From the IMG/VR virus record IMGVR_UViG_3300028840_000942, positions 1-52,175 of that record: DNA of 52,175 nt; one strand, written 5' to 3'. The DNA is from a virus. Shown here piece after piece: positions 1 through 52,175 of this stretch (positions are counted from its first letter, which is position 1; every line of letters starts with the position of its first letter). The translations under genes and the position numbers were made by a program. The notes beneath the pieces are model-generated. The model did not search any database. It was given only the letters and a program-made list of their open reading frames with translations, and had not been told where the DNA came from.

Positions 1-144
1 CAAGGCAATCGCGGAGTAAATAAGGGTATCCCTTAACGTATCCTTAACACTCTCATCCTGTACCTTACAGCCCCCCTTCTGTAGCACGTTCTTTAAGCGG
101 TGGTACTTATCGCCTAACCGCACGACTATCCCCATTACCCCGAA
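1..144. repeat. Direct terminal repeat, left copy (144 bp)
   Basis: The first 144 bases are identical to the last 144 (52032-52175). Either the contig is a circularly closed genome with assembly overlap, or the virion DNA has short direct terminal repeats. The repeat lies wholly inside the DUF1599 gene, which reads through the junction in frame. That favours circular closure over a fixed physical end, since T7-type terminal repeats are usually non-coding. Confidence 0.95.
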
Positions 145-264
145 ATCGCGGAAATTCTCTAAAGCATCCTCAACGTGGGCGTAATCATGGTTCTTATTCT
201 TGGCTAAATCAATGCACTCCAGAAATACCTTGCCTAACCTGTCTATAAAGTCATCATGTTTCAT
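1..264 (-). CDS. Nmad1/DUF1599-type protein (cut by window start; 97 aa across the junction)
   Basis: Reading leftward from the ATG at 264, 88 codons are open to base 1. The frame continues at 52031 and stops with TAG at 52002-52004, giving a 97-residue protein. It has the alpha-helical pattern of the nucleotide-modification-associated family Nmad1 (DUF1599), with NHDYA near residue 25 and RLGDKYHRL near residue 50. The family is found in phages, often near base-modification or nucleotide genes; the biochemical role is not established. The start overlaps the upstream stop (261-263). Its first eight residues, MKHDDFID, are shared with the upstream gene because of a 25-bp direct repeat. Family call is by pattern recall, moderately sure. 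Confidence 0.7.
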   Translation of the reverse strand, partial: MKHDDFIDRLGKVFLECIDLAKNKNHDYAHVEDALENFRDFGVMGIVVRLGDKYHRLKNVLQKGGCKVQDESVKDTLRDTLIYSAIAL

Positions 265-265
265 T
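241..265. repeat. 25-bp direct repeat, copy 1
   Basis: Identical to 483-507. Each copy covers a start codon and the first seven codons (MKHDDFI) of one of two adjacent genes, so a whole translation start segment has been duplicated. Confidence 0.9.
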
Positions 266-506
266 TGTATAGTCCTCCTGTCTGATAGACACCCATGCAA
301 TAATCCACCAACCTAGAAATAATATCGTTGTCTTTCTGCGGGCAATCTTCCATATGCGTAAAATCATCCGTACTGCAATGTGGGCATACGGTAAAGTTAC
401 CCTTATCCCAATCAAACATTATCTTCAGTATATGTGCCTCGATTGTTTTTCTTAGCGGTTGTCCTTTTTGCGGGTAAATAATGTCTATAAAGTCATCATG
501 TTTCAT
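261..506 (-). CDS. Small CxxC protein, 81 aa
   Basis: Unrecognised early protein. It begins MKHDDFID, as does the next gene downstream, because the 25-bp repeat covers both starts. An alternative start at 518 adds MGAI; 506 is preferred because it is the duplicated start and lies just after a GGGGG stretch. The middle has CPHC followed by HMEDC, a candidate zinc site. The stop TGA (261-263) overlaps the ATG of the DUF1599 gene. The N-terminus may have been copied from that neighbour and fused to an unrelated body. Confidence 0.7.
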   Translation of the reverse strand: MKHDDFIDIIYPQKGQPLRKTIEAHILKIMFDWDKGNFTVCPHCSTDDFTHMEDCPQKDNDIISRLVDYCMGVYQTGGLYK

Positions 507-507
507 T
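483..507. repeat. 25-bp direct repeat, copy 2
   Basis: Second copy of the start segment at 241-265, identical over all 25 bases. It covers the start of the 81-aa gene. Confidence 0.9.
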
Positions 508-666
508 ATTGCCCCCATACCAAATAAGTAAAGCCACGATAGTCAGTAAAAAAGACAACGCCAAGCGCTCAAAACTCTCAAACGTGGCAAACCATCGGAA
601 GTAGGACAAGGCAAATGTTATGCCCGCCATACCAAATCGTATAAATCCTGCTATTATGTATATCAT
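496..666 (-). CDS. Small membrane protein, 56 aa
   Basis: Read from ATG 664-666 to TGA 496-498. The start overlaps the stop of the DUF4406 gene (ATGA) and the end overlaps the start of the next gene by 11 bases, as expected in this tightly coupled operon. Residues 1-22 and 37-50 are strongly hydrophobic (MIYIIAGF..., LALSFLLTIVALLIWY) and separated by a short polar stretch, suggesting two membrane passes. No family recognised. An inner-membrane role (for example superinfection exclusion) is only a guess. Confidence 0.65.
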   Translation of the reverse strand: MIYIIAGFIRFGMAGITFALSYFRWFATFESFERLALSFLLTIVALLIWYGGNNET

Positions 667-1091
667 TCTCCCCCCTTCCTTAGAAACCCATTAGCGTTCT
701 TCTTTGCCCCGTTTAAATCCTCATCATAGTCCTCCAGGTCTTCCACGTTATAAAAGATAGGTTTGCCGAGTCGCTTCGCTTCCGCAATCTCCGCCTTCGT
801 GCCCTCTGATTTACGATATTTAGGCACTACTAATACGGCATCACATTTCCTTAACCATGCCATTGAATATGCATACACAGCCGATTTCGTTAGGGTTTTA
901 CCCCGTTTACGGTATGCTCGATAAAGGGAGTAATCAAAATGTGGGCAATATGGAATGTACCCCATGTCTAATAACTCTGCTGCTTTATCAACGCCAATAT
1001 CTATGTTCTCCCAATAATCGGATACAGGGTCACGATTCGCATATGGTGTAATCGCTCCCGCTACATACAAAAATTTGATTTCACTCACCAT
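663..1091 (-). CDS. DUF4406 / nucleoside 2-deoxyribosyltransferase-like protein
   Basis: 142 residues with the Rossmann-like pattern of the DUF4406 family: YVAGAIT at the first strand, a helix ending in LLDMGYIPYCPHF, then CDAVLVVP and EGTKAEIAEAKRLGKPIFY. These match the nucleoside 2-deoxyribosyltransferase fold, in which a Gly-rich strand and a conserved Glu bind a nucleoside. Phage members are usually annotated only as DUF4406; a role in nucleotide salvage or modification is plausible, particularly two genes from an Nmad1 protein. The start overlaps the end of the upstream gene by 7 bases. Confidence 0.75.
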   Translation of the reverse strand: MVSEIKFLYVAGAITPYANRDPVSDYWENIDIGVDKAAELLDMGYIPYCPHFDYSLYRAYRKRGKTLTKSAVYAYSMAWLRKCDAVLVVPKYRKSEGTKAEIAEAKRLGKPIFYNVEDLEDYDEDLNGAKKNANGFLRKGGE

Positions 1092-1345
1092 ACATCTCCA
1101 TTCGTATCTTTTTTCTTACGCTCATAGGGGCGGTACACATCTTCCATGAAGGATTCCCGTGCCGCATCCATAGCCTTGAGTACATCCGCATAAGTGTCCC
1201 AACGCCCCTCATGGCATAGGAGATACCGCTTCCCCAACTGGGTAATCAAATAGGAGAGATCCGCAGCATCCCTAATCCTGTAATAACCCATCTCTTCCAC
1301 CAGTAACTGATACCTGACTCTTCGCCCTTCATCTGTATATGGCAT
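1085..1345 (-). CDS. DUF6899-type protein, 86 aa
   Basis: The start ATG at 1343-1345 overlaps the upstream TGA (TGATG) and follows GGGAGG. The protein starts MPYTDEGR and contains DLSYLITQLGKRYL, a helix with ARESF, and ends PYERKKKDTNGDVW. This series (N-terminal MPY, a GdLnYlIT stretch, C-terminal NGDVY/W) is what I recall of the small phage family DUF6899, whose function is unknown. Coupled to the phosphoesterase upstream. Confidence 0.6.
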   Translation of the reverse strand: MPYTDEGRRVRYQLLVEEMGYYRIRDAADLSYLITQLGKRYLLCHEGRWDTYADVLKAMDAARESFMEDVYRPYERKKKDTNGDVW

Positions 1346-2133
1346 CAATGCCTCCCATTACTTGTAATTACCTGATAGATTTGTTCCCGGTTATCCCGCC
1401 GCCCGCTGGTTGCCCCACGAAATGTTACCTTTATCATCTCAGCCGTAGCGGGTGTCTTCGCCCTCTCCTCCGCATAGCTGTTGTCATACTCCAATGCCGA
1501 GCCGATACAATAATCATAACCAACGTGCTTGATTATTTGCCCCCGACCCGGACTGTACCAAGTCGTTGGCATCCTTGAGGTTGTATGAAAATGACCGCTA
1601 AACGTAGCATCAGCCGTGGGAACAATCTCCCTTAATTTTGCTGACCGATTTATCTTTGCCCCCTTCGTGTACCCGCCACCGGCATTATGATGATGGTAAC
1701 AGGTAAACGACTGAGGTGACTTAGCTTCCATTAGCTGGTACGTGGCGAGGCAAGAGTAACCCAAGAAAGGAATGCCTAATTGGACGCTGATATACTGTTC
1801 TGGAAGTAACCCCACAACCCTCATCGTACGGTACTCATGGTTCCCCGACAGAAGGAACAACCCCTTATGCCTAATTGGGTTAAGCAACTCTACTATGTAA
1901 TCCATCTGTTCCTTCGGTGGCATCTCCTGTTTGTACACATCCGATTTTGAGCCTACTATGGCATTCTCCATTAAGTCCCCATGCCCCGCCCAGTACGCTG
2001 TGTTACTAGATTTTATTTCGTCAATGACCTCCTTAATGAATTTTATGTTGCATTGTTGAGAACCTACGTGCCAGTCCCCAAGGGGGTAGAACGTAAATGC
2101 CCTCAAATCAAACTGCTTACGAAAGAACTCCAT
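1345..2133 (-). CDS. Calcineurin-like metallophosphoesterase
   Basis: 262 residues with the complete metallophosphoesterase signature: GDWH (residues 19-22), GDLME (52-56), SGNHE (96-100), the His cluster YHHH (146-149) and GHFH (180-183). These supply the metal-ligand Asp, Asn and His residues of the SbcD/Mre11/calcineurin superfamily. Phage homologues are usually predicted to act on DNA or nucleotides. There is no SbcC/Rad50-like ATPase next to it, so a recombination nuclease role is not supported by context. It directly follows the 134-aa gene with no intergenic space. Confidence 0.85.
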   Translation of the reverse strand: MEFFRKQFDLRAFTFYPLGDWHVGSQQCNIKFIKEVIDEIKSSNTAYWAGHGDLMENAIVGSKSDVYKQEMPPKEQMDYIVELLNPIRHKGLFLLSGNHEYRTMRVVGLLPEQYISVQLGIPFLGYSCLATYQLMEAKSPQSFTCYHHHNAGGGYTKGAKINRSAKLREIVPTADATFSGHFHTTSRMPTTWYSPGRGQIIKHVGYDYCIGSALEYDNSYAEERAKTPATAEMIKVTFRGATSGRRDNREQIYQVITSNGRH

Positions 2134-2538
2134 CTATTTCTCCTCCAATACCTGACACACAGCCTTGGCTATCGCTTCGTGGTGGGTTTCGGCTTTTGTT
2201 TCAATTAAATGCTTCCACATTTCTTTAGGTTGTTCCTTTTTTTCATAAAAGTTATCATGGAATATTGACATTTCTAATTGAGTTTCATCATATCGCCTAC
2301 CGAATTGTATGGCGTTCCAACCCCTCTCCTGAAGCCACGACAGGCAACGTGAGAAAGTGAGGATGAGGAATTCTCTAGTGGGGAAAATCGTTGCTTGCTT
2401 TGCCGTTAATAGATAGGTATTCATTTCATCGGTTTCTAAGCATACATAATCCCCCTCTTCCACATCCTGCGGAAAGCCCAACTCCTTCGCTTTCTTCGAT
2501 AAGGCTATGAGTTTTTCAGTTATTTCACTTCTTCTCAT
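2134..2538 (-). CDS. Hypothetical protein, 134 aa
   Basis: Predominantly helical protein starting MRRSEITEKLIALSKKAKELGF. No catalytic motif or family is visible. Its ribosome site AAGGAGGGCAGGG lies inside the end of the upstream 44-aa gene, so the two are translationally coupled. The stop is adjacent to the phosphoesterase ATG. Confidence 0.7.
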   Translation of the reverse strand: MRRSEITEKLIALSKKAKELGFPQDVEEGDYVCLETDEMNTYLLTAKQATIFPTREFLILTFSRCLSWLQERGWNAIQFGRRYDETQLEMSIFHDNFYEKKEQPKEMWKHLIETKAETHHEAIAKAVCQVLEEK

Positions 2539-2659
2539 CCCTGCCCTCCTTACTATGCTTTGCCTCGTTCTCAGCCAATTCTTTCTCTAATTCTTCCAAG
2601 GTCTTATCAGGCTTTACCCGCAAATCTGCCCGCAGTAACTCGATAACCTTATCTTCCAT
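2525..2659 (-). CDS. Small charged helical protein, 44 aa
   Basis: Read from ATG 2657-2659 to TGA 2525-2527. The product is a short amphipathic helix with Lys/Glu repeats (LEELEKELAENEAK). Its last codons contain the Shine-Dalgarno sequence of the following gene, and it begins inside the end of the 25-aa ORF upstream, giving a chain of overlapping genes. Confidence 0.6.
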   Translation of the reverse strand: MEDKVIELLRADLRVKPDKTLEELEKELAENEAKHSKEGRDEKK

Positions 2660-2726
2660 TTAATCCAGTGATAATCCAGTACGTGCCATCGTCCACCTTC
2701 TTTACAAAACAAGTAAATTCACTCAT
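2649..2726 (-). CDS. Very small protein, 25 aa
   Basis: ATG at 2724-2726 after GGAGGAATAAGGG, a good ribosome site; stop TAA at 2649-2651. The sequence MSEFTCFVKKVDDGTYWIIT... reads as one beta-hairpin. It overlaps both neighbours by 8-11 bases, the usual arrangement here, which is the main support for its being a gene. Confidence 0.5.
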   Translation of the reverse strand: MSEFTCFVKKVDDGTYWIITGLNGR

Positions 2727-2988
2727 CCCTTATTCCTCCCGAACCTTTTTTCTTCTCAATCTTTTTCAACGCCTTCCTGACGGTTTTTTCTATGAACTCT
2801 AAGACAGAACCGTCATTTCTATATCCTTCCTCCCACGTGCCACCATAAGATTTGCTTTTCCAGAACCCACCTTTCTTACAGATACAATCTGTAGGATGGT
2901 CATAGCCAATAGAATCAAAAACTTCTTCCTGTAATTTACATAACCGTTCAAGAACATCTTGCCTGTCCAATGGTTTACCCGTCTTCAT
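2719..2988 (-). CDS. Hypothetical protein, 89 aa
   Basis: Begins MKTGKPLDRQDVLERL after a GGAGGTAAGAG ribosome site, 3 bases downstream of the ATPase stop. Has a single CICKKGG stretch and a basic tail (KALKKIEKKKGSGG). No family recognised. Confidence 0.7.
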   Translation of the reverse strand: MKTGKPLDRQDVLERLCKLQEEVFDSIGYDHPTDCICKKGGFWKSKSYGGTWEEGYRNDGSVLEFIEKTVRKALKKIEKKKGSGGIRDE

Positions 2989-2991
2989 CTC

Positions 2992-3978
2992 TTACCTCCA
3001 ACTTTTCGTCTTTATCCCCGCATCCTCTATGTCTGATGGGTGATACCATTGCCCCACCCCGCTTTTGTCGGGGATAAACTCAAATCCTCGGACAAGTTTA
3101 AATTCGTATTTCTTCCCTACTGGCGACCCCTTCTCCTCAAAGAAACTCTTAGCCTTCTTAATACGAGCCACCCCAGAGTCAATAGTAATATAGAGATTGG
3201 TGTATATCTCACTCTTCTCTTTACCTAAACCATACTCCGCCCCCCTGTTCTTTTGTATCGCTATAACAGCAATGCCCGTTGTCAGCTTGTCTTTCACCGC
3301 CTTCATCTTCTCGGCTATCATCCACGGCTTCTCTCCGTCGTGCATGAAATCACAAAGGTTGAGGGCAGTGGGACGTACATAATCTTCAAAAGGTCCATAT
3401 ACCTCCAATGCCTTGCCCCCTAAATATTTCTGCCATGTATCCAACGCAATCCCTGAGTTTTTCATCCTATCTTTTAGCCTTGTGGCGCTCATATCGCCAT
3501 GCGATAAGTACCACACATCATGTTCTTCCATGTTCATCGCTGCAAATGCCAACATAAATCCTGACTTCCCGTGTGAACTGACCCCCGCCACACCGATAAG
3601 GTCTTTCTCATATATCTTGACCCCCAAATCATCATGTATCCCCATAGGTATCTGAATAGGGAGTGGGTCATCCGGTGCGTTAAAGAAATCCAACACCTCA
3701 AAGTTTTGAGCAACGGGGCGGTAAACACCATTGACTCCTGGCACTCGCTCCAACACACCCTTCCCACATAATCGCCCCAATTCTGCCAAGCAAGCCTTTC
3801 TGTCGTTCTTTGTAGAAAGATGTAGAAACCTATAGACATCATCACTCCTGAATCTTCCTGTCGCATTTTCGGCAAATTCCCTGGTATCCTTGGCGATAGA
3901 ACGATCTGAGGGGTCAACACCCTCGTTCTCAATGAACTCTCTAAGGTCTTGGATGCGTTCACTTGGATTCACTCTCAC
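2992..3978 (-). CDS. RecA-fold ATPase with N-terminal winged helix (replicative helicase-like)
   Basis: 328 residues. Residues about 30-90 look like a winged helix (FRSDDVYRFL...GVLERVPGVNGVYRPV). The ATPase core has Walker A G132-VSSHGKS139, a WYLSHGD segment like the second strand of DnaB/RecA proteins, a Walker B candidate ending at D210 (LNLCD) and a sensor-like strand IAVIAIQKN. The layout is like single-domain SF4/DnaB-type or RepA-type phage ATPases and this is the best replication-initiation or helicase candidate. No DnaB N-terminal or primase domain is present. The end of the HNH gene overlaps its start by 20 bases. Whether it is a helicase or a DNA-pairing ATPase cannot be decided from sequence alone. 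Confidence 0.75.
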   Translation of the reverse strand: MRVNPSERIQDLREFIENEGVDPSDRSIAKDTREFAENATGRFRSDDVYRFLHLSTKNDRKACLAELGRLCGKGVLERVPGVNGVYRPVAQNFEVLDFFNAPDDPLPIQIPMGIHDDLGVKIYEKDLIGVAGVSSHGKSGFMLAFAAMNMEEHDVWYLSHGDMSATRLKDRMKNSGIALDTWQKYLGGKALEVYGPFEDYVRPTALNLCDFMHDGEKPWMIAEKMKAVKDKLTTGIAVIAIQKNRGAEYGLGKEKSEIYTNLYITIDSGVARIKKAKSFFEEKGSPVGKKYEFKLVRGFEFIPDKSGVGQWYHPSDIEDAGIKTKSWR

Positions 3979-4978
3979 CGCCTACTGTAGTTGCCACCAC
4001 GTTTGTTGAGCCTGCGGTGTGTTCTTCTTCTCTATTGCACGTAACGCCCAGGTAGCCAGTATCGCTATCACTATCAGCGTTACAACAAACACAATCCGTT
4101 TCTTTCTTTCGTCCATTATTTACCCCCGATTTTGTTAGTTCGGTGACAGGGGACGCAAGGGAGTCACCCTTTTTAAGTCCTAGCACGTCACCCTGTCTGG
4201 AGGCGGTGACTAAATCCGGCATCTCCTCGTTTGGCTCCAAGGCCTCTAAGGAGTTGCATTGACCTCCCCGAACCATTCTCATCATTGGATAGATAAACTC
4301 TTTAAATAGTTTCCTCCCATACATATCAAACCAGGATATAAACCCCATACGGTGCTGGCTATCGTGGCACTCATGGCAGAGGGGTATAAACTCATCCTCT
4401 TTTGCCCCCGCTTTGGTGGTGGTAGGGTAGTGTGCTTTCTCTACAGGTACCCCGCCACAAATCGGGCACGGTAAGGATAAGGCTATCTCAGGGTAGGAGG
4501 AACCCAACTCTTTTTTGTTTTGAAAGGAGGTGAGTTTGTCAGGTTCCTCCCGTTTCATGGGCTGGAGCCCTCGGGCTTCGCGAACCTCATTAATCAAATC
4601 AGACGTACTCAGGTGCTGGGCGTTATTCTTCCAACCTTCCGGGTCACGGTCTACAACCGGACCGATGAGTTGTAGCCGTTTATGCCCGATTCTTTCAATC
4701 TCTTCGGGTTGCCACCCAAGCTGTAAAACGTACTTCTCATATAACCGGATAAAACTGTACGCTGTTGACCTCGGTATTACATCGGGGTCACCCAGGTAAT
4801 CATTAAACGATTCATAGTCTAATTGCTGATAGAGCTTACTGTCCCGCATTTCTATAAGGTACTGTGCTGCGGTGCAAATACTACGCACAATATTAGCTTT
4901 CTCTTGCTTGATACCGATGTCTAACTCAAAGGCTCTCTTAATAGCCGCATGTTCTGGTACTAATTCAATTGTTTTCAT
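3959..4978 (-). CDS. HNH-domain protein
   Basis: 339 residues in three parts. Residues 1-140 are helical with a region around PRSTAYSFIRLYEKYV that may be a helix-turn-helix. Residues 165-215 form an HNH/zinc module: CPIC (171-174), KAH183, CHECH (201-205) and H209. The C-terminal 110 residues are low-complexity and polar with a further CVCC. It sits between the replication ATPase and the Ala-rich protein. It may be a DNA-binding replication protein with an HNH nuclease rather than a free-standing homing endonuclease, since it is fused and embedded in the operon. Confidence 0.75.
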   Translation of the reverse strand: MKTIELVPEHAAIKRAFELDIGIKQEKANIVRSICTAAQYLIEMRDSKLYQQLDYESFNDYLGDPDVIPRSTAYSFIRLYEKYVLQLGWQPEEIERIGHKRLQLIGPVVDRDPEGWKNNAQHLSTSDLINEVREARGLQPMKREEPDKLTSFQNKKELGSSYPEIALSLPCPICGGVPVEKAHYPTTTKAGAKEDEFIPLCHECHDSQHRMGFISWFDMYGRKLFKEFIYPMMRMVRGGQCNSLEALEPNEEMPDLVTASRQGDVLGLKKGDSLASPVTELTKSGVNNGRKKETDCVCCNADSDSDTGYLGVTCNREEEHTAGSTNVVATTVGGESESK

Positions 4979-5693
4979 CTAGTGTAGTAATCCTCTTCTG
5001 TATCCACTTTTCGCATTCGTCTAGTATTTTCTCGAAAGCAGCAGACCTAGCAGACTCAGCAGCAAACCTAGCAGCAGACTCAGCAGCAGACCTAGCAGCA
5101 GACTCAGCAGCAGACCTAGCAGCAGACTCAGCAGCAAACCAAGCAGCAGACTCAGCAGCAGACCTAGCAGACTCAGCAGCAAACCTAGCAGCAGACTCAG
5201 CAGCAGACCTAGCAGACCAAACAGACCAAGCAGCAGACCTAGCAGACTCAGCAGCAGACCTAGCAGCAGACTCAGCAGCACCTTGGTTTTCTTCAGTGGG
5301 TTCCCGTAGCCACTTCTTTGCTGCCTGAATAGCCTTGCGTGGTCTATCGTCATCAGGGTATTTCTTTTCAAAATTCGCAATTACAAGTTCAGCGGCATAA
5401 ATGGCTAATGCGACGCCATCCTCTTTCTTCCAATGCCATGTCTTCACTATCTTCATCTTACGATAACATTGCTTATTATCGCCCTGGATATTTTCCCCGC
5501 GCACCTCTACCTTAGCCAAGCATTCCATTGGGACATACTGCATGGCGTCAATGACTCGTTCAGATGCGTGTAGTCCATTCTTGCACATCTCTAACTCACC
5601 TCGGCACTTGTACCACTTGCCGATTTTCCATTTCTTTTTACCATGATATGAATTTAATCCGGCACTTAAGGATTTCCATAGGTATTTAGGCAT
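4965..5693 (-). CDS. Alanine-rich repeat protein (DUF7666-like N-terminus)
   Basis: 242 residues starting after AGGAGGTGAATA. The first 130 residues resemble the small phage/bacterial domain annotated DUF7666 (NGLHAS, LAKVEVRGENI, PRKAIQAAKKWL). Residues 140-228 are an uninterrupted helical repeat of AAESAARSAAESAR type with occasional Trp and Phe, ending in a helix FEKILDECEKWI. Repeats of this AESAARSA type recur in phage and bacterial proteins of unknown function. The DNA underneath is a tandem repeat likely to change length by slippage. Function unknown; a coiled or solenoid interaction surface is likely. Confidence 0.7.
   Translation of the reverse strand: MPKYLWKSLSAGLNSYHGKKKWKIGKWYKCRGELEMCKNGLHASERVIDAMQYVPMECLAKVEVRGENIQGDNKQCYRKMKIVKTWHWKKEDGVALAIYAAELVIANFEKKYPDDDRPRKAIQAAKKWLREPTEENQGAAESAARSAAESARSAAWSVWSARSAAESAARFAAESARSAAESAAWFAAESAARSAAESAARSAAESAARFAAESARSAAFEKILDECEKWIQKRITTLDENN
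5039..5284. repeat. 12-bp/9-bp tandem repeat tract inside the Ala-rich gene
   Basis: About 245 bp built of units AGCAGCAGACYY (12 bp) with interspersed 9-bp units lacking one AGC. All units are multiples of three, so length changes keep the frame. Because the units contain no stop in several frames, long open frames also appear on the opposite strand and in another minus frame; these are artefacts of the repeat. Confidence 0.9.
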
Positions 5694-5707
5694 TATTCAC
5701 CTCCTCT

Positions 5708-6511
5708 TCAACTGCTTTCATTTAACACCACTTCCTCGTAGTAGTAGCATTGCAACGTACATTCACAATTCTTGCATTGCCAGTAGTCCTTAATTTGACC
5801 GCTCTTCCTTTCTCGAATACGGAATGGTAGATTCGGTTCCACATAGGGGTGCAGTAAGTCCACATTGTTTGTTTCTATCGCTTTCTCTAAGGCGTGTTTC
5901 CTCCCTATCTTTTCACCCCATGCCAAGTGTAACTCCTCCTCAGTAAACTCTAATGTCCACGCCTTCATGTCCGTACCCTTGTATTTGCCTTTAGGATAGC
6001 CATAGTCTTTGATGGCCCATGTCGTATAACTTGGCATATTCCCGACGAGGAACCACACGATTAGGTTATACTCAAGAGTATCAACAGCATACGCCGCCCC
6101 CTCTATTTGGCTTATCCAATACGGACATTCCTTTTCTGGGTTAAACTGATATGAAGATTGGGCGGTACTCTTGATTTCCCCCCATCCCCATTTCGGGTGT
6201 TTATCATCAGGCGTAATCCATATCCCATCCTTACATACGGATTCCTGTTCAGTCGCTATCAGTCGCTCTATGCCTCGCCCTCTACCAAACTTCATAATAG
6301 TATCATCAGAAGATGGCAAGATGTCGTATCCCGCACGTTTATAGAATGGGGGAAGTGGGCATAAATGCTTATAGAGTTGCCCACCATGAGTATGTTCTTT
6401 TCTATGGTTTTGGTCATATTGTACAGATGGTATAGACTTGCGCCCTTCGACTATATCTCTCAAGTGTTGGATATAGTCCTGTGCTATTTCAGGGCGTTCG
6501 GTCATCTTCAT
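5708..6511 (-). CDS. Cas4-like PD-(D/E)XK nuclease with Fe-S cysteines
   Basis: 267 residues. Motifs in order: N-terminal C51 in CPLPPFY, a Glu in GRGIE82, the catalytic GEIKST (E112, K114), Q135 in the following helix, and a C-terminal cluster C246-x2-C249-x-C251-x3-C255 followed by YYY. One N-terminal and three or more C-terminal Cys bracketing a RecB-like nuclease core is the layout of Cas4/AddB-type 4Fe-4S nucleases. No CRISPR genes are present, so the likely role is end processing in phage recombination or replication together with the SSB-like protein upstream. Overlaps the upstream gene by ATGA. Confidence 0.75.
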   Translation of the reverse strand: MKMTERPEIAQDYIQHLRDIVEGRKSIPSVQYDQNHRKEHTHGGQLYKHLCPLPPFYKRAGYDILPSSDDTIMKFGRGRGIERLIATEQESVCKDGIWITPDDKHPKWGWGEIKSTAQSSYQFNPEKECPYWISQIEGAAYAVDTLEYNLIVWFLVGNMPSYTTWAIKDYGYPKGKYKGTDMKAWTLEFTEEELHLAWGEKIGRKHALEKAIETNNVDLLHPYVEPNLPFRIRERKSGQIKDYWQCKNCECTLQCYYYEEVVLNESS

Positions 6512-6720
6512 TGTTCCTCCTTTTGACGCAGTCGCTCATGTTCCAGGTCTATACTAAACTCCCATAGGAATGTTCTAATGCGGGTATCCAGATTCATTAC
6601 CCGCGCCCGGTCTATGCTGCTTACCTCTCCGTGTCGCCGGTGGAATACCTGTAAATACATCATGCAGGCGTGGTCTAGGAGAGCGAACAACTTATCCTGG
6701 TAGATCTGCATCACACTCAT
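6508..6720 (-). CDS. Hypothetical helical protein, 70 aa
   Basis: ATG at 6718-6720 overlaps the stop of the SSB-like gene (TGATG). An earlier in-frame ATG at 6780 is unlikely because it lies deep inside that gene. The all-alpha protein MSVMQIYQDKLFALLDHA... has no recognised family. It sits between the SSB-like and Cas4-like genes and is probably part of the same recombination module. Confidence 0.65.
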   Translation of the reverse strand: MSVMQIYQDKLFALLDHACMMYLQVFHRRHGEVSSIDRARVMNLDTRIRTFLWEFSIDLEHERLRQKEEQ

Positions 6721-7241
6721 CAGATTTCCGGGAACTCCGTCTTGAGTGTTTGTAGAATAGTGCTGAACATTACCGCCCATTGCTTGGGATCTGCTTCCTC
6801 GCCATCCGTCTTGGTCAGGGCTGTCGCATTGTTGGCGGCAATACGAAGCAACTCAATTCTGTCTCGATTTGTGTACGCTGTCGAAGTAGGGGGGGGCTTG
6901 GCATCAGGCGGTGATTCCTGTTGGATGATATGCTCTGCATAGATAAAATTGCGGTACCTCCCGCATTTGCTTGGTTCCCATTTCAAGAATACGGTATCCC
7001 CTTCTTTTAAACTGGTTACTACGTCCAGGGCATCGTCGGGGATATTGTTTTTGAACTGGCTGTACCATTCGCCATCGTCAAGTTTAAAGCTGTACTTTGT
7101 ATATTTCTCCGTTTCTGAAACCGCAACCTTGTCGATGACCCCCGTTGTTTCTTTTTCCTCACTCATGTGTTCCTCCATTGTTTGCTTTGCCTCATAACTA
7201 AACGGGGCAAAATACTTTTTAAAATCCTCATACGTACTCAC
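6720..7241 (-). CDS. Putative single-stranded DNA-binding (OB-fold-like) protein
   Basis: 173 residues with a GTG start overlapping the upstream TGA (GTGA). Residues 30-100 alternate as five strands (TGVIDKVAVSE, YSFKLDDGEWYSQF, KEGDTVFLKWEP, FIYAEHI), the pattern of an OB-fold with aromatic residues on the strands. A Pro-rich linker leads to a C-terminal helical domain ending in acidic-hydrophobic EFPEI, reminiscent of SSB tails. Position beside a nuclease and a replicative ATPase supports the SSB role; fold assignment is inference. Confidence 0.55.
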   Translation of the reverse strand: MSTYEDFKKYFAPFSYEAKQTMEEHMSEEKETTGVIDKVAVSETEKYTKYSFKLDDGEWYSQFKNNIPDDALDVVTSLKEGDTVFLKWEPSKCGRYRNFIYAEHIIQQESPPDAKPPPTSTAYTNRDRIELLRIAANNATALTKTDGEEADPKQWAVMFSTILQTLKTEFPEI

Positions 7242-7528
7242 CTTAACGGCAATGTTTTACCTGTCCGCAAGTTGTTGACCTTCTCATGTTCCCGGTCAAC
7301 GATAGGCTCAATTGCATCAAGGGGGTTATTGATTAACTCCTCGATGGTCATTTCGCTTATCTTGGTTGTTTGCTCGCCATTGTATGCCTCGAAACAGGCT
7401 CTGCTGCACCACCGCCCGTTATACCCTGTCCAATAGGGTTCGTGGCACTCATCGCAAACATAACCCTCAACCTTTGCGATTCTTTTCGCATTTAACTCAT
7501 CGACATTCTTGTTACTCATGTGTGACAT
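7238..7528 (-). CDS. Zinc-finger-like protein, 96 aa
   Basis: First gene after the internal early promoter; ATG follows AAAGGAGGTGTGTT. Contains CDECHEPYW...RWCSRACF, a four-Cys treble-clef-like site near residues 25-45. The rest is helical with many charges. Possibly nucleic-acid binding. Its stop overlaps the GTG of the SSB-like gene. Confidence 0.7.
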   Translation of the reverse strand: MSHMSNKNVDELNAKRIAKVEGYVCDECHEPYWTGYNGRWCSRACFEAYNGEQTTKISEMTIEELINNPLDAIEPIVDREHEKVNNLRTGKTLPLR

Positions 7529-7587
7529 AACACACCTCCTTTAAATTTACCCGTAATGATTAACATCATAATGCCTTCGACACTCCT

Positions 7588-7616
7588 ATAATAATCGAAA
7601 ACCGATGATATGTCAA
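7588..7616 (-). promoter_or_regulatory. Sigma-70-like promoter for the replication genes
   Basis: On the minus strand TTGACA (7611-7616), a 17-base spacer, then TATTAT (7588-7593). It lies in the gap between the 48-aa gene and the zinc-finger gene, about 60 bases before that gene's ATG. The spacer contains ATCG-GTTTT-CGAT, a small inverted repeat suitable for an operator. Confidence 0.8.
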
Positions 7617-7652
7617 GCAAATTTTTTTGGAATAATAAACTTTTTTGGATCA

Positions 7653-7799
7653 TTATTTCAGTAACGACTTGTGTTCAAGCACAGCGCGCCGAGCAAAATA
7701 CATTAAATCCTCAGCGAATAACTCAGAATCTTCTTTGCCCATCGTTCCACCTAAGATTTGTTCGCGTAATTCAGCCGAATTATCGGTTAGTTGTTCCAT
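7653..7799 (-). CDS. Small acidic helical protein, 48 aa
   Basis: ATG 7797-7799, TAA 7653-7655. MEQLTDNSAELREQ... is a helical sequence with balanced charge and no Cys. No strong ribosome site; a ten-codon ORF ending TAATG immediately upstream could couple its translation. Last gene before the 7588-7616 promoter. Confidence 0.5.
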   Translation of the reverse strand: MEQLTDNSAELREQILGGTMGKEDSELFAEDLMYFARRAVLEHKSLLK

Positions 7800-7823
7800 T
7801 AGCTGACAAGGTTTAATTGAGCT

Positions 7824-7901
7824 TCAATCATTTAATACTCTGCTGCAACAGCGTCCAGGGAGAGGTTCAAGTTTTGCCCGCGAATACTTTTGTTGATACA
7901 T
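7824..7901 (-). CDS. Very small protein, 25 aa
   Basis: ATG 7899-7901 after AGGAGGTCACA, the same ribosome site as the 59-aa gene just upstream; stop TGA 7824-7826. Sequence MYQQKYSRAKLEPLPGRCC... has no recognised family. The strong ribosome site is the main support. Confidence 0.45.
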   Translation of the reverse strand: MYQQKYSRAKLEPLPGRCCSRVLND

Positions 7902-7930
7902 TGTGACCTCCTGCTTTTTACTCCCGATTG

Positions 7931-8110
7931 TTAATCTTCTCCGTTTTTATACCCTTGCTTTATAGCAAGATTTCTCCATCGTTCTGCTCGTTTGTGCATA
8001 TCTTCCGACACAGGAATGGCGGTACATACATTGCCACAAGCAAAACAAATAGCTCGCCCATAAGAAACATAGTAATGACTCCAACAACAATTACTGAATA
8101 ATTCACTCAT
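7931..8110 (-). CDS. Small Cys-rich protein, 59 aa
   Basis: ATG 8108-8110 after AAAGGAGGTCACA; stop TAA 7931-7933. Cysteines occur as NCCW and CFACGNVC, a candidate zinc or metal site, followed by a basic helix. One of the many small Cys proteins of the early block; function unknown. Confidence 0.6.
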   Translation of the reverse strand: MSELFSNCCWSHYYVSYGRAICFACGNVCTAIPVSEDMHKRAERWRNLAIKQGYKNGED

Positions 8111-8151
8111 TGTGACCTCCTTTGCATATTCGCTTGTTTGGTTTCATTTCT

Positions 8152-8352
8152 TTACCACGTGTCCTCCACCAAGCATACTACTTCATGTTTTCTTCTGATA
8201 TAATGATGCGTTGCGTTGATTTCATGGAAGCGGTGGCATATATACTCACCATGACATACATATTCATCGTCTGAAAGGCAACCATTCTTTTTTAGCCATT
8301 CCCAAGGGTCGTCAAACCAAAATTTATTGCCAGGTCGTCTATGTAGTTTCAT
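8152..8352 (-). CDS. Hypothetical Cys/His protein, 66 aa
   Basis: ATG at 8350-8352 (MKLHRRPGNKFWFDDPWEWL...). A TTG at 8394 would add 14 residues including SLAVR encoded by the palindrome at 8355-8369, but it has no good ribosome site and overlaps the previous gene, so I prefer the ATG. The C-terminal half has CHGEYICHRFHE, a possible metal site. Confidence 0.6.
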   Translation of the reverse strand: MKLHRRPGNKFWFDDPWEWLKKNGCLSDDEYVCHGEYICHRFHEINATHHYIRRKHEVVCLVEDTW

Positions 8353-8354
8353 TT

Positions 8355-8369
8355 GTCTAACCGCTAGAC
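8355..8369. repeat. GTCTAAC-type palindrome, copy E
   Basis: GTCTAACCGCTAGAC. It exactly fills the gap between the TAG stop of the 43-aa gene (8369-8371) and the ATG at 8352. Part of a seven-copy family. Confidence 0.85.
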
Positions 8370-8500
8370 TATTGTTCCCGCAACTCTTGCTCAAGCCATA
8401 GGTTGCGGATACATTCTTCGCACCATACCTCTTGCCAATAACAAAGACACATTTCTTCTATCGGCTTTTCCTTTTTGCAGTTATCGCATATTGTTGTCAT
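8369..8500 (-). CDS. Small zinc-finger-like protein, 43 aa
   Basis: ATG 8498-8500 overlaps the upstream stop (TAATG). CDNC near residue 5, CLC near 18 and CEEC near 27 give two Cys pairs able to bind zinc. Ends with a charged helix. Function unknown. Confidence 0.65.
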   Translation of the reverse strand: MTTICDNCKKEKPIEEMCLCYWQEVWCEECIRNLWLEQELREQ

Positions 8501-8790
8501 TATTCCCACCAAGACTCATCACAATTCTCTGGATATTGTACAGCGTGGTCACTCTCTTGAATTTCTGTCGGTATTAACTCAATATACCCATTACACTCAT
8601 AGATTTGCCCGCATTTGGGACACTTCACAAAATACATAAAATCACCATCATAATGACTGTGGCAACCACACTTAGCACAATGAATATCCACGCATGCTTG
8701 TGTGCCTTTCCATTGAATCCATCCATGCGAATCTTTGGTCGTGAAGTTGATAGTATCCTTGTTGATAGCCTTCCATTTGTATTCGCTCAT
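8500..8790 (-). CDS. Zinc-ribbon protein, 96 aa
   Basis: Start ATG 8788-8790 with ACAAGGAGGAAAGA directly after palindrome B. A longer reading from 8877 would translate through the palindrome (YPRSLTVRH) but lacks a ribosome site. The protein has HCAKCGCH and CPKCGQ about 20 residues apart, a classical four-Cys zinc ribbon, followed by an acidic tail ESWWE. Confidence 0.7.
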   Translation of the reverse strand: MSEYKWKAINKDTINFTTKDSHGWIQWKGTQACVDIHCAKCGCHSHYDGDFMYFVKCPKCGQIYECNGYIELIPTEIQESDHAVQYPENCDESWWE

Positions 8791-8804
8791 TCTTTCCTCC
8801 TTGT

Positions 8805-8819
8805 GTCTAACCGTTAGAC
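8805..8819. repeat. GTCTAAC-type palindrome, copy B
   Basis: GTCTAACCGTTAGAC, in the gap between the 85-aa gene and the zinc-ribbon gene, directly beside a CGCGGGTAAAT motif at 8822-8832. Confidence 0.9.
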
Positions 8820-8833
8820 TTCGCGGGTAAATA

Positions 8834-9091
8834 TTATTCACTCTGCATTGAATCAACGATAGACAAAAATTTATCATATGCCTCTTGTTGACCCTTTAAC
8901 TCTGCTGCGCCGGCTAGAGCGATGAGGACCGCTCGGATCTTCTCCAGCCCACGTTCAGTAATGGAATGCGACACTGAGTTATAAGTATGGAACGCATCAG
9001 AATCAATCTCATGGTTGCAATCTCCGTCAACGGCTATAATGTCGTCAATCTCATAAAGTGCATCATTGATGTGTTTATCGAGTGTTTTCAT
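8834..9091 (-). CDS. Hypothetical helical protein, 85 aa
   Basis: ATG overlaps the upstream stop (ATGA) with AAGGAGGAAAA before it. Acidic helical protein with YEIDDIIAVDGDCNHEIDSDAFH, then a Leu/Ala helix (LIALAGAAEL). No family recognised. Confidence 0.7.
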   Translation of the reverse strand: MKTLDKHINDALYEIDDIIAVDGDCNHEIDSDAFHTYNSVSHSITERGLEKIRAVLIALAGAAELKGQQEAYDKFLSIVDSMQSE

Positions 9092-9267
9092 TTTTCCTCC
9101 TTGTTTTTGTCCTCACTTAGAAATGTGAGCAAAGGCTGGATGTCATCCGTTAGATGGCAATAGTGATATGTTCTACAATCGGGGTATTGCTTACCATTCA
9201 TTCCCTTGCACATATAATAGTCACATACCTTTGTTTTTTGTTCCTCCCAAAGTATTAGCCTGTTCAT
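9088..9267 (-). CDS. Small Cys protein, 59 aa
   Basis: ATG 9265-9267 after GGGAGGTTAAT; stop TGA 9088-9090 overlaps the next ATG. CDYYMCKG, then PDCRTYHYCH gives four Cys and two His, a likely metal site. A YYMC/YYFC pattern is shared with the gene just upstream, suggesting the two are related. Confidence 0.65.
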   Translation of the reverse strand: MNRLILWEEQKTKVCDYYMCKGMNGKQYPDCRTYHYCHLTDDIQPLLTFLSEDKNKEEK

Positions 9268-9282
9268 ATTAACCTCCCTTTT

Positions 9283-9453
9283 TTACTCCACTTGCCATGA
9301 AAATGGACATTCGGGGTAATCGTTAATAATAGCGATCTCCATAAATGGGATTGCAGCGACCGGGCAAAAATAATAATCTACCAAGTTACACTCCGCATCC
9401 CATTGCTCATTCCCTACCATAGGACATTTAAACTCTTTTGTTTCTTCCCGCAT
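9283..9453 (-). CDS. Small Cys protein, 56 aa
   Basis: ATG 9451-9453 after GGGAGGCATTA; stop TAA 9283-9285. Has FKCPM, AECNLVDYYFCP and ECPF. The CNLVDYYFCP stretch resembles CDYYMC of the next gene. Function unknown. Confidence 0.65.
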   Translation of the reverse strand: MREETKEFKCPMVGNEQWDAECNLVDYYFCPVAAIPFMEIAIINDYPECPFSWQVE

Positions 9454-9484
9454 TAATGCCTCCCTTCATTCTTTCCTCCTTGTT

Positions 9485-10066
9485 TTATAATGGGCGTACA
9501 TAAGATTTATCCCTCGCATATGTATAGCCCCTATCAAATTGGATTCGATAGCTTTTCTTGTGCACTGATACAACAGTGCCATCACCGAAAGCAAAATCAT
9601 GTACTCTGCTTCCTTTTTTCACTAATGAATCCATAGCTTCGCGAGTAGCCTGTCTTTTTCTCTCAGCATCACCAGCAACCCGAACTTTTTTAACACTCTC
9701 TGCACGATCCCTTGCTTGATTTGCTTCTCTCAACAATTCGTGCCCCTTGTCATATCGCTTTAATATCTTGTCTCGTCCGGGGATGTGCCCCGGCTGCGTA
9801 ACCCAAGCCCAATCTTTTCTTGCTTCATTGAAAGCAGACATCTTTTGTTCCGCTTCTCTTTCTAACCTGTCGGCTCGATTGTTAAGCCTCTCTGCTTTCT
9901 TATCCGCTTTCAGTTGTCTAAAATGCCTGATTTCTTCGGTGTCGGTAGGTTCACAACCTAAGCAGAATACTCCCATGCTTTTCTCATAGAAGGCTTGTTG
10001 TCCGATTTCTAAATCCTTTTCACATCTTCGGCAATAGCCTTCATATTTGATTAAAATTTGCCTCAT
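9485..10066 (-). CDS. DUF3560-like protein with zinc and Tudor-like ends
   Basis: Start ATG 10064-10066 with AGGAGGTTTAGTATT; a longer reading from 10174 crosses a hairpin and two direct repeats and is rejected. 193 residues: N-terminal YCRRCEKDL...FCLGCEP zinc-ribbon-like; central Arg/Ala/Glu helix and WVTQPGHIPGRDKILKRYDKGHELL, like the DUF3560 core (family motif near GQPILVGHHS); C-terminal GSRVHDFAFGDGTVVSV...YRIQFDRG, resembling the small barrel at the end of UvrD/PcrA-type proteins. Function unknown; a nucleic-acid-associated role is plausible. Confidence 0.6.
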   Translation of the reverse strand: MRQILIKYEGYCRRCEKDLEIGQQAFYEKSMGVFCLGCEPTDTEEIRHFRQLKADKKAERLNNRADRLEREAEQKMSAFNEARKDWAWVTQPGHIPGRDKILKRYDKGHELLREANQARDRAESVKKVRVAGDAERKRQATREAMDSLVKKGSRVHDFAFGDGTVVSVHKKSYRIQFDRGYTYARDKSYVRPL

Positions 10067-10120
10067 AATACTAAACCTCCTATTATTTATTTTCTCCGCA
10101 AAAATGCGGGTAAATCCTTT

Positions 10121-10156
10121 TGTGTACTCTTGTAGAATACTGTGTACTTTTGTAGA
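10121..10156. repeat. Two 16-bp direct repeats, 20-bp period
   Basis: TGTGTACTCTTGTAGA (10121-10136) and TGTGTACTTTTGTAGA (10141-10156) differ at one base and are spaced 20 bases start to start, about two helical turns. They lie in the leader of the DUF3560-like gene next to a small hairpin (CCGCA-TTTT-TGCGG). Candidate regulator binding sites. Confidence 0.6.
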
Positions 10157-10170
10157 CATCCACATCCCTC

Positions 10171-10284
10171 TCACCCCTGTTGGCGCGGTAAATCATGTAG
10201 ACTCCCTATAAAAGAATATTTATTATAAGAGGGGAGGAGTATATATAGCTCTCTCACTCCCTTAAAGGTCGTTCGTTCGCTCAT
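10171..10284 (-). CDS. Possible small protein, 37 aa
   Basis: ATG 10282-10284 after GAGGGAAAAA; TGA 10171-10173. MSERTTFKGVRELYILLPSYN... is plausible but without recognised family. It lies in an AT-rich gap of about 250 bases between the 52-aa and DUF3560-like genes and could instead be leader sequence. Confidence 0.35.
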   Translation of the reverse strand: MSERTTFKGVRELYILLPSYNKYSFIGSLHDLPRQQG

Positions 10285-10316
10285 TTTTTCCCTCGTTGAG
10301 ATCATTTAGTGTATCT

Positions 10317-10475
10317 TTATTTATCCGCGTTTTTTTTGTGGTAGTTGGAATAATATTCGTTTATGATATTGCAGATTTGTTCATATATCTCTTTATCGTC
10401 ATCTTTCGATCCCAAGACATAGTCTGGGAGGTTCTTCCAGAGTTTTAACCTTCCCAACAGTTTATCCCTTGTCAT
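10317..10475 (-). CDS. Small helical protein, 52 aa
   Basis: ATG 10473-10475 after GAGGAGTAAAATAAA; stop TAA 10317-10319. MTRDKLLGRLKLWKNLPDYVLGSKDDDK... is helical with an acidic middle. It ends NADK in a CGCGGATAAATAA tail, nearly the same 3' end as the lipoprotein at 47741-48160 (IADK). Confidence 0.6.
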   Translation of the reverse strand: MTRDKLLGRLKLWKNLPDYVLGSKDDDKEIYEQICNIINEYYSNYHKKNADK

Positions 10476-10476
10476 T

Positions 10477-10644
10477 TTATTTTACTCCTCTGTAATTTTG
10501 GCATCGTGTAACCCTAGACATGCAAGCAATATGTGCTTTACACTTGACGGGACACTCATTATTCTGGCAAGTAACACATTGACACCCCTTGCATGATTGT
10601 TGCCTCTCCCTTGTGTTAAATTCACTTACTAGGTCATATCTCAT
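10477..10644 (-). CDS. Small Cys-cluster protein, 55 aa
   Basis: ATG 10642-10644 after AGAGGTGAGTT; TAA 10477-10479. Eight Cys in 31 residues: CKGCQCVTCQNNECPVKC...AC...RC. The spacing resembles a small zinc or iron-sulphur knot. No family recognised. Confidence 0.65.
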   Translation of the reverse strand: MRYDLVSEFNTRERQQSCKGCQCVTCQNNECPVKCKAHIACMSRVTRCQNYRGVK

Positions 10645-10675
10645 AACTCACCTCTCATATAAGATACCCGCCTAT

Positions 10676-10690
10676 GTCTAATGGCTAGAC
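10676..10690. repeat. GTCTAAC-type palindrome, copy C, inside a longer hairpin
   Basis: GTCTAATGGCTAGAC. Here the dyad is extended: ATGTCTA/TAGACAT form a 7-bp inner stem and CCCGCC (667-672)/GGCGGG (693-698) a 6-bp outer stem with one bulged T, spanning about 10666-10700. It lies between the first and second early genes and could act as a processing or attenuation hairpin. Confidence 0.85.
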
Positions 10691-10703
10691 ATGGCGGGGT
10701 AAA

Positions 10704-10895
10704 TTACAATCTCTCTTCGCAGGATAACCTCTGTCCATTTTCGTCTGTATAATAATCTTGGAATATCAACTTAACGCGTAAAGCTCCATTGTGTGTCGCT
10801 TGCCATGCTGTATTGATTTTTTGTCCATTGTGATCATAGACGGAGATGTCATATCCTTTATTTTCTCTGGTTATAAGAATGATTTGAGCTTTCAT
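10704..10895 (-). CDS. First early gene, 63 aa hypothetical
   Basis: First gene downstream of the 10916-10944 promoter, with AGAGGTGAAAAAAA before the ATG and a leader of only about 15 bases. Beta-strand-rich start (MKAQIILITRENKGYDISVYD). No recognised family. First-expressed position suggests a host take-over or regulatory role, which is inference. Confidence 0.7.
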   Translation of the reverse strand: MKAQIILITRENKGYDISVYDHNGQKINTAWQATHNGALRVKLIFQDYYTDENGQRLSCEERL

Positions 10896-10915
10896 TTTTT
10901 TTCACCTCTGTATTC

Positions 10916-10944
10916 AATATCGGTTCGAGGAACGTATTTGTCAA
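10916..10944 (-). promoter_or_regulatory. Early leftward promoter
   Basis: On the minus strand TTGACA (10939-10944), 17-base spacer, GATATT (10916-10921). It precedes the first leftward gene by about 20 bases and faces away from the rightward promoter at 11470. Confidence 0.75.
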
Positions 10945-11469
10945 GTTTTATTTTCATTTTTTTTCATTTCCCTCAAGAAAAAAGTCTTCCCGGTGGCACA
11001 AAAAAAGAGGTGAACACGGATCCAACTGTTGCCCAACTGGACATCGAGCCGGCCACAAACCGCAGCCGGCGGCGGGTAAATCCAGAATCCCCCATAACAC
11101 TACTTAATAATACCCCACTAAGACATAACTACTACCCCTCTCTCCATACTCCATCCGCCTATATATACCCTATATTGGGGACCTCCAGGGGTAACCCCTC
11201 TCCACCCACCCCTACCTCTGGTAATTTACTATCCCTACCCCTCTCTTTTTCCCCTATTAGGGAGTCACCCTCCCCCATTGGGGTTTGGGTGGGGGGTAAC
11301 CCGCTCTCTGATACGCAAAATAAATTTATAGCATATGGGGGTGGATTAGCGTATTGTGTTGTATGGTTATTAGTGTAATCAGACGTATTGTTACCATAGG
11401 TGAACAAGTGGGTGAACGTGAAGGTGAACTAGGGGTGTTTAAAAAAGTGTATTTAATTTTAGGTAATGC
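10945..11469. other. Divergent non-coding control region / candidate origin
   Basis: The longest stretch without a convincing gene. From 10945 to about 11090 it is mixed sequence with one AGGTGAAC. From 11130 to 11300 the plus strand is pyrimidine-rich with CCCCTCTCC-like runs, containing the perfect dyad AGGGGTAACCCCT and a G-rich GGGGTTTGGGTGGGGGG block. From 11310 to 11400 it is AT-rich. Three GGTGAAC repeats at 12-bp spacing follow at 11399-11429. A direct-repeat array plus an AT-rich block between two divergent promoters is a typical place for an origin and control region; no function is proven. Confidence 0.5.
11399..11429 (+). repeat. Iteron-like array: three GGTGAAC at 12-bp spacing
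   Basis: GGTGAAC begins at 11399, 11411 and 11423, an exact 12-bp period, about 40 bases upstream of the -35 of the rightward promoter. A further AGGTGAAC occurs at 11011. Candidate binding sites for a replication initiator or activator. Confidence 0.65.
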
Positions 11470-11498
11470 TTGACAAAGGGGAACGGATTTGTTATGTT
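11470..11498 (+). promoter_or_regulatory. Rightward promoter
   Basis: TTGACA (11470-11475), 17-base spacer, TATGTT (11493-11498). Start of transcription near 11505 would give a short leader carrying TTTACCCGCG (11512-11521) and an AAGGAG ribosome site before the ATG at 11540. Confidence 0.75.
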
Positions 11499-11539
11499 AT
11501 AGGTATGGATATTTACCCGCGCAAAATAAGGAGAATAGG

Positions 11540-11719
11540 ATGATTGAATTAAAGATTTTATTAACTGCGCTTTGGGGTATTTTTTTTGGGGTATTATTAG
11601 GTAATGCGTTTGAGGATGAGGAGAATATCGGGTTTTATGTGGGCGTTTTATTGTTCATAGTGTCGGCCATGGTGTTTTTCTATTGTTCAATAGTATGTAT
11701 ATGGGATTACATACCATGA
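11540..11719 (+). CDS. Small membrane protein, 59 aa
   Basis: ATG at 11540 follows AAGGAGAATAGG; an upstream in-frame start at 11489 lies inside the promoter. Two hydrophobic segments, about residues 5-22 (LLTALWGIFFGVLLGNAF) and 29-50, separated by EDEEN, predict a two-pass membrane protein. First gene of the rightward block. The stop overlaps the next ATG (ATGA). Confidence 0.7.
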   Translation: MIELKILLTALWGIFFGVLLGNAFEDEENIGFYVGVLLFIVSAMVFFYCSIVCIWDYIP

Positions 11720-12219
11720 GAGAAATTAAGTTTCGGGCATGGGATAAGAAGTACCGTGAATTTATAAAAATTACCCCGGTTGAGAATGGGGGGATGTTTT
11801 GTCACTACAAAATTTCAAGCCAGAGTACACCAGATCATAGGGTGTATGACGGGGTGAGTGGTAAAAATATTTTCCTAACCCTTGATGGTCATGTAGTGGC
11901 GATTACTCCTTGGGATGAAAAAACAACTTGTGTTCGCATAGAGGAGAGGTATGTACTTATGCAGTACACGGGGTTAAAGGATAAGAATGGTAAGGAGATA
12001 TATGAGGGGGATATTGTTTACAAAGAGATATTGGCTCGTGATGACCCCGCGTGTGGATTTTATGGGGACAAGTTGTCAATTGTGTATGAAGATGGTGGTT
12101 TCTTAGCCAAGGAAGATGAGCATGCTGTAATTGCACATTATTTACATATAGTAGCAGAGGATTGTGAAGTAATAGGGAATATTTATGAGAATCCTGAGTT
12201 ATTACCCGCGCGGGAGTAA
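11716..12219 (+). CDS. YopX family protein
   Basis: 167 residues with both ends of the YopX family (PF09643): N-terminal MREIKFRAWDKK and C-terminal MQYTGLKDKNGKEIYEGDI followed by CEVIGNIYENPELL. YopX proteins are widespread in phages of Firmicutes and other bacteria; they are beta-rich and of unknown function. The ATG at 11716 overlaps the upstream TGA. The C-terminus LLPARE is encoded by a TTACCCGCGCGGGAGTAA palindrome. Confidence 0.9.
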   Translation: MREIKFRAWDKKYREFIKITPVENGGMFCHYKISSQSTPDHRVYDGVSGKNIFLTLDGHVVAITPWDEKTTCVRIEERYVLMQYTGLKDKNGKEIYEGDIVYKEILARDDPACGFYGDKLSIVYEDGGFLAKEDEHAVIAHYLHIVAEDCEVIGNIYENPELLPARE

Positions 12220-12224
12220 ATTGA

Positions 12225-12455
12225 ATGAGAAAGAAGAAAAAGGATAAGGGTACCATAGTGGATGAGTTGGCTAGGTACCGCCGCGAACAGGCGGAGGCTA
12301 TGGAAGCGTTGACAGAGGAAAATTTCAAGAGGGCGATAGAGTATATAGGGAAGGATGCGTTACAGTTGGTTCCCCCTGTATTACCACCGAAGGTGAGGGA
12401 TTTTTTAGATGAGGAAAAACGGCGGGTAAAAACTGAGGAGAAGAAAGATGACTAA
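12225..12455 (+). CDS. Charged helical protein, 76 aa
   Basis: Starts MRKKKKDKGTIVDELARYRREQAEAMEAL; highly charged, helical, probably coiled coil. The ribosome site GGGAG lies within the palindromic end of the YopX gene. Overlaps the next gene by 8 bases. No family recognised. Confidence 0.65.
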   Translation: MRKKKKDKGTIVDELARYRREQAEAMEALTEENFKRAIEYIGKDALQLVPPVLPPKVRDFLDEEKRRVKTEEKKDD

Positions 12456-12615
12456 CCGATTAATAATGGTCAATATGATTGATGTGGAAATAGCAAGATT
12501 GCAGGCAATACGAGAATGTCATGTGTCGGAGGCTATGTTACCGTCAATTTCGGTATTGGTGGTGTTTTTGGATTTTTTGGGGGTAGGGGTAGCAAAGGAG
12601 AAGAAGGATGAGTAA
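12448..12615 (+). CDS. Small protein with hydrophobic segment, 55 aa
   Basis: ATG 12448-12450 after GAGGAGAAGAAAG; stop TAA 12613-12615. Amphipathic helix (MIDVEIARLQAIRECHV) followed by a hydrophobic stretch (SVLVVFLDFLGVGVA) and a charged end. Possibly membrane associated. Overlaps both neighbours by 8 bases. Confidence 0.6.
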   Translation: MTNRLIMVNMIDVEIARLQAIRECHVSEAMLPSISVLVVFLDFLGVGVAKEKKDE

Positions 12616-12910
12616 GAAGTGGAGTTATAAATGTCCATCTTGCAAGACTACCACTCAATTTGTGGAGTACGAGCCGAGGAGATGGGGGGCAACAAGAGAT
12701 GAGCAACAAATGGATGAGAGGTTACAACGATTACATGGAAAGGTAATGAAACTAGAGGAGTATGGTTTAAGTCTTTGGGGAGGGCTGTTTGGTATGCAGG
12801 AATATATCCATATCTCCAAGTTGTTTGAGTTATTGTTCCATTATCTAGGGGTTGAACTCAAAAAAAGTGAACCATATCCGTATAAGTTGGAGAAGAAAGA
12901 TGAAGCATAA
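12608..12910 (+). CDS. Hypothetical protein with N-terminal CxxC, 100 aa
   Basis: MSKKWSYKCPSCKTTTQFVEYEPRRWG starts like a zinc ribbon but a second Cys pair is missing. The rest is helical with LWGGLFGM and LFELLFHYLG. No family recognised. Ribosome site AAGGAGAAGAAGG; overlaps the next gene by 11 bases. Confidence 0.65.
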   Translation: MSKKWSYKCPSCKTTTQFVEYEPRRWGATRDEQQMDERLQRLHGKVMKLEEYGLSLWGGLFGMQEYIHISKLFELLFHYLGVELKKSEPYPYKLEKKDEA

Positions 12911-13109
12911 GATTGTAGTGGTGTTGGATGATAGCGCGAGGCGATTTAACAGGAATGAGTATTCTGTCTATGAACAATGTCCCAGTACGGATGGGATGAG
13001 GTTTTTAGCAAGGTTTTATGATAAGTGCCATGCGTTTGAATGGGCGGAAAAGATTGCGGGGGAACTAGGTGGGTTGAAAGTAGAGGAGCAATACAATGAC
13101 GAGGGGTAA
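12900..13109 (+). CDS. Hypothetical protein, 69 aa
   Basis: Start ATG 12900 (MKHKIVVVLDDSARRFN...) after GGAGAAGAA, chosen over 12852 because it fits the overlap pattern. One strand IVVVLDD then a helix ending AFEWAEKIAGEL. Function unknown. Overlaps the next gene by 14 bases. Confidence 0.65.
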   Translation: MKHKIVVVLDDSARRFNRNEYSVYEQCPSTDGMRFLARFYDKCHAFEWAEKIAGELGGLKVEEQYNDEG

Positions 13110-13377
13110 GTTCTTAGTCAGTCTAGGTGCATTACTATGTGCCCCGTTTTTACCCGCGCTTAAAGGCGCGGATAAAAGTCTAGCGGTTAGACATGAGGAG
13201 TGGGAGAATCATTATATCATGGCAGATGGTAACGAGTGGTGGGAATGCAAGAGTCGCCGAGTAGATGAGGGTGAAAATCATCTATTTAAGGCACAATGGC
13301 GGAATGAGCCATATCCCCCAACATGGGAAGAGTACATTTATTGGCAGAATAAGGGGCGTGGACGATGGCACCCATAA
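13096..13377 (+). CDS. Exported protein with signal peptide, 93 aa
   Basis: GAGGAG precedes the ATG by eight bases. Residues 1-25 (RGKFLVSLGALLCAPFLPALKG) form a basic-hydrophobic Sec-type signal peptide. The mature part is short and Trp-rich (NEWWECK, YPPTWEEYIYWQNKG). Unusually, the region after the hydrophobic core (PALKGADKSLAVRH) is encoded by a hairpin CCGCGC-TTAAAG-GCGCGG and palindrome copy A, the only copy in the family translated in frame with good support. No family recognised. Confidence 0.65.
   Translation: MTRGKFLVSLGALLCAPFLPALKGADKSLAVRHEEWENHYIMADGNEWWECKSRRVDEGENHLFKAQWRNEPYPPTWEEYIYWQNKGRGRWHP
13154..13192. repeat. Hairpin plus GTCTAAC-type palindrome, copy A
   Basis: CCGCGC (13154-13159), loop TTAAAG, GCGCGG (13166-13171), then GTCTAGCGGTTAGAC (13178-13192). 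Preceded by TTTTTACC. The same pairing of a TTTACCCGCG block with the palindrome occurs at copies B, C and F, but here inside a coding sequence. Confidence 0.85.
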
Positions 13378-13547
13378 GGGATTTTCGTTGCTATGTGTGT
13401 GGGTATGTAAAGACGGATGTAACACATCCGGCGGAACTGGATGCTTGCCCGAAATGTAAGAGTAGGAGCTGGACTAAGGTGCCTTCCGCACCAGGGGGGT
13501 TTAAGGGGCTACCTACTGAGAAGTTCTATAAGAGAGGGGAGAAATGA
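13365..13547 (+). CDS. Zinc-ribbon protein (FmdB-like), 60 aa
   Basis: MAPIRDFRCYVCGYVKTDV, then CPKCKSRSW and PSAPGGFKG. Four Cys in two pairs about 20 residues apart; the order resembles small FmdB-type zinc ribbons. Overlaps the signal-peptide gene by 13 bases and the next gene by 4. Confidence 0.7.
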   Translation: MAPIRDFRCYVCGYVKTDVTHPAELDACPKCKSRSWTKVPSAPGGFKGLPTEKFYKRGEK

Positions 13548-13645
13548 AGTTACCATTTAAGGCGATAGCGAAGGTTATTGGGTTGGCGTTACTCGGCGCA
13601 AAGGTCGTTGAGAGAATCATAGATACCATAAAACGGGGGAAATAG
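13544..13645 (+). CDS. Small basic amphipathic protein, 33 aa
   Basis: ATG 13544 overlaps the upstream stop (ATGA) after GAGGGGAGAA. MKLPFKAIAKVIGLALLGAKVVERII... is a single amphipathic, partly hydrophobic helix with a basic end, resembling the 39-aa protein at 42531. Membrane association is likely; function unknown. Confidence 0.55.
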   Translation: MKLPFKAIAKVIGLALLGAKVVERIIDTIKRGK

Positions 13646-13648
13646 GGG

Positions 13649-13676
13649 TTGACAAATCCGTTACGCATGATATAAT
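13649..13676 (+). promoter_or_regulatory. Strong sigma-70-like promoter
   Basis: TTGACA (13649-13654), 16-base spacer, perfect TATAAT (13671-13676), in the short gap after the 33-aa gene. It would transcribe the genes from 13730 and probably the head genes. Best consensus match in the window. Confidence 0.85.
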
Positions 13677-13729
13677 GTTTTACGTAGAGAGTGAATCAAT
13701 TTCACACGGAGGTCTAGCAGGAGATATGG

Positions 13730-13933
13730 TTGAGTACGGAAGAGGAAATACGGGCAGTATTCGAGCAGGATATAGCGGAGAAGTCGAAGCAGGTAATCAA
13801 CAGGCAGAGCATATTGCCGTTTTTGGACGGCATGGAAGGAATGTCGATTCAGGAGTTGTATTGGGGGCTGATTGATGAGGAGGATATTGCACTATTACAG
13901 AGGATTGCGGAGATAGAGGATGATTCATTGTGA
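13730..13933 (+). CDS. Acidic helical protein, 67 aa
   Basis: TTG start at 13730 preceded by AGGAGATATGG, a strong ribosome site with good spacing; there is no competing ATG. The acidic protein (STEEEIRAVFEQDIAEK..., DEEDIALLQRIAEIEDDS) is helical. First gene after the strong promoter. No family recognised. Confidence 0.65.
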   Translation: MSTEEEIRAVFEQDIAEKSKQVINRQSILPFLDGMEGMSIQELYWGLIDEEDIALLQRIAEIEDDSL

Positions 13934-14141
13934 TATTTGTAACAAGCCATTTGCGACAAGACATCATGCAGAGTATTATACAGTTATGATTGAGTGGGAT
14001 CAGTGGAAGTGGTCATGTAAACCGTTTGTATATAATTGTTTAAGTGACCCTGCTGTGTGTGGACCTTGCTTCGTTCGAGCGGTAAGGGAAGGTCATATTT
14101 GGGCGCCACCAAATCTGGATGCGGAGGTAGCAGATGATTGA
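13920..14141 (+). CDS. Zinc-finger-like protein, 73 aa
   Basis: MIHCDICNKPFATRHHAEYY opens with CxxC and HH; CGPCF near residue 50 supplies a second Cys pair, giving a treble-clef-like zinc site. The remainder is Trp-rich. Function unknown. Confidence 0.7.
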   Translation: MIHCDICNKPFATRHHAEYYTVMIEWDQWKWSCKPFVYNCLSDPAVCGPCFVRAVREGHIWAPPNLDAEVADD

Positions 14142-14217
14142 CGGATTATTGTTGGTATTAGCTGGAGTATGTATCGGTGCTGGGTTTGTTATATGGTTAT
14201 TTGAGATAAAGAGATGA
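14134..14217 (+). CDS. Single-pass membrane peptide, 27 aa
   Basis: ATG 14134, TGA 14215-14217. Nearly the whole peptide is one membrane helix (LLLVLAGVCIGAGFVIWLF) with a basic end. Overlaps both neighbours by 4-8 bases (ATGATAA at its end), the usual coupling in this genome. Confidence 0.55.
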   Translation: MIDGLLLVLAGVCIGAGFVIWLFEIKR

Positions 14218-14336
14218 TAACTGAGATGGATTTTGTATCGTTTGTGGTAAGGGCGGATATACGGGTTGAATGGTTCTTTTGCGTATTCGCTATTATAATC
14301 CTTATCAATTTACTAAAATTTTTTCGCAAAAAATAA
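14214..14336 (+). CDS. Single-pass membrane protein, 40 aa
   Basis: ATG 14214 overlaps the upstream TGA. A polar N-terminus is followed by one hydrophobic helix (WFFCVFAIIILINLLKFF) and RKK. Together with the 27-aa peptide before it this makes a pair of tiny membrane proteins; roles unknown. Confidence 0.55.
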   Translation: MITEMDFVSFVVRADIRVEWFFCVFAIIILINLLKFFRKK

Positions 14337-14348
14337 GCGGAGGGGCAG

Positions 14349-14510
14349 ATGACAGAGAAAGGGCGGAAGTTCGAACGGTTATTGACACTTTACCAGATGA
14401 ATATGGATGTGATACAGAAGCTTGAGCATATACCGTATCCACAGGCTGGGAAGGCTACTGAAAAAGCATTAGATAATCTTCTCATTATTCTTGATAAATT
14501 AGAAGTTTAA
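14349..14510 (+). CDS. Small helical protein, 53 aa
   Basis: ATG 14349 after GCGGAGGGGCAG; TAA 14508-14510. MTEKGRKFERLLTLYQMNMDVI... is amphipathic helical. No family recognised. A stretch of about 140 bases without a clear gene follows (14511-14653). Confidence 0.6.
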   Translation: MTEKGRKFERLLTLYQMNMDVIQKLEHIPYPQAGKATEKALDNLLIILDKLEV

Positions 14511-14653
14511 CTATAGTTTTGAATAAGTATAGGTAATCATGGCAGAAAATGGCGAAAGGGTAAGTCCTTAGTCAATGTCTGCTACATATTCGGGATAGAG
14601 TCGCATATTGCGAAGGGGAGTAATTAGGCAGATAAATACTGAGTGGGATCGCA

Positions 14654-14791
14654 TTGCCTAAAAAATTACACGAAGCATTAAAGAAGCAAGCCAGGAAGAA
14701 GGGGCTAAAAGGTAAACGGGCCGATGCCTACGTTTACGGCACATTAAAGAAAGCTAAATCGAAAAAGAAGAAGATTCGCAAAAAGACGTAA
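14654..14791 (+). CDS. Small very basic protein, 45 aa
   Basis: TTG start (no ATG available), TAA 14789-14791. MPKKLHEALKKQARKKGLKGKRADAYVYGTLKK... is Lys-rich; small basic proteins with a KRADAYVYGTL-like core are frequent just before the portal gene in phages. Probably binds nucleic acid. The next ORF begins at ATT formed with the last base of its stop. Confidence 0.6.
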   Translation: MPKKLHEALKKQARKKGLKGKRADAYVYGTLKKAKSKKKKIRKKT

Positions 14792-14919
14792 TTAAAATCT
14801 GTTACGTTTTTCACGGGGAAACGATTTTCCTGCCTCCGGGCACCTTTCCGGGGAAAACCCTAACTACCACTTATGACCATGTGGACAAGTGGGCGGATTA
14901 TGTATTTGGAAACAATTAA
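14791..14919 (+). CDS. ORF with near-cognate ATT start, 42 aa
   Basis: Open from an upstream TAA at 14755-14757 to TAA 14917-14919 with no ATG, GTG or TTG. ATT at 14791 shares its A with the stop of the basic gene (TAATT), the same geometry as the TAATG overlaps here. The product (KICYVFHGETIFLPPG..., YDHVDKWADYVFG) is protein-like, and its own stop overlaps the next ATG (TAATG). Alternative: a -1 frameshift from the basic gene at the CAAAAAG run. Confidence 0.5.
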   Translation: MKICYVFHGETIFLPPGTFPGKTLTTTYDHVDKWADYVFGNN

Positions 14920-15071
14920 TGAGTAAAGAACTACAACAAAGACGGACTCGGTGTTGCAATGTAATACCTGAGAAAAGCACAGAAAACAAGCCTAATGAAC
15001 GGCCAGGGGAATATCATTATAAATGCCCCAAGTGTGGGCAAGACCCTGTGTCTATAAGAATACTTTTATAA
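14919..15071 (+). CDS. CxxC protein, 50 aa
   Basis: ATG 14919 overlaps the previous stop (TAATG); an upstream GTG at 14889 is less likely for that reason. Has RCC near the start and KCPKCGQDP near the end, so a zinc ribbon may form. The stop TAA is two bases before the portal ATG. Confidence 0.6.
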   Translation: MSKELQQRRTRCCNVIPEKSTENKPNERPGEYHYKCPKCGQDPVSIRILL

Positions 15072-15072
15072 A

Positions 15073-17100
15073 ATGGCTAAAGATAAAGAGTTTCAGCAGA
15101 CTAAATCTGATGTTGACCCGTTCATGGGCGGGGTCAAGGTCAATTTAAAGAAAAAAATCAAGGGAGTACCTTTAAAAGAGTCCCTTTCCCATGAGATAGA
15201 TACTATTCTTTCCACGGAACTGCGGAATCAGGAAAAACTGGTAAAGAAGATTGAGAATTGGAATAAGCAGTACCGTGGCATTAAAAAAGAGCGCAAACCT
15301 ACTCAGGCTAATACCGCTGCACCATATACCCGTTCTAGGGTAGATTCTATCGCTGTTAGGCTTATTGACCTGATTTTCGGGCAACAGAAAGTTGCTGTAT
15401 TGCGTCCGCTTGAAGAGTGGGCAGTAGATTTAGCCCCGAAACTTGAGGATGGGCTTGAATGGTGGCGGAAACATATCGTTGATTTTCGTAAAACTATTTT
15501 TTCCCCGTTATTGCAATGCCTGAAAGCGGGGACGGGCATAGTAATGATTGATAATGAACGGCGAAAAAAGACCTATGTACGCTATGCTACCCCAGATGAG
15601 AAGAAGAACAAGGGCATTAAGAAGTACAAAACCCAAGAAGGGGAGTTTTTAGTTAAGGTTCCGCAGACTGTCTATGAAGGACCGATTTTGCGGGCGATTT
15701 CAAGGGAAGATTTCCTGATTTCTAGCGATGCCGTAAATATAGAGGATGCCAATATTTGCGGTTATCGGACTTATGTACCCCGTCATGTCTTCGATTTGCG
15801 GGTAAAAACGAAATATTACGACATATCCGAGGAAGAAGCCAAGAAAATAGTCGGGGATGAGCTTGACGAAACGAAACAAGCCCGAATTTCGGACTCGAAT
15901 AAGGATTATGACGACCATATTCGGGAAAAAATCGAAGTTTGGCGGTTATGGTACCGATATGATGTCGATAATGACGGGGAAGCAGATGATATTATCGTTG
16001 AATTTCACCCTGAGTCGGCGATGGTACTAAAAGCCAATTATAACCACTTATTTTACGGTTTTAGACCATTTGTGCCGTTAATATTTAACCCTATCGAGTT
16101 TTCGTTCGATGGGGAAGGCTTATGTGCGATATTAGAGAAAATTCAGGAAGAGATAGATACCTTCCATAACCTGAGAATAGATTACCTGCACCAGACCGTT
16201 GTACCCCTTTTCAAGCGTAGGATTGGGTCAGGTGCGGAAAATTACAAGGATTATGAGCCTGGGACGATAGTTGACACGGAAGATCCAGAAAATGACCTTC
16301 AGATGATGGTATTTCATCAGGGCGACCTTCCTAGCACGATTGCCGAGGAACAGATGCTCTCACAGGCGGGGGATGAGGCTATCGGTAATGCACCGAGTTT
16401 TATGGGGCAACCTACTTCTGAACGACCTGTGGCAAGGGAAACCCTGGCATTAATCCAAGAATTAAATAAAAAACTCAAAGTTGGCGGGGAAAATGTACGT
16501 GGCGGAATAAAAGATATTTATATGGAGGTTGTTGAGAACTTCGCTCAGAATCAACCCCATTTTGAGTATCAGGTAGAGAAAGACACCAAGAAAGGCAAGG
16601 TATTCAACAAGGCTGAGTTGGACTTCCCATTTGAGATGATTCGGGATGGTATCGCCATAGACCTGATGGCTTCAAGCGAGGTAATGAATACTGAGATACG
16701 GAGAGAGATTGACCTGACTCTGTATCAGTTACTTGGTGATTATTATACAAAACTGGCGGGCATGGTAGAGATGTTACTTAATCATGAAGTACCGCCAGAT
16801 ATGAAACCATTGTTTATCAAGTGGTCGAAGATATTTGAGAAGCTGATGGAGAGGATAGTCAGGGATTTCGGTAATGTGGATGCGGAATCTCTGGTAGACA
16901 GTATCCCTGAAGAGATACTTGACCAGGCACTTATGCAACAGATGCAGATGATGGTTGAGCAGGCGGTACAGCAGGCTACTCAGCAACAGGCACAGCAATA
17001 CGAGCAAAAGATACAGGAAATGCAGATGCAGATGGATGAGGCATTAGGGGCACAGCCGATGCCGATACAGACAATGGGACCACAGAATGCAGGATATTAA
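15073..17100 (+). CDS. Portal protein
   Basis: 675 residues, the size and position of podovirus portal proteins (first large gene, followed by scaffold and capsid). N-terminal 60 residues are charged; then a helix and RSRVDSIAVRLIDLIFG, EDFLISSDA, and a long central segment with FRPFVPLIFNPIEFSFDGEGLCAILEKIQ, typical of portal wing/clip regions. The last 60 residues are Gln/Met-rich coiled coil (MQQMQMMVEQAVQQATQQQ) matching the barrel/crown end. It forms the dodecameric DNA channel to which terminase and tail bind. Its end overlaps the next gene by 14 bases. Confidence 0.85.
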   Translation: MAKDKEFQQTKSDVDPFMGGVKVNLKKKIKGVPLKESLSHEIDTILSTELRNQEKLVKKIENWNKQYRGIKKERKPTQANTAAPYTRSRVDSIAVRLIDLIFGQQKVAVLRPLEEWAVDLAPKLEDGLEWWRKHIVDFRKTIFSPLLQCLKAGTGIVMIDNERRKKTYVRYATPDEKKNKGIKKYKTQEGEFLVKVPQTVYEGPILRAISREDFLISSDAVNIEDANICGYRTYVPRHVFDLRVKTKYYDISEEEAKKIVGDELDETKQARISDSNKDYDDHIREKIEVWRLWYRYDVDNDGEADDIIVEFHPESAMVLKANYNHLFYGFRPFVPLIFNPIEFSFDGEGLCAILEKIQEEIDTFHNLRIDYLHQTVVPLFKRRIGSGAENYKDYEPGTIVDTEDPENDLQMMVFHQGDLPSTIAEEQMLSQAGDEAIGNAPSFMGQPTSERPVARETLALIQELNKKLKVGGENVRGGIKDIYMEVVENFAQNQPHFEYQVEKDTKKGKVFNKAELDFPFEMIRDGIAIDLMASSEVMNTEIRREIDLTLYQLLGDYYTKLAGMVEMLLNHEVPPDMKPLFIKWSKIFEKLMERIVRDFGNVDAESLVDSIPEEILDQALMQQMQMMVEQAVQQATQQQAQQYEQKIQEMQMQMDEALGAQPMPIQTMGPQNAGY

Positions 17101-17374
17101 TGTTGTTAGGAAACTGGAGTTCACAGTTGGTGAGCTTCGGAAGTTAAACGCTGACTACCGAGTTACGGTAGGTAACCGTTTTCTTGAATTGTTCTTTGAC
17201 AGACTAAAATCGAAACGCCTCACTAACCTTGAGCGCATGGTTTCCAAGAATGCTGATGAGCAATCACGGGACTATTGGGCGGGGCACACAGAGGCGTTTA
17301 AAAGCATTAAATCAGAGTATGACCAACTCGCAAAAGAGTTGGATGAAGCATTAAAAGCAGGGCAAACGGGTTAG
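17087..17374 (+). CDS. Hypothetical helical protein, 95 aa
   Basis: Starts inside the portal end (MQDINVVRKLEFTVGELRKLN). Helical and charged throughout. In this position phages often have a small head-assembly protein; no family recognised. Confidence 0.65.
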   Translation: MQDINVVRKLEFTVGELRKLNADYRVTVGNRFLELFFDRLKSKRLTNLERMVSKNADEQSRDYWAGHTEAFKSIKSEYDQLAKELDEALKAGQTG

Positions 17375-17400
17375 GCCGACCTTGCGAATAGGAGTTTTAC

Positions 17401-18234
17401 ATGACAGACGATTTGGGCAAACCGGCTGATGATGCCTCTTCGGGGGGAACGTCACAGGCGGACCTAAACACGGAAGGTACTCCACAGACGGATTCCGGTG
17501 AACCTGAAAGATTCAAGGGCAAATCACGGGAAGAAATCTTGAAGATGTACCAAGAGAAAGAGGCTCACTTCGACAAGAAGCTCGATGAAGTAAAAGGCGA
17601 AACTTCTAAAGAAGTGGAAACTCTTAAAAAAGACTTGCAGGCGTACCAGTCGTGGTATCAGCAGCAGCAACAGCAAGCTGCCCCACAGCCTACGCCAGAC
17701 CCACCAGTGGACCAGTCAAGACTTGTGGATGCGTTACTTGAGAATCCGGTTCAAACACTTAATCAAATCCTTGATTATCGTGATCAGAACAAGATGTATC
17801 AAGAAGCGTGGTCAGAAGGACCGATGGCATTGGCACGGGCAAAGAAGGAGCGACCAGACATATTTGAGGGGGTTGATGACAATCAACTCCAACAGACCAT
17901 CTTTGGTGGGATACAGTCAGGTCAACTCCATCCTAGCCTAGCCAAGAAGCCTGAAGCCTGGATGATGGCGGCGGGGCAAACTAAACTCGTTCAGAACGAT
18001 TTTAAGCTCCAATCTACGCCACCTATACCACCAACGCCACCCACAGGGGACTTACCACCGACGGCGAAACCGCAAGTCACAGATTCAGACACAGACGACA
18101 TCCAGTTCGACCCATTGACTTTAGAGTTGATGGAAGGATTCGGTGTCGATTCTAAGGAAAAGGCTGCTAAGATGATTCAAAACTGGCGGAAGAACCCAGA
18201 TCCTCGTATGTCCCTTGACATTCAAAAGGAGTAA
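17401..18234 (+). CDS. Scaffolding-like protein
   Basis: 277 residues, acidic, with a low-complexity N-terminus, a coiled coil around residues 45-95 ending in a poly-Gln run, a Pro/Thr-rich linker and a C-terminal helix. This composition between portal and capsid genes is characteristic of internal scaffolds, which guide capsid assembly and are then lost. Identification rests on position and composition. Confidence 0.65.
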   Translation: MTDDLGKPADDASSGGTSQADLNTEGTPQTDSGEPERFKGKSREEILKMYQEKEAHFDKKLDEVKGETSKEVETLKKDLQAYQSWYQQQQQQAAPQPTPDPPVDQSRLVDALLENPVQTLNQILDYRDQNKMYQEAWSEGPMALARAKKERPDIFEGVDDNQLQQTIFGGIQSGQLHPSLAKKPEAWMMAAGQTKLVQNDFKLQSTPPIPPTPPTGDLPPTAKPQVTDSDTDDIQFDPLTLELMEGFGVDSKEKAAKMIQNWRKNPDPRMSLDIQKE

Positions 18235-18237
18235 GAA

Positions 18238-18882
18238 ATGCTACTGAAAGATTGTCAGATATACGATTTAAAGAAGTCCACATTGGACTTGGATTTGGAG
18301 ATTGCAGAGGCGAGGAAAGCCGTACAAAAGGCGACCCAAGAGGAAACTCAAGCAGGGAACATACTCAAGGAATTGACTAAAGAGGATGCGAGTTACGCTA
18401 AACTCAAAAAGCGGGTAGATAAAGCCAGTAAGGATTTAGATTCAGCGACAACGACTCTCTCAAAGCTGGAAAGCGGGTATGACCAGAAACTCATGGACAA
18501 TAAGTTTAAGTTCATCGAGAAGGTACTGGTTGACCGCAAGGTTATTCGTGGACCGGATTATAAGCTGAAATGGGGTTCGACAATGCAGGATAAAGCGGGT
18601 TCAAGTTTTGCTTCCCGCTGGAAAGAACTGTATTCGGCAACATTAGTTACGCCGAAAGACAAGGTATGGGTGTCTGGGGCTGTCTGGACGGGCAGCGAAT
18701 TTAAGCACCGTGATGCCGTGTTAATGAAGATACCTCTTGAAGTGTACATTGAGAAACGCAGGCGGGAAACCGCTAAAAGTGATAGGCAGAAAGCCAAGTT
18801 ACGTAGCGAACTAGCTGCGGAAGCTCAGAAAGCAGGCTCACGGCTTATTACCGAGGAGGAGGTCGCTGAATTAGGTCTGTAG
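18238..18882 (+). CDS. Hypothetical head-region protein, 214 aa
   Basis: Residues 10-85 form a long coiled coil (EIAEARKAVQKATQEETQ..., KKRVDKASKDLDSATTTLSKLE). The C-terminal half is mixed, with a basic helix KRRRETAKSDRQKAKLRSEL. Located between scaffold and decoration genes; may be a head-assembly factor. No family recognised. Confidence 0.65.
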   Translation: MLLKDCQIYDLKKSTLDLDLEIAEARKAVQKATQEETQAGNILKELTKEDASYAKLKKRVDKASKDLDSATTTLSKLESGYDQKLMDNKFKFIEKVLVDRKVIRGPDYKLKWGSTMQDKAGSSFASRWKELYSATLVTPKDKVWVSGAVWTGSEFKHRDAVLMKIPLEVYIEKRRRETAKSDRQKAKLRSELAAEAQKAGSRLITEEEVAELGL

Positions 18883-18902
18883 CAGTCGAATAGAGGATAA
18901 AA

Positions 18903-19454
18903 ATGGCTGTTGTAACACCGAAATTTAAGTTCGGTTTTGTTTTACGGGATGGTCCGAATAACATCCAGCTGCTTTCCGAGGGTTCTACACAATCCTTTAA
19001 CCGGGGCGATATTGTGAAGATGTCCAGCGGTAAAGTAGTGCAGTTTACCACGCCTTCTAATTCCACAAAGACTACCACAGGTATCGAAACTGGGATTATT
19101 GGTGTGGCTGCTAGGGATGCGACAGGGACCGCAAATACCCTGATTCCGGTTTACATTATCACACCGGAACAGTTATGGGAAGTTCACGCCCAGCCAGGTA
19201 AGAAACCTTCTACGAAGGCGACTTATGACGAGGGCAAAAATGTGAAACTGGCGTACAAAGCCGTTACCACTTACACATTGAGTAATGGAACGACCACCAC
19301 AACTACAACCGTTGGTGCATGGTACGCACAGAGTACTGCTGCGACAGGCGGAGCCGGTGTGGTGATTGAAAAGTACCGCAGGGGCGACGAAGGTATTAAG
19401 GGTGGACGGATGTTAATTCGATTTACTTCACACGCTTGCGCTGGGCAGTACTAA
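18903..19454 (+). CDS. Capsid decoration-like protein
   Basis: 183 residues, beta-rich, Thr-rich, directly upstream of the major capsid gene. The segment NRGDIVKMSSGKVVQFT...GIIGVAARDA...LIPVYIITPEQLWEVHA resembles small beta-barrel head decoration/stabilisation proteins (DUF2190-like order: surface strand, gIigvA, ipv). Probably binds the capsid lattice. Confidence 0.6.
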   Translation: MAVVTPKFKFGFVLRDGPNNIQLLSEGSTQSFNRGDIVKMSSGKVVQFTTPSNSTKTTTGIETGIIGVAARDATGTANTLIPVYIITPEQLWEVHAQPGKKPSTKATYDEGKNVKLAYKAVTTYTLSNGTTTTTTTVGAWYAQSTAATGGAGVVIEKYRRGDEGIKGGRMLIRFTSHACAGQY

Positions 19455-19466
19455 GGAGAGGCGACA

Positions 19467-20381
19467 ATGGCACATAACATACATTGGGATACAACAACCA
19501 ATCGCGATTTCTTTAAGTCGCTTCTCTGGGACGTGTTTGATTCAACCAAACGTAAGGCGATGTATGAAGCCGAAACGATGGTTAAACACATCAAAGTGAA
19601 AGATGAGTATGAGAGGCGGGCAAGAATCGCCGGTCTGTCTGGGATGCAGCAGATAGCTGACGGTGGAAATATTCCGCTGGCAGAAACTCCTAGTCCCGAT
19701 ACTCAGGACATCAGGCAGGAACGCTACGGTCTGGGATTTGAGATTACCGCCGGTATGAAGAAATTCAACCGATACGGAATGATGAAAGACTTGACCGCAA
19801 AGCTGAGTAAGAATATGCGGGAAGAGAAAGATATTGAACTCGCTAAGATGTTCAATAACGCTACCGCTACAACTTACGCTTCGGGGTTTGATGGATTAGC
19901 GCTCGCTTCCAATAGTCATACCTGTAAGGATGACGGCGGAACAACCTATGACAACTACCTCGATGCAGCTCTGGGTGTTTCTTCATTTGAAAGTGCTGCC
20001 GTGTACTTCGACACTCTTGTTGATGATGACGGGTACGACATTGTGAAGACACCTACGCACCTGTTTGTTAATCCTAACCTTCGCTGGGAAGGACGGGAAA
20101 TACTTGGTTCAGAATTGAAACCCTACACGGGTGACAATACAACCAACGTAGCACAGGACTATGGTTTACAGTTATTCGTGTACCATAGACTTACCGCTAC
20201 AACCTCTTGGGGAATGATTGCCAAGGATGATGATTATGACATCTATGTTATGACATCAGAAGAACCCGACCTCAAGGTGCAGGACGCTCCTAATACTTCT
20301 CGGAATACCATCGTAACTAGCCAGCAATGGTTTAATTACGGATTTGGCGATCCCCGCTCGTTTTACTTAGGAGATGCGTAA
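19467..20381 (+). CDS. Major capsid protein
   Basis: 304 residues with AGGAG before the ATG. Pattern of an HK97-fold capsid protein: N-terminal helical arm, GMQQIADGGNIPLAETPSPD, an elongated strand region (YGLGFEITAGMKKFNRYGMMKDL), an insertion with NSHTCKDDGG, then THLFVNPNLRWEGREIL and a C-terminal strand QQWFNYGFGDPRSFYLG. Position after portal, scaffold and decoration genes confirms the role. The stop TAA shares its last A with ATC of the following zinc-ribbon ORF. Confidence 0.85.
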   Translation: MAHNIHWDTTTNRDFFKSLLWDVFDSTKRKAMYEAETMVKHIKVKDEYERRARIAGLSGMQQIADGGNIPLAETPSPDTQDIRQERYGLGFEITAGMKKFNRYGMMKDLTAKLSKNMREEKDIELAKMFNNATATTYASGFDGLALASNSHTCKDDGGTTYDNYLDAALGVSSFESAAVYFDTLVDDDGYDIVKTPTHLFVNPNLRWEGREILGSELKPYTGDNTTNVAQDYGLQLFVYHRLTATTSWGMIAKDDDYDIYVMTSEEPDLKVQDAPNTSRNTIVTSQQWFNYGFGDPRSFYLGDA

Positions 20382-20554
20382 TCAGGAGATATTGTTTCTA
20401 CTGTTCGCCAGTAGATTTATCCTCGATTAAGGGGACGATATTTCATCCGATTGGTGAGAAGGTCGAATGTCCTTCTTGCGAAAAGGAAGTTAGAAAAGGA
20501 CAGATACTTGTTCTGATGGAAATAGGCGGGGAACATTCTTCTAGGGATGAGTGA
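20381..20554 (+). CDS. Zinc-ribbon ORF with near-cognate ATC start, 57 aa
   Basis: Open from ATC at 20381, which overlaps the capsid stop (TAATC), to TGA 20552-20554; no usable ATG/GTG/TTG lies before the first Cys pair. The product has YCFYCSP and ECPSCEKEV about 28 residues apart, a clear four-Cys zinc ribbon, so the frame is evidently coding. AGGAG sits seven bases before the ATC. Alternatives are a -1 frameshift extending the capsid protein, as in T7 10B, or a sequence error. Confidence 0.55.
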   Translation: MRRYCFYCSPVDLSSIKGTIFHPIGEKVECPSCEKEVRKGQILVLMEIGGEHSSRDE

Positions 20555-20633
20555 TTTCCCGCCACAACCCCACCTCATGCTTGTCCTAGACCTGTGATGC
20601 GAGAGCGATGAGGACAGGGGGATGGAGAAATAA

Positions 20634-21593
20634 ATGACAACTTTTGGAGATATGGTTTACGAGTTTGGTGGGGCACCTATAAGTGGAAGACGGTTTTCCA
20701 ATCCGTGGGCTACCCATTATTTCGTGGACTATGATAATGGTTCGGCTAGTAATGGCGGAAAAAGACCCGATGACGCTATGCAGACTATCACACAAGCCGT
20801 TGCCTTGGCAACAGGGGGTGACGTTATTTACGTTGCACCCAGGGCTTATCAGCTTGGACAGGGTTTCAGGCGGTATCAGGAAGATGTTAGTGTCACATTG
20901 GGCGGAAGCGGTGGAAGCGGTGTTGTAGCTACAAATGCCAACATCTCTATTATCGGAATTACGCCATGTCACTATCCGCAGGATTTCTTGGGTGTTCGGT
21001 GGAAACATTCTACTGGACCGCACCTGACTGTTGATGCGCCAGCGTTGCATCTTGAGAATATTGGTTTCTTTGGCGAAGGTGCCTCGAACTATATTATCAA
21101 TTTGCGGAACAATGGTGCGACCAGAACCCAGGAAGGCACGACTGGCTTCTCAGCCTACAACTGTGCTTTCAAGGGGGATGTACCTCTCTATGGCAATGGG
21201 GCTAATGAGCTTCAGATTGTTAAGTGTCGATTCCAGGCTAAGTATGACGGAACGATGGGTGGAATTAATTTGGTTGGTTCGTCTAATCAGGTTGTTCGCC
21301 CGATTATCGCTAATTGCGATTTTATTGGTGGAAACGCTAATAACATGAGTCAGGCTGGAATCAGAGGGGCTGCTCCTTGGTACAGTGCCGTGATTCGGGA
21401 CATCTACTTCAGTGAGGAAACAGACACGGGTGAGTATATCACCATTACTGGAAGTAGCAATACTGGCGTGGTAGCCAATATTTATTGTGCTAGTGCTGAC
21501 ATTGGCACGGATTCGTTGGTTACTGGTGGTATTGAGGTTGCTGCGGCATATGACGATGCTGGACTGCAGGATAACGCAGACGGCGGGAGTTAA
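20634..21593 (+). CDS. Beta-helix tail/appendage protein
   Basis: 319 residues. Begins MTTFGDMVYEFGGAPISG, then FVDYDNGSASNGGKRPDDAMQTITQAVALATGGDVIYVAP, the typical entry of a right-handed beta-helix (pectate-lyase-like) domain, with repeated short strands (LHLENIGFFG, YNCAFKGD, VKCRFQ, ANCDFIG). Probably trimeric on the virion surface; whether it cuts a polysaccharide is not evident. First gene of the fibre region. Confidence 0.7.
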   Translation: MTTFGDMVYEFGGAPISGRRFSNPWATHYFVDYDNGSASNGGKRPDDAMQTITQAVALATGGDVIYVAPRAYQLGQGFRRYQEDVSVTLGGSGGSGVVATNANISIIGITPCHYPQDFLGVRWKHSTGPHLTVDAPALHLENIGFFGEGASNYIINLRNNGATRTQEGTTGFSAYNCAFKGDVPLYGNGANELQIVKCRFQAKYDGTMGGINLVGSSNQVVRPIIANCDFIGGNANNMSQAGIRGAAPWYSAVIRDIYFSEETDTGEYITITGSSNTGVVANIYCASADIGTDSLVTGGIEVAAAYDDAGLQDNADGGS

Positions 21594-21614
21594 GTAGCAT
21601 AGAGTTTATGGATG

Positions 21615-21632
21615 GGGCGGGGCAACCCGCCC
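21615..21632 (+). terminator. GC hairpin with GCAA tetraloop, terminator-like
   Basis: GGGCGGG-GCAA-CCCGCCC: a perfect 7-bp GC stem with a GNRA loop, followed by TATTCTTC rather than a clean T-run. Lies in the 60-base gap after the beta-helix gene. Could be a weak terminator or an mRNA-stabilising hairpin. Confidence 0.6.
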
Positions 21633-21652
21633 TATTCTTCATGGAGGTCGCA

Positions 21653-21862
21653 ATGCACATTATCATTAAAGGTGGGGACCACGACAGAAAAATATTTGGT
21701 AAGACTCGTGCGGAACAGGAAGAGAATTGGAGAAAGGAAGGATTCCGCAGTATGACAGATGAGCAGTTGGATAAGCTGAAATTTGCCGAAAAAAAAATAT
21801 GCGACAAAACGGGAAAGAATGCTGGCTTCCTTCGAGGTCAGGACATAGATAAAGTGAAATAA
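21653..21862 (+). CDS. Small charged protein, 69 aa
   Basis: ATG 21653 follows GGAGGTCGCA, preferred over an in-frame start at 21608 that lies in the hairpin. MHIIIKGGDHDRKIFGKTRAEQEENWRKE... is mostly helical. No family recognised. The stop overlaps the next ATG (TAATG). Confidence 0.65.
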   Translation: MHIIIKGGDHDRKIFGKTRAEQEENWRKEGFRSMTDEQLDKLKFAEKKICDKTGKNAGFLRGQDIDKVK

Positions 21863-22215
21863 TGGCATACAAGATAGCTTATCATAATGCAGTAGCTAAT
21901 CTTTTGACGGGGGTAGGTGTACAGGCTACCGTAACGGTTTATGATGCCAACACAGAGGATTTGAGTACACTCTATCAAAACACAGGGGGTGCTACTGCCT
22001 CCAATCCAATCTCCACTGATCCTTATGGTAGGTTTGTCTTCTACGCTGACCCAGGTTTGTATGATTTGGAAATATCGGGGGAAGGTATAACTACATACAC
22101 CCTAGAAGATGTAAGTATTATGCCTGTTTCCTCACCGCCCGATGGCACATATCGGGTAACGAATTTATTTGTTCGACCACAAGGCACAAAGCTAGAGGTC
22201 GAGTACGAGACTTAA
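21862..22215 (+). CDS. Beta-sandwich tail protein, 117 aa
   Basis: VQATVTVYDANT...STDPYGRFVFYADPGLYDLEISGEG is the pattern of a small carboxypeptidase-regulatory-like beta sandwich common in phage fibres. The last 22 residues (YRVTNLFVRPQGTKLEVEYET) are shared in pattern with the C-terminus of the next protein. Confidence 0.65.
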   Translation: MAYKIAYHNAVANLLTGVGVQATVTVYDANTEDLSTLYQNTGGATASNPISTDPYGRFVFYADPGLYDLEISGEGITTYTLEDVSIMPVSSPPDGTYRVTNLFVRPQGTKLEVEYET

Positions 22216-22227
22216 TAGGAGAGCCAT

Positions 22228-22605
22228 ATGGCGATTCAATCAATGCAATTAGATCCCAATGCACAAGCATATACGGATGATGAGATTGTCGGGAAAGTCA
22301 ATGCAGCTTCAGCGAATATTACGAGAGCAGGCTGTATTGAAGGGACCGCTGCTTCGGCATTAGATACTGACGATATTAGTGAGGGTTCCAGTAACCTTTA
22401 TGATACTGGCGCACCCCCGACTGATAATGAAGTAGTGACGGCAATTAACAATGCCTCCAACGCTATTACTAGGGAAGCGGCACTCAGTCAGGACGACTTA
22501 AACATCGTTAAGACTAATCCTTCTGCTGGTGAATACTATGTGAAGAATATCCATAGAGATTCAACTGGTAAGTTGGATATTGAGTATGATGACGTTTCGG
22601 CGTAA
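22228..22605 (+). CDS. Tail-region protein with internal duplication, 125 aa
   Basis: Two similar helical units, YTDDEIVGKVNAASANITRA and PTDNEVVTAINNASNAITRE, separated by about 35 residues, followed by YYVKNIHRDSTGKLDIEYDD, which parallels the C-terminus of the preceding protein. Probably a structural fibre component. The stop overlaps the next ATG. Confidence 0.65.
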   Translation: MAIQSMQLDPNAQAYTDDEIVGKVNAASANITRAGCIEGTAASALDTDDISEGSSNLYDTGAPPTDNEVVTAINNASNAITREAALSQDDLNIVKTNPSAGEYYVKNIHRDSTGKLDIEYDDVSA

Positions 22606-22937
22606 TGGCAATAACGTCTGAACAGATTGCTCATTCTGAGCTAGTGGGGGGTAGTACTACTACCCTCCATAGCCATTCAGGTGGGGGGAGTGTTGACTAC
22701 AAGGCTGGTTCCACTACCACGAATTCAAGTGGGGTGGCTACTGTGACGTTTACTACGGCATTTTCAGATGCCAATTATGCGATTTTGTTGACCCCTCAGA
22801 ACCCATCTGATGCTGTGATGGCATCATACGACAGTAAGGCGACTACGGGGTTTGGTATTCAAACACATGAGGACAAGGGACAGACGCAGGGAAGTGTCAC
22901 GGTGGATTGGTTAGCAATAGGATATAGCGACCCGTAA
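22605..22937 (+). CDS. H-type lectin-like tail protein, 110 aa
   Basis: Contains VTFTTAFSDANYAILLTP followed by alternating strands and GSVTVDWLAIGY, the pattern of an H-lectin-like domain (PF09458 type), frequently the carbohydrate-binding tip of phage fibres. Preceded by a His/Gly-rich linker (LHSHSGGG). Candidate receptor binding module. Confidence 0.65.
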   Translation: MAITSEQIAHSELVGGSTTTLHSHSGGGSVDYKAGSTTTNSSGVATVTFTTAFSDANYAILLTPQNPSDAVMASYDSKATTGFGIQTHEDKGQTQGSVTVDWLAIGYSDP

Positions 22938-23203
22938 TGTCTATTATTGTTGGATTAGTTCATAAGATTTACGTACTTGTCCGCCATGTGGCACAGGATG
23001 CCAACTTGCCCTTGGCGATTAGCAGTATCGTAGATTTCGGGCTAAATCTATCCACTTCAGTAAGTAAGTCATTATCTCTTCGGACGGAGAAGGATTTTAA
23101 TGTGTCCTGTAGCACGGAAGTAAATAAGGCATTATCGTGCTCAACGACAGTCAGTTTTAACCTTGAGGTCTGTCAGGGGCAATCATTCAATTTAGAGGCT
23201 TAA
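22937..23203 (+). CDS. Short Ser/Cys-rich beta-repeat protein, 88 aa
   Basis: The C-terminal 55 residues are alternating short strands of similar composition (TSVSKSLSLRTEKDFNVSCS, TEVNKALSCSTTVSFNLEV). Begins with a hydrophobic helix MSIIVGLVHKIYVLV. Probably a shaft-like appendage segment; no family recognised. Confidence 0.55.
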   Translation: MSIIVGLVHKIYVLVRHVAQDANLPLAISSIVDFGLNLSTSVSKSLSLRTEKDFNVSCSTEVNKALSCSTTVSFNLEVCQGQSFNLEA

Positions 23204-23204
23204 C

Positions 23205-23519
23205 ATGGCAGAACCGATTCATATAGATGATACAGGCACGGGACTCATTTTTACCGTTAGTGCAAATGAGGAAGTGATGGACTTGTCGGCGGCAACAACC
23301 AAGGAAATCATCTTTGATAAGCCAAAGACAAACAATGTAATTACTAAGCCTGCGGTGTTTGTGACTGATGGTACGGATGGGAAAGTCAAGTATGTATCTG
23401 AATCAGACTTTTTTGACATAAGGGGGAAGTGGAAGGCTCAAGGGCATTTCGTGTTCCCTACAGGAGAATGGCATACCAGTATTGTTGAATTTGAGGTAGC
23501 ACATAATTTATCGGAGTAA
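23205..23519 (+). CDS. BppU-like N-terminal domain tail protein, 104 aa
   Basis: Ig-like beta sandwich pattern: HIDDTGTGLIFTVSANEEVMDLSAATTKEIIFDKPK, VKYVSESDFFDIRGKWKAQGHF, HTSIVEFEV. This resembles the N-terminal domain of baseplate upper protein BppU (PF10651 type), which attaches fibres. Two bases separate it from the next gene. Confidence 0.6.
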   Translation: MAEPIHIDDTGTGLIFTVSANEEVMDLSAATTKEIIFDKPKTNNVITKPAVFVTDGTDGKVKYVSESDFFDIRGKWKAQGHFVFPTGEWHTSIVEFEVAHNLSE

Positions 23520-23521
23520 GA

Positions 23522-23896
23522 ATGGCAGTATGGACGGAAACTGAAGATACGTATTCAGGGCTAGAGGCAAACTTTAGTCCAACCTGTTTTTTCCACCCTG
23601 ATACAGAGATGTACTTGTGGGACATCAAGCACCTGAATTTCAAGATGCACGAAGACCAGGAAGATGAACCGTGGAGTTTCGCTACAGACGTAGTGGTACA
23701 TTGCCCGCTTTGTGAGTACGAGGACATTTACGGCGTGGCAATAAGTCCAGAGCATCACGACAGGATGTGGAAAAAGAACGAATGGATGATGTTTGAGAAC
23801 ATGGTAGCACGGGAATGGAAGAGAAGACCGTGGCTCGTAGTGAGGGGATTTTTTACATGGCTGATACGAAGAATCAAGATGAAGCAACCAAGTTGA
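23522..23896 (+). CDS. CxxC protein, 124 aa
   Basis: HCPLCEYEDIYGVAISPEHHDRMW gives a CxxC and HH metal-type site; FSPTCFFHPD is nearer the N-terminus. Ends in an aromatic-basic stretch WLVVRGFFTWLIRRIKMK, an amphipathic or membrane-active tail. Overlaps the next gene by 40 bases. Function unknown. Confidence 0.6.
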   Translation: MAVWTETEDTYSGLEANFSPTCFFHPDTEMYLWDIKHLNFKMHEDQEDEPWSFATDVVVHCPLCEYEDIYGVAISPEHHDRMWKKNEWMMFENMVAREWKRRPWLVVRGFFTWLIRRIKMKQPS

Positions 23897-24327
23897 CACC
23901 CGCTTGGGAACGCACCAACGATATTCAGGGACATAAGCCCAAATTTAATGTGATTTGCGGTAGGTGCAAGCAATCGTTAGGCACAGAAACAAAAATGCAA
24001 ATTAGGCATTCGGTACTCAGGTTGAGTGTGAATGCACAGAAAGAGATTATGTTCAAGGAACACCCACCGAAAGAACCGTGGGAACCTGATAAGGAAACAT
24101 TCGACCCTGAAATTAATCTCAATATTATGTCTTACAAATGCCCGCATTGTGCATGGTTCATCAGGTTCTATGTGCAGGATTCGCGGGAGTACATTCAGGA
24201 ATTATTCAAAAAACGCCAGTACAGTATCAAGTATATCCCGTTATGGGAAACCGATGAGATGAGTGAAGAAGAACTCAAGGAGGTTGAACGTCAATTAGTT
24301 GCGTATGGCTACTGGGCTGGTAGATAA
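23857..24327 (+). CDS. Zinc-ribbon protein, 156 aa
   Basis: Start ATG 23857 (MADTKNQDEATKL). CGRCKQS near residue 35 and YKCPHCAWF near residue 105 can form one zinc ribbon with a long insertion. The C-terminus is acidic and helical (EMSEEELKEVERQL). Located among fibre genes but without fibre features; may be a virion-associated or assembly protein. Confidence 0.6.
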   Translation: MADTKNQDEATKLTPAWERTNDIQGHKPKFNVICGRCKQSLGTETKMQIRHSVLRLSVNAQKEIMFKEHPPKEPWEPDKETFDPEINLNIMSYKCPHCAWFIRFYVQDSREYIQELFKKRQYSIKYIPLWETDEMSEEELKEVERQLVAYGYWAGR

Positions 24328-24348
24328 GGAAGAGAAGAGGAGAGAAGA

Positions 24349-24690
24349 ATGGCAAATGACGCACTGGTTCAAGGGGGAAAGCTGCCGATAAGAACATATG
24401 AACAATTTAAAGAAATAGATCAGAAGGTTACTCAGGTTGGTACTACAGCAGGGGCAGTACCCGCAACGGCGATGACGAACCGCAAGGGGATATTTGTTTT
24501 TAATGCGGAGTCATCTGGCACATATGTTTATTTAGGGAATTCTGATGTTACCGCTAATGAAACGGCGGGTACAGGCGGATTCAAACTTGACGGTGGAAGC
24601 ACTATGTTTCTGACGCTAGATGGCAGTTGTACGCTTTATGGAAGGGCGGCATCAGGAACAGTCACGGTCCACACATTAGAGGTGAAGTAA
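24349..24690 (+). CDS. Small beta-structured virion protein, 113 aa
   Basis: MANDALVQGGKLPIRTYEQFKEIDQKV, then strands ending GCTLYG-type turns (TMFLTLDGSCTLYGRAASGTVTVHTLEVK). Gly/Thr/Ala-rich beta structure of the kind seen in head or fibre decoration proteins. No family recognised. Confidence 0.6.
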   Translation: MANDALVQGGKLPIRTYEQFKEIDQKVTQVGTTAGAVPATAMTNRKGIFVFNAESSGTYVYLGNSDVTANETAGTGGFKLDGGSTMFLTLDGSCTLYGRAASGTVTVHTLEVK

Positions 24691-24691
24691 G

Positions 24692-25081
24692 ATGGGCGGC
24701 TACGTTAGTAGCGCAAGTGGCACTTCATCGGGAGCAGGCAATACGATAACTGTTACCGCCAAAACGGATGACTATACGGTGACTACGGCTGATATGGAGA
24801 TTGATAAAGCATTGTCTATGAACTCGGCTAGTGACAAGACTTTTACATTGCCCTCAGTTGGGGCTTCTGATGTTGGCATTTCTTGTACATTTATTAAGTT
24901 GGGTGCAGGCAAAGTTACTATTGATGCCTCAGATTCGGATACCATCCATGATGGTTCGGCGGGTGGCACAGTGTATAACGACCAAGCTGGGGAAACATAT
25001 GCAACCATTACCCTCATGCTTACAGGAACAACTCAATGGAGTATTATCAATTCCAGTGGACTTGGATGGGTCACGACATAG
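24692..25081 (+). CDS. Tail-fibre-like beta protein, 129 aa
   Basis: Begins with a Ser/Gly-rich linker and continues DDYTVTTADMEIDKALSMNSASDKTFTLPSV...GAGKVTIDASDSDTI, a repeat style common in trimeric fibre heads. No signal peptide. The last exclusively virion-like gene before the exported cassette. Confidence 0.65.
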   Translation: MGGYVSSASGTSSGAGNTITVTAKTDDYTVTTADMEIDKALSMNSASDKTFTLPSVGASDVGISCTFIKLGAGKVTIDASDSDTIHDGSAGGTVYNDQAGETYATITLMLTGTTQWSIINSSGLGWVTT

Positions 25082-25090
25082 GGGTATGAG

Positions 25091-25990
25091 ATGAAAAAGA
25101 TATTTCAAATAGGAATTTTAGTAGCGGGGCTATCTGTCTTTGTTTGGGGGCAAAATGCTCTCATGCGTATTATCGGATTCGATACAGATGACAGTAACTA
25201 CATTGAGATTGTCTGGAATGAGGATGACAGTTCTAACCGAGTGCTGAATATCAAGGTCAACTCCGGTAATAGAACCTTGGATATGAACGAAGGTCTAACC
25301 ATTGGTGATGGCAACGATGGGACTCTGACTTACTCGGCGGCATCTAAGACATTAACGGTTGAGGATAATGCTACAGTTAGTCAGGACTACAGTTCTGATG
25401 CTACGCCGACTTTTGCGGGGATAACCCTTGATAGTGGGTCTGGTGGCGACTTGAGGATTCATGACTCTGACCAGAGTAATTATACATCTATCACACAGGC
25501 TGCTATTGCTGGCAATCTGTCACTTGTTTTGCCTGCAACAGATGGTAATTCTGGAGATGTGTTTACCACGAATGGGAGTGGAACTACGTCATGGGCAGAT
25601 CCCGACACATTGGTGTACAAGAATGTCATTCTCAAGGTGATGGCAGAGGATACCGTTGTGACCTCTGGTGACGGGAAAATGTACTTCACTGTTCCTGCTG
25701 AATTAGCTGGATTCGATGTAGTGTCTGTTGAGTGTCATGTTTATACGGTAGATGCAGCCAATGATGTTGAAGTAGATATTTACAATCTGACCCAAACGGC
25801 TGACGTAATGTCGGATGCTCAGAATATCCAAGCTAATGAGAATGATAGCCTGACCTCAGATGACAGGGGAACGATAGATACGAGTGAAGATGATTTAACA
25901 TCCGGTGATGTATTAAGGGTAGATGTGAGCCTGTATGCAGGTTCGGCTGCGAAAGGATTAGAGGTTCGATTAGGGTTACTGAAACCGTAA
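25091..25990 (+). CDS. Fibre-like protein with Sec signal peptide, 299 aa
   Basis: MKKIFQIGILVAGLSVFVWG is a clean signal peptide (KK, hydrophobic core, small residue at cleavage before QNALM). The rest looks like a phage fibre: GLTIGDGNDGTLTYSAASKTLTVEDNATVSQDYSSDATPTFAGITLDSG, then a beta sandwich near VILKVMAEDTVVTSGDGKMYFTVP. Virion fibres normally have no signal peptide, so this is probably exported to the cell surface or periplasm. Followed within 10 bases by a second signal-peptide gene. Confidence 0.7.
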   Translation: MKKIFQIGILVAGLSVFVWGQNALMRIIGFDTDDSNYIEIVWNEDDSSNRVLNIKVNSGNRTLDMNEGLTIGDGNDGTLTYSAASKTLTVEDNATVSQDYSSDATPTFAGITLDSGSGGDLRIHDSDQSNYTSITQAAIAGNLSLVLPATDGNSGDVFTTNGSGTTSWADPDTLVYKNVILKVMAEDTVVTSGDGKMYFTVPAELAGFDVVSVECHVYTVDAANDVEVDIYNLTQTADVMSDAQNIQANENDSLTSDDRGTIDTSEDDLTSGDVLRVDVSLYAGSAAKGLEVRLGLLKP

Positions 25991-26000
25991 GGAGTAGAAG

Positions 26001-27221
26001 ATGCTGACGAAGTGGTACGGAAAGCAGGGCTTACTGTGGTGCATGTTGTTCAATGCGTGGTTGGTGTGGGGAATCTGTTTTATGTTGGTTCATCCCGTGT
26101 ATGCGGCATGGAAAAGTGGATATGGTTACCGGAAACAGTTTACGATTCAGGGAGATAACCTTGCCTCGAATGTAACTCAGTTTCCGTTGTTGGTGGATAT
26201 ATCCGATGGCGATATAGATGACCACTGTGATGATGATGGCACGGGGTCATGGGATATTATGTTTACCCAGTCGGATGGTACGACTGACCTTGATATTGAT
26301 TGGATAGATTATTCGGAATCGGGGGGTAACGCCTTAATTACCTGTTATGTTTCTCAGGCAAGTTGGGAGATTAGTTCAGACGGTTCGACTACGGGGTATC
26401 TCTACTATGGGAATGCTTCCGCAGGCGACCCTAATACAGCCAATGGAGTCTGGGATTCCAACTATATCGCTGTTTGGCATATGGATGAGGCGAGTGGAAC
26501 AATCTATGATTCTGCTGATGCGACAACTAGCCATGATTCTACCGTAAACACTATCACAGCCTATCAGCAAACAGGCAAAATTCATTGGTGTGTCGATATG
26601 GACGGAACAGATGACGAGATAAACTTCGCTGACCATGCCGAGTTCACGGTAACGGATGTCACGGTTGAGGGATGGGTGTATATAGATACATGGCAAGATA
26701 ACGAGGACTTTTTCAGTTGGTTTGATGACACTTCAGATGATGGGTTCAGATGGTTTGGAGTTGATGCTGCAAGTCCTGGCGAGATGAGGGTCTATGGAGA
26801 GGTTGCTGATAATTTAACGATTACCAATTCTGATACAGATGACTTGGTAACCGCAACTTGGACTCATTATGCGATGGTGCGGGACAGTGGAACATTTTAT
26901 ATGTACACCAACGGGGCAGTTGGTTCTGATTCTGATTCCAATGCTGGGGAGATTGATTCTTCGGATGTGATTACTATCGGTTCTGGGTATGACAACATTG
27001 ATTGGGCAGATGCCAAGTTTGAAGAATGGCGGTATTCCAATGCCGTGAGAAGTGCTGATTGGTTAGCGTTCCAATATGCCAATGTGAATGAAGCTGATGG
27101 TGAGCTTACATGGGGAGATGAAGAGTCTGGTTTTACCCCGAAAGTTATTATCATTGGCTATGTAGGTCAGGGTATATCTGGGTTTTTCCTTGTCCTCTTC
27201 AGGCGTAGAAAGAAAAAGTGA
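26001..27221 (+). CDS. DUF2341/LamG surface protein with signal peptide and C-terminal anchor
   Basis: 406 residues. N-terminal about 35 residues are a long signal peptide (LLWCMLFNAWLVWGICFMLV...VYA). Residues 38-130 (WKSGYGYRKQFTIQGDN..., TGYLYYGN) match the DUF2341 pattern. Residues 150-360 match a concanavalin/LamG fold (YIAVWHMDEASGTIYDSAD, DVTVEGWVYID, THYAMVRDSGTFYMYTNGA). The C-terminus VIIIGYVGQGISGFFLVLF then RRRKKK is a membrane anchor with a basic stop-transfer tail, as in surface-anchored proteins. A host-surface carbohydrate-binding protein encoded by phage; whether packaged is unknown. Confidence 0.75.
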   Translation: MLTKWYGKQGLLWCMLFNAWLVWGICFMLVHPVYAAWKSGYGYRKQFTIQGDNLASNVTQFPLLVDISDGDIDDHCDDDGTGSWDIMFTQSDGTTDLDIDWIDYSESGGNALITCYVSQASWEISSDGSTTGYLYYGNASAGDPNTANGVWDSNYIAVWHMDEASGTIYDSADATTSHDSTVNTITAYQQTGKIHWCVDMDGTDDEINFADHAEFTVTDVTVEGWVYIDTWQDNEDFFSWFDDTSDDGFRWFGVDAASPGEMRVYGEVADNLTITNSDTDDLVTATWTHYAMVRDSGTFYMYTNGAVGSDSDSNAGEIDSSDVITIGSGYDNIDWADAKFEEWRYSNAVRSADWLAFQYANVNEADGELTWGDEESGFTPKVIIIGYVGQGISGFFLVLFRRRKKK

Positions 27222-29965
27222 AACGCCTAGTCTTTTGTTTATTCCTGTTTTTACTTGGGTCATTTCTGTATGCTGATACCCATACTGCTGCGAGTCTGTC
27301 ACAATCAGATATTCAGGCTGCCATAGATGCCGCTGATGAGGGGGATTCGGTTCAACTGCCTGCGGGTACGTATTCCTCATTTAATGGTACAGTTACCATA
27401 AATGTTGCCAACCTGACAATCTATGGGCAGGGTAGTAGCTCTACAATCATCCAATCCAACACAGTACAAAATCAGAATGCTCCATTGTTTCTCATCGCTG
27501 CTGATGATGTGGAGATGAAGGATTTCCAGATAGATGGCTACCCTGTGGCTAGTGGCGTAGGGTGGGGTGTCAATATCAAAATAGAAGGTGGCACAAATTT
27601 TGACATCCACGACATGATAATTACGGATAATGATTTTGCGGGTATCTACGTGAAGGAATATCCCTGTGATGGGGTTATCTGGAACTGCACTATTACTGAC
27701 ATAGACTGTAACGGACTGGGTTATGGTGTCGCCCATTATGCTGAAGCATCTGGAGAATCTAGTGCTGCGGGAACGCAAGGTAATTTATCTCGAAGTGATG
27801 CCCTGGTTTTAGGTACGTCTGATGGTGTCTATATTGAGGATTGCACATTCACCAACTGTCGGCATTTTGTAACAGCACAGGCAGGCGGTAGGTATATCTT
27901 ACGCTACTGTACGCTAAATGCAAACTGGTCTATTGGCTCTATACAGGGGTTGGACACACATGGTCCTGACGAGTATGGGCGAGGCGGTAGGAAAATTGAG
28001 ATTTATGAGAATACCTATATCCGTACTGATGGTGGTAACGATTATTTCTTTATACTCTCGTCTGGTAGCGGTGTCATCTATAATAATACCATTACAGGGT
28101 TAGAGGCTGATTACCGATTTGGGTATATCTCCCATCCGTGCTGTACGGCCAATGATTGTTTAGATGCCTTCACCATCCGGTACACAGGGGCAGAGGCAAC
28201 CACTCTGACAATCTCTGGCAGTACCATGACCATAGATTGTACCAACGATACCTACGACCATACCATTGATTTATCTAATGCCAGTTATGACACATTCGCT
28301 GAATTAGTGGCGGCTATCAACGGGTATGATAATTACACCTGCACGATAACACATGAGAGGAATCAGCATCATGCTTCTACAGAATTATCCGCCATATCTG
28401 GTCAGGATATTCAATCGGCTAATTATATAGTCACGCATGACCAGCCTCTCAGGGATGAACTGGATGCCCTATATATCTGGGGTAATAAAGTTAATGGGGA
28501 ATCACACAATACTCCTCGACAGGTGAGTGCCTGTAATGATGAAGACGGCAATCCCTATTGGACGGTAAATGTTGAGTGGTTTGAATCAGAGATGCCACTT
28601 TACACGGCTTATACTTATCCACACCCAGCCAGAGAGTCTAGCCCTGCTGATACAGGATTTACATGGACTTCAGCAGATGATTCCAATAGTGCTGTAACAT
28701 CCATAAAGAACCAGTTTACGGAATCACCTCCAGGCGGTACGGAATGTAACGTCTGTTGGGCGTTTGCTACAGTAGCTTGTTTCGAGTCTGCTCTTATGCT
28801 TCCGAGTAGCGGTAGCGTTGGAGATCCTGGTAACACCATTGACTTGGCAGAGCAATTCCTTAAAGAGTGTCGCCAAGATGGATATGATGGGTGTAACAAC
28901 GGAACCATCCATCTGGGGTTTGGCATTATGAGTACACAGGGTATTGTGTTGGAGAGTTGCGAAGCCTTTACATTTACTGATGATGCTTGCAATGCAGGTA
29001 GTTGTTCTCCGCAATATCTATTGACGGGGTACAGGTATGGTGGTACTACGCCAGCGGCTATTAAGCAGAGTCTCTATGATTATGGTCCGATGGTTACGGA
29101 TATGGATGCTTCTTTTGACCTTGATGGGACCGCTCCGTTTGATACTTCGGATTTCATTTATAACTATGACGGTACTTGTGTCGCTTATCATAATGAAACA
29201 GAGAGTACGAACCATACAGTTCTGATTGTGGGGTATGGTGATAGTCCCAGAGATAGGTGTTCTAGTGGTTCTAGTACAGACTACTGGATAGTTAAAAACA
29301 GTTTTGGAACCAGTTGGGGGTCTAGCGGATATTTTTACATGGATGCGTATAGAAGTGGAGGCACAAACCACGATGCCAATGTAGGCTCTGGGGCATGGTA
29401 CATCAGTAATTGGGAAACATGGGATTCCAGCCGTGTTATCAATTATTATGATGAGAGTGGTTGGGGCACACAGATAGGCGGGGCGACTACTTATTATGGG
29501 TTATGCAAATACACGGCATCTCAGCATCAGTCGGTGGATGCTGTTATGTTCTATGCGCCTAATGGTGAGTCCTGCACCTACACCATTTATATTTACGACT
29601 CATTTGATGGTACGGACCTGGGGAGTGAGTTAACCTCTCAGAGTTCTACCATATCGAATGCGGGGCTTTATACGATTTATTTGGATTCCCCGCAGAATTT
29701 CAATAAAGATGACCAGATTGTAGTGGTTCTCAAGATGGTCTATTCCACATATACCACACCAATAGCGATAGATGATGACACCACATCCAACGAATCAGGC
29801 AAATGCTATGTGAGTGCTACGGGGGCTTCTGGAACATGGACTGATGTTGGCAGTTCCAATTCGGCAGATGTTTGTTTACGGACATTGGGTGAGAGTCAGG
29901 GCGCTGTCATTATAGGTGGTACACAGAGCATCAAGGGAACGGTAATTATCAAGGAAGAAAAATGA
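27218..29965 (+). CDS. Secreted beta-helix / papain-family (C1A) protease / lectin-like protein
   Basis: 915 residues; start overlaps the previous stop by 4 bases. Residues 1-19 are a signal peptide (MKRLVFCLFLFLLGSFLYA). Residues 25-400 form a right-handed beta-helix (SQSDIQAAIDAADEGDSVQLPAGTY). Residues about 480-720 are a papain-type peptidase: KNQ499, catalytic C513 in CNVCWAF, GCNNG (558-562), H666 in TNHTVLIVGYG and N694 in YWIVKNSFGTSWG, so the Cys-His-Asn triad is intact. Residues about 740-890 (YYDESGWGTQIG, VDAVMFYA, YTIYIYDS, GLYTIYL) resemble the lectin-like domain that often follows C1 peptidases in surface proteins. An eight-residue insertion separates KNQ from the active Cys. 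Probably digests or binds host or competitor surface protein. Confidence 0.8.
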   Translation: MKRLVFCLFLFLLGSFLYADTHTAASLSQSDIQAAIDAADEGDSVQLPAGTYSSFNGTVTINVANLTIYGQGSSSTIIQSNTVQNQNAPLFLIAADDVEMKDFQIDGYPVASGVGWGVNIKIEGGTNFDIHDMIITDNDFAGIYVKEYPCDGVIWNCTITDIDCNGLGYGVAHYAEASGESSAAGTQGNLSRSDALVLGTSDGVYIEDCTFTNCRHFVTAQAGGRYILRYCTLNANWSIGSIQGLDTHGPDEYGRGGRKIEIYENTYIRTDGGNDYFFILSSGSGVIYNNTITGLEADYRFGYISHPCCTANDCLDAFTIRYTGAEATTLTISGSTMTIDCTNDTYDHTIDLSNASYDTFAELVAAINGYDNYTCTITHERNQHHASTELSAISGQDIQSANYIVTHDQPLRDELDALYIWGNKVNGESHNTPRQVSACNDEDGNPYWTVNVEWFESEMPLYTAYTYPHPARESSPADTGFTWTSADDSNSAVTSIKNQFTESPPGGTECNVCWAFATVACFESALMLPSSGSVGDPGNTIDLAEQFLKECRQDGYDGCNNGTIHLGFGIMSTQGIVLESCEAFTFTDDACNAGSCSPQYLLTGYRYGGTTPAAIKQSLYDYGPMVTDMDASFDLDGTAPFDTSDFIYNYDGTCVAYHNETESTNHTVLIVGYGDSPRDRCSSGSSTDYWIVKNSFGTSWGSSGYFYMDAYRSGGTNHDANVGSGAWYISNWETWDSSRVINYYDESGWGTQIGGATTYYGLCKYTASQHQSVDAVMFYAPNGESCTYTIYIYDSFDGTDLGSELTSQSSTISNAGLYTIYLDSPQNFNKDDQIVVVLKMVYSTYTTPIAIDDDTTSNESGKCYVSATGASGTWTDVGSSNSADVCLRTLGESQGAVIIGGTQSIKGTVIIKEEK

Positions 29966-30135
29966 CAATCTTGGACACAAGCACACCGCTGAAAATCAAG
30001 CACATTATCATTGTTTTCATCGCCGCCAGCGTTATATTTTTTGGGTATTCAATGTATAAACAGGTAAAACTCAATCAAAACAATATTGAGGTCATGGTTG
30101 AGTTTCTACAAAAGGCGAGTCAGCCACAGAAATGA
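29962..30135 (+). CDS. Single-pass membrane protein, 57 aa
   Basis: ATG 29962 overlaps the stop of the protease gene (ATGA); TGA 30133-30135 overlaps the next ATG. One hydrophobic helix (HIIIVFIAASVIFFGYSMY) followed by a charged helix. The close coupling to the papain-like gene suggests a partner in its membrane retention or export; function unknown. Confidence 0.6.
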   Translation: MTILDTSTPLKIKHIIIVFIAASVIFFGYSMYKQVKLNQNNIEVMVEFLQKASQPQK

Positions 30136-30797
30136 AACTAGGCGACCCTCCCAAGACTCACGAAAACCTTGATGAGAAGTGGTATGAGTGTTACCTGTGC
30201 GGGGGTGCCCATACCGCTGCTACTGATTTATTGACGAATGGTGATTTTACCTCTGCCACCACAGGGTGGACAGCAGGGAACTCAGCATCCCTCAGTAGCA
30301 CAACAGGCGGCACATTCAGTAGCAACTGCCTGACTATTACTGAGGCGGGGGTAGATACTCCGCAGGCTTACCAGACGGTAACGGTGGTAGCGGAAACTGG
30401 GCATAAGATAGATTATTGGGAAAAGCGTGGTACCGCATATAAGTACCGAGTGCGTGTTTATGACGCTACCAATGGGGCGGACATAACCTCTACAGCGTGG
30501 AAAGACGGGAGTGAAGACTGGGCAGGACATACAATCCGTTTTGTTACTCCGGCATCCTGCGTGAGTGCAACCGTGTACTTAGAACATAATGGAATCTCTG
30601 GGGATACTACCACGTTCCAGTTTGACAGAGTTTACCTGTACGGCGACCACGGAGAATCAGCGCCCCAGTATCCAGAATCCATGACGATACTGGCGACTGA
30701 AGACGGGCATAGGTACTGCCTGGACCATTACCATTGGCGATTCCACCATAAAGCCATAGATGATACGGAAATAGAAATTTCAGACGATTTGGAGTGA
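30132..30797 (+). CDS. Galactose-binding-like (CBM-type) virion protein, 221 aa
   Basis: N-terminal YECYLCGG and C-terminal HRYCLDHYHW could together bind zinc. Between them, LLTNGDFTSATTGWTAGNSASLSS...YQTVTV...YRVRVYDATNGADI...FDRVYLYGD is the pattern of a jelly-roll CBM (family 4/9-like) fold. Probably a carbohydrate-binding appendage; it lies between the exported cassette and the GroES-like gene. Confidence 0.65.
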   Translation: MKLGDPPKTHENLDEKWYECYLCGGAHTAATDLLTNGDFTSATTGWTAGNSASLSSTTGGTFSSNCLTITEAGVDTPQAYQTVTVVAETGHKIDYWEKRGTAYKYRVRVYDATNGADITSTAWKDGSEDWAGHTIRFVTPASCVSATVYLEHNGISGDTTTFQFDRVYLYGDHGESAPQYPESMTILATEDGHRYCLDHYHWRFHHKAIDDTEIEISDDLE

Positions 30798-30800
30798 TAA

Positions 30801-31136
30801 GTGAAGTTACCTGAAGAAGAGAAAGTAGAGCAGTTAGAGCCTGAAGATTTAAAGTTACGCCCGGTTGATAAGTATTTATTTGTTGAGTTAGACCCGAAAC
30901 ATGAGAAGGCGGGGGAGATTTGGTTATCTCAGAAACAAAATCAACCTACAAGGGTTGCGACAATTAAGGCTATCGGTCCCAATGTGGATGTTGACAGATA
31001 CAAGTACAAAGTCGGGGATAAGATAGTCATTGATTTTTGGGCGGGGCATAACATAAGACTGCCCAAGTATAAGATATTTGAAGGAACCCACAAAATGGTA
31101 CCAGAGAATGAGATATGGTCCTTCATAGACGAATAG
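30801..31136 (+). CDS. GroES-like co-chaperonin
   Basis: 111 residues matching the Cpn10 layout: LRPVDKYLFVELDPKHEKAGEIWLSQKQNQPTR as first strands and a mobile-loop-like segment, VATIKAIGPN as the VvavGpG strand, YKVGDKIVIDFWAGHNIR as the KvGDxVly strand, ending VPENEIWSFID like the C-terminal strand. Phage co-chaperonins (T4 gp31 type) adapt host GroEL to fold the capsid protein. Here the gene sits with the tail genes. An extra acidic N-terminus of about 18 residues is present. Confidence 0.8.
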   Translation: MKLPEEEKVEQLEPEDLKLRPVDKYLFVELDPKHEKAGEIWLSQKQNQPTRVATIKAIGPNVDVDRYKYKVGDKIVIDFWAGHNIRLPKYKIFEGTHKMVPENEIWSFIDE

Positions 31137-31146
31137 GGGGATAGAT

Positions 31147-31818
31147 GTGGGTGTTAAGACATTCGCCGTTTTTAAAACGGATTTACTGTTAGAACTCGGT
31201 CAGCGGGACGACCTAGATTCATACACAGGCGGATTCGTTAATGCCGCCTATATGAAGATTTGCACTCAGGATAGATTCTGGGGACTCCGCAAGTCTTTCA
31301 ATTTCCCCGAATTGGATGCTAGTGATACATCTCAGGCAACAACCGATGGTACGGCTTATGTTGATGTGCCGTCTGATGCCTTATTGATATACACCGTTTT
31401 TGATGAAACGAATAACACTAAATTAAAGAATATCAGTAAGCGGAGATACTGGAGTTATGACGATAGGGATACCGCTACCGCAGAGGGGGAACCTACGGAA
31501 TGGGTAAGGATAGGGGATTACATCTATTTATACCCGACTCCTGATGATGAGTACGACTTGGATATTCTTTACCGGAAACGCCCCACTCTTTTGACGGGTA
31601 CGGGTGCAACGGTACTCGGTGATGAATGGGATGAGATTATCCTTCAGACGGCGGTAATCATCGCCCACATGAAACTGGGGGAGTTTGATAAAGCGGAAGC
31701 CAAGAAAGCGGAATGGCTGGATGCTGTTGGTGGGTTAATCGGCATCTATGACCAGGAAGAGTTGGACAGGAAAGATATACGTAGTTTGAACTACGGGTAC
31801 AAGAATCGTAAATACTAA
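31147..31818 (+). CDS. Tail tubular protein A-like (adaptor)
   Basis: 223 residues, GTG start after AGGGGGATAGAT. Begins VKTFAVFKTDLLLELGQRDDLDSYTGGFVNAAYMKIC and has SDALLIYTVFDE...RRYWSYDDRD...PTEWVRIGDYIYLYPTPDDEYDLDILYRKRP, the gp11/tail tubular A pattern. It joins portal to nozzle in podoviruses. The stop overlaps the start of the tail tubular B-like gene by one base. Confidence 0.75.
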   Translation: MGVKTFAVFKTDLLLELGQRDDLDSYTGGFVNAAYMKICTQDRFWGLRKSFNFPELDASDTSQATTDGTAYVDVPSDALLIYTVFDETNNTKLKNISKRRYWSYDDRDTATAEGEPTEWVRIGDYIYLYPTPDDEYDLDILYRKRPTLLTGTGATVLGDEWDEIILQTAVIIAHMKLGEFDKAEAKKAEWLDAVGGLIGIYDQEELDRKDIRSLNYGYKNRKY

Positions 31819-33590
31819 TGCCTAGACGAAAGTATGTTATCCGCCCGATAGGGGCAAGTGTAGATGAAAGTGTTGACCCCTTTCTGTTGCCTGCGGGTTA
31901 TGGTGCGTGGGGTACTGAGAATATCAAGATTGACCGCCATGTAGCTAAGAAGCGGTGGGGGTACACTCAGGATAGAAGTGCTGGGTTTGTTTATGGTATT
32001 GCCGATTTTAACCTAAAAGATGGCACGACATACAATCTGTTTTTTAACCTGTATGACCTTTGTTGTCGCAAGACAGGTGGTAGTGAAACCTATTCGTACA
32101 TTACAGAAACCTTAAACTACGATGCTAAAATTGACTCTATTACGGATGCCGCCAATTCTGTAGTTACCTTCAAGGCAGGCACCACTATCCAGAGTGATGG
32201 AGCAGCGGCAGGTGATGCATTTATTTTAGATGATGACCACACCCCCAATGCGGAAGACGATACGGCATGGTTGGCTATTAAGACGGTTGATGGCGAAACT
32301 CAGTGTACCTTAGATGGGAACTATGCAACTAACGGCACGACTGGCTCATGGACCGGTTCAGAGAAGAGTGGGCTAATCCGCCAGAAATACAATTATGATG
32401 TACCTACCGATGCGGATGGGGGATGTGGGGAATACCGATGGAATTGGGCTGTTGTAGATGATAAGTTCTGTTTTACCAATCAAGGTGTAGATGTTCAATA
32501 CTGGGCAGGTACAGGGTATGCCGCCGCACTCGATTCCACTAATGCCAAAGGTGCTAAATACTGTATTGAGTACGCAGACAGATTGGTACTCGCCAATACC
32601 GAGGAAAGTGGCAACCGTTCACCTACGACTGTACGGTGGTCTAAGAATGGCGACCCTACCGACTGGACAGACTCCACAGCGGGGTCGGTAGATTTGCTGG
32701 AGAGTGAAGAGGCAATAACGGGGCTTGGTAAAGTTGGTAATGACCTAGTTGTTTTCAAGCGAAATTCTATTGTATTCGGTAGCCGTAGCGGCATATCAAC
32801 ATCACCTATTATTTTCCCACGGCAGATAGCGGGTATCGGGTGTATTGCACCTTATTCTATTGTTCATGCAATGGGTACTGTCTGGTGGGTAGGGGCTGAC
32901 AATATTTACAAGATGGTAGGCTCACAACCTGTGCCAGTAGGTGGTTTGAACTCTCAGATTAGAAATAAAATATTTGATAATTATGTTGCCGCTTCAATGG
33001 TGGGTCATACTGTCGGGGCACACAATCCTATTGAGCATGAAATTCTGTGGTCTTTTGAGCTTTCTGGTCCTGACATTATGATTGTAGCCTATGATTACAT
33101 AAATGACAATTGGAATGTCTATGACTTAGCCGACAATATGTTGTCTGGTGGGAAGTGGTATATCTCAGGGGACAGGTTCTATATCGGCGGTCATACCAAT
33201 AGTATCTGTAGAGTATTAAGTACGACCCGCAACGATAATAGTACCGCAATAGCCTCCACATGGCAGACGGGTATCACCGACTTCTCAGACCAAGACCCTG
33301 CAGCACATGGAAGATGGAAGACTGTTTATGGGGCAAGACTCATCTACCGTGATAAGACTACCAATGCGGTGTTCGTGGGTTCTATACGCCCTGATGGTGG
33401 CTCATGGACGGATGACTCTGAAACGGTTGGTACTGCCAGCGATGATGTCAAGTCGATAGACTTCCATTGGATTAAGACGGCACATACCTTTGACTTTAAA
33501 CTTTATAACAGTTCGGCTACCGCCAACTTTGAGTGGCTGTCATTAGAGATATTCTATGAACTTGGGGGAGAGTTCTTTAACGTATCATGA
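31818..33590 (+). CDS. Tail tubular protein B-like (nozzle)
   Basis: 590 residues of beta-rich sequence with the entry typical of podoviral nozzle proteins (ESVDPFLLPAGYGAWGTENIKID...KKRWGYTQDR), a middle YADRLVLANTEESG...TTVRWSKNGDPTDWT, and LVVFKRNSIVFGSRSG, IVHAMGTVWWVGADNIYKM. Forms the hexameric end of the short tail. Overlaps the next gene by 4 bases. Confidence 0.75.
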   Translation: MPRRKYVIRPIGASVDESVDPFLLPAGYGAWGTENIKIDRHVAKKRWGYTQDRSAGFVYGIADFNLKDGTTYNLFFNLYDLCCRKTGGSETYSYITETLNYDAKIDSITDAANSVVTFKAGTTIQSDGAAAGDAFILDDDHTPNAEDDTAWLAIKTVDGETQCTLDGNYATNGTTGSWTGSEKSGLIRQKYNYDVPTDADGGCGEYRWNWAVVDDKFCFTNQGVDVQYWAGTGYAAALDSTNAKGAKYCIEYADRLVLANTEESGNRSPTTVRWSKNGDPTDWTDSTAGSVDLLESEEAITGLGKVGNDLVVFKRNSIVFGSRSGISTSPIIFPRQIAGIGCIAPYSIVHAMGTVWWVGADNIYKMVGSQPVPVGGLNSQIRNKIFDNYVAASMVGHTVGAHNPIEHEILWSFELSGPDIMIVAYDYINDNWNVYDLADNMLSGGKWYISGDRFYIGGHTNSICRVLSTTRNDNSTAIASTWQTGITDFSDQDPAAHGRWKTVYGARLIYRDKTTNAVFVGSIRPDGGSWTDDSETVGTASDDVKSIDFHWIKTAHTFDFKLYNSSATANFEWLSLEIFYELGGEFFNVS

Positions 33591-34189
33591 CCATCGAGCG
33601 TGTTCGACAATTTGAGTATCCCTTCGGGATAGATGACCCGAAGATACACCGCTATCTTGAGTATCTTTACCGTGCCTTACAGGAAGAAGCGGTACAGCGG
33701 ATTGAGGACATTGAGAACGAGTTATCCCTGCATCTCAATACGACTCATCATGTACCCAAGACGCTTATTGGTGCGAGTGCTTATGCGGCTGTTGACCAAG
33801 AGAACCTTACGGATGCGACACTGACTAAAGTTACCCTTGGCACAGAAGAGTATGACTTGGGTGCTGATTTCGCAGGTAGTAAATTTACTGCCCCGATTGC
33901 CGGTTATTACCATGTATCCGGTCAGGTAAGGTTTAAAAATATTGTAGCGGATAAGCGGTATGCAGCTTGCATATATGAAGGCGGGGACACAGAAGAAGCA
34001 TTGGCAATTAGTCATACTGGGGCAGACACCAACCCGATTGCTGTGCCTGTGAGTAAGACTATTTACCTCGCTGCTAGTGAGTACGTTGAATTATACGCCG
34101 CTGTCCATTGCGGGGTAAACACGGTAGATATTGCGGGCGGCAACAAGGAAGACACATTTATGAGTGTTCATCTATTGAGTGCGGCGTAA
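33587..34189 (+). CDS. C1q/TNF-like jelly-roll tail protein, 200 aa
   Basis: N-terminal helix (KIHRYLEYLYRALQEEAVQRIEDIENEL) suited to trimerisation, followed by a beta domain FTAPIAGYYHVSGQVRF...RYAACIYEGG...ASEYVELYAAVHCG...DTFMSVHLLSA, the pattern of a C1q-like jelly roll. Probably a short tail fibre or spike. The stop overlaps the endolysin ATG. Confidence 0.7.
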   Translation: MTIERVRQFEYPFGIDDPKIHRYLEYLYRALQEEAVQRIEDIENELSLHLNTTHHVPKTLIGASAYAAVDQENLTDATLTKVTLGTEEYDLGADFAGSKFTAPIAGYYHVSGQVRFKNIVADKRYAACIYEGGDTEEALAISHTGADTNPIAVPVSKTIYLAASEYVELYAAVHCGVNTVDIAGGNKEDTFMSVHLLSAA

Positions 34190-34608
34190 TGGGTATAATT
34201 TACGTGGCTAAGTACATACTCAGGTCTGAGTACCAGTGTAAGTGCTGTGCTGGTTTACCGCCCAGTTACACAGAACCGTATGATACATCGTTTGAAACAT
34301 TGTTTGATAGTTTTGCTCTCATACGAGAGCGATGGGGTACACCCCTTAACATAACGTCAGGGTATCGGTGTCCACGGCATAACGCCTCCATAGGTGGATA
34401 CCGCCTGTCGATGCATCAGTGGGGCTTGGCTTTAGATATAGACGTAGAGGATAGTCAAGTAGCCACTTTACATAACATTATTGAAGACGTAGCTCCTGAC
34501 CTGAGAGTGGGTAGATACCCAGGCTTCATTCATATTGATGTAGCCTATTTTGTTTACCCGAAAGCCAGTGAATCATGGCAGAAGGGCTACAGATGGAGAG
34601 AAATATGA
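34189..34608 (+). CDS. Peptidase M15-type endolysin
   Basis: 139 residues; ATG 34189 overlaps the preceding TAA (TAATG). Contains ITSGYRCPRHNASIGGYRLSMHQWGLALDID and GFIHIDVAYF: zinc ligands H76, D83 and H115 of the M15A (Peptidase_M15_3) D-Ala-D-Ala-type peptidases. Cleaves peptidoglycan peptide bridges. It has an extra N-terminal YQCKCC cluster and no signal peptide. It lies far from the holin candidates, and could also be a virion-associated peptidase. Confidence 0.8.
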   Translation: MGIIYVAKYILRSEYQCKCCAGLPPSYTEPYDTSFETLFDSFALIRERWGTPLNITSGYRCPRHNASIGGYRLSMHQWGLALDIDVEDSQVATLHNIIEDVAPDLRVGRYPGFIHIDVAYFVYPKASESWQKGYRWREI

Positions 34609-35093
34609 ATTATTTAGGAGATATACCTAGTCAACGAAGACGGTTTTCTATGCCAGAGCCTCCGCAACCATCTCCACAGCCAGGACCACCTCAACCTCGC
34701 CCTATAGATGGTCCTATACCACAAGCTGGACCGCCTCGCCCTCGATGGATGGATGGGCCGATACCAAGTTCACAGCCTCGACCTCGATGGATTGATGGAC
34801 CGAGGTCATTCGCCAGTCAGTATGGTCCGCAAATTCAGCAGTTACAACAGAGATTTCCTGGTTTTGCAGGGCAGGCAAGGTCGGCATGGCAACAGATGAG
34901 GCAACAGCAGGGACCAGGATTCTGGCGGAATTACATTAACCCTAACCAGACGGCAGGGCAGAACTTCCCTGGATTCCTGAATATGTATAACCAGATGATG
35001 GGTGGACCGCCACCTCAGAGGTTTATGAATATCGCACAGAACAGAGGATGGGCACCGTCTAGTCAACCTAGACAGAGATGGATTGATAGGTAA
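34605..35093 (+). CDS. Proline-rich protein, 162 aa
   Basis: ATG 34605 overlaps the endolysin stop (ATGA). The first 75 residues are a Pro/Gln/Arg repeat with variants of PRPRWIDGPI at least four times; the C-terminus repeats QPRQRWIDR. The middle is Gln-rich helical. Starts the internal virion protein cluster; likely a disordered ejection protein. Confidence 0.6.
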   Translation: MNYLGDIPSQRRRFSMPEPPQPSPQPGPPQPRPIDGPIPQAGPPRPRWMDGPIPSSQPRPRWIDGPRSFASQYGPQIQQLQQRFPGFAGQARSAWQQMRQQQGPGFWRNYINPNQTAGQNFPGFLNMYNQMMGGPPPQRFMNIAQNRGWAPSSQPRQRWIDR

Positions 35094-35098
35094 GAACA

Positions 35099-35626
35099 AT
35101 GAAAGAAATCGACTGGGAAAGACTAAAGAATCCCCCCGAACCATTCAAGTTAGTAGTACCAGATTACAACAGCATTGAGTTTCACAAGAAGATTATCCGG
35201 TTGAAAGACCATTTACTGAACAAGTACCTGGAAACGAGTGACGAGCAACGCAATGAGCAGTATTTAGATTATGTGATTAAAGGCGGGTTCTTTGGTTGGG
35301 GTACGTCCATGTATGAGGTGGGCGACCTGGATGCCCTGGTTGGTTTCATTAATCCTATACTCGGTTTCAAGTGTGGGATGTCTTTAAATTTAATAGATAA
35401 GAAGATATGGGGAAAAGAGTTTATCCGTGCAGGGCGAAAGCTGATTGATATGTACATGGATGAGTTCGAGTTAAAGCGTATCAGTACGCAGACGGCAGAT
35501 CCGAAGATAGTGAAGGTCGCCAAGATGGTAGGCTTTAAAGAAGAAGGTGAACGCCCGATAGACTTTATGTGGAACGGTAAACTTCATCCCACGTATCTCC
35601 TCGGTCTTACGAGAGAGGAGAAATAA
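35099..35626 (+). CDS. GNAT-like acetyltransferase fold protein, 175 aa
   Basis: C-terminal half WGKEFIRAGRKLIDMYMDEFELKRISTQTADPKIVKVAKMVGFKEEGERPIDFMWNGKLHPTYLLGLTRE follows the GNAT order (helix, strand, N/D-x-vkvAkkvGFkeEGe, final strand). The acetyl-CoA loop is not canonical. GNAT-like proteins occur at this place, between tail and internal core genes, in several podoviruses. Confidence 0.7.
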   Translation: MKEIDWERLKNPPEPFKLVVPDYNSIEFHKKIIRLKDHLLNKYLETSDEQRNEQYLDYVIKGGFFGWGTSMYEVGDLDALVGFINPILGFKCGMSLNLIDKKIWGKEFIRAGRKLIDMYMDEFELKRISTQTADPKIVKVAKMVGFKEEGERPIDFMWNGKLHPTYLLGLTREEK

Positions 35627-35627
35627 T

Positions 35628-36080
35628 ATGTGTCAATGTTTCGGCGGAGAACCCGTTGATTTTGAGAATTTAAGATCGCCAGAACAACAGGCTATGATGC
35701 AGGGATTGTATCACATGATACTATCTGGCGGACAGCAGGGGACTACTCCATTCCCAGGGCAGTTAAACGCACCCATGACCGATATGCAGAAGATGGCAGC
35801 GAAGACTATGTCGGGTATCGGTGGCTACGGATGGGAACAGCAGAAGCCTCAGTATGAACCTGTACCCAATATGTTTAATCCTACTAATACCTGGAATTTG
35901 CCCGTCAGGGGAGATGGAGAGTCGCAGACACAAACCAATCCCATTACCCCCGCAGTTGACCCGCGTGTGATTGGGTTGATTAATGAAATACTCGGTGGCG
36001 GTGGGGGTGGCGACAGATTCCGCTATGACCCAGGCAATCACCCACGTAAAAAGGAAGACAGGAAACCCCAGCGGAAATGA
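35628..36080 (+). CDS. Internal virion protein candidate, 150 aa
   Basis: Gln/Met/Pro/Gly-rich, starts MCQCFGGEPVDFENLR, has a poly-Gly run (GGGGGGD) and a basic C-terminus (PRKKEDRKPQRK). Composition like the neighbouring ejection proteins. Overlaps the next ATG (ATGA). Confidence 0.55.
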   Translation: MCQCFGGEPVDFENLRSPEQQAMMQGLYHMILSGGQQGTTPFPGQLNAPMTDMQKMAAKTMSGIGGYGWEQQKPQYEPVPNMFNPTNTWNLPVRGDGESQTQTNPITPAVDPRVIGLINEILGGGGGGDRFRYDPGNHPRKKEDRKPQRK

Positions 36081-36274
36081 TAAAGAACCGCTTACATAAT
36101 ATAGCCCCGCACAACCCTATCCAAACACGGTATTTGAGGGGTATGCGACAGCCAAGCGGGGAATTGAAGACATCCTTTACGGATGCAGTAGAGAGGTTTG
36201 AGTTGGTAATGAAGGACTATAAGACCGTTTACGATAAGTATATGCAACCTCTCGAAGAGGTTTACCATGATTGA
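36077..36274 (+). CDS. Small helical protein, 65 aa
   Basis: MIKNRLHNIAPHNPIQTRYLRGMRQ... then a helix DAVERFELVMKDYKTVYDKYMQPLEEVY. No family recognised. Overlaps the following gene by 8 bases; likely a virion or assembly protein by location. Confidence 0.6.
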   Translation: MIKNRLHNIAPHNPIQTRYLRGMRQPSGELKTSFTDAVERFELVMKDYKTVYDKYMQPLEEVYHD

Positions 36275-37553
36275 TACAACTAAACTTAATATATTTAATA
36301 AGCAAAAATTACCCTCACAGCCATTGGCGCCACAGCCAGACCCGTATCAGGCACAGCCCACAATGGACCAACAACCATTGATGGGGCAACAGACTACTAA
36401 TTGGAGCATGCCCAACTGGATGCCACAGGGCACATATGATTGGTGGGGACGAAACCCAGACCCTGGCTTCGGCACACCTGACCAACCCTGGTACAGGCAC
36501 CCCAGTTGGGGAGATGATGCCGTTTACAATCCACACTATGGCTACCAGAACGTAAGGGACATTGCTGATTTGTATGGTAGCGGTCAGGACTTTTGGAACT
36601 TTGGACTTACTCCGCAGACAGACCAAGACTGGTCAGGATATGGTTTTACCCGTCCAGATAGGACACAGATAACTAGGGACCAATTAGCAGACCCAGGAGG
36701 CGGAGATGGGGCACAGATGCCAACGAAATCTATCGCTGACTGGCTTCAGGGGTTATTTAATCCGAACTATTCAGACTTGCCGTATTACCCCGATGCTGAT
36801 GTGGGACCAGGTCAAGGCTTTCAGTACCCAGGGCAATGGGACACCGCTTCAGATGTGTTGACTAACTTTGCTTATGGCGACCCGACACAGGTACCGTGGC
36901 AATGGGATGTGGCTTCACAGATGGGTGCGGATATGTCTGAAACGGGCTTACCCGTGGATGTGGCAGGGTACAAAGAAGCCATGATGCCCGTTATGCAACG
37001 CCAGTATTCAGATATGGCGAAGGATGTAATGGAACAGATGGGACTCATGGGTTTATCTGATTCTTCATCCGCACAGAGGCAGATTGCCGATATAGGTGGT
37101 AGGCTCGCTCAAGAGTATGGTCTAGGTTTAGCCGATAGGGAACTGGGGGCACAGGAATCCGCTAGGCAACGACAGTTATCCGGCGGTGGTTTATTACAGG
37201 GACTTGGTAGCGGTGTCGCAGGGTTAGGTGAGGCGGCACGTAATCGAGCATTACAGGCAGGTGGTATGTTACCCGGATTGGGGCAACAGTATCTACAGGC
37301 ACCGCAGGACTGGGCACAGAGAATGTGGGGCATGGGTACACAGCAACAGGGTATCATGCAACAGGCACTTGACCGTGCTTATCAGGACTTTATGAGGATG
37401 GCACCTGAGTATAGCCCGTGGTTACAACAGGCTATGGGTTATGTGGGATTACCGCCGTTTCTAGGACAGCAACAGTATGGTCAGTCAGGTATGGGTAGCT
37501 TATTCGGCGGGTTAATGAGTATGTTGCCATTCATGCTTGGCTTAGGGGGATAG
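36267..37553 (+). CDS. Gln/Gly-rich internal virion (ejection) protein, 428 aa
   Basis: N-terminal 200 residues are Pro/Gln/Trp-rich and probably disordered. Residues 230-320 are helical (MMPVMQRQYSDMAKDVMEQMGLMG...). The C-terminus is Gly-rich and amphipathic (GSLFGGLMSMLPFMLGLGG), a potential membrane-inserting helix. Such proteins form the channel through which podoviruses inject DNA. Confidence 0.65.
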   Translation: MIDTTKLNIFNKQKLPSQPLAPQPDPYQAQPTMDQQPLMGQQTTNWSMPNWMPQGTYDWWGRNPDPGFGTPDQPWYRHPSWGDDAVYNPHYGYQNVRDIADLYGSGQDFWNFGLTPQTDQDWSGYGFTRPDRTQITRDQLADPGGGDGAQMPTKSIADWLQGLFNPNYSDLPYYPDADVGPGQGFQYPGQWDTASDVLTNFAYGDPTQVPWQWDVASQMGADMSETGLPVDVAGYKEAMMPVMQRQYSDMAKDVMEQMGLMGLSDSSSAQRQIADIGGRLAQEYGLGLADRELGAQESARQRQLSGGGLLQGLGSGVAGLGEAARNRALQAGGMLPGLGQQYLQAPQDWAQRMWGMGTQQQGIMQQALDRAYQDFMRMAPEYSPWLQQAMGYVGLPPFLGQQQYGQSGMGSLFGGLMSMLPFMLGLGG

Positions 37554-37555
37554 AT

Positions 37556-37834
37556 ATGTATAACGACCCAAACACAGGACAGTTTCAATGGGGTAATGTC
37601 ATACAGGATATTATAAGGAACTATTTTATGATGCAAGCATTTGGGCAGGGCGGACAGGGGGGACACCCTACTGACCCAGCATCACAGGCGGCTACCGTAG
37701 GACCAGTCGGTGGGATGAATAGCACTATGCCACCTCCTCAGATACAGGGACGGAACCCGCATGATGCTATGGGTATGGCACAAGACCCCCAACTCATGCA
37801 GATGCTTATGCAGTTACTACAAATGGGGAGGTAA
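37556..37834 (+). CDS. Gln/Met-rich small virion protein, 92 aa
   Basis: Helical start (NVIQDIIRNYFMMQAFGQGG), Gly/Pro middle, Met/Gln-rich end (LMQMLMQLLQMGR). Composition links it to its neighbours. Function unknown. Confidence 0.55.
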   Translation: MYNDPNTGQFQWGNVIQDIIRNYFMMQAFGQGGQGGHPTDPASQAATVGPVGGMNSTMPPPQIQGRNPHDAMGMAQDPQLMQMLMQLLQMGR

Positions 37835-37836
37835 GT

Positions 37837-38490
37837 ATGCCAGTTTATTATAATCCAGGACCGCAACGGTATGCGGAGAGTCAGCAGAACCGCATGGATA
37901 ACTGGATACGGCAGATGCTACAGATGTTTATGATGAAGCAACAGCAGGGCAGGGAAGATACGAGATGGGAACGGGAACAAGGTCAGAAAGAGAAGTATCA
38001 GCAAGGTATATTAGACTATTACGAACACCTTAAAAAACCAACATCTAAAGAAGCCAAGGTTCCAGAATGGCTCGCCAAAGCACGGATAATTGCAGAACAG
38101 ACGGGGCGATCATTGGGGGAAATTGTTACTCAAATGACACTCGGGAAAGACACGGAAGAAAAACCAAGGTTCACTCCGTATCAACAATATCAGATGGGTA
38201 AAGACAAGAGTAAGTGGGGGCAGGACATCCTCTCTTCTATCCTCAAGGGTATTAACACCACAATAGAACAGCGTTCTAGACTATATTACACCAAGGAAGA
38301 GATGGAACAAGACCCCACTCGGAAAGAATTACTTAAAACAAAAGCCTACCTCATCAAAACTTACAAAGCCAAGACAACTTTTTCCGATGCTGATATTGAG
38401 GACATTCTAAAATATGCTGACCTCGCCAATGTATCCGAGGGTGCCACAGATTCCAACCTTATTAAAAGAGAAGACCTAAATAAACGATAG
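37837..38490 (+). CDS. Charged helical virion protein, 217 aa
   Basis: Gln/Arg-rich N-terminal helix (NRMDNWIRQMLQMFMMKQQQGREDTRWERE) and a Lys-rich C-terminal half. The stop TAG overlaps the GTG start of the giant virion gene by one base. Likely part of the injected core complex. Confidence 0.6.
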   Translation: MPVYYNPGPQRYAESQQNRMDNWIRQMLQMFMMKQQQGREDTRWEREQGQKEKYQQGILDYYEHLKKPTSKEAKVPEWLAKARIIAEQTGRSLGEIVTQMTLGKDTEEKPRFTPYQQYQMGKDKSKWGQDILSSILKGINTTIEQRSRLYYTKEEMEQDPTRKELLKTKAYLIKTYKAKTTFSDADIEDILKYADLANVSEGATDSNLIKREDLNKR

Positions 38491-41400
38491 TGGATATACG
38501 CACTCCCTTAAAGAACCCTTTTCAGAAACCTAAACCCACCTCTATTGAGGAATACTATAAATCGGGAAAGTTGCAGGAGTCTATCTTGCCGTTCAATGAA
38601 GACGAGATGCCTGCTGATGGGGATTTGCGTATCAGGGAGAATGTCATCTATCGGTACCATCGGCAACATGATGCTTTTGAAGAACTCATGCGTACCTTTG
38701 ACGAGAAAGAAATCCCTGAAGATGGGGCATTGCGACTCAAGGGTAACGTCATTTATCGCTACGTGAAAGATAAGGATTCTTATGCTCAAGTACAGCAATT
38801 CCCATCAGAGTTCATGCAATCGGCAGAACCCGAACCGCCTAGCCCATTAGGGGAGCGTGGACAGTATGGGAAAATACCTGTCTGGACAGGACCGTGGGAG
38901 TACATCAAAGAAACTATAGCTAATGCACCTCAGAGTATCTCTAACTTAGCGGAGGGCATGGGGCGACTTACCGACCCTACTAATCCCGTATATGCTATCC
39001 TTGATGCACAACGAGGACAGATTCCAGGTTCAGCCATGTACCCCGAAACCGAGGAGAAGCTACAAGAGGGTAAGAACCTTCCCCCCATGATGCAGGCTGG
39101 GTACGCAACTGCTGCGGGCACATCGAAAGATGTCTGGAATCTCGCTACTGCACCTATTCAGTTGGCATGGCGGGCACTTACTAAACCCACTGATACATTA
39201 CGGGAAGACCCAGCGGGATTCGTAGCCGGTTTATTCATCCTCAAGGGTGGATGGAAAGCAGGTAAGACAGCCGTGGCGAAGCAAGTAGCCAAGGGGTATG
39301 TAGAAACAAACTTTATCCATGACTTGATCGACTCTATTCCGAATGAGAATTTGCAAAAATTTGGCATTGAGGGAGAGGCATTTAAGGCAAGCCTACGGAC
39401 AGAGATACCCAAAGATACCAAAATAGCATTCAAGGCTACCTCTGATGCTGTGCCAAAGTCACGCATTGGACAGAAACCTATACAGCCTGCAACACCCAGT
39501 AGCAAGCTATATCGAGAACAACTCATTAAGGAAACCCCTGGATATGCAGAGAAAGTAGCACAGACTGAGAAGGCATTGGCTGATAGACCGATATCTAAAC
39601 GGTTATTTGAACGCCCAATGGAAATTGCCGAGGATGCCCCGTTACCCAAGTTGACCGAAGAACAGGTGCAGGCGTTCAAGAAAAAAGGCGGCAAGGTTGA
39701 AACCATTAAGGAAGAGTTCCCGCTAGAGCGTGAACGCACCTTTAAAACCAAAGCAAGGGGCAAGCCCGATGATATTTCCTTTCACTCAGGTATCCCTGCT
39801 GATGAGGTGGTCGGTAAACTCATCAAGATAGCTAGGCAGACACGGTTAGGACAAGAAGCACTTAACAGGGTATTCCAACGGCGGTCTGCTATCGGATTGG
39901 GAGAACTAAAAACTGAGCAGGTTATAGCAGATACCCTTGGCAAACTTTCAGATGTCGAGGCGGAAGCCTTTACCTTTGTCAAGGGTGGTTTGAAAGATAT
40001 CGAACTACTGAAGAAGTCTGGGTACAAACATCTTGCTAAAGATGTAGAGAAGCCCTCACCACAACTCAAGAGGGCTGTGGTGGAACTCGGTAAAGAGTTC
40101 GATAAAGACTTTAAGATACTTAAAGAACATTACGATAAGATAAAATTCGTTGAGGATTATGTGCCCCAGATGTGGGACATCCCTAAGAATGAACGAACGA
40201 GTTTCGTCAATCAGTTCAAACTCAAGAATCCCTTTACCGACCCCCGTAAGATACCAACCTTAGAGGAAGGATTAAAAGCGGGGTATAAACTCAAGGTCAC
40301 TAATATTAAAGACATCTATCGCATCTACAGTAAGTATAAGAATGAGGTGATTGCCAATCTCAATCTCGTAGATGCACTATCGACCATGATGGATGAAGCG
40401 GGTCGTCCGGTCATAGTTAAGAAATCTACCCAGGCAGTTCCAGAGTATGTGGAGATGGAACATCCCGCATTCGGATTAACAAAGAAGGCATATGTACACC
40501 CTGAAATAGCCAATGAGTTACAGGTGGTATTCCGCCGACCTCATGTATCAAAGGTGGGGCGGGCATACGACCAGTTAAACGCCTTCCTGAAGTATTCGCA
40601 ATTATCCTTAACCCTGTTCCATCACGGAGCATTATCTGAATCTGCACTAGGCATGCTCGGTCCGAAAGGTTTGGCGAAGGCTGCTACTGAGTCTATTAAA
40701 CGCATGAAGAAGGGGGCTAAACCCATCGTGCTAGAGAAGGGTGAATTGTCGGCTGATGGGATACAGCACGGGTTACAGCTAAAGCCCTCGTCAGATGTGC
40801 AGTTAAGCATGTTGAGTAAGATGTTGTCTGACATAGAGGGGAAGTTGCCCGATGGAAAGACGGCCTTTACTCGTGTCATGGGACCAAAGGCAGCAGTAAA
40901 AACAGGCAGTAAATTTTTTGAGAATTGGAATAAGTTTCTATGGGACAACCTACATAATACATTGAAACTCATGTCCTATGAGAAGTTAGTCCATAGAGAG
41001 TTGGGGCGTGTTGGCAAGACCACTATGAAGGAACTTGGTCGTGATATGACCAAGGCTGAGATTGCCGCTATGAAGAAAGAGATTGCATCGTTTGTGAACG
41101 ACTCTTTCGGTGGGCAAAACTGGGATGTTCTTGGCTCTGGGCGTATCAGGCTTGGAGATCCTATCTATCGCAGAAACCTACAGCGTATTTTTCTGGCACC
41201 TGACTGGACTATCTCGGTTATACGGCAAGCAAGTGCGTTAGGACGCGGACCGATGAAGACCGCACTAGGCAAAGAACTGCTCAAGCAGGGGGTGGAACGT
41301 CAAGGGGGACTAGAACTCGTCAAGGGTAAGACCCTGACTGATATATCCAGGTACTACTGGAAACGCATGGCTGCCTATTCGTTTGTAGTGATGCAGGGTG

Positions 41401-42521
41401 TTAATTATGCCGCATCGGAAAAGATACATGGTAAGGGTAGGTTCACTTGGGAGAACCCCCCAGGTAAAACTCTACACATCCTCGTTGGTCGAGGTGGCGT
41501 GGGTAAGAATGTTAAGGGGGAACCTGAGATATATTTACGTTGGGGTAAACAGTTATCAGAGCCTATAAGATGGGCAACCTCTACCACTGAGATATTAGGT
41601 TCTAAAATGTCTCCCACCGGTAGCCTGATAGGGCGGCAACTCTTTAAGCACGACCCTGGTACCGGATGGCCTACTGCATGGGCAAGGAAAGAAGAAAAGG
41701 GGGGCTTCGCTTGGGGCGAACGCATTAAGGATGTTATATCCCTTCCCGTGCCATTCTCTCTGAAGAAATATATCTTAGAAGAGGGTTCGGGTAGTTTCCT
41801 GTTTACATGGCCTCTCTCCAAGGGTATGACTCGCGGGAAAACCGTAGCGGAGTTTCACAAAGCCCTTGCTATGAAAGACCCAGAGAAAAAAGATGCACAT
41901 ATCCAGAGAGTGGCGATGGCCGCTACAGAGAATGGGTTAAACTGGGACGAATTACTTAGTGAAGCAGAGGGTGATATTAGGAGTGAGGATAGATGGAAGC
42001 GTGACAAATATCTAAACAAGTTCCGCAAGGAATTGAAAAAACTCAAGACAGTAGATGAGCAGGTAGATTTACTTCATGCGTATCGACAGCGTGAAACCCT
42101 GACTCATCAAGAGATTCGTACCCTATCTGAAGAAATGAAAGACCGCCAGGAAATCCTTAAAAGGCTTGACAATCTCAAGATAGAAGAATCTTTTATGAAA
42201 AGAGTGGGGAAGAAAGATTATCGTGATGCCCAATCTATAAGAGATTCCATCCGTGACCAGTATGAAACGGTGCGCAATCAAGCCATTATGCACATCCGTG
42301 AGAATAGCATTAATAAAGCCGTCAAGCTTGTTAAGGAATGGAACAGTAATCTTGATGTACAGATGAAACCCCTGGCTGAGAAGTTAGGTAAAACGTTGCC
42401 TCAATTAAAAGCCAAGGGATTATATAAAGATTTTCACATATCAGTATCACAGTTGAGAGGGATGGTTAAATCCGAGAAAACCAAGACACGGACGACACCA
42501 TTTGAGAGAAGTATTAAGTAG
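38490..42521 (+). CDS. Large internal virion / DNA ejection protein, 1343 aa
   Basis: The largest protein, GTG start, in the position and size range of T7 gp16-type internal core proteins. Predominantly helical and charged. Near the N-terminus two homologous units of about 38 residues (DEMPADGDLRIRENVIYRY; KEIPEDGALRLKGNVIYRY) stand in tandem. No lytic transglycosylase Glu motif is obvious. The central and C-terminal parts have long helices and basic stretches. Probably ejected with the DNA and builds a trans-envelope conduit. Confidence 0.7.
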   Translation: MDIRTPLKNPFQKPKPTSIEEYYKSGKLQESILPFNEDEMPADGDLRIRENVIYRYHRQHDAFEELMRTFDEKEIPEDGALRLKGNVIYRYVKDKDSYAQVQQFPSEFMQSAEPEPPSPLGERGQYGKIPVWTGPWEYIKETIANAPQSISNLAEGMGRLTDPTNPVYAILDAQRGQIPGSAMYPETEEKLQEGKNLPPMMQAGYATAAGTSKDVWNLATAPIQLAWRALTKPTDTLREDPAGFVAGLFILKGGWKAGKTAVAKQVAKGYVETNFIHDLIDSIPNENLQKFGIEGEAFKASLRTEIPKDTKIAFKATSDAVPKSRIGQKPIQPATPSSKLYREQLIKETPGYAEKVAQTEKALADRPISKRLFERPMEIAEDAPLPKLTEEQVQAFKKKGGKVETIKEEFPLERERTFKTKARGKPDDISFHSGIPADEVVGKLIKIARQTRLGQEALNRVFQRRSAIGLGELKTEQVIADTLGKLSDVEAEAFTFVKGGLKDIELLKKSGYKHLAKDVEKPSPQLKRAVVELGKEFDKDFKILKEHYDKIKFVEDYVPQMWDIPKNERTSFVNQFKLKNPFTDPRKIPTLEEGLKAGYKLKVTNIKDIYRIYSKYKNEVIANLNLVDALSTMMDEAGRPVIVKKSTQAVPEYVEMEHPAFGLTKKAYVHPEIANELQVVFRRPHVSKVGRAYDQLNAFLKYSQLSLTLFHHGALSESALGMLGPKGLAKAATESIKRMKKGAKPIVLEKGELSADGIQHGLQLKPSSDVQLSMLSKMLSDIEGKLPDGKTAFTRVMGPKAAVKTGSKFFENWNKFLWDNLHNTLKLMSYEKLVHRELGRVGKTTMKELGRDMTKAEIAAMKKEIASFVNDSFGGQNWDVLGSGRIRLGDPIYRRNLQRIFLAPDWTISVIRQASALGRGPMKTALGKELLKQGVERQGGLELVKGKTLTDISRYYWKRMAAYSFVVMQGVNYAASEKIHGKGRFTWENPPGKTLHILVGRGGVGKNVKGEPEIYLRWGKQLSEPIRWATSTTEILGSKMSPTGSLIGRQLFKHDPGTGWPTAWARKEEKGGFAWGERIKDVISLPVPFSLKKYILEEGSGSFLFTWPLSKGMTRGKTVAEFHKALAMKDPEKKDAHIQRVAMAATENGLNWDELLSEAEGDIRSEDRWKRDKYLNKFRKELKKLKTVDEQVDLLHAYRQRETLTHQEIRTLSEEMKDRQEILKRLDNLKIEESFMKRVGKKDYRDAQSIRDSIRDQYETVRNQAIMHIRENSINKAVKLVKEWNSNLDVQMKPLAEKLGKTLPQLKAKGLYKDFHISVSQLRGMVKSEKTKTRTTPFERSIK

Positions 42522-42530
42522 GAGTAATAA

Positions 42531-42650
42531 ATGAGTCCAGAACTTATCGCCGCGATTGCTGCCGGCGTGGTAGCGGTTATCGGCGCATTAATCAAACTTA
42601 TTCCTAAGATTATCCGTCTTATCAAGACGATACGCGGGCAGAAATTCTAG
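42531..42650 (+). CDS. Small membrane peptide, 39 aa (holin-like)
   Basis: ATG 42531 after AGGAGTAATAA; TAG 42648-42650. SPELIAAIAAGVVAVIGALIKLIPKIIRLIKTIRG is one hydrophobic helix followed by a basic amphipathic helix, similar to toxin-type or pinholin-type peptides. Followed by a TTTACCCGCG motif (42653-42662). Could be a holin or a pore-forming peptide. Confidence 0.55.
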   Translation: MSPELIAAIAAGVVAVIGALIKLIPKIIRLIKTIRGQKF

Positions 42651-42679
42651 GGTTTACCCGCGCACAGCAGGAGGGGGAA

Positions 42680-43522
42680 GTGCGTAAACTTGTGTACTGT
42701 AGCATTATCTTAGCCATGTTATTCAGCGTAGGCTGTACACAACGTCCCACACCTTACTTTGCCCCGCCTAGCGTTGTTGAAAACGCTTACAACCACATAG
42801 TATCTATCGCTGTTTACTACTATATGCCACAGGAAGAATGGGAAAAGCGTATGTATGTGGATGATGGGATACCTAAAGAGGACATAGCGACTGACTCTCA
42901 CATAGGGGACAAGCCAATAAAATGCGTGGCTTACATAGGTAGCGGTACTCTAATGCGGGATAACCATGTTATTACTGTCCGCCATTTATTTGACCACAAT
43001 GAGAACACTTATGACCGTAAGATATGGGTGTTTCATCAGCAGGTTGACCACCCCATCGAGGCTGACCTTATCGCTATTACTGAGAAGAAGGTTGACGAAG
43101 ATTATTATAACGATTACGCCTGCATTAAACTGAGGGAGAACCTTGGTTACCCCGGGCTGACTGTAGCCCGGCAAAATCCCAAGCTAGGTGAGAAGGTTCT
43201 GTTTGGATGTAGTGTCGGGGGTACCGCATACTTTCTCAGGTTCGGTGTGGTGAGCCATTTTAAATGGTACTTCCGCAAGGATGATGAGGGTAGGCTACAC
43301 CTGTCCCATTGGGTTGGGTATCAATTCACGACCGTATCCCCGTCAGGTCCAGGTGACTCAGGGTCATCAATCATCAATACTCATGGGCAGATAGTGGGGA
43401 TAATTTATATCGGGGTAAACATTTACGAACAGATGTATAGCTTCTCGAATCCGGTGGAGATGTTGTGGGAATTTTTAGACGAACACCACTTAAAATACTT
43501 GGCTTATCCCTGTATGGATTAA
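42680..43522 (+). CDS. Trypsin-like serine protease lipoprotein
   Basis: 280 residues, GTG start preceded by AGGAGGGGGAA. Residues 1-19 are a lipoprotein signal with lipobox FSVGC (Cys19). The mature part is a chymotrypsin-fold protease: H102 in HVITVRHLFD, D145 in YNDYACIKL and S227 in SGPGDSGSSII, with GQIVGIIYIG after the nucleophile. The triad is intact. It would be anchored in a membrane facing outward or periplasmic. Located in the lysis/export cluster; role unknown (cleavage of envelope or receptor proteins, or superinfection control). Confidence 0.8.
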   Translation: MRKLVYCSIILAMLFSVGCTQRPTPYFAPPSVVENAYNHIVSIAVYYYMPQEEWEKRMYVDDGIPKEDIATDSHIGDKPIKCVAYIGSGTLMRDNHVITVRHLFDHNENTYDRKIWVFHQQVDHPIEADLIAITEKKVDEDYYNDYACIKLRENLGYPGLTVARQNPKLGEKVLFGCSVGGTAYFLRFGVVSHFKWYFRKDDEGRLHLSHWVGYQFTTVSPSGPGDSGSSIINTHGQIVGIIYIGVNIYEQMYSFSNPVEMLWEFLDEHHLKYLAYPCMD

Positions 43523-43815
43523 TCCTTATTGGGTGTACCCAGATTAATTCTAATGCACCCCGAAGACTGAGTCCGGAATGGTGGGACATAAGGCAGGCGA
43601 GGCAGGAAAGGCATGAGTTACCGAACATCTACATTGTATTCAATGACCATCAGTTGGCTTGGGTGTATAACGATGGTGTTCGGTTCACCAATTCGGAGTT
43701 TAAGGAATACATACATGGCCTGGCGTTTGTACAGGGATGTAAAAAAATACGATTCCGTTATGGAATCAACGTACATCGGGAAAGGATAATCAGATATGCA
43801 GTTATCTATTATTAA
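43465..43815 (+). CDS. Lipoprotein, 116 aa
   Basis: Begins 58 bases inside the protease gene in another frame. Signal with lipobox LILIGC (Cys24), then PRRLSPEWWDIRQARQERHELP and a beta-rich C-terminus. An embedded lipoprotein overlapping its neighbour recalls Rz/Rz1 spanin pairs, but the upstream partner is a protease, not an i-spanin, so that analogy is weak. Function unknown. Confidence 0.65.
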   Translation: MGIFRRTPLKILGLSLYGLILIGCTQINSNAPRRLSPEWWDIRQARQERHELPNIYIVFNDHQLAWVYNDGVRFTNSEFKEYIHGLAFVQGCKKIRFRYGINVHRERIIRYAVIYY

Positions 43816-43945
43816 GTTAGTTGGTCCCGCCTTTGTCGCTTCCCTTATTCTATTACTCTTAGATAGCGTGGGGGTACCGCTTGAGTTCATTATTGCTGGC
43901 GCTCTATTTGTGGGATGGGTGCTGGGCAGGACTGTAGAAGTATGA
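43796..43945 (+). CDS. Two-pass membrane protein, 49 aa (holin candidate)
   Basis: ATG 43796 lies inside the end of the lipoprotein gene; stop TGA 43943-43945 overlaps the next ATG. Two hydrophobic helices (LVGPAFVASLILLLL and FIIAGALFVGWVLG) with a short turn DSVGVPLE. Size and topology fit class II holins. Confidence 0.6.
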   Translation: MQLSIIKLVGPAFVASLILLLLDSVGVPLEFIIAGALFVGWVLGRTVEV

Positions 43946-44127
43946 GCGAACCGCTTGACAAGGAAACATTTGAAACATGGAAGAATGAGGTATTCGATAA
44001 GTTTGTTACCAACGAGTTTTGCCACCTGAGAGATAAGGTGGACTGGATATTCAAGATGCTTATCGGCAACCTCATAGGAGTAATACTGACACTTGCGGGC
44101 ATACTGTTCGCCCTCATGGTGAAATAA
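43942..44127 (+). CDS. XhlA-like C-terminal-anchored protein, 61 aa (holin candidate)
   Basis: ATG 43942 (MSEPLDKETFETWKNEVFDKF) overlaps the preceding stop. Charged helix of about 38 residues followed by one C-terminal membrane helix (IGVILTLAGILFALMV), the layout of haemolysin XhlA-type proteins that act with a holin. Paired with the 49-aa two-pass protein. Confidence 0.6.
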   Translation: MSEPLDKETFETWKNEVFDKFVTNEFCHLRDKVDWIFKMLIGNLIGVILTLAGILFALMVK

Positions 44128-44128
44128 G

Positions 44129-44158
44129 ATTTCGTGTTTCTGCATGATAACACGAAAT
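44129..44158. promoter_or_regulatory. Perfect 10-bp inverted repeat before terminase
   Basis: ATTTCGTGTT (44129-44138), 10-base spacer, AACACGAAAT (44149-44158). It lies in the 77-base gap between the XhlA-like gene and the small terminase gene. No T-run follows, so it is not an ordinary terminator. Candidate operator or packaging recognition site. Confidence 0.6.
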
Positions 44159-44204
44159 ATAAATACCACAAGTTTACAAATATGTCAACTATGAGCCTTA
44201 AAAC

Positions 44205-44498
44205 ATGACAAAGAAAAAGAACCCGATAGAATCACACAAGGAAGATGATTTAATACTCGGCAGGGATGAACTGCTTAAGATAATTGAAGAAGATGCCCCG
44301 AATGCTACGGCTGTCAAGAATAAGATAGAAGCTATCAAACTCCTGGCACGTATGCACAAGGCTCTTGCCCCCGATAAAACGATAGTCAAGGCTGAAGCCA
44401 AGGCGGGGGCATTCAATCAGACAGAACTCACCATGCCACAACTCAAACCGGAACACAAGGAAAGACTCCATAACCTACTGAATGCTAAACCAAGTTGA
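44205..44498 (+). CDS. Small terminase-like protein, 97 aa
   Basis: Directly upstream of the large terminase and overlapping it by 17 bases. Helical: KEDDLILGRDELLKIIEEDAPNATAVKNKIEAIKLLARMHKAL, then a short linker and a C-terminal helix LKPEHKERLHNLL. Position and composition fit a small terminase subunit that recognises DNA; sequence identity is not recognisable. Confidence 0.55.
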   Translation: MTKKKNPIESHKEDDLILGRDELLKIIEEDAPNATAVKNKIEAIKLLARMHKALAPDKTIVKAEAKAGAFNQTELTMPQLKPEHKERLHNLLNAKPS

Positions 44499-46122
44499 TG
44501 TTAAGTTCTTTCACCAGTTAAGCGATTCCGACCAGGATGAATGGTTATTCGAACGCTCCGCTTGTGACCAGTCCTTTTATTATTTTACCCGCCAAATGGG
44601 GGGCTACCTCCCCAAGTCAGGCGGCGACCTCTCAGATTTAATCCATAAACCCATATGTGATTGGTGGCAGGACAACTCTATCATACGGAAGTTCTGCTAT
44701 ATGCCCCGTGACTGGCGTAAGACTACGGTACTTACCCGCTGGGCAAACATATGGCGTTACCTACAAAACAACGAAGTCCGTATCCTCATAGCATCCCAGA
44801 AACTTGATAAGCCTATTGAGTGGATTAAATGGATGCAGAAGATTGTACTCACCCATGAACGCTTACGGTGGCAGTACCCCATACTGTTGCAAGTAACCCG
44901 TGCCTATACCAAGTCATGCGGCACATGGTCACAGGCTGACTGTTTACTCCCCCGAATCGGGCACTACCCTGAACCCACATGGAAGGGGATAGGGATAACA
45001 GGTGCAGCTCAAGGTGGTCACTATGACTTCGTACACCCTGACGACATGATAGGGGAGAAGGGCATGGAAAGTCAAACTATTATGGAAGACGCTCTGAGAT
45101 GGTTCGATAATATTGATGAGTTACTAGACCAGCCTATCGCTACCCTGCCTCAACCCAGTATCATAACCGGAGTTGGGACACACTGGGCACAGGGCGACCA
45201 GGGGTGCTACATCCAACAGAACTATAGAGAGTACCAATGGAAGATTGTCCCCGCCCTCAAAGACAACCTGATGGACTCAGATAATATCGAGTGGGTGCAA
45301 AACCCTAACGTAGCCAACGGGGAAAGTAACTGGGAAGAATGGTTCACCACTGACTACTACAAGAAGATGCTCGCTAACCCTGAAAAAGCCATGGTGTTCT
45401 ACTGTCAGCATCAGAATAACCCATCCCAATCAGGCGGGGGACTGAATAAGTTTGACCCGACATGGATACGTTACTACCGCTTTGATGAGAGGGAGGACGG
45501 CAGGTACGTAGTCTGTGAAGATGACGGGCAGGAGTTCAAGTTATCCGCCATTCAACTATACGGCATGATAGATCCTGGTGGGTTCGCTGAAGTCAAAGCT
45601 ATCAAGGCGGGTAGTCGTAACGCATTAGTTATCGGTGGGCAGCCGTTTGGATCGGTAAAGAAATTCATAGTCCATGCCTGGGCGAAAAGGTTTCAAGACC
45701 CTGATGTATTCATGGATGCTTTATTTACCGCGCATGATGAGTTTAGACCGAGGGTATGGCGTATAGATACCGCAGCACAGCAACCATATATTTATAAGGA
45801 TATTCAAACTGAAGCGAAGAAACGCGGGACCGCACTCCGCATTACTCCTTTAACCCCAGATACGAGAAGGGATTCTAAAGACGCTGACATACAGTCGTTG
45901 ATAAATCCCTTCTTTAATGGGGAGTTCTATTTACATAGGTCAATGAAGGATTTTATTGGTGAGTACAGCAGTTACCCGACTGGGTTTACTGTTGATTTAC
46001 TGGATTGTGCGGGCAAACTTAATGTCAACTACTGGCATAGGAAGGAACGGCAGGAACCGCGTAAGAAGAAAGTGGTAACGATTGCAGCACATGAAGGCAG
46101 AAGTCAAGTTACGGGGTACTAA
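44482..46122 (+). CDS. Terminase large subunit
   Basis: 546 residues. The ATPase has a deviant Walker A PRDWRKTT (75-82), a Walker B region YDFVHPDDMIG near residue 190 and a coupling segment IITGVGTHWAQGD. The C-terminal RNase H-like nuclease has MIDPGG, VWRIDTAAQQPYIYKDI and acidic residues near VDLLDCAGKL. It packages DNA through the portal. The Walker A lacks the usual Gly before Lys, a variation seen in terminases with an Arg-first P loop. Its end overlaps the convergent radical SAM gene by 4 bases, with no terminator between. Confidence 0.85.
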   Translation: MLNQVDVKFFHQLSDSDQDEWLFERSACDQSFYYFTRQMGGYLPKSGGDLSDLIHKPICDWWQDNSIIRKFCYMPRDWRKTTVLTRWANIWRYLQNNEVRILIASQKLDKPIEWIKWMQKIVLTHERLRWQYPILLQVTRAYTKSCGTWSQADCLLPRIGHYPEPTWKGIGITGAAQGGHYDFVHPDDMIGEKGMESQTIMEDALRWFDNIDELLDQPIATLPQPSIITGVGTHWAQGDQGCYIQQNYREYQWKIVPALKDNLMDSDNIEWVQNPNVANGESNWEEWFTTDYYKKMLANPEKAMVFYCQHQNNPSQSGGGLNKFDPTWIRYYRFDEREDGRYVVCEDDGQEFKLSAIQLYGMIDPGGFAEVKAIKAGSRNALVIGGQPFGSVKKFIVHAWAKRFQDPDVFMDALFTAHDEFRPRVWRIDTAAQQPYIYKDIQTEAKKRGTALRITPLTPDTRRDSKDADIQSLINPFFNGEFYLHRSMKDFIGEYSSYPTGFTVDLLDCAGKLNVNYWHRKERQEPRKKKVVTIAAHEGRSQVTGY

Positions 46123-47102
46123 GTGGGCACAATCTGTTGCATTCGCATTTCGTGAAGCAATGCGTTTCCGCATGTAATCCTACTATCGTCTTCTTCGTGC
46201 GATGCAATAAATACCAGCACATCGTAACCTGCGTTCAGTAGGGTTTTCTCATCTTTCTCATAAGGGCGGTAAGTAGTGTAATCGCCCTTGGTTTCAATGT
46301 GACTCCCTACAGCACTATTAGTTTTGTGCATAGGAGTTAGTTTTATAATGTAATCATCGGGGTCAAAGTATTTCAGTAGGGTGTCGGGGCAGATTTCATA
46401 ATCAGCAACCGCAAAGTTCAAGGTTATCTTCCTGCCATTTGGTATGATGCCATCCATGATTCTTGCAATATCCTCTAAGGTGTGGGCATTTCCATTAAAC
46501 ATTTCATTGCGTTCTTCCTCATTCGTAGAATTAATACTGAGTTGCAACCCAGCCTCCCCACGTAGCAACCTGTTTTTCATTCTCATCCAAGTATGAATAA
46601 AGGTTTTTAGCCACTCATTATGCTTTGGCATCATCGTGGATACGACAGGATGGATGGCATATTCAGGGTCTATATGCGTTTTGAACCACTTGGTAGCATC
46701 TAGCACATTCGGATTCCATGTGGGTTCACCCATACGGGCGAAGTGAATGTTAAGCCTCTTAGTGAACGGTACTTCTGGATGGATCTTGATTCCAGTTAAG
46801 ACCTGTTTAATTAAATCATTATAGGTAGCATTTTTCCCTGGTCCAACCAATGGAACGTCACAGAATGTACACCCCATGGAACATCCGTATTGCGAGGAAA
46901 TTGTAATTACCCACTTCTCACTCAAGGGAAGCATTGTGGTATGTTTTACGGGTGACGGTGTGCGAGTTAATCCCATGGCATCACACTTGAGGTTTACGTC
47001 CTTGCCATAGTCGCCAATAGACAGCATTTCTAATGAACCTCGCTCTCCTTGGACTATTAGAATATCACCCGTTGGAACTGGTATGCGTTTAATAATCTTC
47101 AT
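46119..47102 (-). CDS. RlmN/Cfr-like radical SAM enzyme, resolving Cys missing
   Basis: 327 residues, ribosome site AGAGGAGTTAGGGAT. Radical SAM cluster C74-SMG-C78-TF-C81; MGEPTWN (RlmN has GMGEPLxN); LQLSINSTNEEERNEM (RlmN: LSLHAPNDxLR); and TC311GNAL (RlmN methyl-carrying Cys in AACGQL). The RlmN Cys seven residues before the first cluster Cys (C118 in E. coli, C-V-S-S-Q) is Thr67 here (T-I-S-S-Q). RlmN and Cfr methylate adenosine 2503 of 23S rRNA or tRNA. Without the resolving Cys the chemistry or substrate probably differs. Last gene of the leftward operon. Confidence 0.8.
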   Translation of the reverse strand: MKIIKRIPVPTGDILIVQGERGSLEMLSIGDYGKDVNLKCDAMGLTRTPSPVKHTTMLPLSEKWVITISSQYGCSMGCTFCDVPLVGPGKNATYNDLIKQVLTGIKIHPEVPFTKRLNIHFARMGEPTWNPNVLDATKWFKTHIDPEYAIHPVVSTMMPKHNEWLKTFIHTWMRMKNRLLRGEAGLQLSINSTNEEERNEMFNGNAHTLEDIARIMDGIIPNGRKITLNFAVADYEICPDTLLKYFDPDDYIIKLTPMHKTNSAVGSHIETKGDYTTYRPYEKDEKTLLNAGYDVLVFIASHEEDDSRITCGNALLHEMRMQQIVPT

Positions 47103-47148
47103 ATCCCTAACTCCTCTAATTCTTTAGATTATTATTTACTCCCGCGAC

Positions 47149-47490
47149 TTAGCAATACTGCTCAATGTCTTTCTCAAGGTCTTTTGTATCCTCATCAGGT
47201 ACCGTTTCCCCCATTACCTTTTCGATTGCCCGTGCCACATCCAACGCTGAATCCCTCGGTATGCTCACCATGTAATAATTGTGTACATACTTACCGTCCT
47301 GCGCCTTCCGTTTATACCCGTGCCTCTTTACCTTCCCATCCTCGTTGATATAAAAACTATGGATAACAAGACATTCCTTGCCGGTGTAATCGGGGGTATG
47401 CTTAAATACACGGAACCCTCGTTTGCCCCGCCCAGGTTTCTGCGGGGTAAATACATCAATGCCCCCAACTCTTTCCAACCATTCACTCAT
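47149..47490 (-). CDS. Hypothetical protein, 113 aa
   Basis: Ribosome site AGGAGTAAAATAG. Basic N-terminal half (FTPQKPGRGKRGFRVFKH) and strands around CLVIHSFYINEDGKVKRHGYKR, ending in an acidic helix and QYC. May be nucleic-acid binding; no family recognised. Confidence 0.65.
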   Translation of the reverse strand: MSEWLERVGGIDVFTPQKPGRGKRGFRVFKHTPDYTGKECLVIHSFYINEDGKVKRHGYKRKAQDGKYVHNYYMVSIPRDSALDVARAIEKVMGETVPDEDTKDLEKDIEQYC

Positions 47491-47507
47491 CTATTTTACT
47501 CCTGCGC

Positions 47508-47648
47508 TTAAATATCATATAGGCGTTCCTTATAACAGGCATCACATATTGTTACCATGTCCGTCCTATCGTAGAGTTCCTTCACATAGGGACATTCCCT
47601 TGTGTGGACATCAGGTTTCTTTTGCTTGCAATCTTCACACTGTTCCAT
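47508..47648 (-). CDS. Small zinc-ribbon protein, 46 aa
   Basis: ATG 47646-47648 after GGGAGAGAGTC; TAA 47508-47510. MEQCEDCKQKK, ECPY and CDACYKERLYD give two CxxC pairs about 28 residues apart. Starts inside the end of the 27-aa leader ORF. One of the Cys micro-proteins of this operon. Confidence 0.65.
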   Translation of the reverse strand: MEQCEDCKQKKPDVHTRECPYVKELYDRTDMVTICDACYKERLYDI

Positions 47649-47718
47649 GACTCTCTCCCATGTCAGCGTAGCTAGTACGCCTCTGGCGTCTAACCGTTAG
47701 ACTTTTTGCGGGGCACAT
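47635..47718 (-). CDS. Possible leader peptide, 27 aa, containing palindrome D
   Basis: ATG 47716-47718 after CGAGG; TGA 47635-47637. The peptide MCPAKSLTVRRQRRTSYADMG... is encoded across palindrome D and a second hairpin GCGTA-CTAGC-TACGC. It overlaps the start of the 46-aa zinc protein. It may only serve coupling, or may not be translated. Confidence 0.35.
   Translation of the reverse strand: MCPAKSLTVRRQRRTSYADMGESHGTV
47688..47702. repeat. GTCTAAC-type palindrome, copy D
   Basis: GTCTAACCGTTAGAC, between the lipoprotein gene and the 46-aa zinc-ribbon gene. A second small hairpin (GCGTA-GCTAG-TACGC) is next to it at about 47665-47680. Confidence 0.9.
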
Positions 47719-47740
47719 CAATACCTCGTACAATACTCCA

Positions 47741-48160
47741 TTATTTATCCGCGATTTCCTTAAACTGCCCCATGTAATGTACAAAGGCTTCCTTGAGGCA
47801 CGGGATACAGTAATAATGTGACACCTCTCTCCATGCCATCCACGGCTTCTCTGGTATCGCATCACCCATAACTACTATTTGATATATCTCTACCCACTCT
47901 AGTGGGGATACTGAGAACATCACGTTTGCGCCATAGCCACACACTTCACACTCAGGTGCATCTCTTCGAGACTCATAAATACACACCTGCCCAAATTGAG
48001 GCAAATCGAATGAACTCGCATAGCTTTTCTCAGGAGTGTAACTTGTCACCACCCACTGATGTTCTAATAGGGAATCATCCCCTTGATCAACATCCTTGTG
48101 CATATCCTCTGCACATCCAAATAAAACTAAAATCGCGGTCAATACTAACCATTTCTTCAT
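47741..48160 (-). CDS. Cys-containing lipoprotein, 139 aa
   Basis: MKKWLVLTAILVLFGCAED is a lipoprotein signal with lipobox LFGC (Cys16). The mature part contains APECEVCGYG and YYCIPC, four Cys about 45 residues apart that could bind a metal or form disulphides. It ends IADK in a CGCGGATAAATAA tail. An early-expressed lipoprotein may serve superinfection exclusion, which is inference. Confidence 0.7.
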   Translation of the reverse strand: MKKWLVLTAILVLFGCAEDMHKDVDQGDDSLLEHQWVVTSYTPEKSYASSFDLPQFGQVCIYESRRDAPECEVCGYGANVMFSVSPLEWVEIYQIVVMGDAIPEKPWMAWREVSHYYCIPCLKEAFVHYMGQFKEIADK

Positions 48161-48169
48161 TCTCCTCTC

Positions 48170-48379
48170 CTAATAGCGGGTACAATGCTCCACCGCCCGC
48201 TGTATCTTTACATTCATAGGCAGGTTATCGCCTCTAAGTTTATCCCTAATATAAAACTGTACATCCCGCATGAACTCAGGTATCTTTTGCGCGGGTAACT
48301 TCTCATACACCTTATTCTTATAGAAGGCGCGGGCAAATGCCTTGTAATGCCTGCCTAATAAATCTACTCGTTCAGCCAT
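48170..48379 (-). CDS. Small helical protein, 69 aa
   Basis: ATG 48377-48379 (MAERVDLLGRHYKAF) lies in the end of the 48-aa gene (overlap 8 bases), preferred over 48406. Basic and helical (ARAFYKNKVYEKLPAQKI, FMRDVQFYIRDKL). No family recognised. Confidence 0.65.
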   Translation of the reverse strand: MAERVDLLGRHYKAFARAFYKNKVYEKLPAQKIPEFMRDVQFYIRDKLRGDNLPMNVKIQRAVEHCTRY

Positions 48380-48518
48380 AATGTTCCGCGCATTCCTTAC
48401 AGGCAAACTCCATCTTGTCCAAATCGGGGAATATCACCCATGCCTCATAATCCTTAATCGCTTTCCCGCACACATAACACTCAATCTCATCCCGTGGCTT
48501 CAGTCTGATCGGATTCAT
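48372..48518 (-). CDS. Zinc-ribbon protein, 48 aa
   Basis: ATG 48516-48518, TGA 48372-48374. ECYVCGKAIKDYEAWVIFPDL...FACKECAEHYG has two CxxC pairs, typical of a small zinc finger. Its start overlaps the C-terminal end of the 72-aa gene. Confidence 0.65.
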   Translation of the reverse strand: MNPIRLKPRDEIECYVCGKAIKDYEAWVIFPDLDKMEFACKECAEHYG

Positions 48519-48705
48519 TAACAGCCTCATATTGCGGGCAAGTTATGATTTTTACCTTGCTGGATTGCTTGCACCCACACTTGCAACCACGGCATAACTT
48601 ATTAGTTGTACGCCACCACCATTTTTCCCACGAACGGGAACTCTCAAACTCGAAAAAAAGGTCATTTTCTGTGTTTTTCGTATCAGCTAACTCGTTTGTT
48701 TGCAA
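48487..48705 (-). CDS. Trp/Cys-rich protein, about 72 aa
   Basis: No ATG; the best start is TTG at 48703-48705 and the frame is open upstream to about 48785, so the true N-terminus is uncertain. FESSRSWEKWWWRTTNKLCRGCKCGCKQSS has four Cys in eight residues, then an acidic tail. The start is weakly supported, so a third near-cognate start is possible. Confidence 0.5.
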   Translation of the reverse strand: MQTNELADTKNTENDLFFEFESSRSWEKWWWRTTNKLCRGCKCGCKQSSKVKIITCPQYEAVNESDQTEATG

Positions 48706-48770
48706 CCCGCTTTTACTGATGGGTTTCCCATTTACCCCCCTGTTTTTGGTGGGGGCATACTCGGTACTCT

Positions 48771-48923
48771 TTAAGTCTGCTCATCCGTTATGCCCGCTAG
48801 AATATCTGATTCATCTTCCCCGCAATTCAGGGGTACATCAGCTTCAAAGTTCTCCTCCGGTATAGCTTGGTATATGCCATCCTCAGTTACAAACATACTT
48901 ACAAAGAATATTTCATCCATCAT
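48771..48923 (-). CDS. Small acidic protein, 50 aa
   Basis: ATG ATG at 48918-48923 after GCGGAGTAA; TAA 48771-48773. MMDEIFFVSMFVTEDGIYQAI... is acidic throughout. No family recognised. Follows palindrome F. Confidence 0.6.
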   Translation of the reverse strand: MMDEIFFVSMFVTEDGIYQAIPEENFEADVPLNCGEDESDILAGITDEQT

Positions 48924-48935
48924 TTACTCCGCGTT

Positions 48936-48950
48936 GTCTAATCGTTAGAC
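48936..48950. repeat. GTCTAAC-type palindrome, copy F
   Basis: GTCTAATCGTTAGAC. The stop TAA of the upstream gene lies inside it, and a TTTACTCCGCG block (48923-48933) directly adjoins. Confidence 0.9.
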
Positions 48951-49127
48951 TTCCTTTAACCCCAAGACTATTGCATTGCCCCATCGCAGTTGATAGCCAC
49001 GACGCAGGAACTCCTCGACAGATATAACTTCACCATCTGGTATTCGTATTTCAATCGGACCAAACGCCGTTGCGTCTGATGTCCAACTATTGGGGTCGTG
49101 AACTTTACTCCACTTAATCTGTTTCAT
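48945..49127 (-). CDS. Hypothetical protein, 60 aa
   Basis: ATG 49125-49127 overlaps the stop of the glycosidase-like gene (ATGA). In-frame starts at 49157 and 49190 would overlap that gene more. KQIKWSKVHDPNSW...FGPIEIRIPDGEVISVEEFLRRGYQLRWGNAIVL has a strand-helix pattern. No family recognised. Confidence 0.6.
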   Translation of the reverse strand: MKQIKWSKVHDPNSWTSDATAFGPIEIRIPDGEVISVEEFLRRGYQLRWGNAIVLGLKEV

Positions 49128-50296
49128 TCCTTTATCCCATGTCTTTTTAATAGCCATCTTGGGTACTTGCGGGTAATATCTACCCCCCATACCTGCTTGG
49201 CTATCCTTTTATATATGTTCACATCCCTATGTTGCTTCAAGTCGCTCACCGAATGCTCAACCTCACTCACACTCCGAGGTAACTGCTCAATATGATGAAA
49301 CTGGTACCCACGATTAAGGTTCTCATGTATATACCTGCACAGCCTGATAACACTACGGGTATCCGCCGAGCAATACTTAGTCTTCCCATCTACTTCCACA
49401 CAGATACCATCACCGCCCCACTTATAGTTTACCCCGTCATCTGAGTAACCTATCTTACGTACATTCGTATTCGTTACTATGTCCGTAACACTATCGGGGT
49501 CTAACCTGCTTATCCATCCATGATGCTGAGCAACGGTATCCTTCTTACCCCACGGGCACTCAGGGCGTATCTTCCTAACTAGCGGATCTCCCTTATCAAG
49601 ACAGGCTCGGAGGACATGGCTTGTTTCCTTTTCCGCACTCCACAGTATCTCCTTTCTGTACCCTAGCCTCCACAAATAATGAGCTAAACCATATCCCCAC
49701 TTGATACCCCAATCATCTCGCCCGTCCTTAGTGTCCCAAGCCTGCCTGCTATCTAATTCGTTGCCTAAACCATACAGATTCGGGCGTAACTTACGCCTGC
49801 TACCATCCTTCTTAATAAAGTACCCACGCTTGCCAACAACATCCCACACCCGTTTAATCCATAGCATATAATTACGCAACGATATAATATCAGTACCGTA
49901 TATCCCATCTTTGACTCCCTGCCGGTTATTGTACCAACAGTTCCAATCACGGTTACTCCAGTCCCGACCCTGCTTTGTACCGCAATGGTCGAACAGGTCA
50001 AAGTATATACTTATCTTCCATTCCGCTGCGGTTTCGCAGACACGGCGTAAATTATTCCAGTATTGCGGCTTAGGTAAATCCAGGTCATACTTCTTACCCT
50101 TCTTCATAAACGGGGTAACTTCCTCACCCCAAAACGGGAACAATCTAATGTAATCTACCCCCGCCTTACCTAACCTGTACATAAACCGATGTAATTCCTT
50201 ATCGGTAAACTGATGTGCCCTGCAATGTAAATCCAGTACAGCACATACAAAGTAGGGGAGTCCTATGAGTTTTCTTCTAACCAAATTTACTGCCAT
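49124..50296 (-). CDS. Glycoside hydrolase-like TIM-barrel protein, 390 aa
   Basis: Ordered strand-like motifs of a GH-A clan (GH5-type) barrel: DYIRLFPFWG (48-57), ISIYFDLFDHCG (95-106), NLYGLGNELD (173-182) where N179-E180 would be the acid/base pair, and QFHHIEQLP (332-340) where E337 may be the nucleophile. No signal peptide and no carbohydrate-binding domain. Its place in the early operon, away from virion genes, suggests an intracellular or lysis-released enzyme. The fold call is by pattern only; the catalytic Glu assignments are tentative. Confidence 0.6.
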   Translation of the reverse strand: MAVNLVRRKLIGLPYFVCAVLDLHCRAHQFTDKELHRFMYRLGKAGVDYIRLFPFWGEEVTPFMKKGKKYDLDLPKPQYWNNLRRVCETAAEWKISIYFDLFDHCGTKQGRDWSNRDWNCWYNNRQGVKDGIYGTDIISLRNYMLWIKRVWDVVGKRGYFIKKDGSRRKLRPNLYGLGNELDSRQAWDTKDGRDDWGIKWGYGLAHYLWRLGYRKEILWSAEKETSHVLRACLDKGDPLVRKIRPECPWGKKDTVAQHHGWISRLDPDSVTDIVTNTNVRKIGYSDDGVNYKWGGDGICVEVDGKTKYCSADTRSVIRLCRYIHENLNRGYQFHHIEQLPRSVSEVEHSVSDLKQHRDVNIYKRIAKQVWGVDITRKYPRWLLKRHGIKE

Positions 50297-50824
50297 TTAC
50301 TTCTCCTCATCCATCTCTATCGGCTTGGATTGCAGGTCTTTGATGACATACAGAATGTCCTTGAGTGCATCGGCTTGAGAGTATCCGCTATCTATCAGGT
50401 TATCCAAGATTGCCTTGAGCCTACTCTTTGCCAACTTGAAATCAGGGACATCCACCTCCCCCTCTTCGCTGTCCGTCTTTTGTGCATTAATGGGGGATAA
50501 ATTCCCCTGTTCGCTGTCGGGTATTTCCTTTAGCCTATTCTGTTGTGCGGATTTTAGCTTGTCGGGGGATTGCTCTTTCTTTGCGTGTTCATAACCATGC
50601 TTTAAGCCCTGTTCATATTCTTGGGCAAGCACTTCTGTCTTTATTTCTGCGTCCTTAAAATGCTGTTCCACAATCTTGACGAGTTGGTTGTAGGCTTGTT
50701 CGCAATCCTCATGCTTCGTATCAGTAAACGGAATGTTCCATCCCTTCTCCTGTGCTACCGAATCAATCAAGTACCAAAAGTTCAAGTGTTTCAACAATTC
50801 ATCCTTCGTCATGTCTTTACTCAT
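50297..50824 (-). CDS. Hypothetical helical protein, 175 aa
   Basis: ATG 50822-50824 after AAGGAGTCCACCG, preferred over 50884. Helical and charged: DELLKHLNFWYLIDSVAQEKGWNIPF, then Lys/Glu helices and a C-terminal DFKLAKSRLKAILDNLIDSGYSQADALKDILYVI. No family recognised. Confidence 0.65.
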   Translation of the reverse strand: MSKDMTKDELLKHLNFWYLIDSVAQEKGWNIPFTDTKHEDCEQAYNQLVKIVEQHFKDAEIKTEVLAQEYEQGLKHGYEHAKKEQSPDKLKSAQQNRLKEIPDSEQGNLSPINAQKTDSEEGEVDVPDFKLAKSRLKAILDNLIDSGYSQADALKDILYVIKDLQSKPIEMDEEK

Positions 50825-50960
50825 CGGTGGACTCCTTCTCAAAAGAATATACGGTGCTTTCATCTGTGCGTGAACCCACATCAAATTGCCAATCCCCTGT
50901 TGTTTTCTCAGGACAAGGAATATCTTTACATTCCAATAATCGAGTTAAGTTAATCTTCAT
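50817..50960 (-). CDS. Small protein, 47 aa
   Basis: ATG 50958-50960 after GGAGGTGAGGG; TAA 50817-50819. MKINLTRLLECKDIPCPEKTTGDWQFDV... Its start segment is a 22-bp copy of that of the gene upstream. Overlaps the next gene by 8 bases. Confidence 0.6.
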   Translation of the reverse strand: MKINLTRLLECKDIPCPEKTTGDWQFDVGSRTDESTVYSFEKESTDE

Positions 50961-50971
50961 CCCTCACCTCC
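50950..50971. repeat. 22-bp direct repeat at a gene start, copy 1
   Basis: Identical to 51152-51173; covers ribosome site GGAGGTGAGGG, ATG and codons AAG ATT of the 47-aa gene. The second case in this genome of a duplicated translation start. Confidence 0.9.
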
Positions 50972-51162
50972 ACGACACTTGCTTTGACAATCTTGTATGT
51001 TCCCCTTTTACGGAAATTCCTCCAAGCATAAGTAGGACATTGTTTTATATCCCACATAGAATCCCACCACTCAACAACTTCTGTCCGCAATCGTTGAAAA
51101 GACCAAGGAATAACTCCGTCCCATTCGTTACTCATCGCCCATCCGTCATGCTTAATCTTCAT
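50950..51162 (-). CDS. Trp-rich protein, 70 aa
   Basis: ATG 51160-51162 after GGAGGTGAGGG. Sequence ...EWDGVIPWSFQRLRTEVVEWWDSMWDIKQCPTYAWRNFRKRGTYKIVKASV. Resembles a small basic binding module; no family recognised. Confidence 0.65.
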   Translation of the reverse strand: MKIKHDGWAMSNEWDGVIPWSFQRLRTEVVEWWDSMWDIKQCPTYAWRNFRKRGTYKIVKASVVEVRDED

Positions 51163-51173
51163 CCCTCACCTCC
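51152..51173. repeat. 22-bp direct repeat at a gene start, copy 2
   Basis: Identical to 50950-50971; covers the ribosome site and start of the 70-aa gene. Confidence 0.9.
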
Positions 51174-51239
51174 CGAACCTCCCGTATCTAGTGGGTGAAT
51201 AGGTTTATTTTTCTTCGGCTCATCTGGTGGCATCTTCAT
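51159..51239 (-). CDS. Very small protein, 26 aa
   Basis: ATG 51237-51239 or 51231-51233 after GGGAGG; TGA 51159-51161 overlaps the next ATG. MKMPPDEPKKNKPIHPLDTGG... is Pro/Lys-rich. May act mainly to couple translation. Confidence 0.4.
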   Translation of the reverse strand: MKMPPDEPKKNKPIHPLDTGGSGGEG

Positions 51240-51369
51240 CCTCCCGAACCTTGCACTCTTTATTGCATTTCACACAGACGTGCTTGCCTGTGCTTTCATA
51301 ATAGCCAGGACGCACCTCTTTAATCGTGGGCAACATGGTCGCCCCACAGCAATCACTCTTTGGGTTCAT
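51220..51369 (-). CDS. Small zinc-ribbon protein, 49 aa
   Basis: ATG 51367-51369 after GAGGAGGGAAA; TGA 51220-51222. KSDCCGATML and HVCVKCNKECKV supply five Cys, enough for a zinc site. Its start overlaps the stop of the nuclease gene (ATGA). Confidence 0.65.
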   Translation of the reverse strand: MNPKSDCCGATMLPTIKEVRPGYYESTGKHVCVKCNKECKVREDEDATR

Positions 51370-51674
51370 TTTCCCTCCTCGATACTTTGTATCATTGACT
51401 GTACCCGTGCATCAGCACGGAAAATAATTAAATCTCTCTCATGTCTATCATTATTCCTGTGAAAGTACACCATCGCTATCTTACCCTTGGCGTTCTCTTC
51501 CGCCTGTTGCATCCATTTCTCTAGGGTCTTCAGTCCGTTCTCTCTTTCCTTACACTCGACACTGAACCGACGTAACGCCACATCCTCACCACCGTAAAGT
51601 CCCTGCTTGAAACCACAGAAAGCCTCCGCTACATAATTCTCTAAGGCTTTCCCTCTACGGCGACCTTTACTCAT
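51366..51674 (-). CDS. Hjc-like PD-(D/E)XK nuclease, 102 aa
   Basis: ATG 51672-51674 (MSKGRRRGKALENYVAEAF). Contains KALE, GGEDVAL and FSVECKER in the order E ... D ... ExK of archaeal Hjc-type Holliday junction resolvases and related phage PD-(D/E)XK nucleases, followed by a helix EKWMQQAEENA and strand AMVYFHRNN. A phage resolvase would clear branches before packaging. Confidence 0.7.
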   Translation of the reverse strand: MSKGRRRGKALENYVAEAFCGFKQGLYGGEDVALRRFSVECKERENGLKTLEKWMQQAEENAKGKIAMVYFHRNNDRHERDLIIFRADARVQSMIQSIEEGK

Positions 51675-51718
51675 TACGCCCCCAAAAATTTTCGGTAATA
51701 TTTTTCTAGCATATAAGC

Positions 51719-52009
51719 CTACCTGAACTTCCATTCTGAGATCGGAGTAACTTGTACTTTATCCCCGCCCCATTCTTTACCCCGCATCTGTCCCCAATAC
51801 CAACCGCCTTCCTCGCTTAACTTTGCCCGACAGTCATCACAGTACATATACTTATGTTCACTCTTGGGTTCCTTACAGAAATAACAAGGCTTATCCTTTT
51901 TCTCCCGCTTTTTGGTGATGACACTACCGTTGGCGCGGTAACATTTGATGCAGTACCCTGTAACATTATCTTTCTTTATCCTTGCCCCGCATTCACAGTG
52001 TCTAACCAT
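51719..52009 (-). CDS. Double zinc-ribbon protein, 96 aa
   Basis: ATG 52007-52009 lies inside palindrome G; ribosome site GAGGAGGAAAAG is inside the end of the DUF1599 gene. Four Cys pairs: CEC, CIKC, CYFC and CDDC, suggesting two zinc modules, followed by a Trp/Gly-rich tail (GGWYWGQMRGKEW). Nucleic-acid binding is likely; no family recognised. Confidence 0.7.
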   Translation of the reverse strand: MVRHCECGARIKKDNVTGYCIKCYRANGSVITKKREKKDKPCYFCKEPKSEHKYMYCDDCRAKLSEEGGWYWGQMRGKEWGGDKVQVTPISEWKFR

Positions 52010-52014
52010 TAGAC
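52000..52014. repeat. GTCTAAC-type palindrome, copy G
   Basis: GTCTAACCATTAGAC. It holds both the TAG stop of the DUF1599 gene (52002-52004) and the ATG of the zinc-ribbon gene (52007-52009). Confidence 0.9.
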
Positions 52015-52175
52015 TTTTCCTCCTCTAGTACCAAGGCAATCGCGGAGTAAATAAGGGTATCCCTTAACGTATCCTTAACACTCTCATCCTGTACCTTACA
52101 GCCCCCCTTCTGTAGCACGTTCTTTAAGCGGTGGTACTTATCGCCTAACCGCACGACTATCCCCATTACCCCGAA
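52002..52175 (-). CDS. Nmad1/DUF1599-type protein, C-terminal part (same gene as 1-264)
   Basis: The last 57 codons of the DUF1599 gene, ending VLEEEKSNG at TAG 52002-52004. The part from 52032 on duplicates bases 1-144. On the circular genome this and the feature at 1-264 are one gene of 97 codons. Confidence 0.85.
   Translation of the reverse strand, partial: FGVMGIVVRLGDKYHRLKNVLQKGGCKVQDESVKDTLRDTLIYSAIALVLEEEKSNG
52032..52175. repeat. Direct terminal repeat, right copy (144 bp)
   Basis: Exact copy of bases 1-144. See left copy. Confidence 0.95.

Follow-up and report, generated by a model that had tools for sequence, protein, structure and literature searches.

A Papain-Family Protease Joined to a Beta-Helix and a Lectin-Like Domain, with a Sec-Like N-Terminus, in a Variable Adhesin Cassette of a Phage Genome

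Results and Discussion

The window (the whole stretch of DNA that was analysed, 52,175 bases) is one virus record and carries a perfect direct terminal repeat of 144 bp, the usual mark of a complete genome. An intact open reading frame of 915 codons, with a GTG start and no internal stops, was identified at 27218-29965 (+), exactly where the sequence-only reading of this DNA had placed it; the GTG start overlaps the stop codon of the LamG gene before it, indicating translational coupling. Portal, head, structural, and terminase genes are found around it on the same strand, and the gene belongs to a coupled late operon, between capsid and tail genes. The sequence-only reading had raised the concern that this gene might be present only through misassembly with host sequence; because of the terminal repeat, the same-strand phage genes and their order, the coupling, and a GC content (44.9%) matching that of the genome (45.2%), such a misassembly is very unlikely, and it was ruled out as an explanation. 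The features of the protein and of the neighbouring genes are listed in Table 1.

Table 1. Coordinates of the features identified in the 915-residue protein and in the genes next to it.
Feature	Position	Strand	Basis
Fibre-like protein with N-terminal Sec-like signal (predicted)	25091..25990	+	Sequence
LamG (ConA-like) protein, directly upstream, coupled	26001..27221	+	Pfam Laminin_G_3, 5e-15
Putative Sec-type signal sequence, residues 1-19	27218..27274	+	Sequence: positive n-region, hydrophobic core, A at -1
Right-handed beta-helix, residues ~28-315	27299..28162	+	Pfam Beta_helix
Domain homologous to one in tail sheath protein gp17 of Pseudomonas phage Dolphis, residues 317-426	28166..28495	+	
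Linker between beta-helix part and protease, residues 427-485, ending '...YTYPHP...'	28496..28672	+	No Pfam match
C1A papain-family peptidase domain, residues ~486-715	28673..29362	+	Pfam, PDB sequence matches, fold match
Oxyanion-hole Gln499	28712..28714	+	Q in 51/51 rows with a letter there (of 56)
8-residue insertion FTESPPGG in oxyanion loop	28715..28738	+	Alignment; absent from relatives displayed
Catalytic Cys513	28754..28756	+	Invariant, 56-sequence alignment
Catalytic His666	29213..29215	+	Invariant, 56-sequence alignment
Catalytic Asn694, followed by S-F, not S-W	29297..29299	+	Invariant, 56-sequence alignment
Lectin-like domain PF18560, residues 743-888	29444..29881	+	Pfam, 1e-20
57-aa single-pass membrane protein, directly downstream	29962..30135	+	Hydropathy scan

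Three consecutive genes (starting at 25091, 26001, and 27218) encode proteins with export-type, Sec-like N-termini, as judged by sequence. The LamG protein also presents a predicted C-terminal transmembrane anchor followed by RRRKKK. The fibre-like protein had weak similarity to tail fibre-like proteins of phages (best E = 0.01), and its AF2 model was uninformative (pLDDT 38); homology searches with the LamG gene and with the fibre gene returned no significant match. Elsewhere in the window, a second exported-looking protease, a trypsin/HtrA-like protein with a lipoprotein-type signal (VRKLVYCSIILAMLFSVGC), is encoded at 42680-43522 and adjoins likely lysis genes. Two genes on the opposite strand encode a radical SAM protein (46119-47102 (-); PHROG 24834, function unknown) with 52% identity to one in Bacteroides phage Versailles, and a protein with a DUF7666 and an Imm5-like (immunity protein-like) segment (4965-5693 (-)). 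Because the genome also encodes an M15 peptidase (34186-34608) and lipoprotein-like genes, the phage most likely infects a bacterium with peptidoglycan; an archaeal host, considered given the similarity of TerL and portal to those of vir526 and ANMV-1, is less likely in view of these same genes. A CRISPR link to a Sumerlaeota genome was rejected, since the matching 36 bp are part of a bacterial beta-helix gene and a second match came without an array.

The N-terminus of the 915-residue protein (VKRLVFCLFLFLLGSFLYA, with D following the predicted cleavage site) is Sec-like in its sequence pattern, in agreement with the signal peptide proposed in the sequence-only reading. The right-handed beta-helix proposed there was recovered as a Pfam Beta_helix match above the cut-off at residues 64-176 (28.5 bits versus 25.9); an NCBIfam beta_helix_1 match in the N-terminal half was below its cut-off, and the AF2 model of this part was strand-rich and of low confidence. 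Residues 317-426 matched the annotated Dolphis tail sheath (tblastn against a phage collection, E = 2e-5; 30% identity over 111 aa), with an alignment score of 120, whereas 1000 shuffles gave 59 at most. As these residues match a tail sheath, the protein joins a phage structural module and a bacterial-type protease module in one chain. No virion-binding N-terminal domain was recognised with Pfam and PHROGs, and a Pfam scan of the whole protein gave no match to cell-wall-binding repeats (PF04122); no propeptide was recognised by Pfam or in the model, and residues 427-485, which were modelled with low confidence, could serve as one. This tail-sheath-type domain, as well as an 8-residue insertion, the motif NSF in place of NSW, and 27 cysteines, had been missed in the sequence-only reading.

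The assignment of a C1A peptidase with C513, H666, and N694 as catalytic residues was borne out by a Pfam Peptidase_C1 match at residues 489-711 (8.6e-30) and by the alignment of 56 sequences. Due to the insertion in the oxyanion loop, Gln499 stands 14 residues before C513, while six is the family norm; at position +2 from the catalytic Asn, W was found in 54 of the 56 aligned sequences and F is found here (Trp177 to Phe). These two features, together with the long branch of the protein in the tree described below, would fit a catalytically dead adhesin in which the papain fold is kept as a binding scaffold; we regard this as improbable, as Cys, His, Asn, and the oxyanion Gln have all been kept, which neutral decay would not favour. 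Because these four catalytic positions are kept, the C1A domain is probably active. The 27 cysteines (2.95% of the 915 aa) compare to 0-3 in each of the portal, scaffold, and major capsid proteins, and Cys510, 551, 559, and 591 are at alignment positions that are often Cys in relatives and that we take to be papain disulfide positions. Since cysteines are many and some are at these positions, the cysteine content fits folding outside the cytoplasm.

The lectin-like domain proposed in the sequence-only reading directly follows the C1A domain. Structure prediction and a fold search, which that reading had suggested as a check, recovered the C1A fold: AF2 modelled the C1A and lectin-like parts mostly with high confidence (lectin-like pLDDT mostly above 95), and comparison of the model by Foldseek and VIA-align gave Z scores of about 27 to cathepsins for the papain fold. 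The best solved-structure match was Cwp84 (PDB 4d59/4ci7), with which the protease and the lectin-like domain were aligned jointly (model of residues ~486-894; Foldseek E = 2.5e-18; VIA-align Z = 35.9, 2.5 A over 372 residues). Cwp84, a protease of the cell surface, cleaves SlpA, the precursor of the S-layer, and its lectin-like domain binds calcium (PMC4089489). The phage protein and Cwp84 have in common a C1A domain directly followed by a lectin-like domain, the catalytic triad, and, as predicted here from the sequence pattern, probably an export signal. However, the protein described here is encoded by a phage gene, has no recognised propeptide or cell-wall-binding repeats, and adds the beta-helix and the phage domain in front as well as the oxyanion-loop insertion. 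No match to the protein was found in a defence-system library.

Four relatives of the phage were found by TerL alignment (scans of viral contigs with the portal and stabilisation proteins found none); they have in common with it the terminase (44-49%), the capsid (39-54%), the portal, and the genes flanking the region that matches 25091-29965. In this region, the four relatives hold unrelated genes, including one for a large beta-helix protein and one for a fibre-like protein; no homologue of the protease gene was found in any of the four, an empty search answer that is weak evidence, and none of their large genes in this slot has an evident signal. As the relatives fill the slot with unrelated genes, 25091-29965 is marked as a variable adhesin cassette. 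Signal-bearing genes were identified in more distant relatives. Groundwater podovirus MW202554 (L050) has genes with canonical Sec signal peptides, by sequence, at 13349-14374, 18416-18910, and 25674-29579; Tail Collar and ConA-like proteins are among the signal-bearing products, as are other structural-type proteins. Contig L165 presents three neighbouring candidate signal-bearing genes near TerL (9767-13147), the first for a protein of 188 aa and the others for a calcineurin-like phosphoesterase and for a BNR-repeat protein; candidate signal-bearing genes are also found in L143. The sequence-only reading had called a signal peptide on a fibre-like protein unexpected; it is indeed unusual, but, given the two upstream genes and MW202554, not isolated.

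For the C1A-lectin half, the nearest sequences are secreted proteases of bacteria (32-34% identity), other viral C1A proteins being farther away. Its eight nearest cellular relatives (L053-L060) are secreted proteases of Sumerlaeota, Zixibacteria, Krumholzibacteria, Eisenbacteria, and unclassified bacteria, all eight with hydrophobic N-termini. Proteases of the four named groups have in common with the phage protein the succession of signal (Sec-like by sequence in the phage protein), C1A, and lectin-like domain (29-34% identity), but carry a short pro-region and, at the C-terminus, sorting tails or anchors; a beta-helix fusion was found in none of the cellular relatives inspected. A tree built with a quick method places the phage protein on a long branch near the bacterial proteases and other viral C1A proteins on separate branches, which suggests, tentatively, that viruses have acquired C1A several times. 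The proximity to bacterial proteases, along with the search that did not find the gene in the closest relatives, may suggest that it is acquired cargo (as the sequence-only reading had proposed among other readings), i.e., a host gene for a secreted protease that has no role in the phage cycle and perhaps alters the surface or the nutrition of the infected cell. This proposal is weakened because the N-terminal half contains the tail-sheath-type domain, a phage structural domain in the same chain, and because the gene is in the adhesin slot; translational coupling within the late operon, a GC content equal to that of the genome, and the lack of a beta-helix fusion in those cellular relatives also argue against it, and we consider it rather unlikely.

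The sequence-only reading called papain-type proteases very unusual in tailed phages, which proved too strong. Scans of IMG/VR contigs identified at least 91 distinct C1A-bearing ORFs, including some from contigs resembling eukaryotic large viruses; examples among annotated phages or isolates are THSA-485A ('peptidase C1A papain'), Burkholderia phage FLC9, Alicyclobacillus phage MMB025, and Lak phages, and PHROG 16701 already contains C1A proteins. Proteases of the papain type are thus well established in phages, as a minority feature. Among the matches listed, most viral C1A proteins are about 250-300 aa long (mostly ~280 aa) and without a signal, five (L007, L010, L013, L026, and L227) have a lectin-like domain, and only L047 and its near-copy L049 have a long N-terminal fusion (LamG). 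The viral C1A proteins (PHROG 16701; L007, L026, and L047) have in common with the one described here the C1A fold and, sometimes, lectin-like or LamG parts, but the architecture of beta-helix, C1A, and lectin-like domain was found nowhere else among the matches listed in the collections searched. A direct search of IMG/VR with the 27218-29965 product found no close homologues, and we did not find a description of C1A-beta-helix phage proteins in the literature. Four matches to the C1A-lectin part in the phage collection (H1-H4) were rejected as pieces of bacterial chromosomes, with methyltransferase, RdgB-like, and other housekeeping neighbours. In L007, another tailed virus, a signal-bearing C1A and lectin protease is encoded near a LamG gene in the structural module. 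The product of L026 2110-3933, with C1A and lectin-like domains and no signal, has a C-terminal domain that is repeated in the next gene and is likely a virion-borne papain protease. The LamG-C1A fusions (L047 1622-3205 and L049 8594-10177) are found in large phage contigs and are also without a signal.

Signal-less fusions of C1A with fibre-type parts in other phages (L026, L047/L049) favour the main rival of the reading that we prefer, namely that the protein is a tailspike of the virion, the protease of each particle digging through a protein coat, e.g., an S-layer, at entry. Such a tailspike would either be exported, fold outside the cytoplasm, and dock after lysis, or use its hydrophobic N-terminus as a virion anchor. 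Like phage beta-helix tailspikes and fibre cassettes, the gene described here encodes a beta-helix and a domain shared with a tail sheath and occupies a variable slot among structural genes, between capsid and tail genes, that holds fibre-like or beta-helix genes in relatives; a putative export signal and a protease with a lectin-like C-terminus are added here. The signal peptide of the MW202554 Tail Collar protein also speaks for a tailspike. On the other hand, a virion-binding N-terminal domain was not recognised, a cleaved signal would part the protein from assembly in the cytoplasm, and the neighbouring LamG protein has a membrane anchor; on balance, we consider a virion tailspike possible but doubtful. 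Because of this anchor, and because signals are common to the three genes, the cell envelope fits better than the virion as the location of the protein.

We propose, with a probability of roughly 0.45, that the protein is an adhesin-protease, exported from the infected cell to cut surface proteins at a late stage of infection. The infected cell would export it via Sec late in infection, so that disulfides would form outside and the cytoplasm would be spared from the protease; the beta-helix and lectin-like parts may hold the protein to the envelope or to surface glycans, and the protease may trim surface proteins such as adhesins, S-layer, or receptor proteins. New particles could thereby get away from the dying cell and its debris instead of sticking to them, and rival phages would be denied receptors. 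The sequence-only reading had put forward adhesin digestion, a block to superinfection, or biofilm remodelling as conceivable functions. We base this proposal on the architecture, the catalytic residues, the fold, and the slot, and from these we infer export, disulfides, binding, and cutting. The domains and triad, the match to Cwp84, the Sec-like signals on three consecutive genes, the 27 cysteines, the secreted cellular relatives, and the arrangement in L007 argue for an exported adhesin-protease; the oxyanion-loop insertion absent from the relatives displayed, the Phe at the Trp177 position, and the lack of a recognised propeptide argue against it, as does the tail-sheath-type domain, which suggests a virion role at some point.

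Conclusions

Beyond this one protein, we find most intriguing that fibre-type genes in podovirus-like phages carry export-type signals in a row. It is conceivable, although we hold this as a tentative proposal, that some of these phages run an exported adhesin cassette, in which several fibre-type proteins, here including a protease, pass through the Sec system of the host. They would then either reshape the infected cell's surface or dock on virions only once lysis has occurred, and would not be added to the particle in the cytoplasm. If the export signals are real, it needs checking whether all fibre-like phage proteins belong to the virion, as is usually assumed, and annotation pipelines should seek Sec signals in adhesin cassettes. 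Phages use sugar-cutting tailspikes and wall-cutting lysins; with a dedicated, exported protease of the papain type that bears adhesin parts, the cutting of protein coats would join this repertoire.
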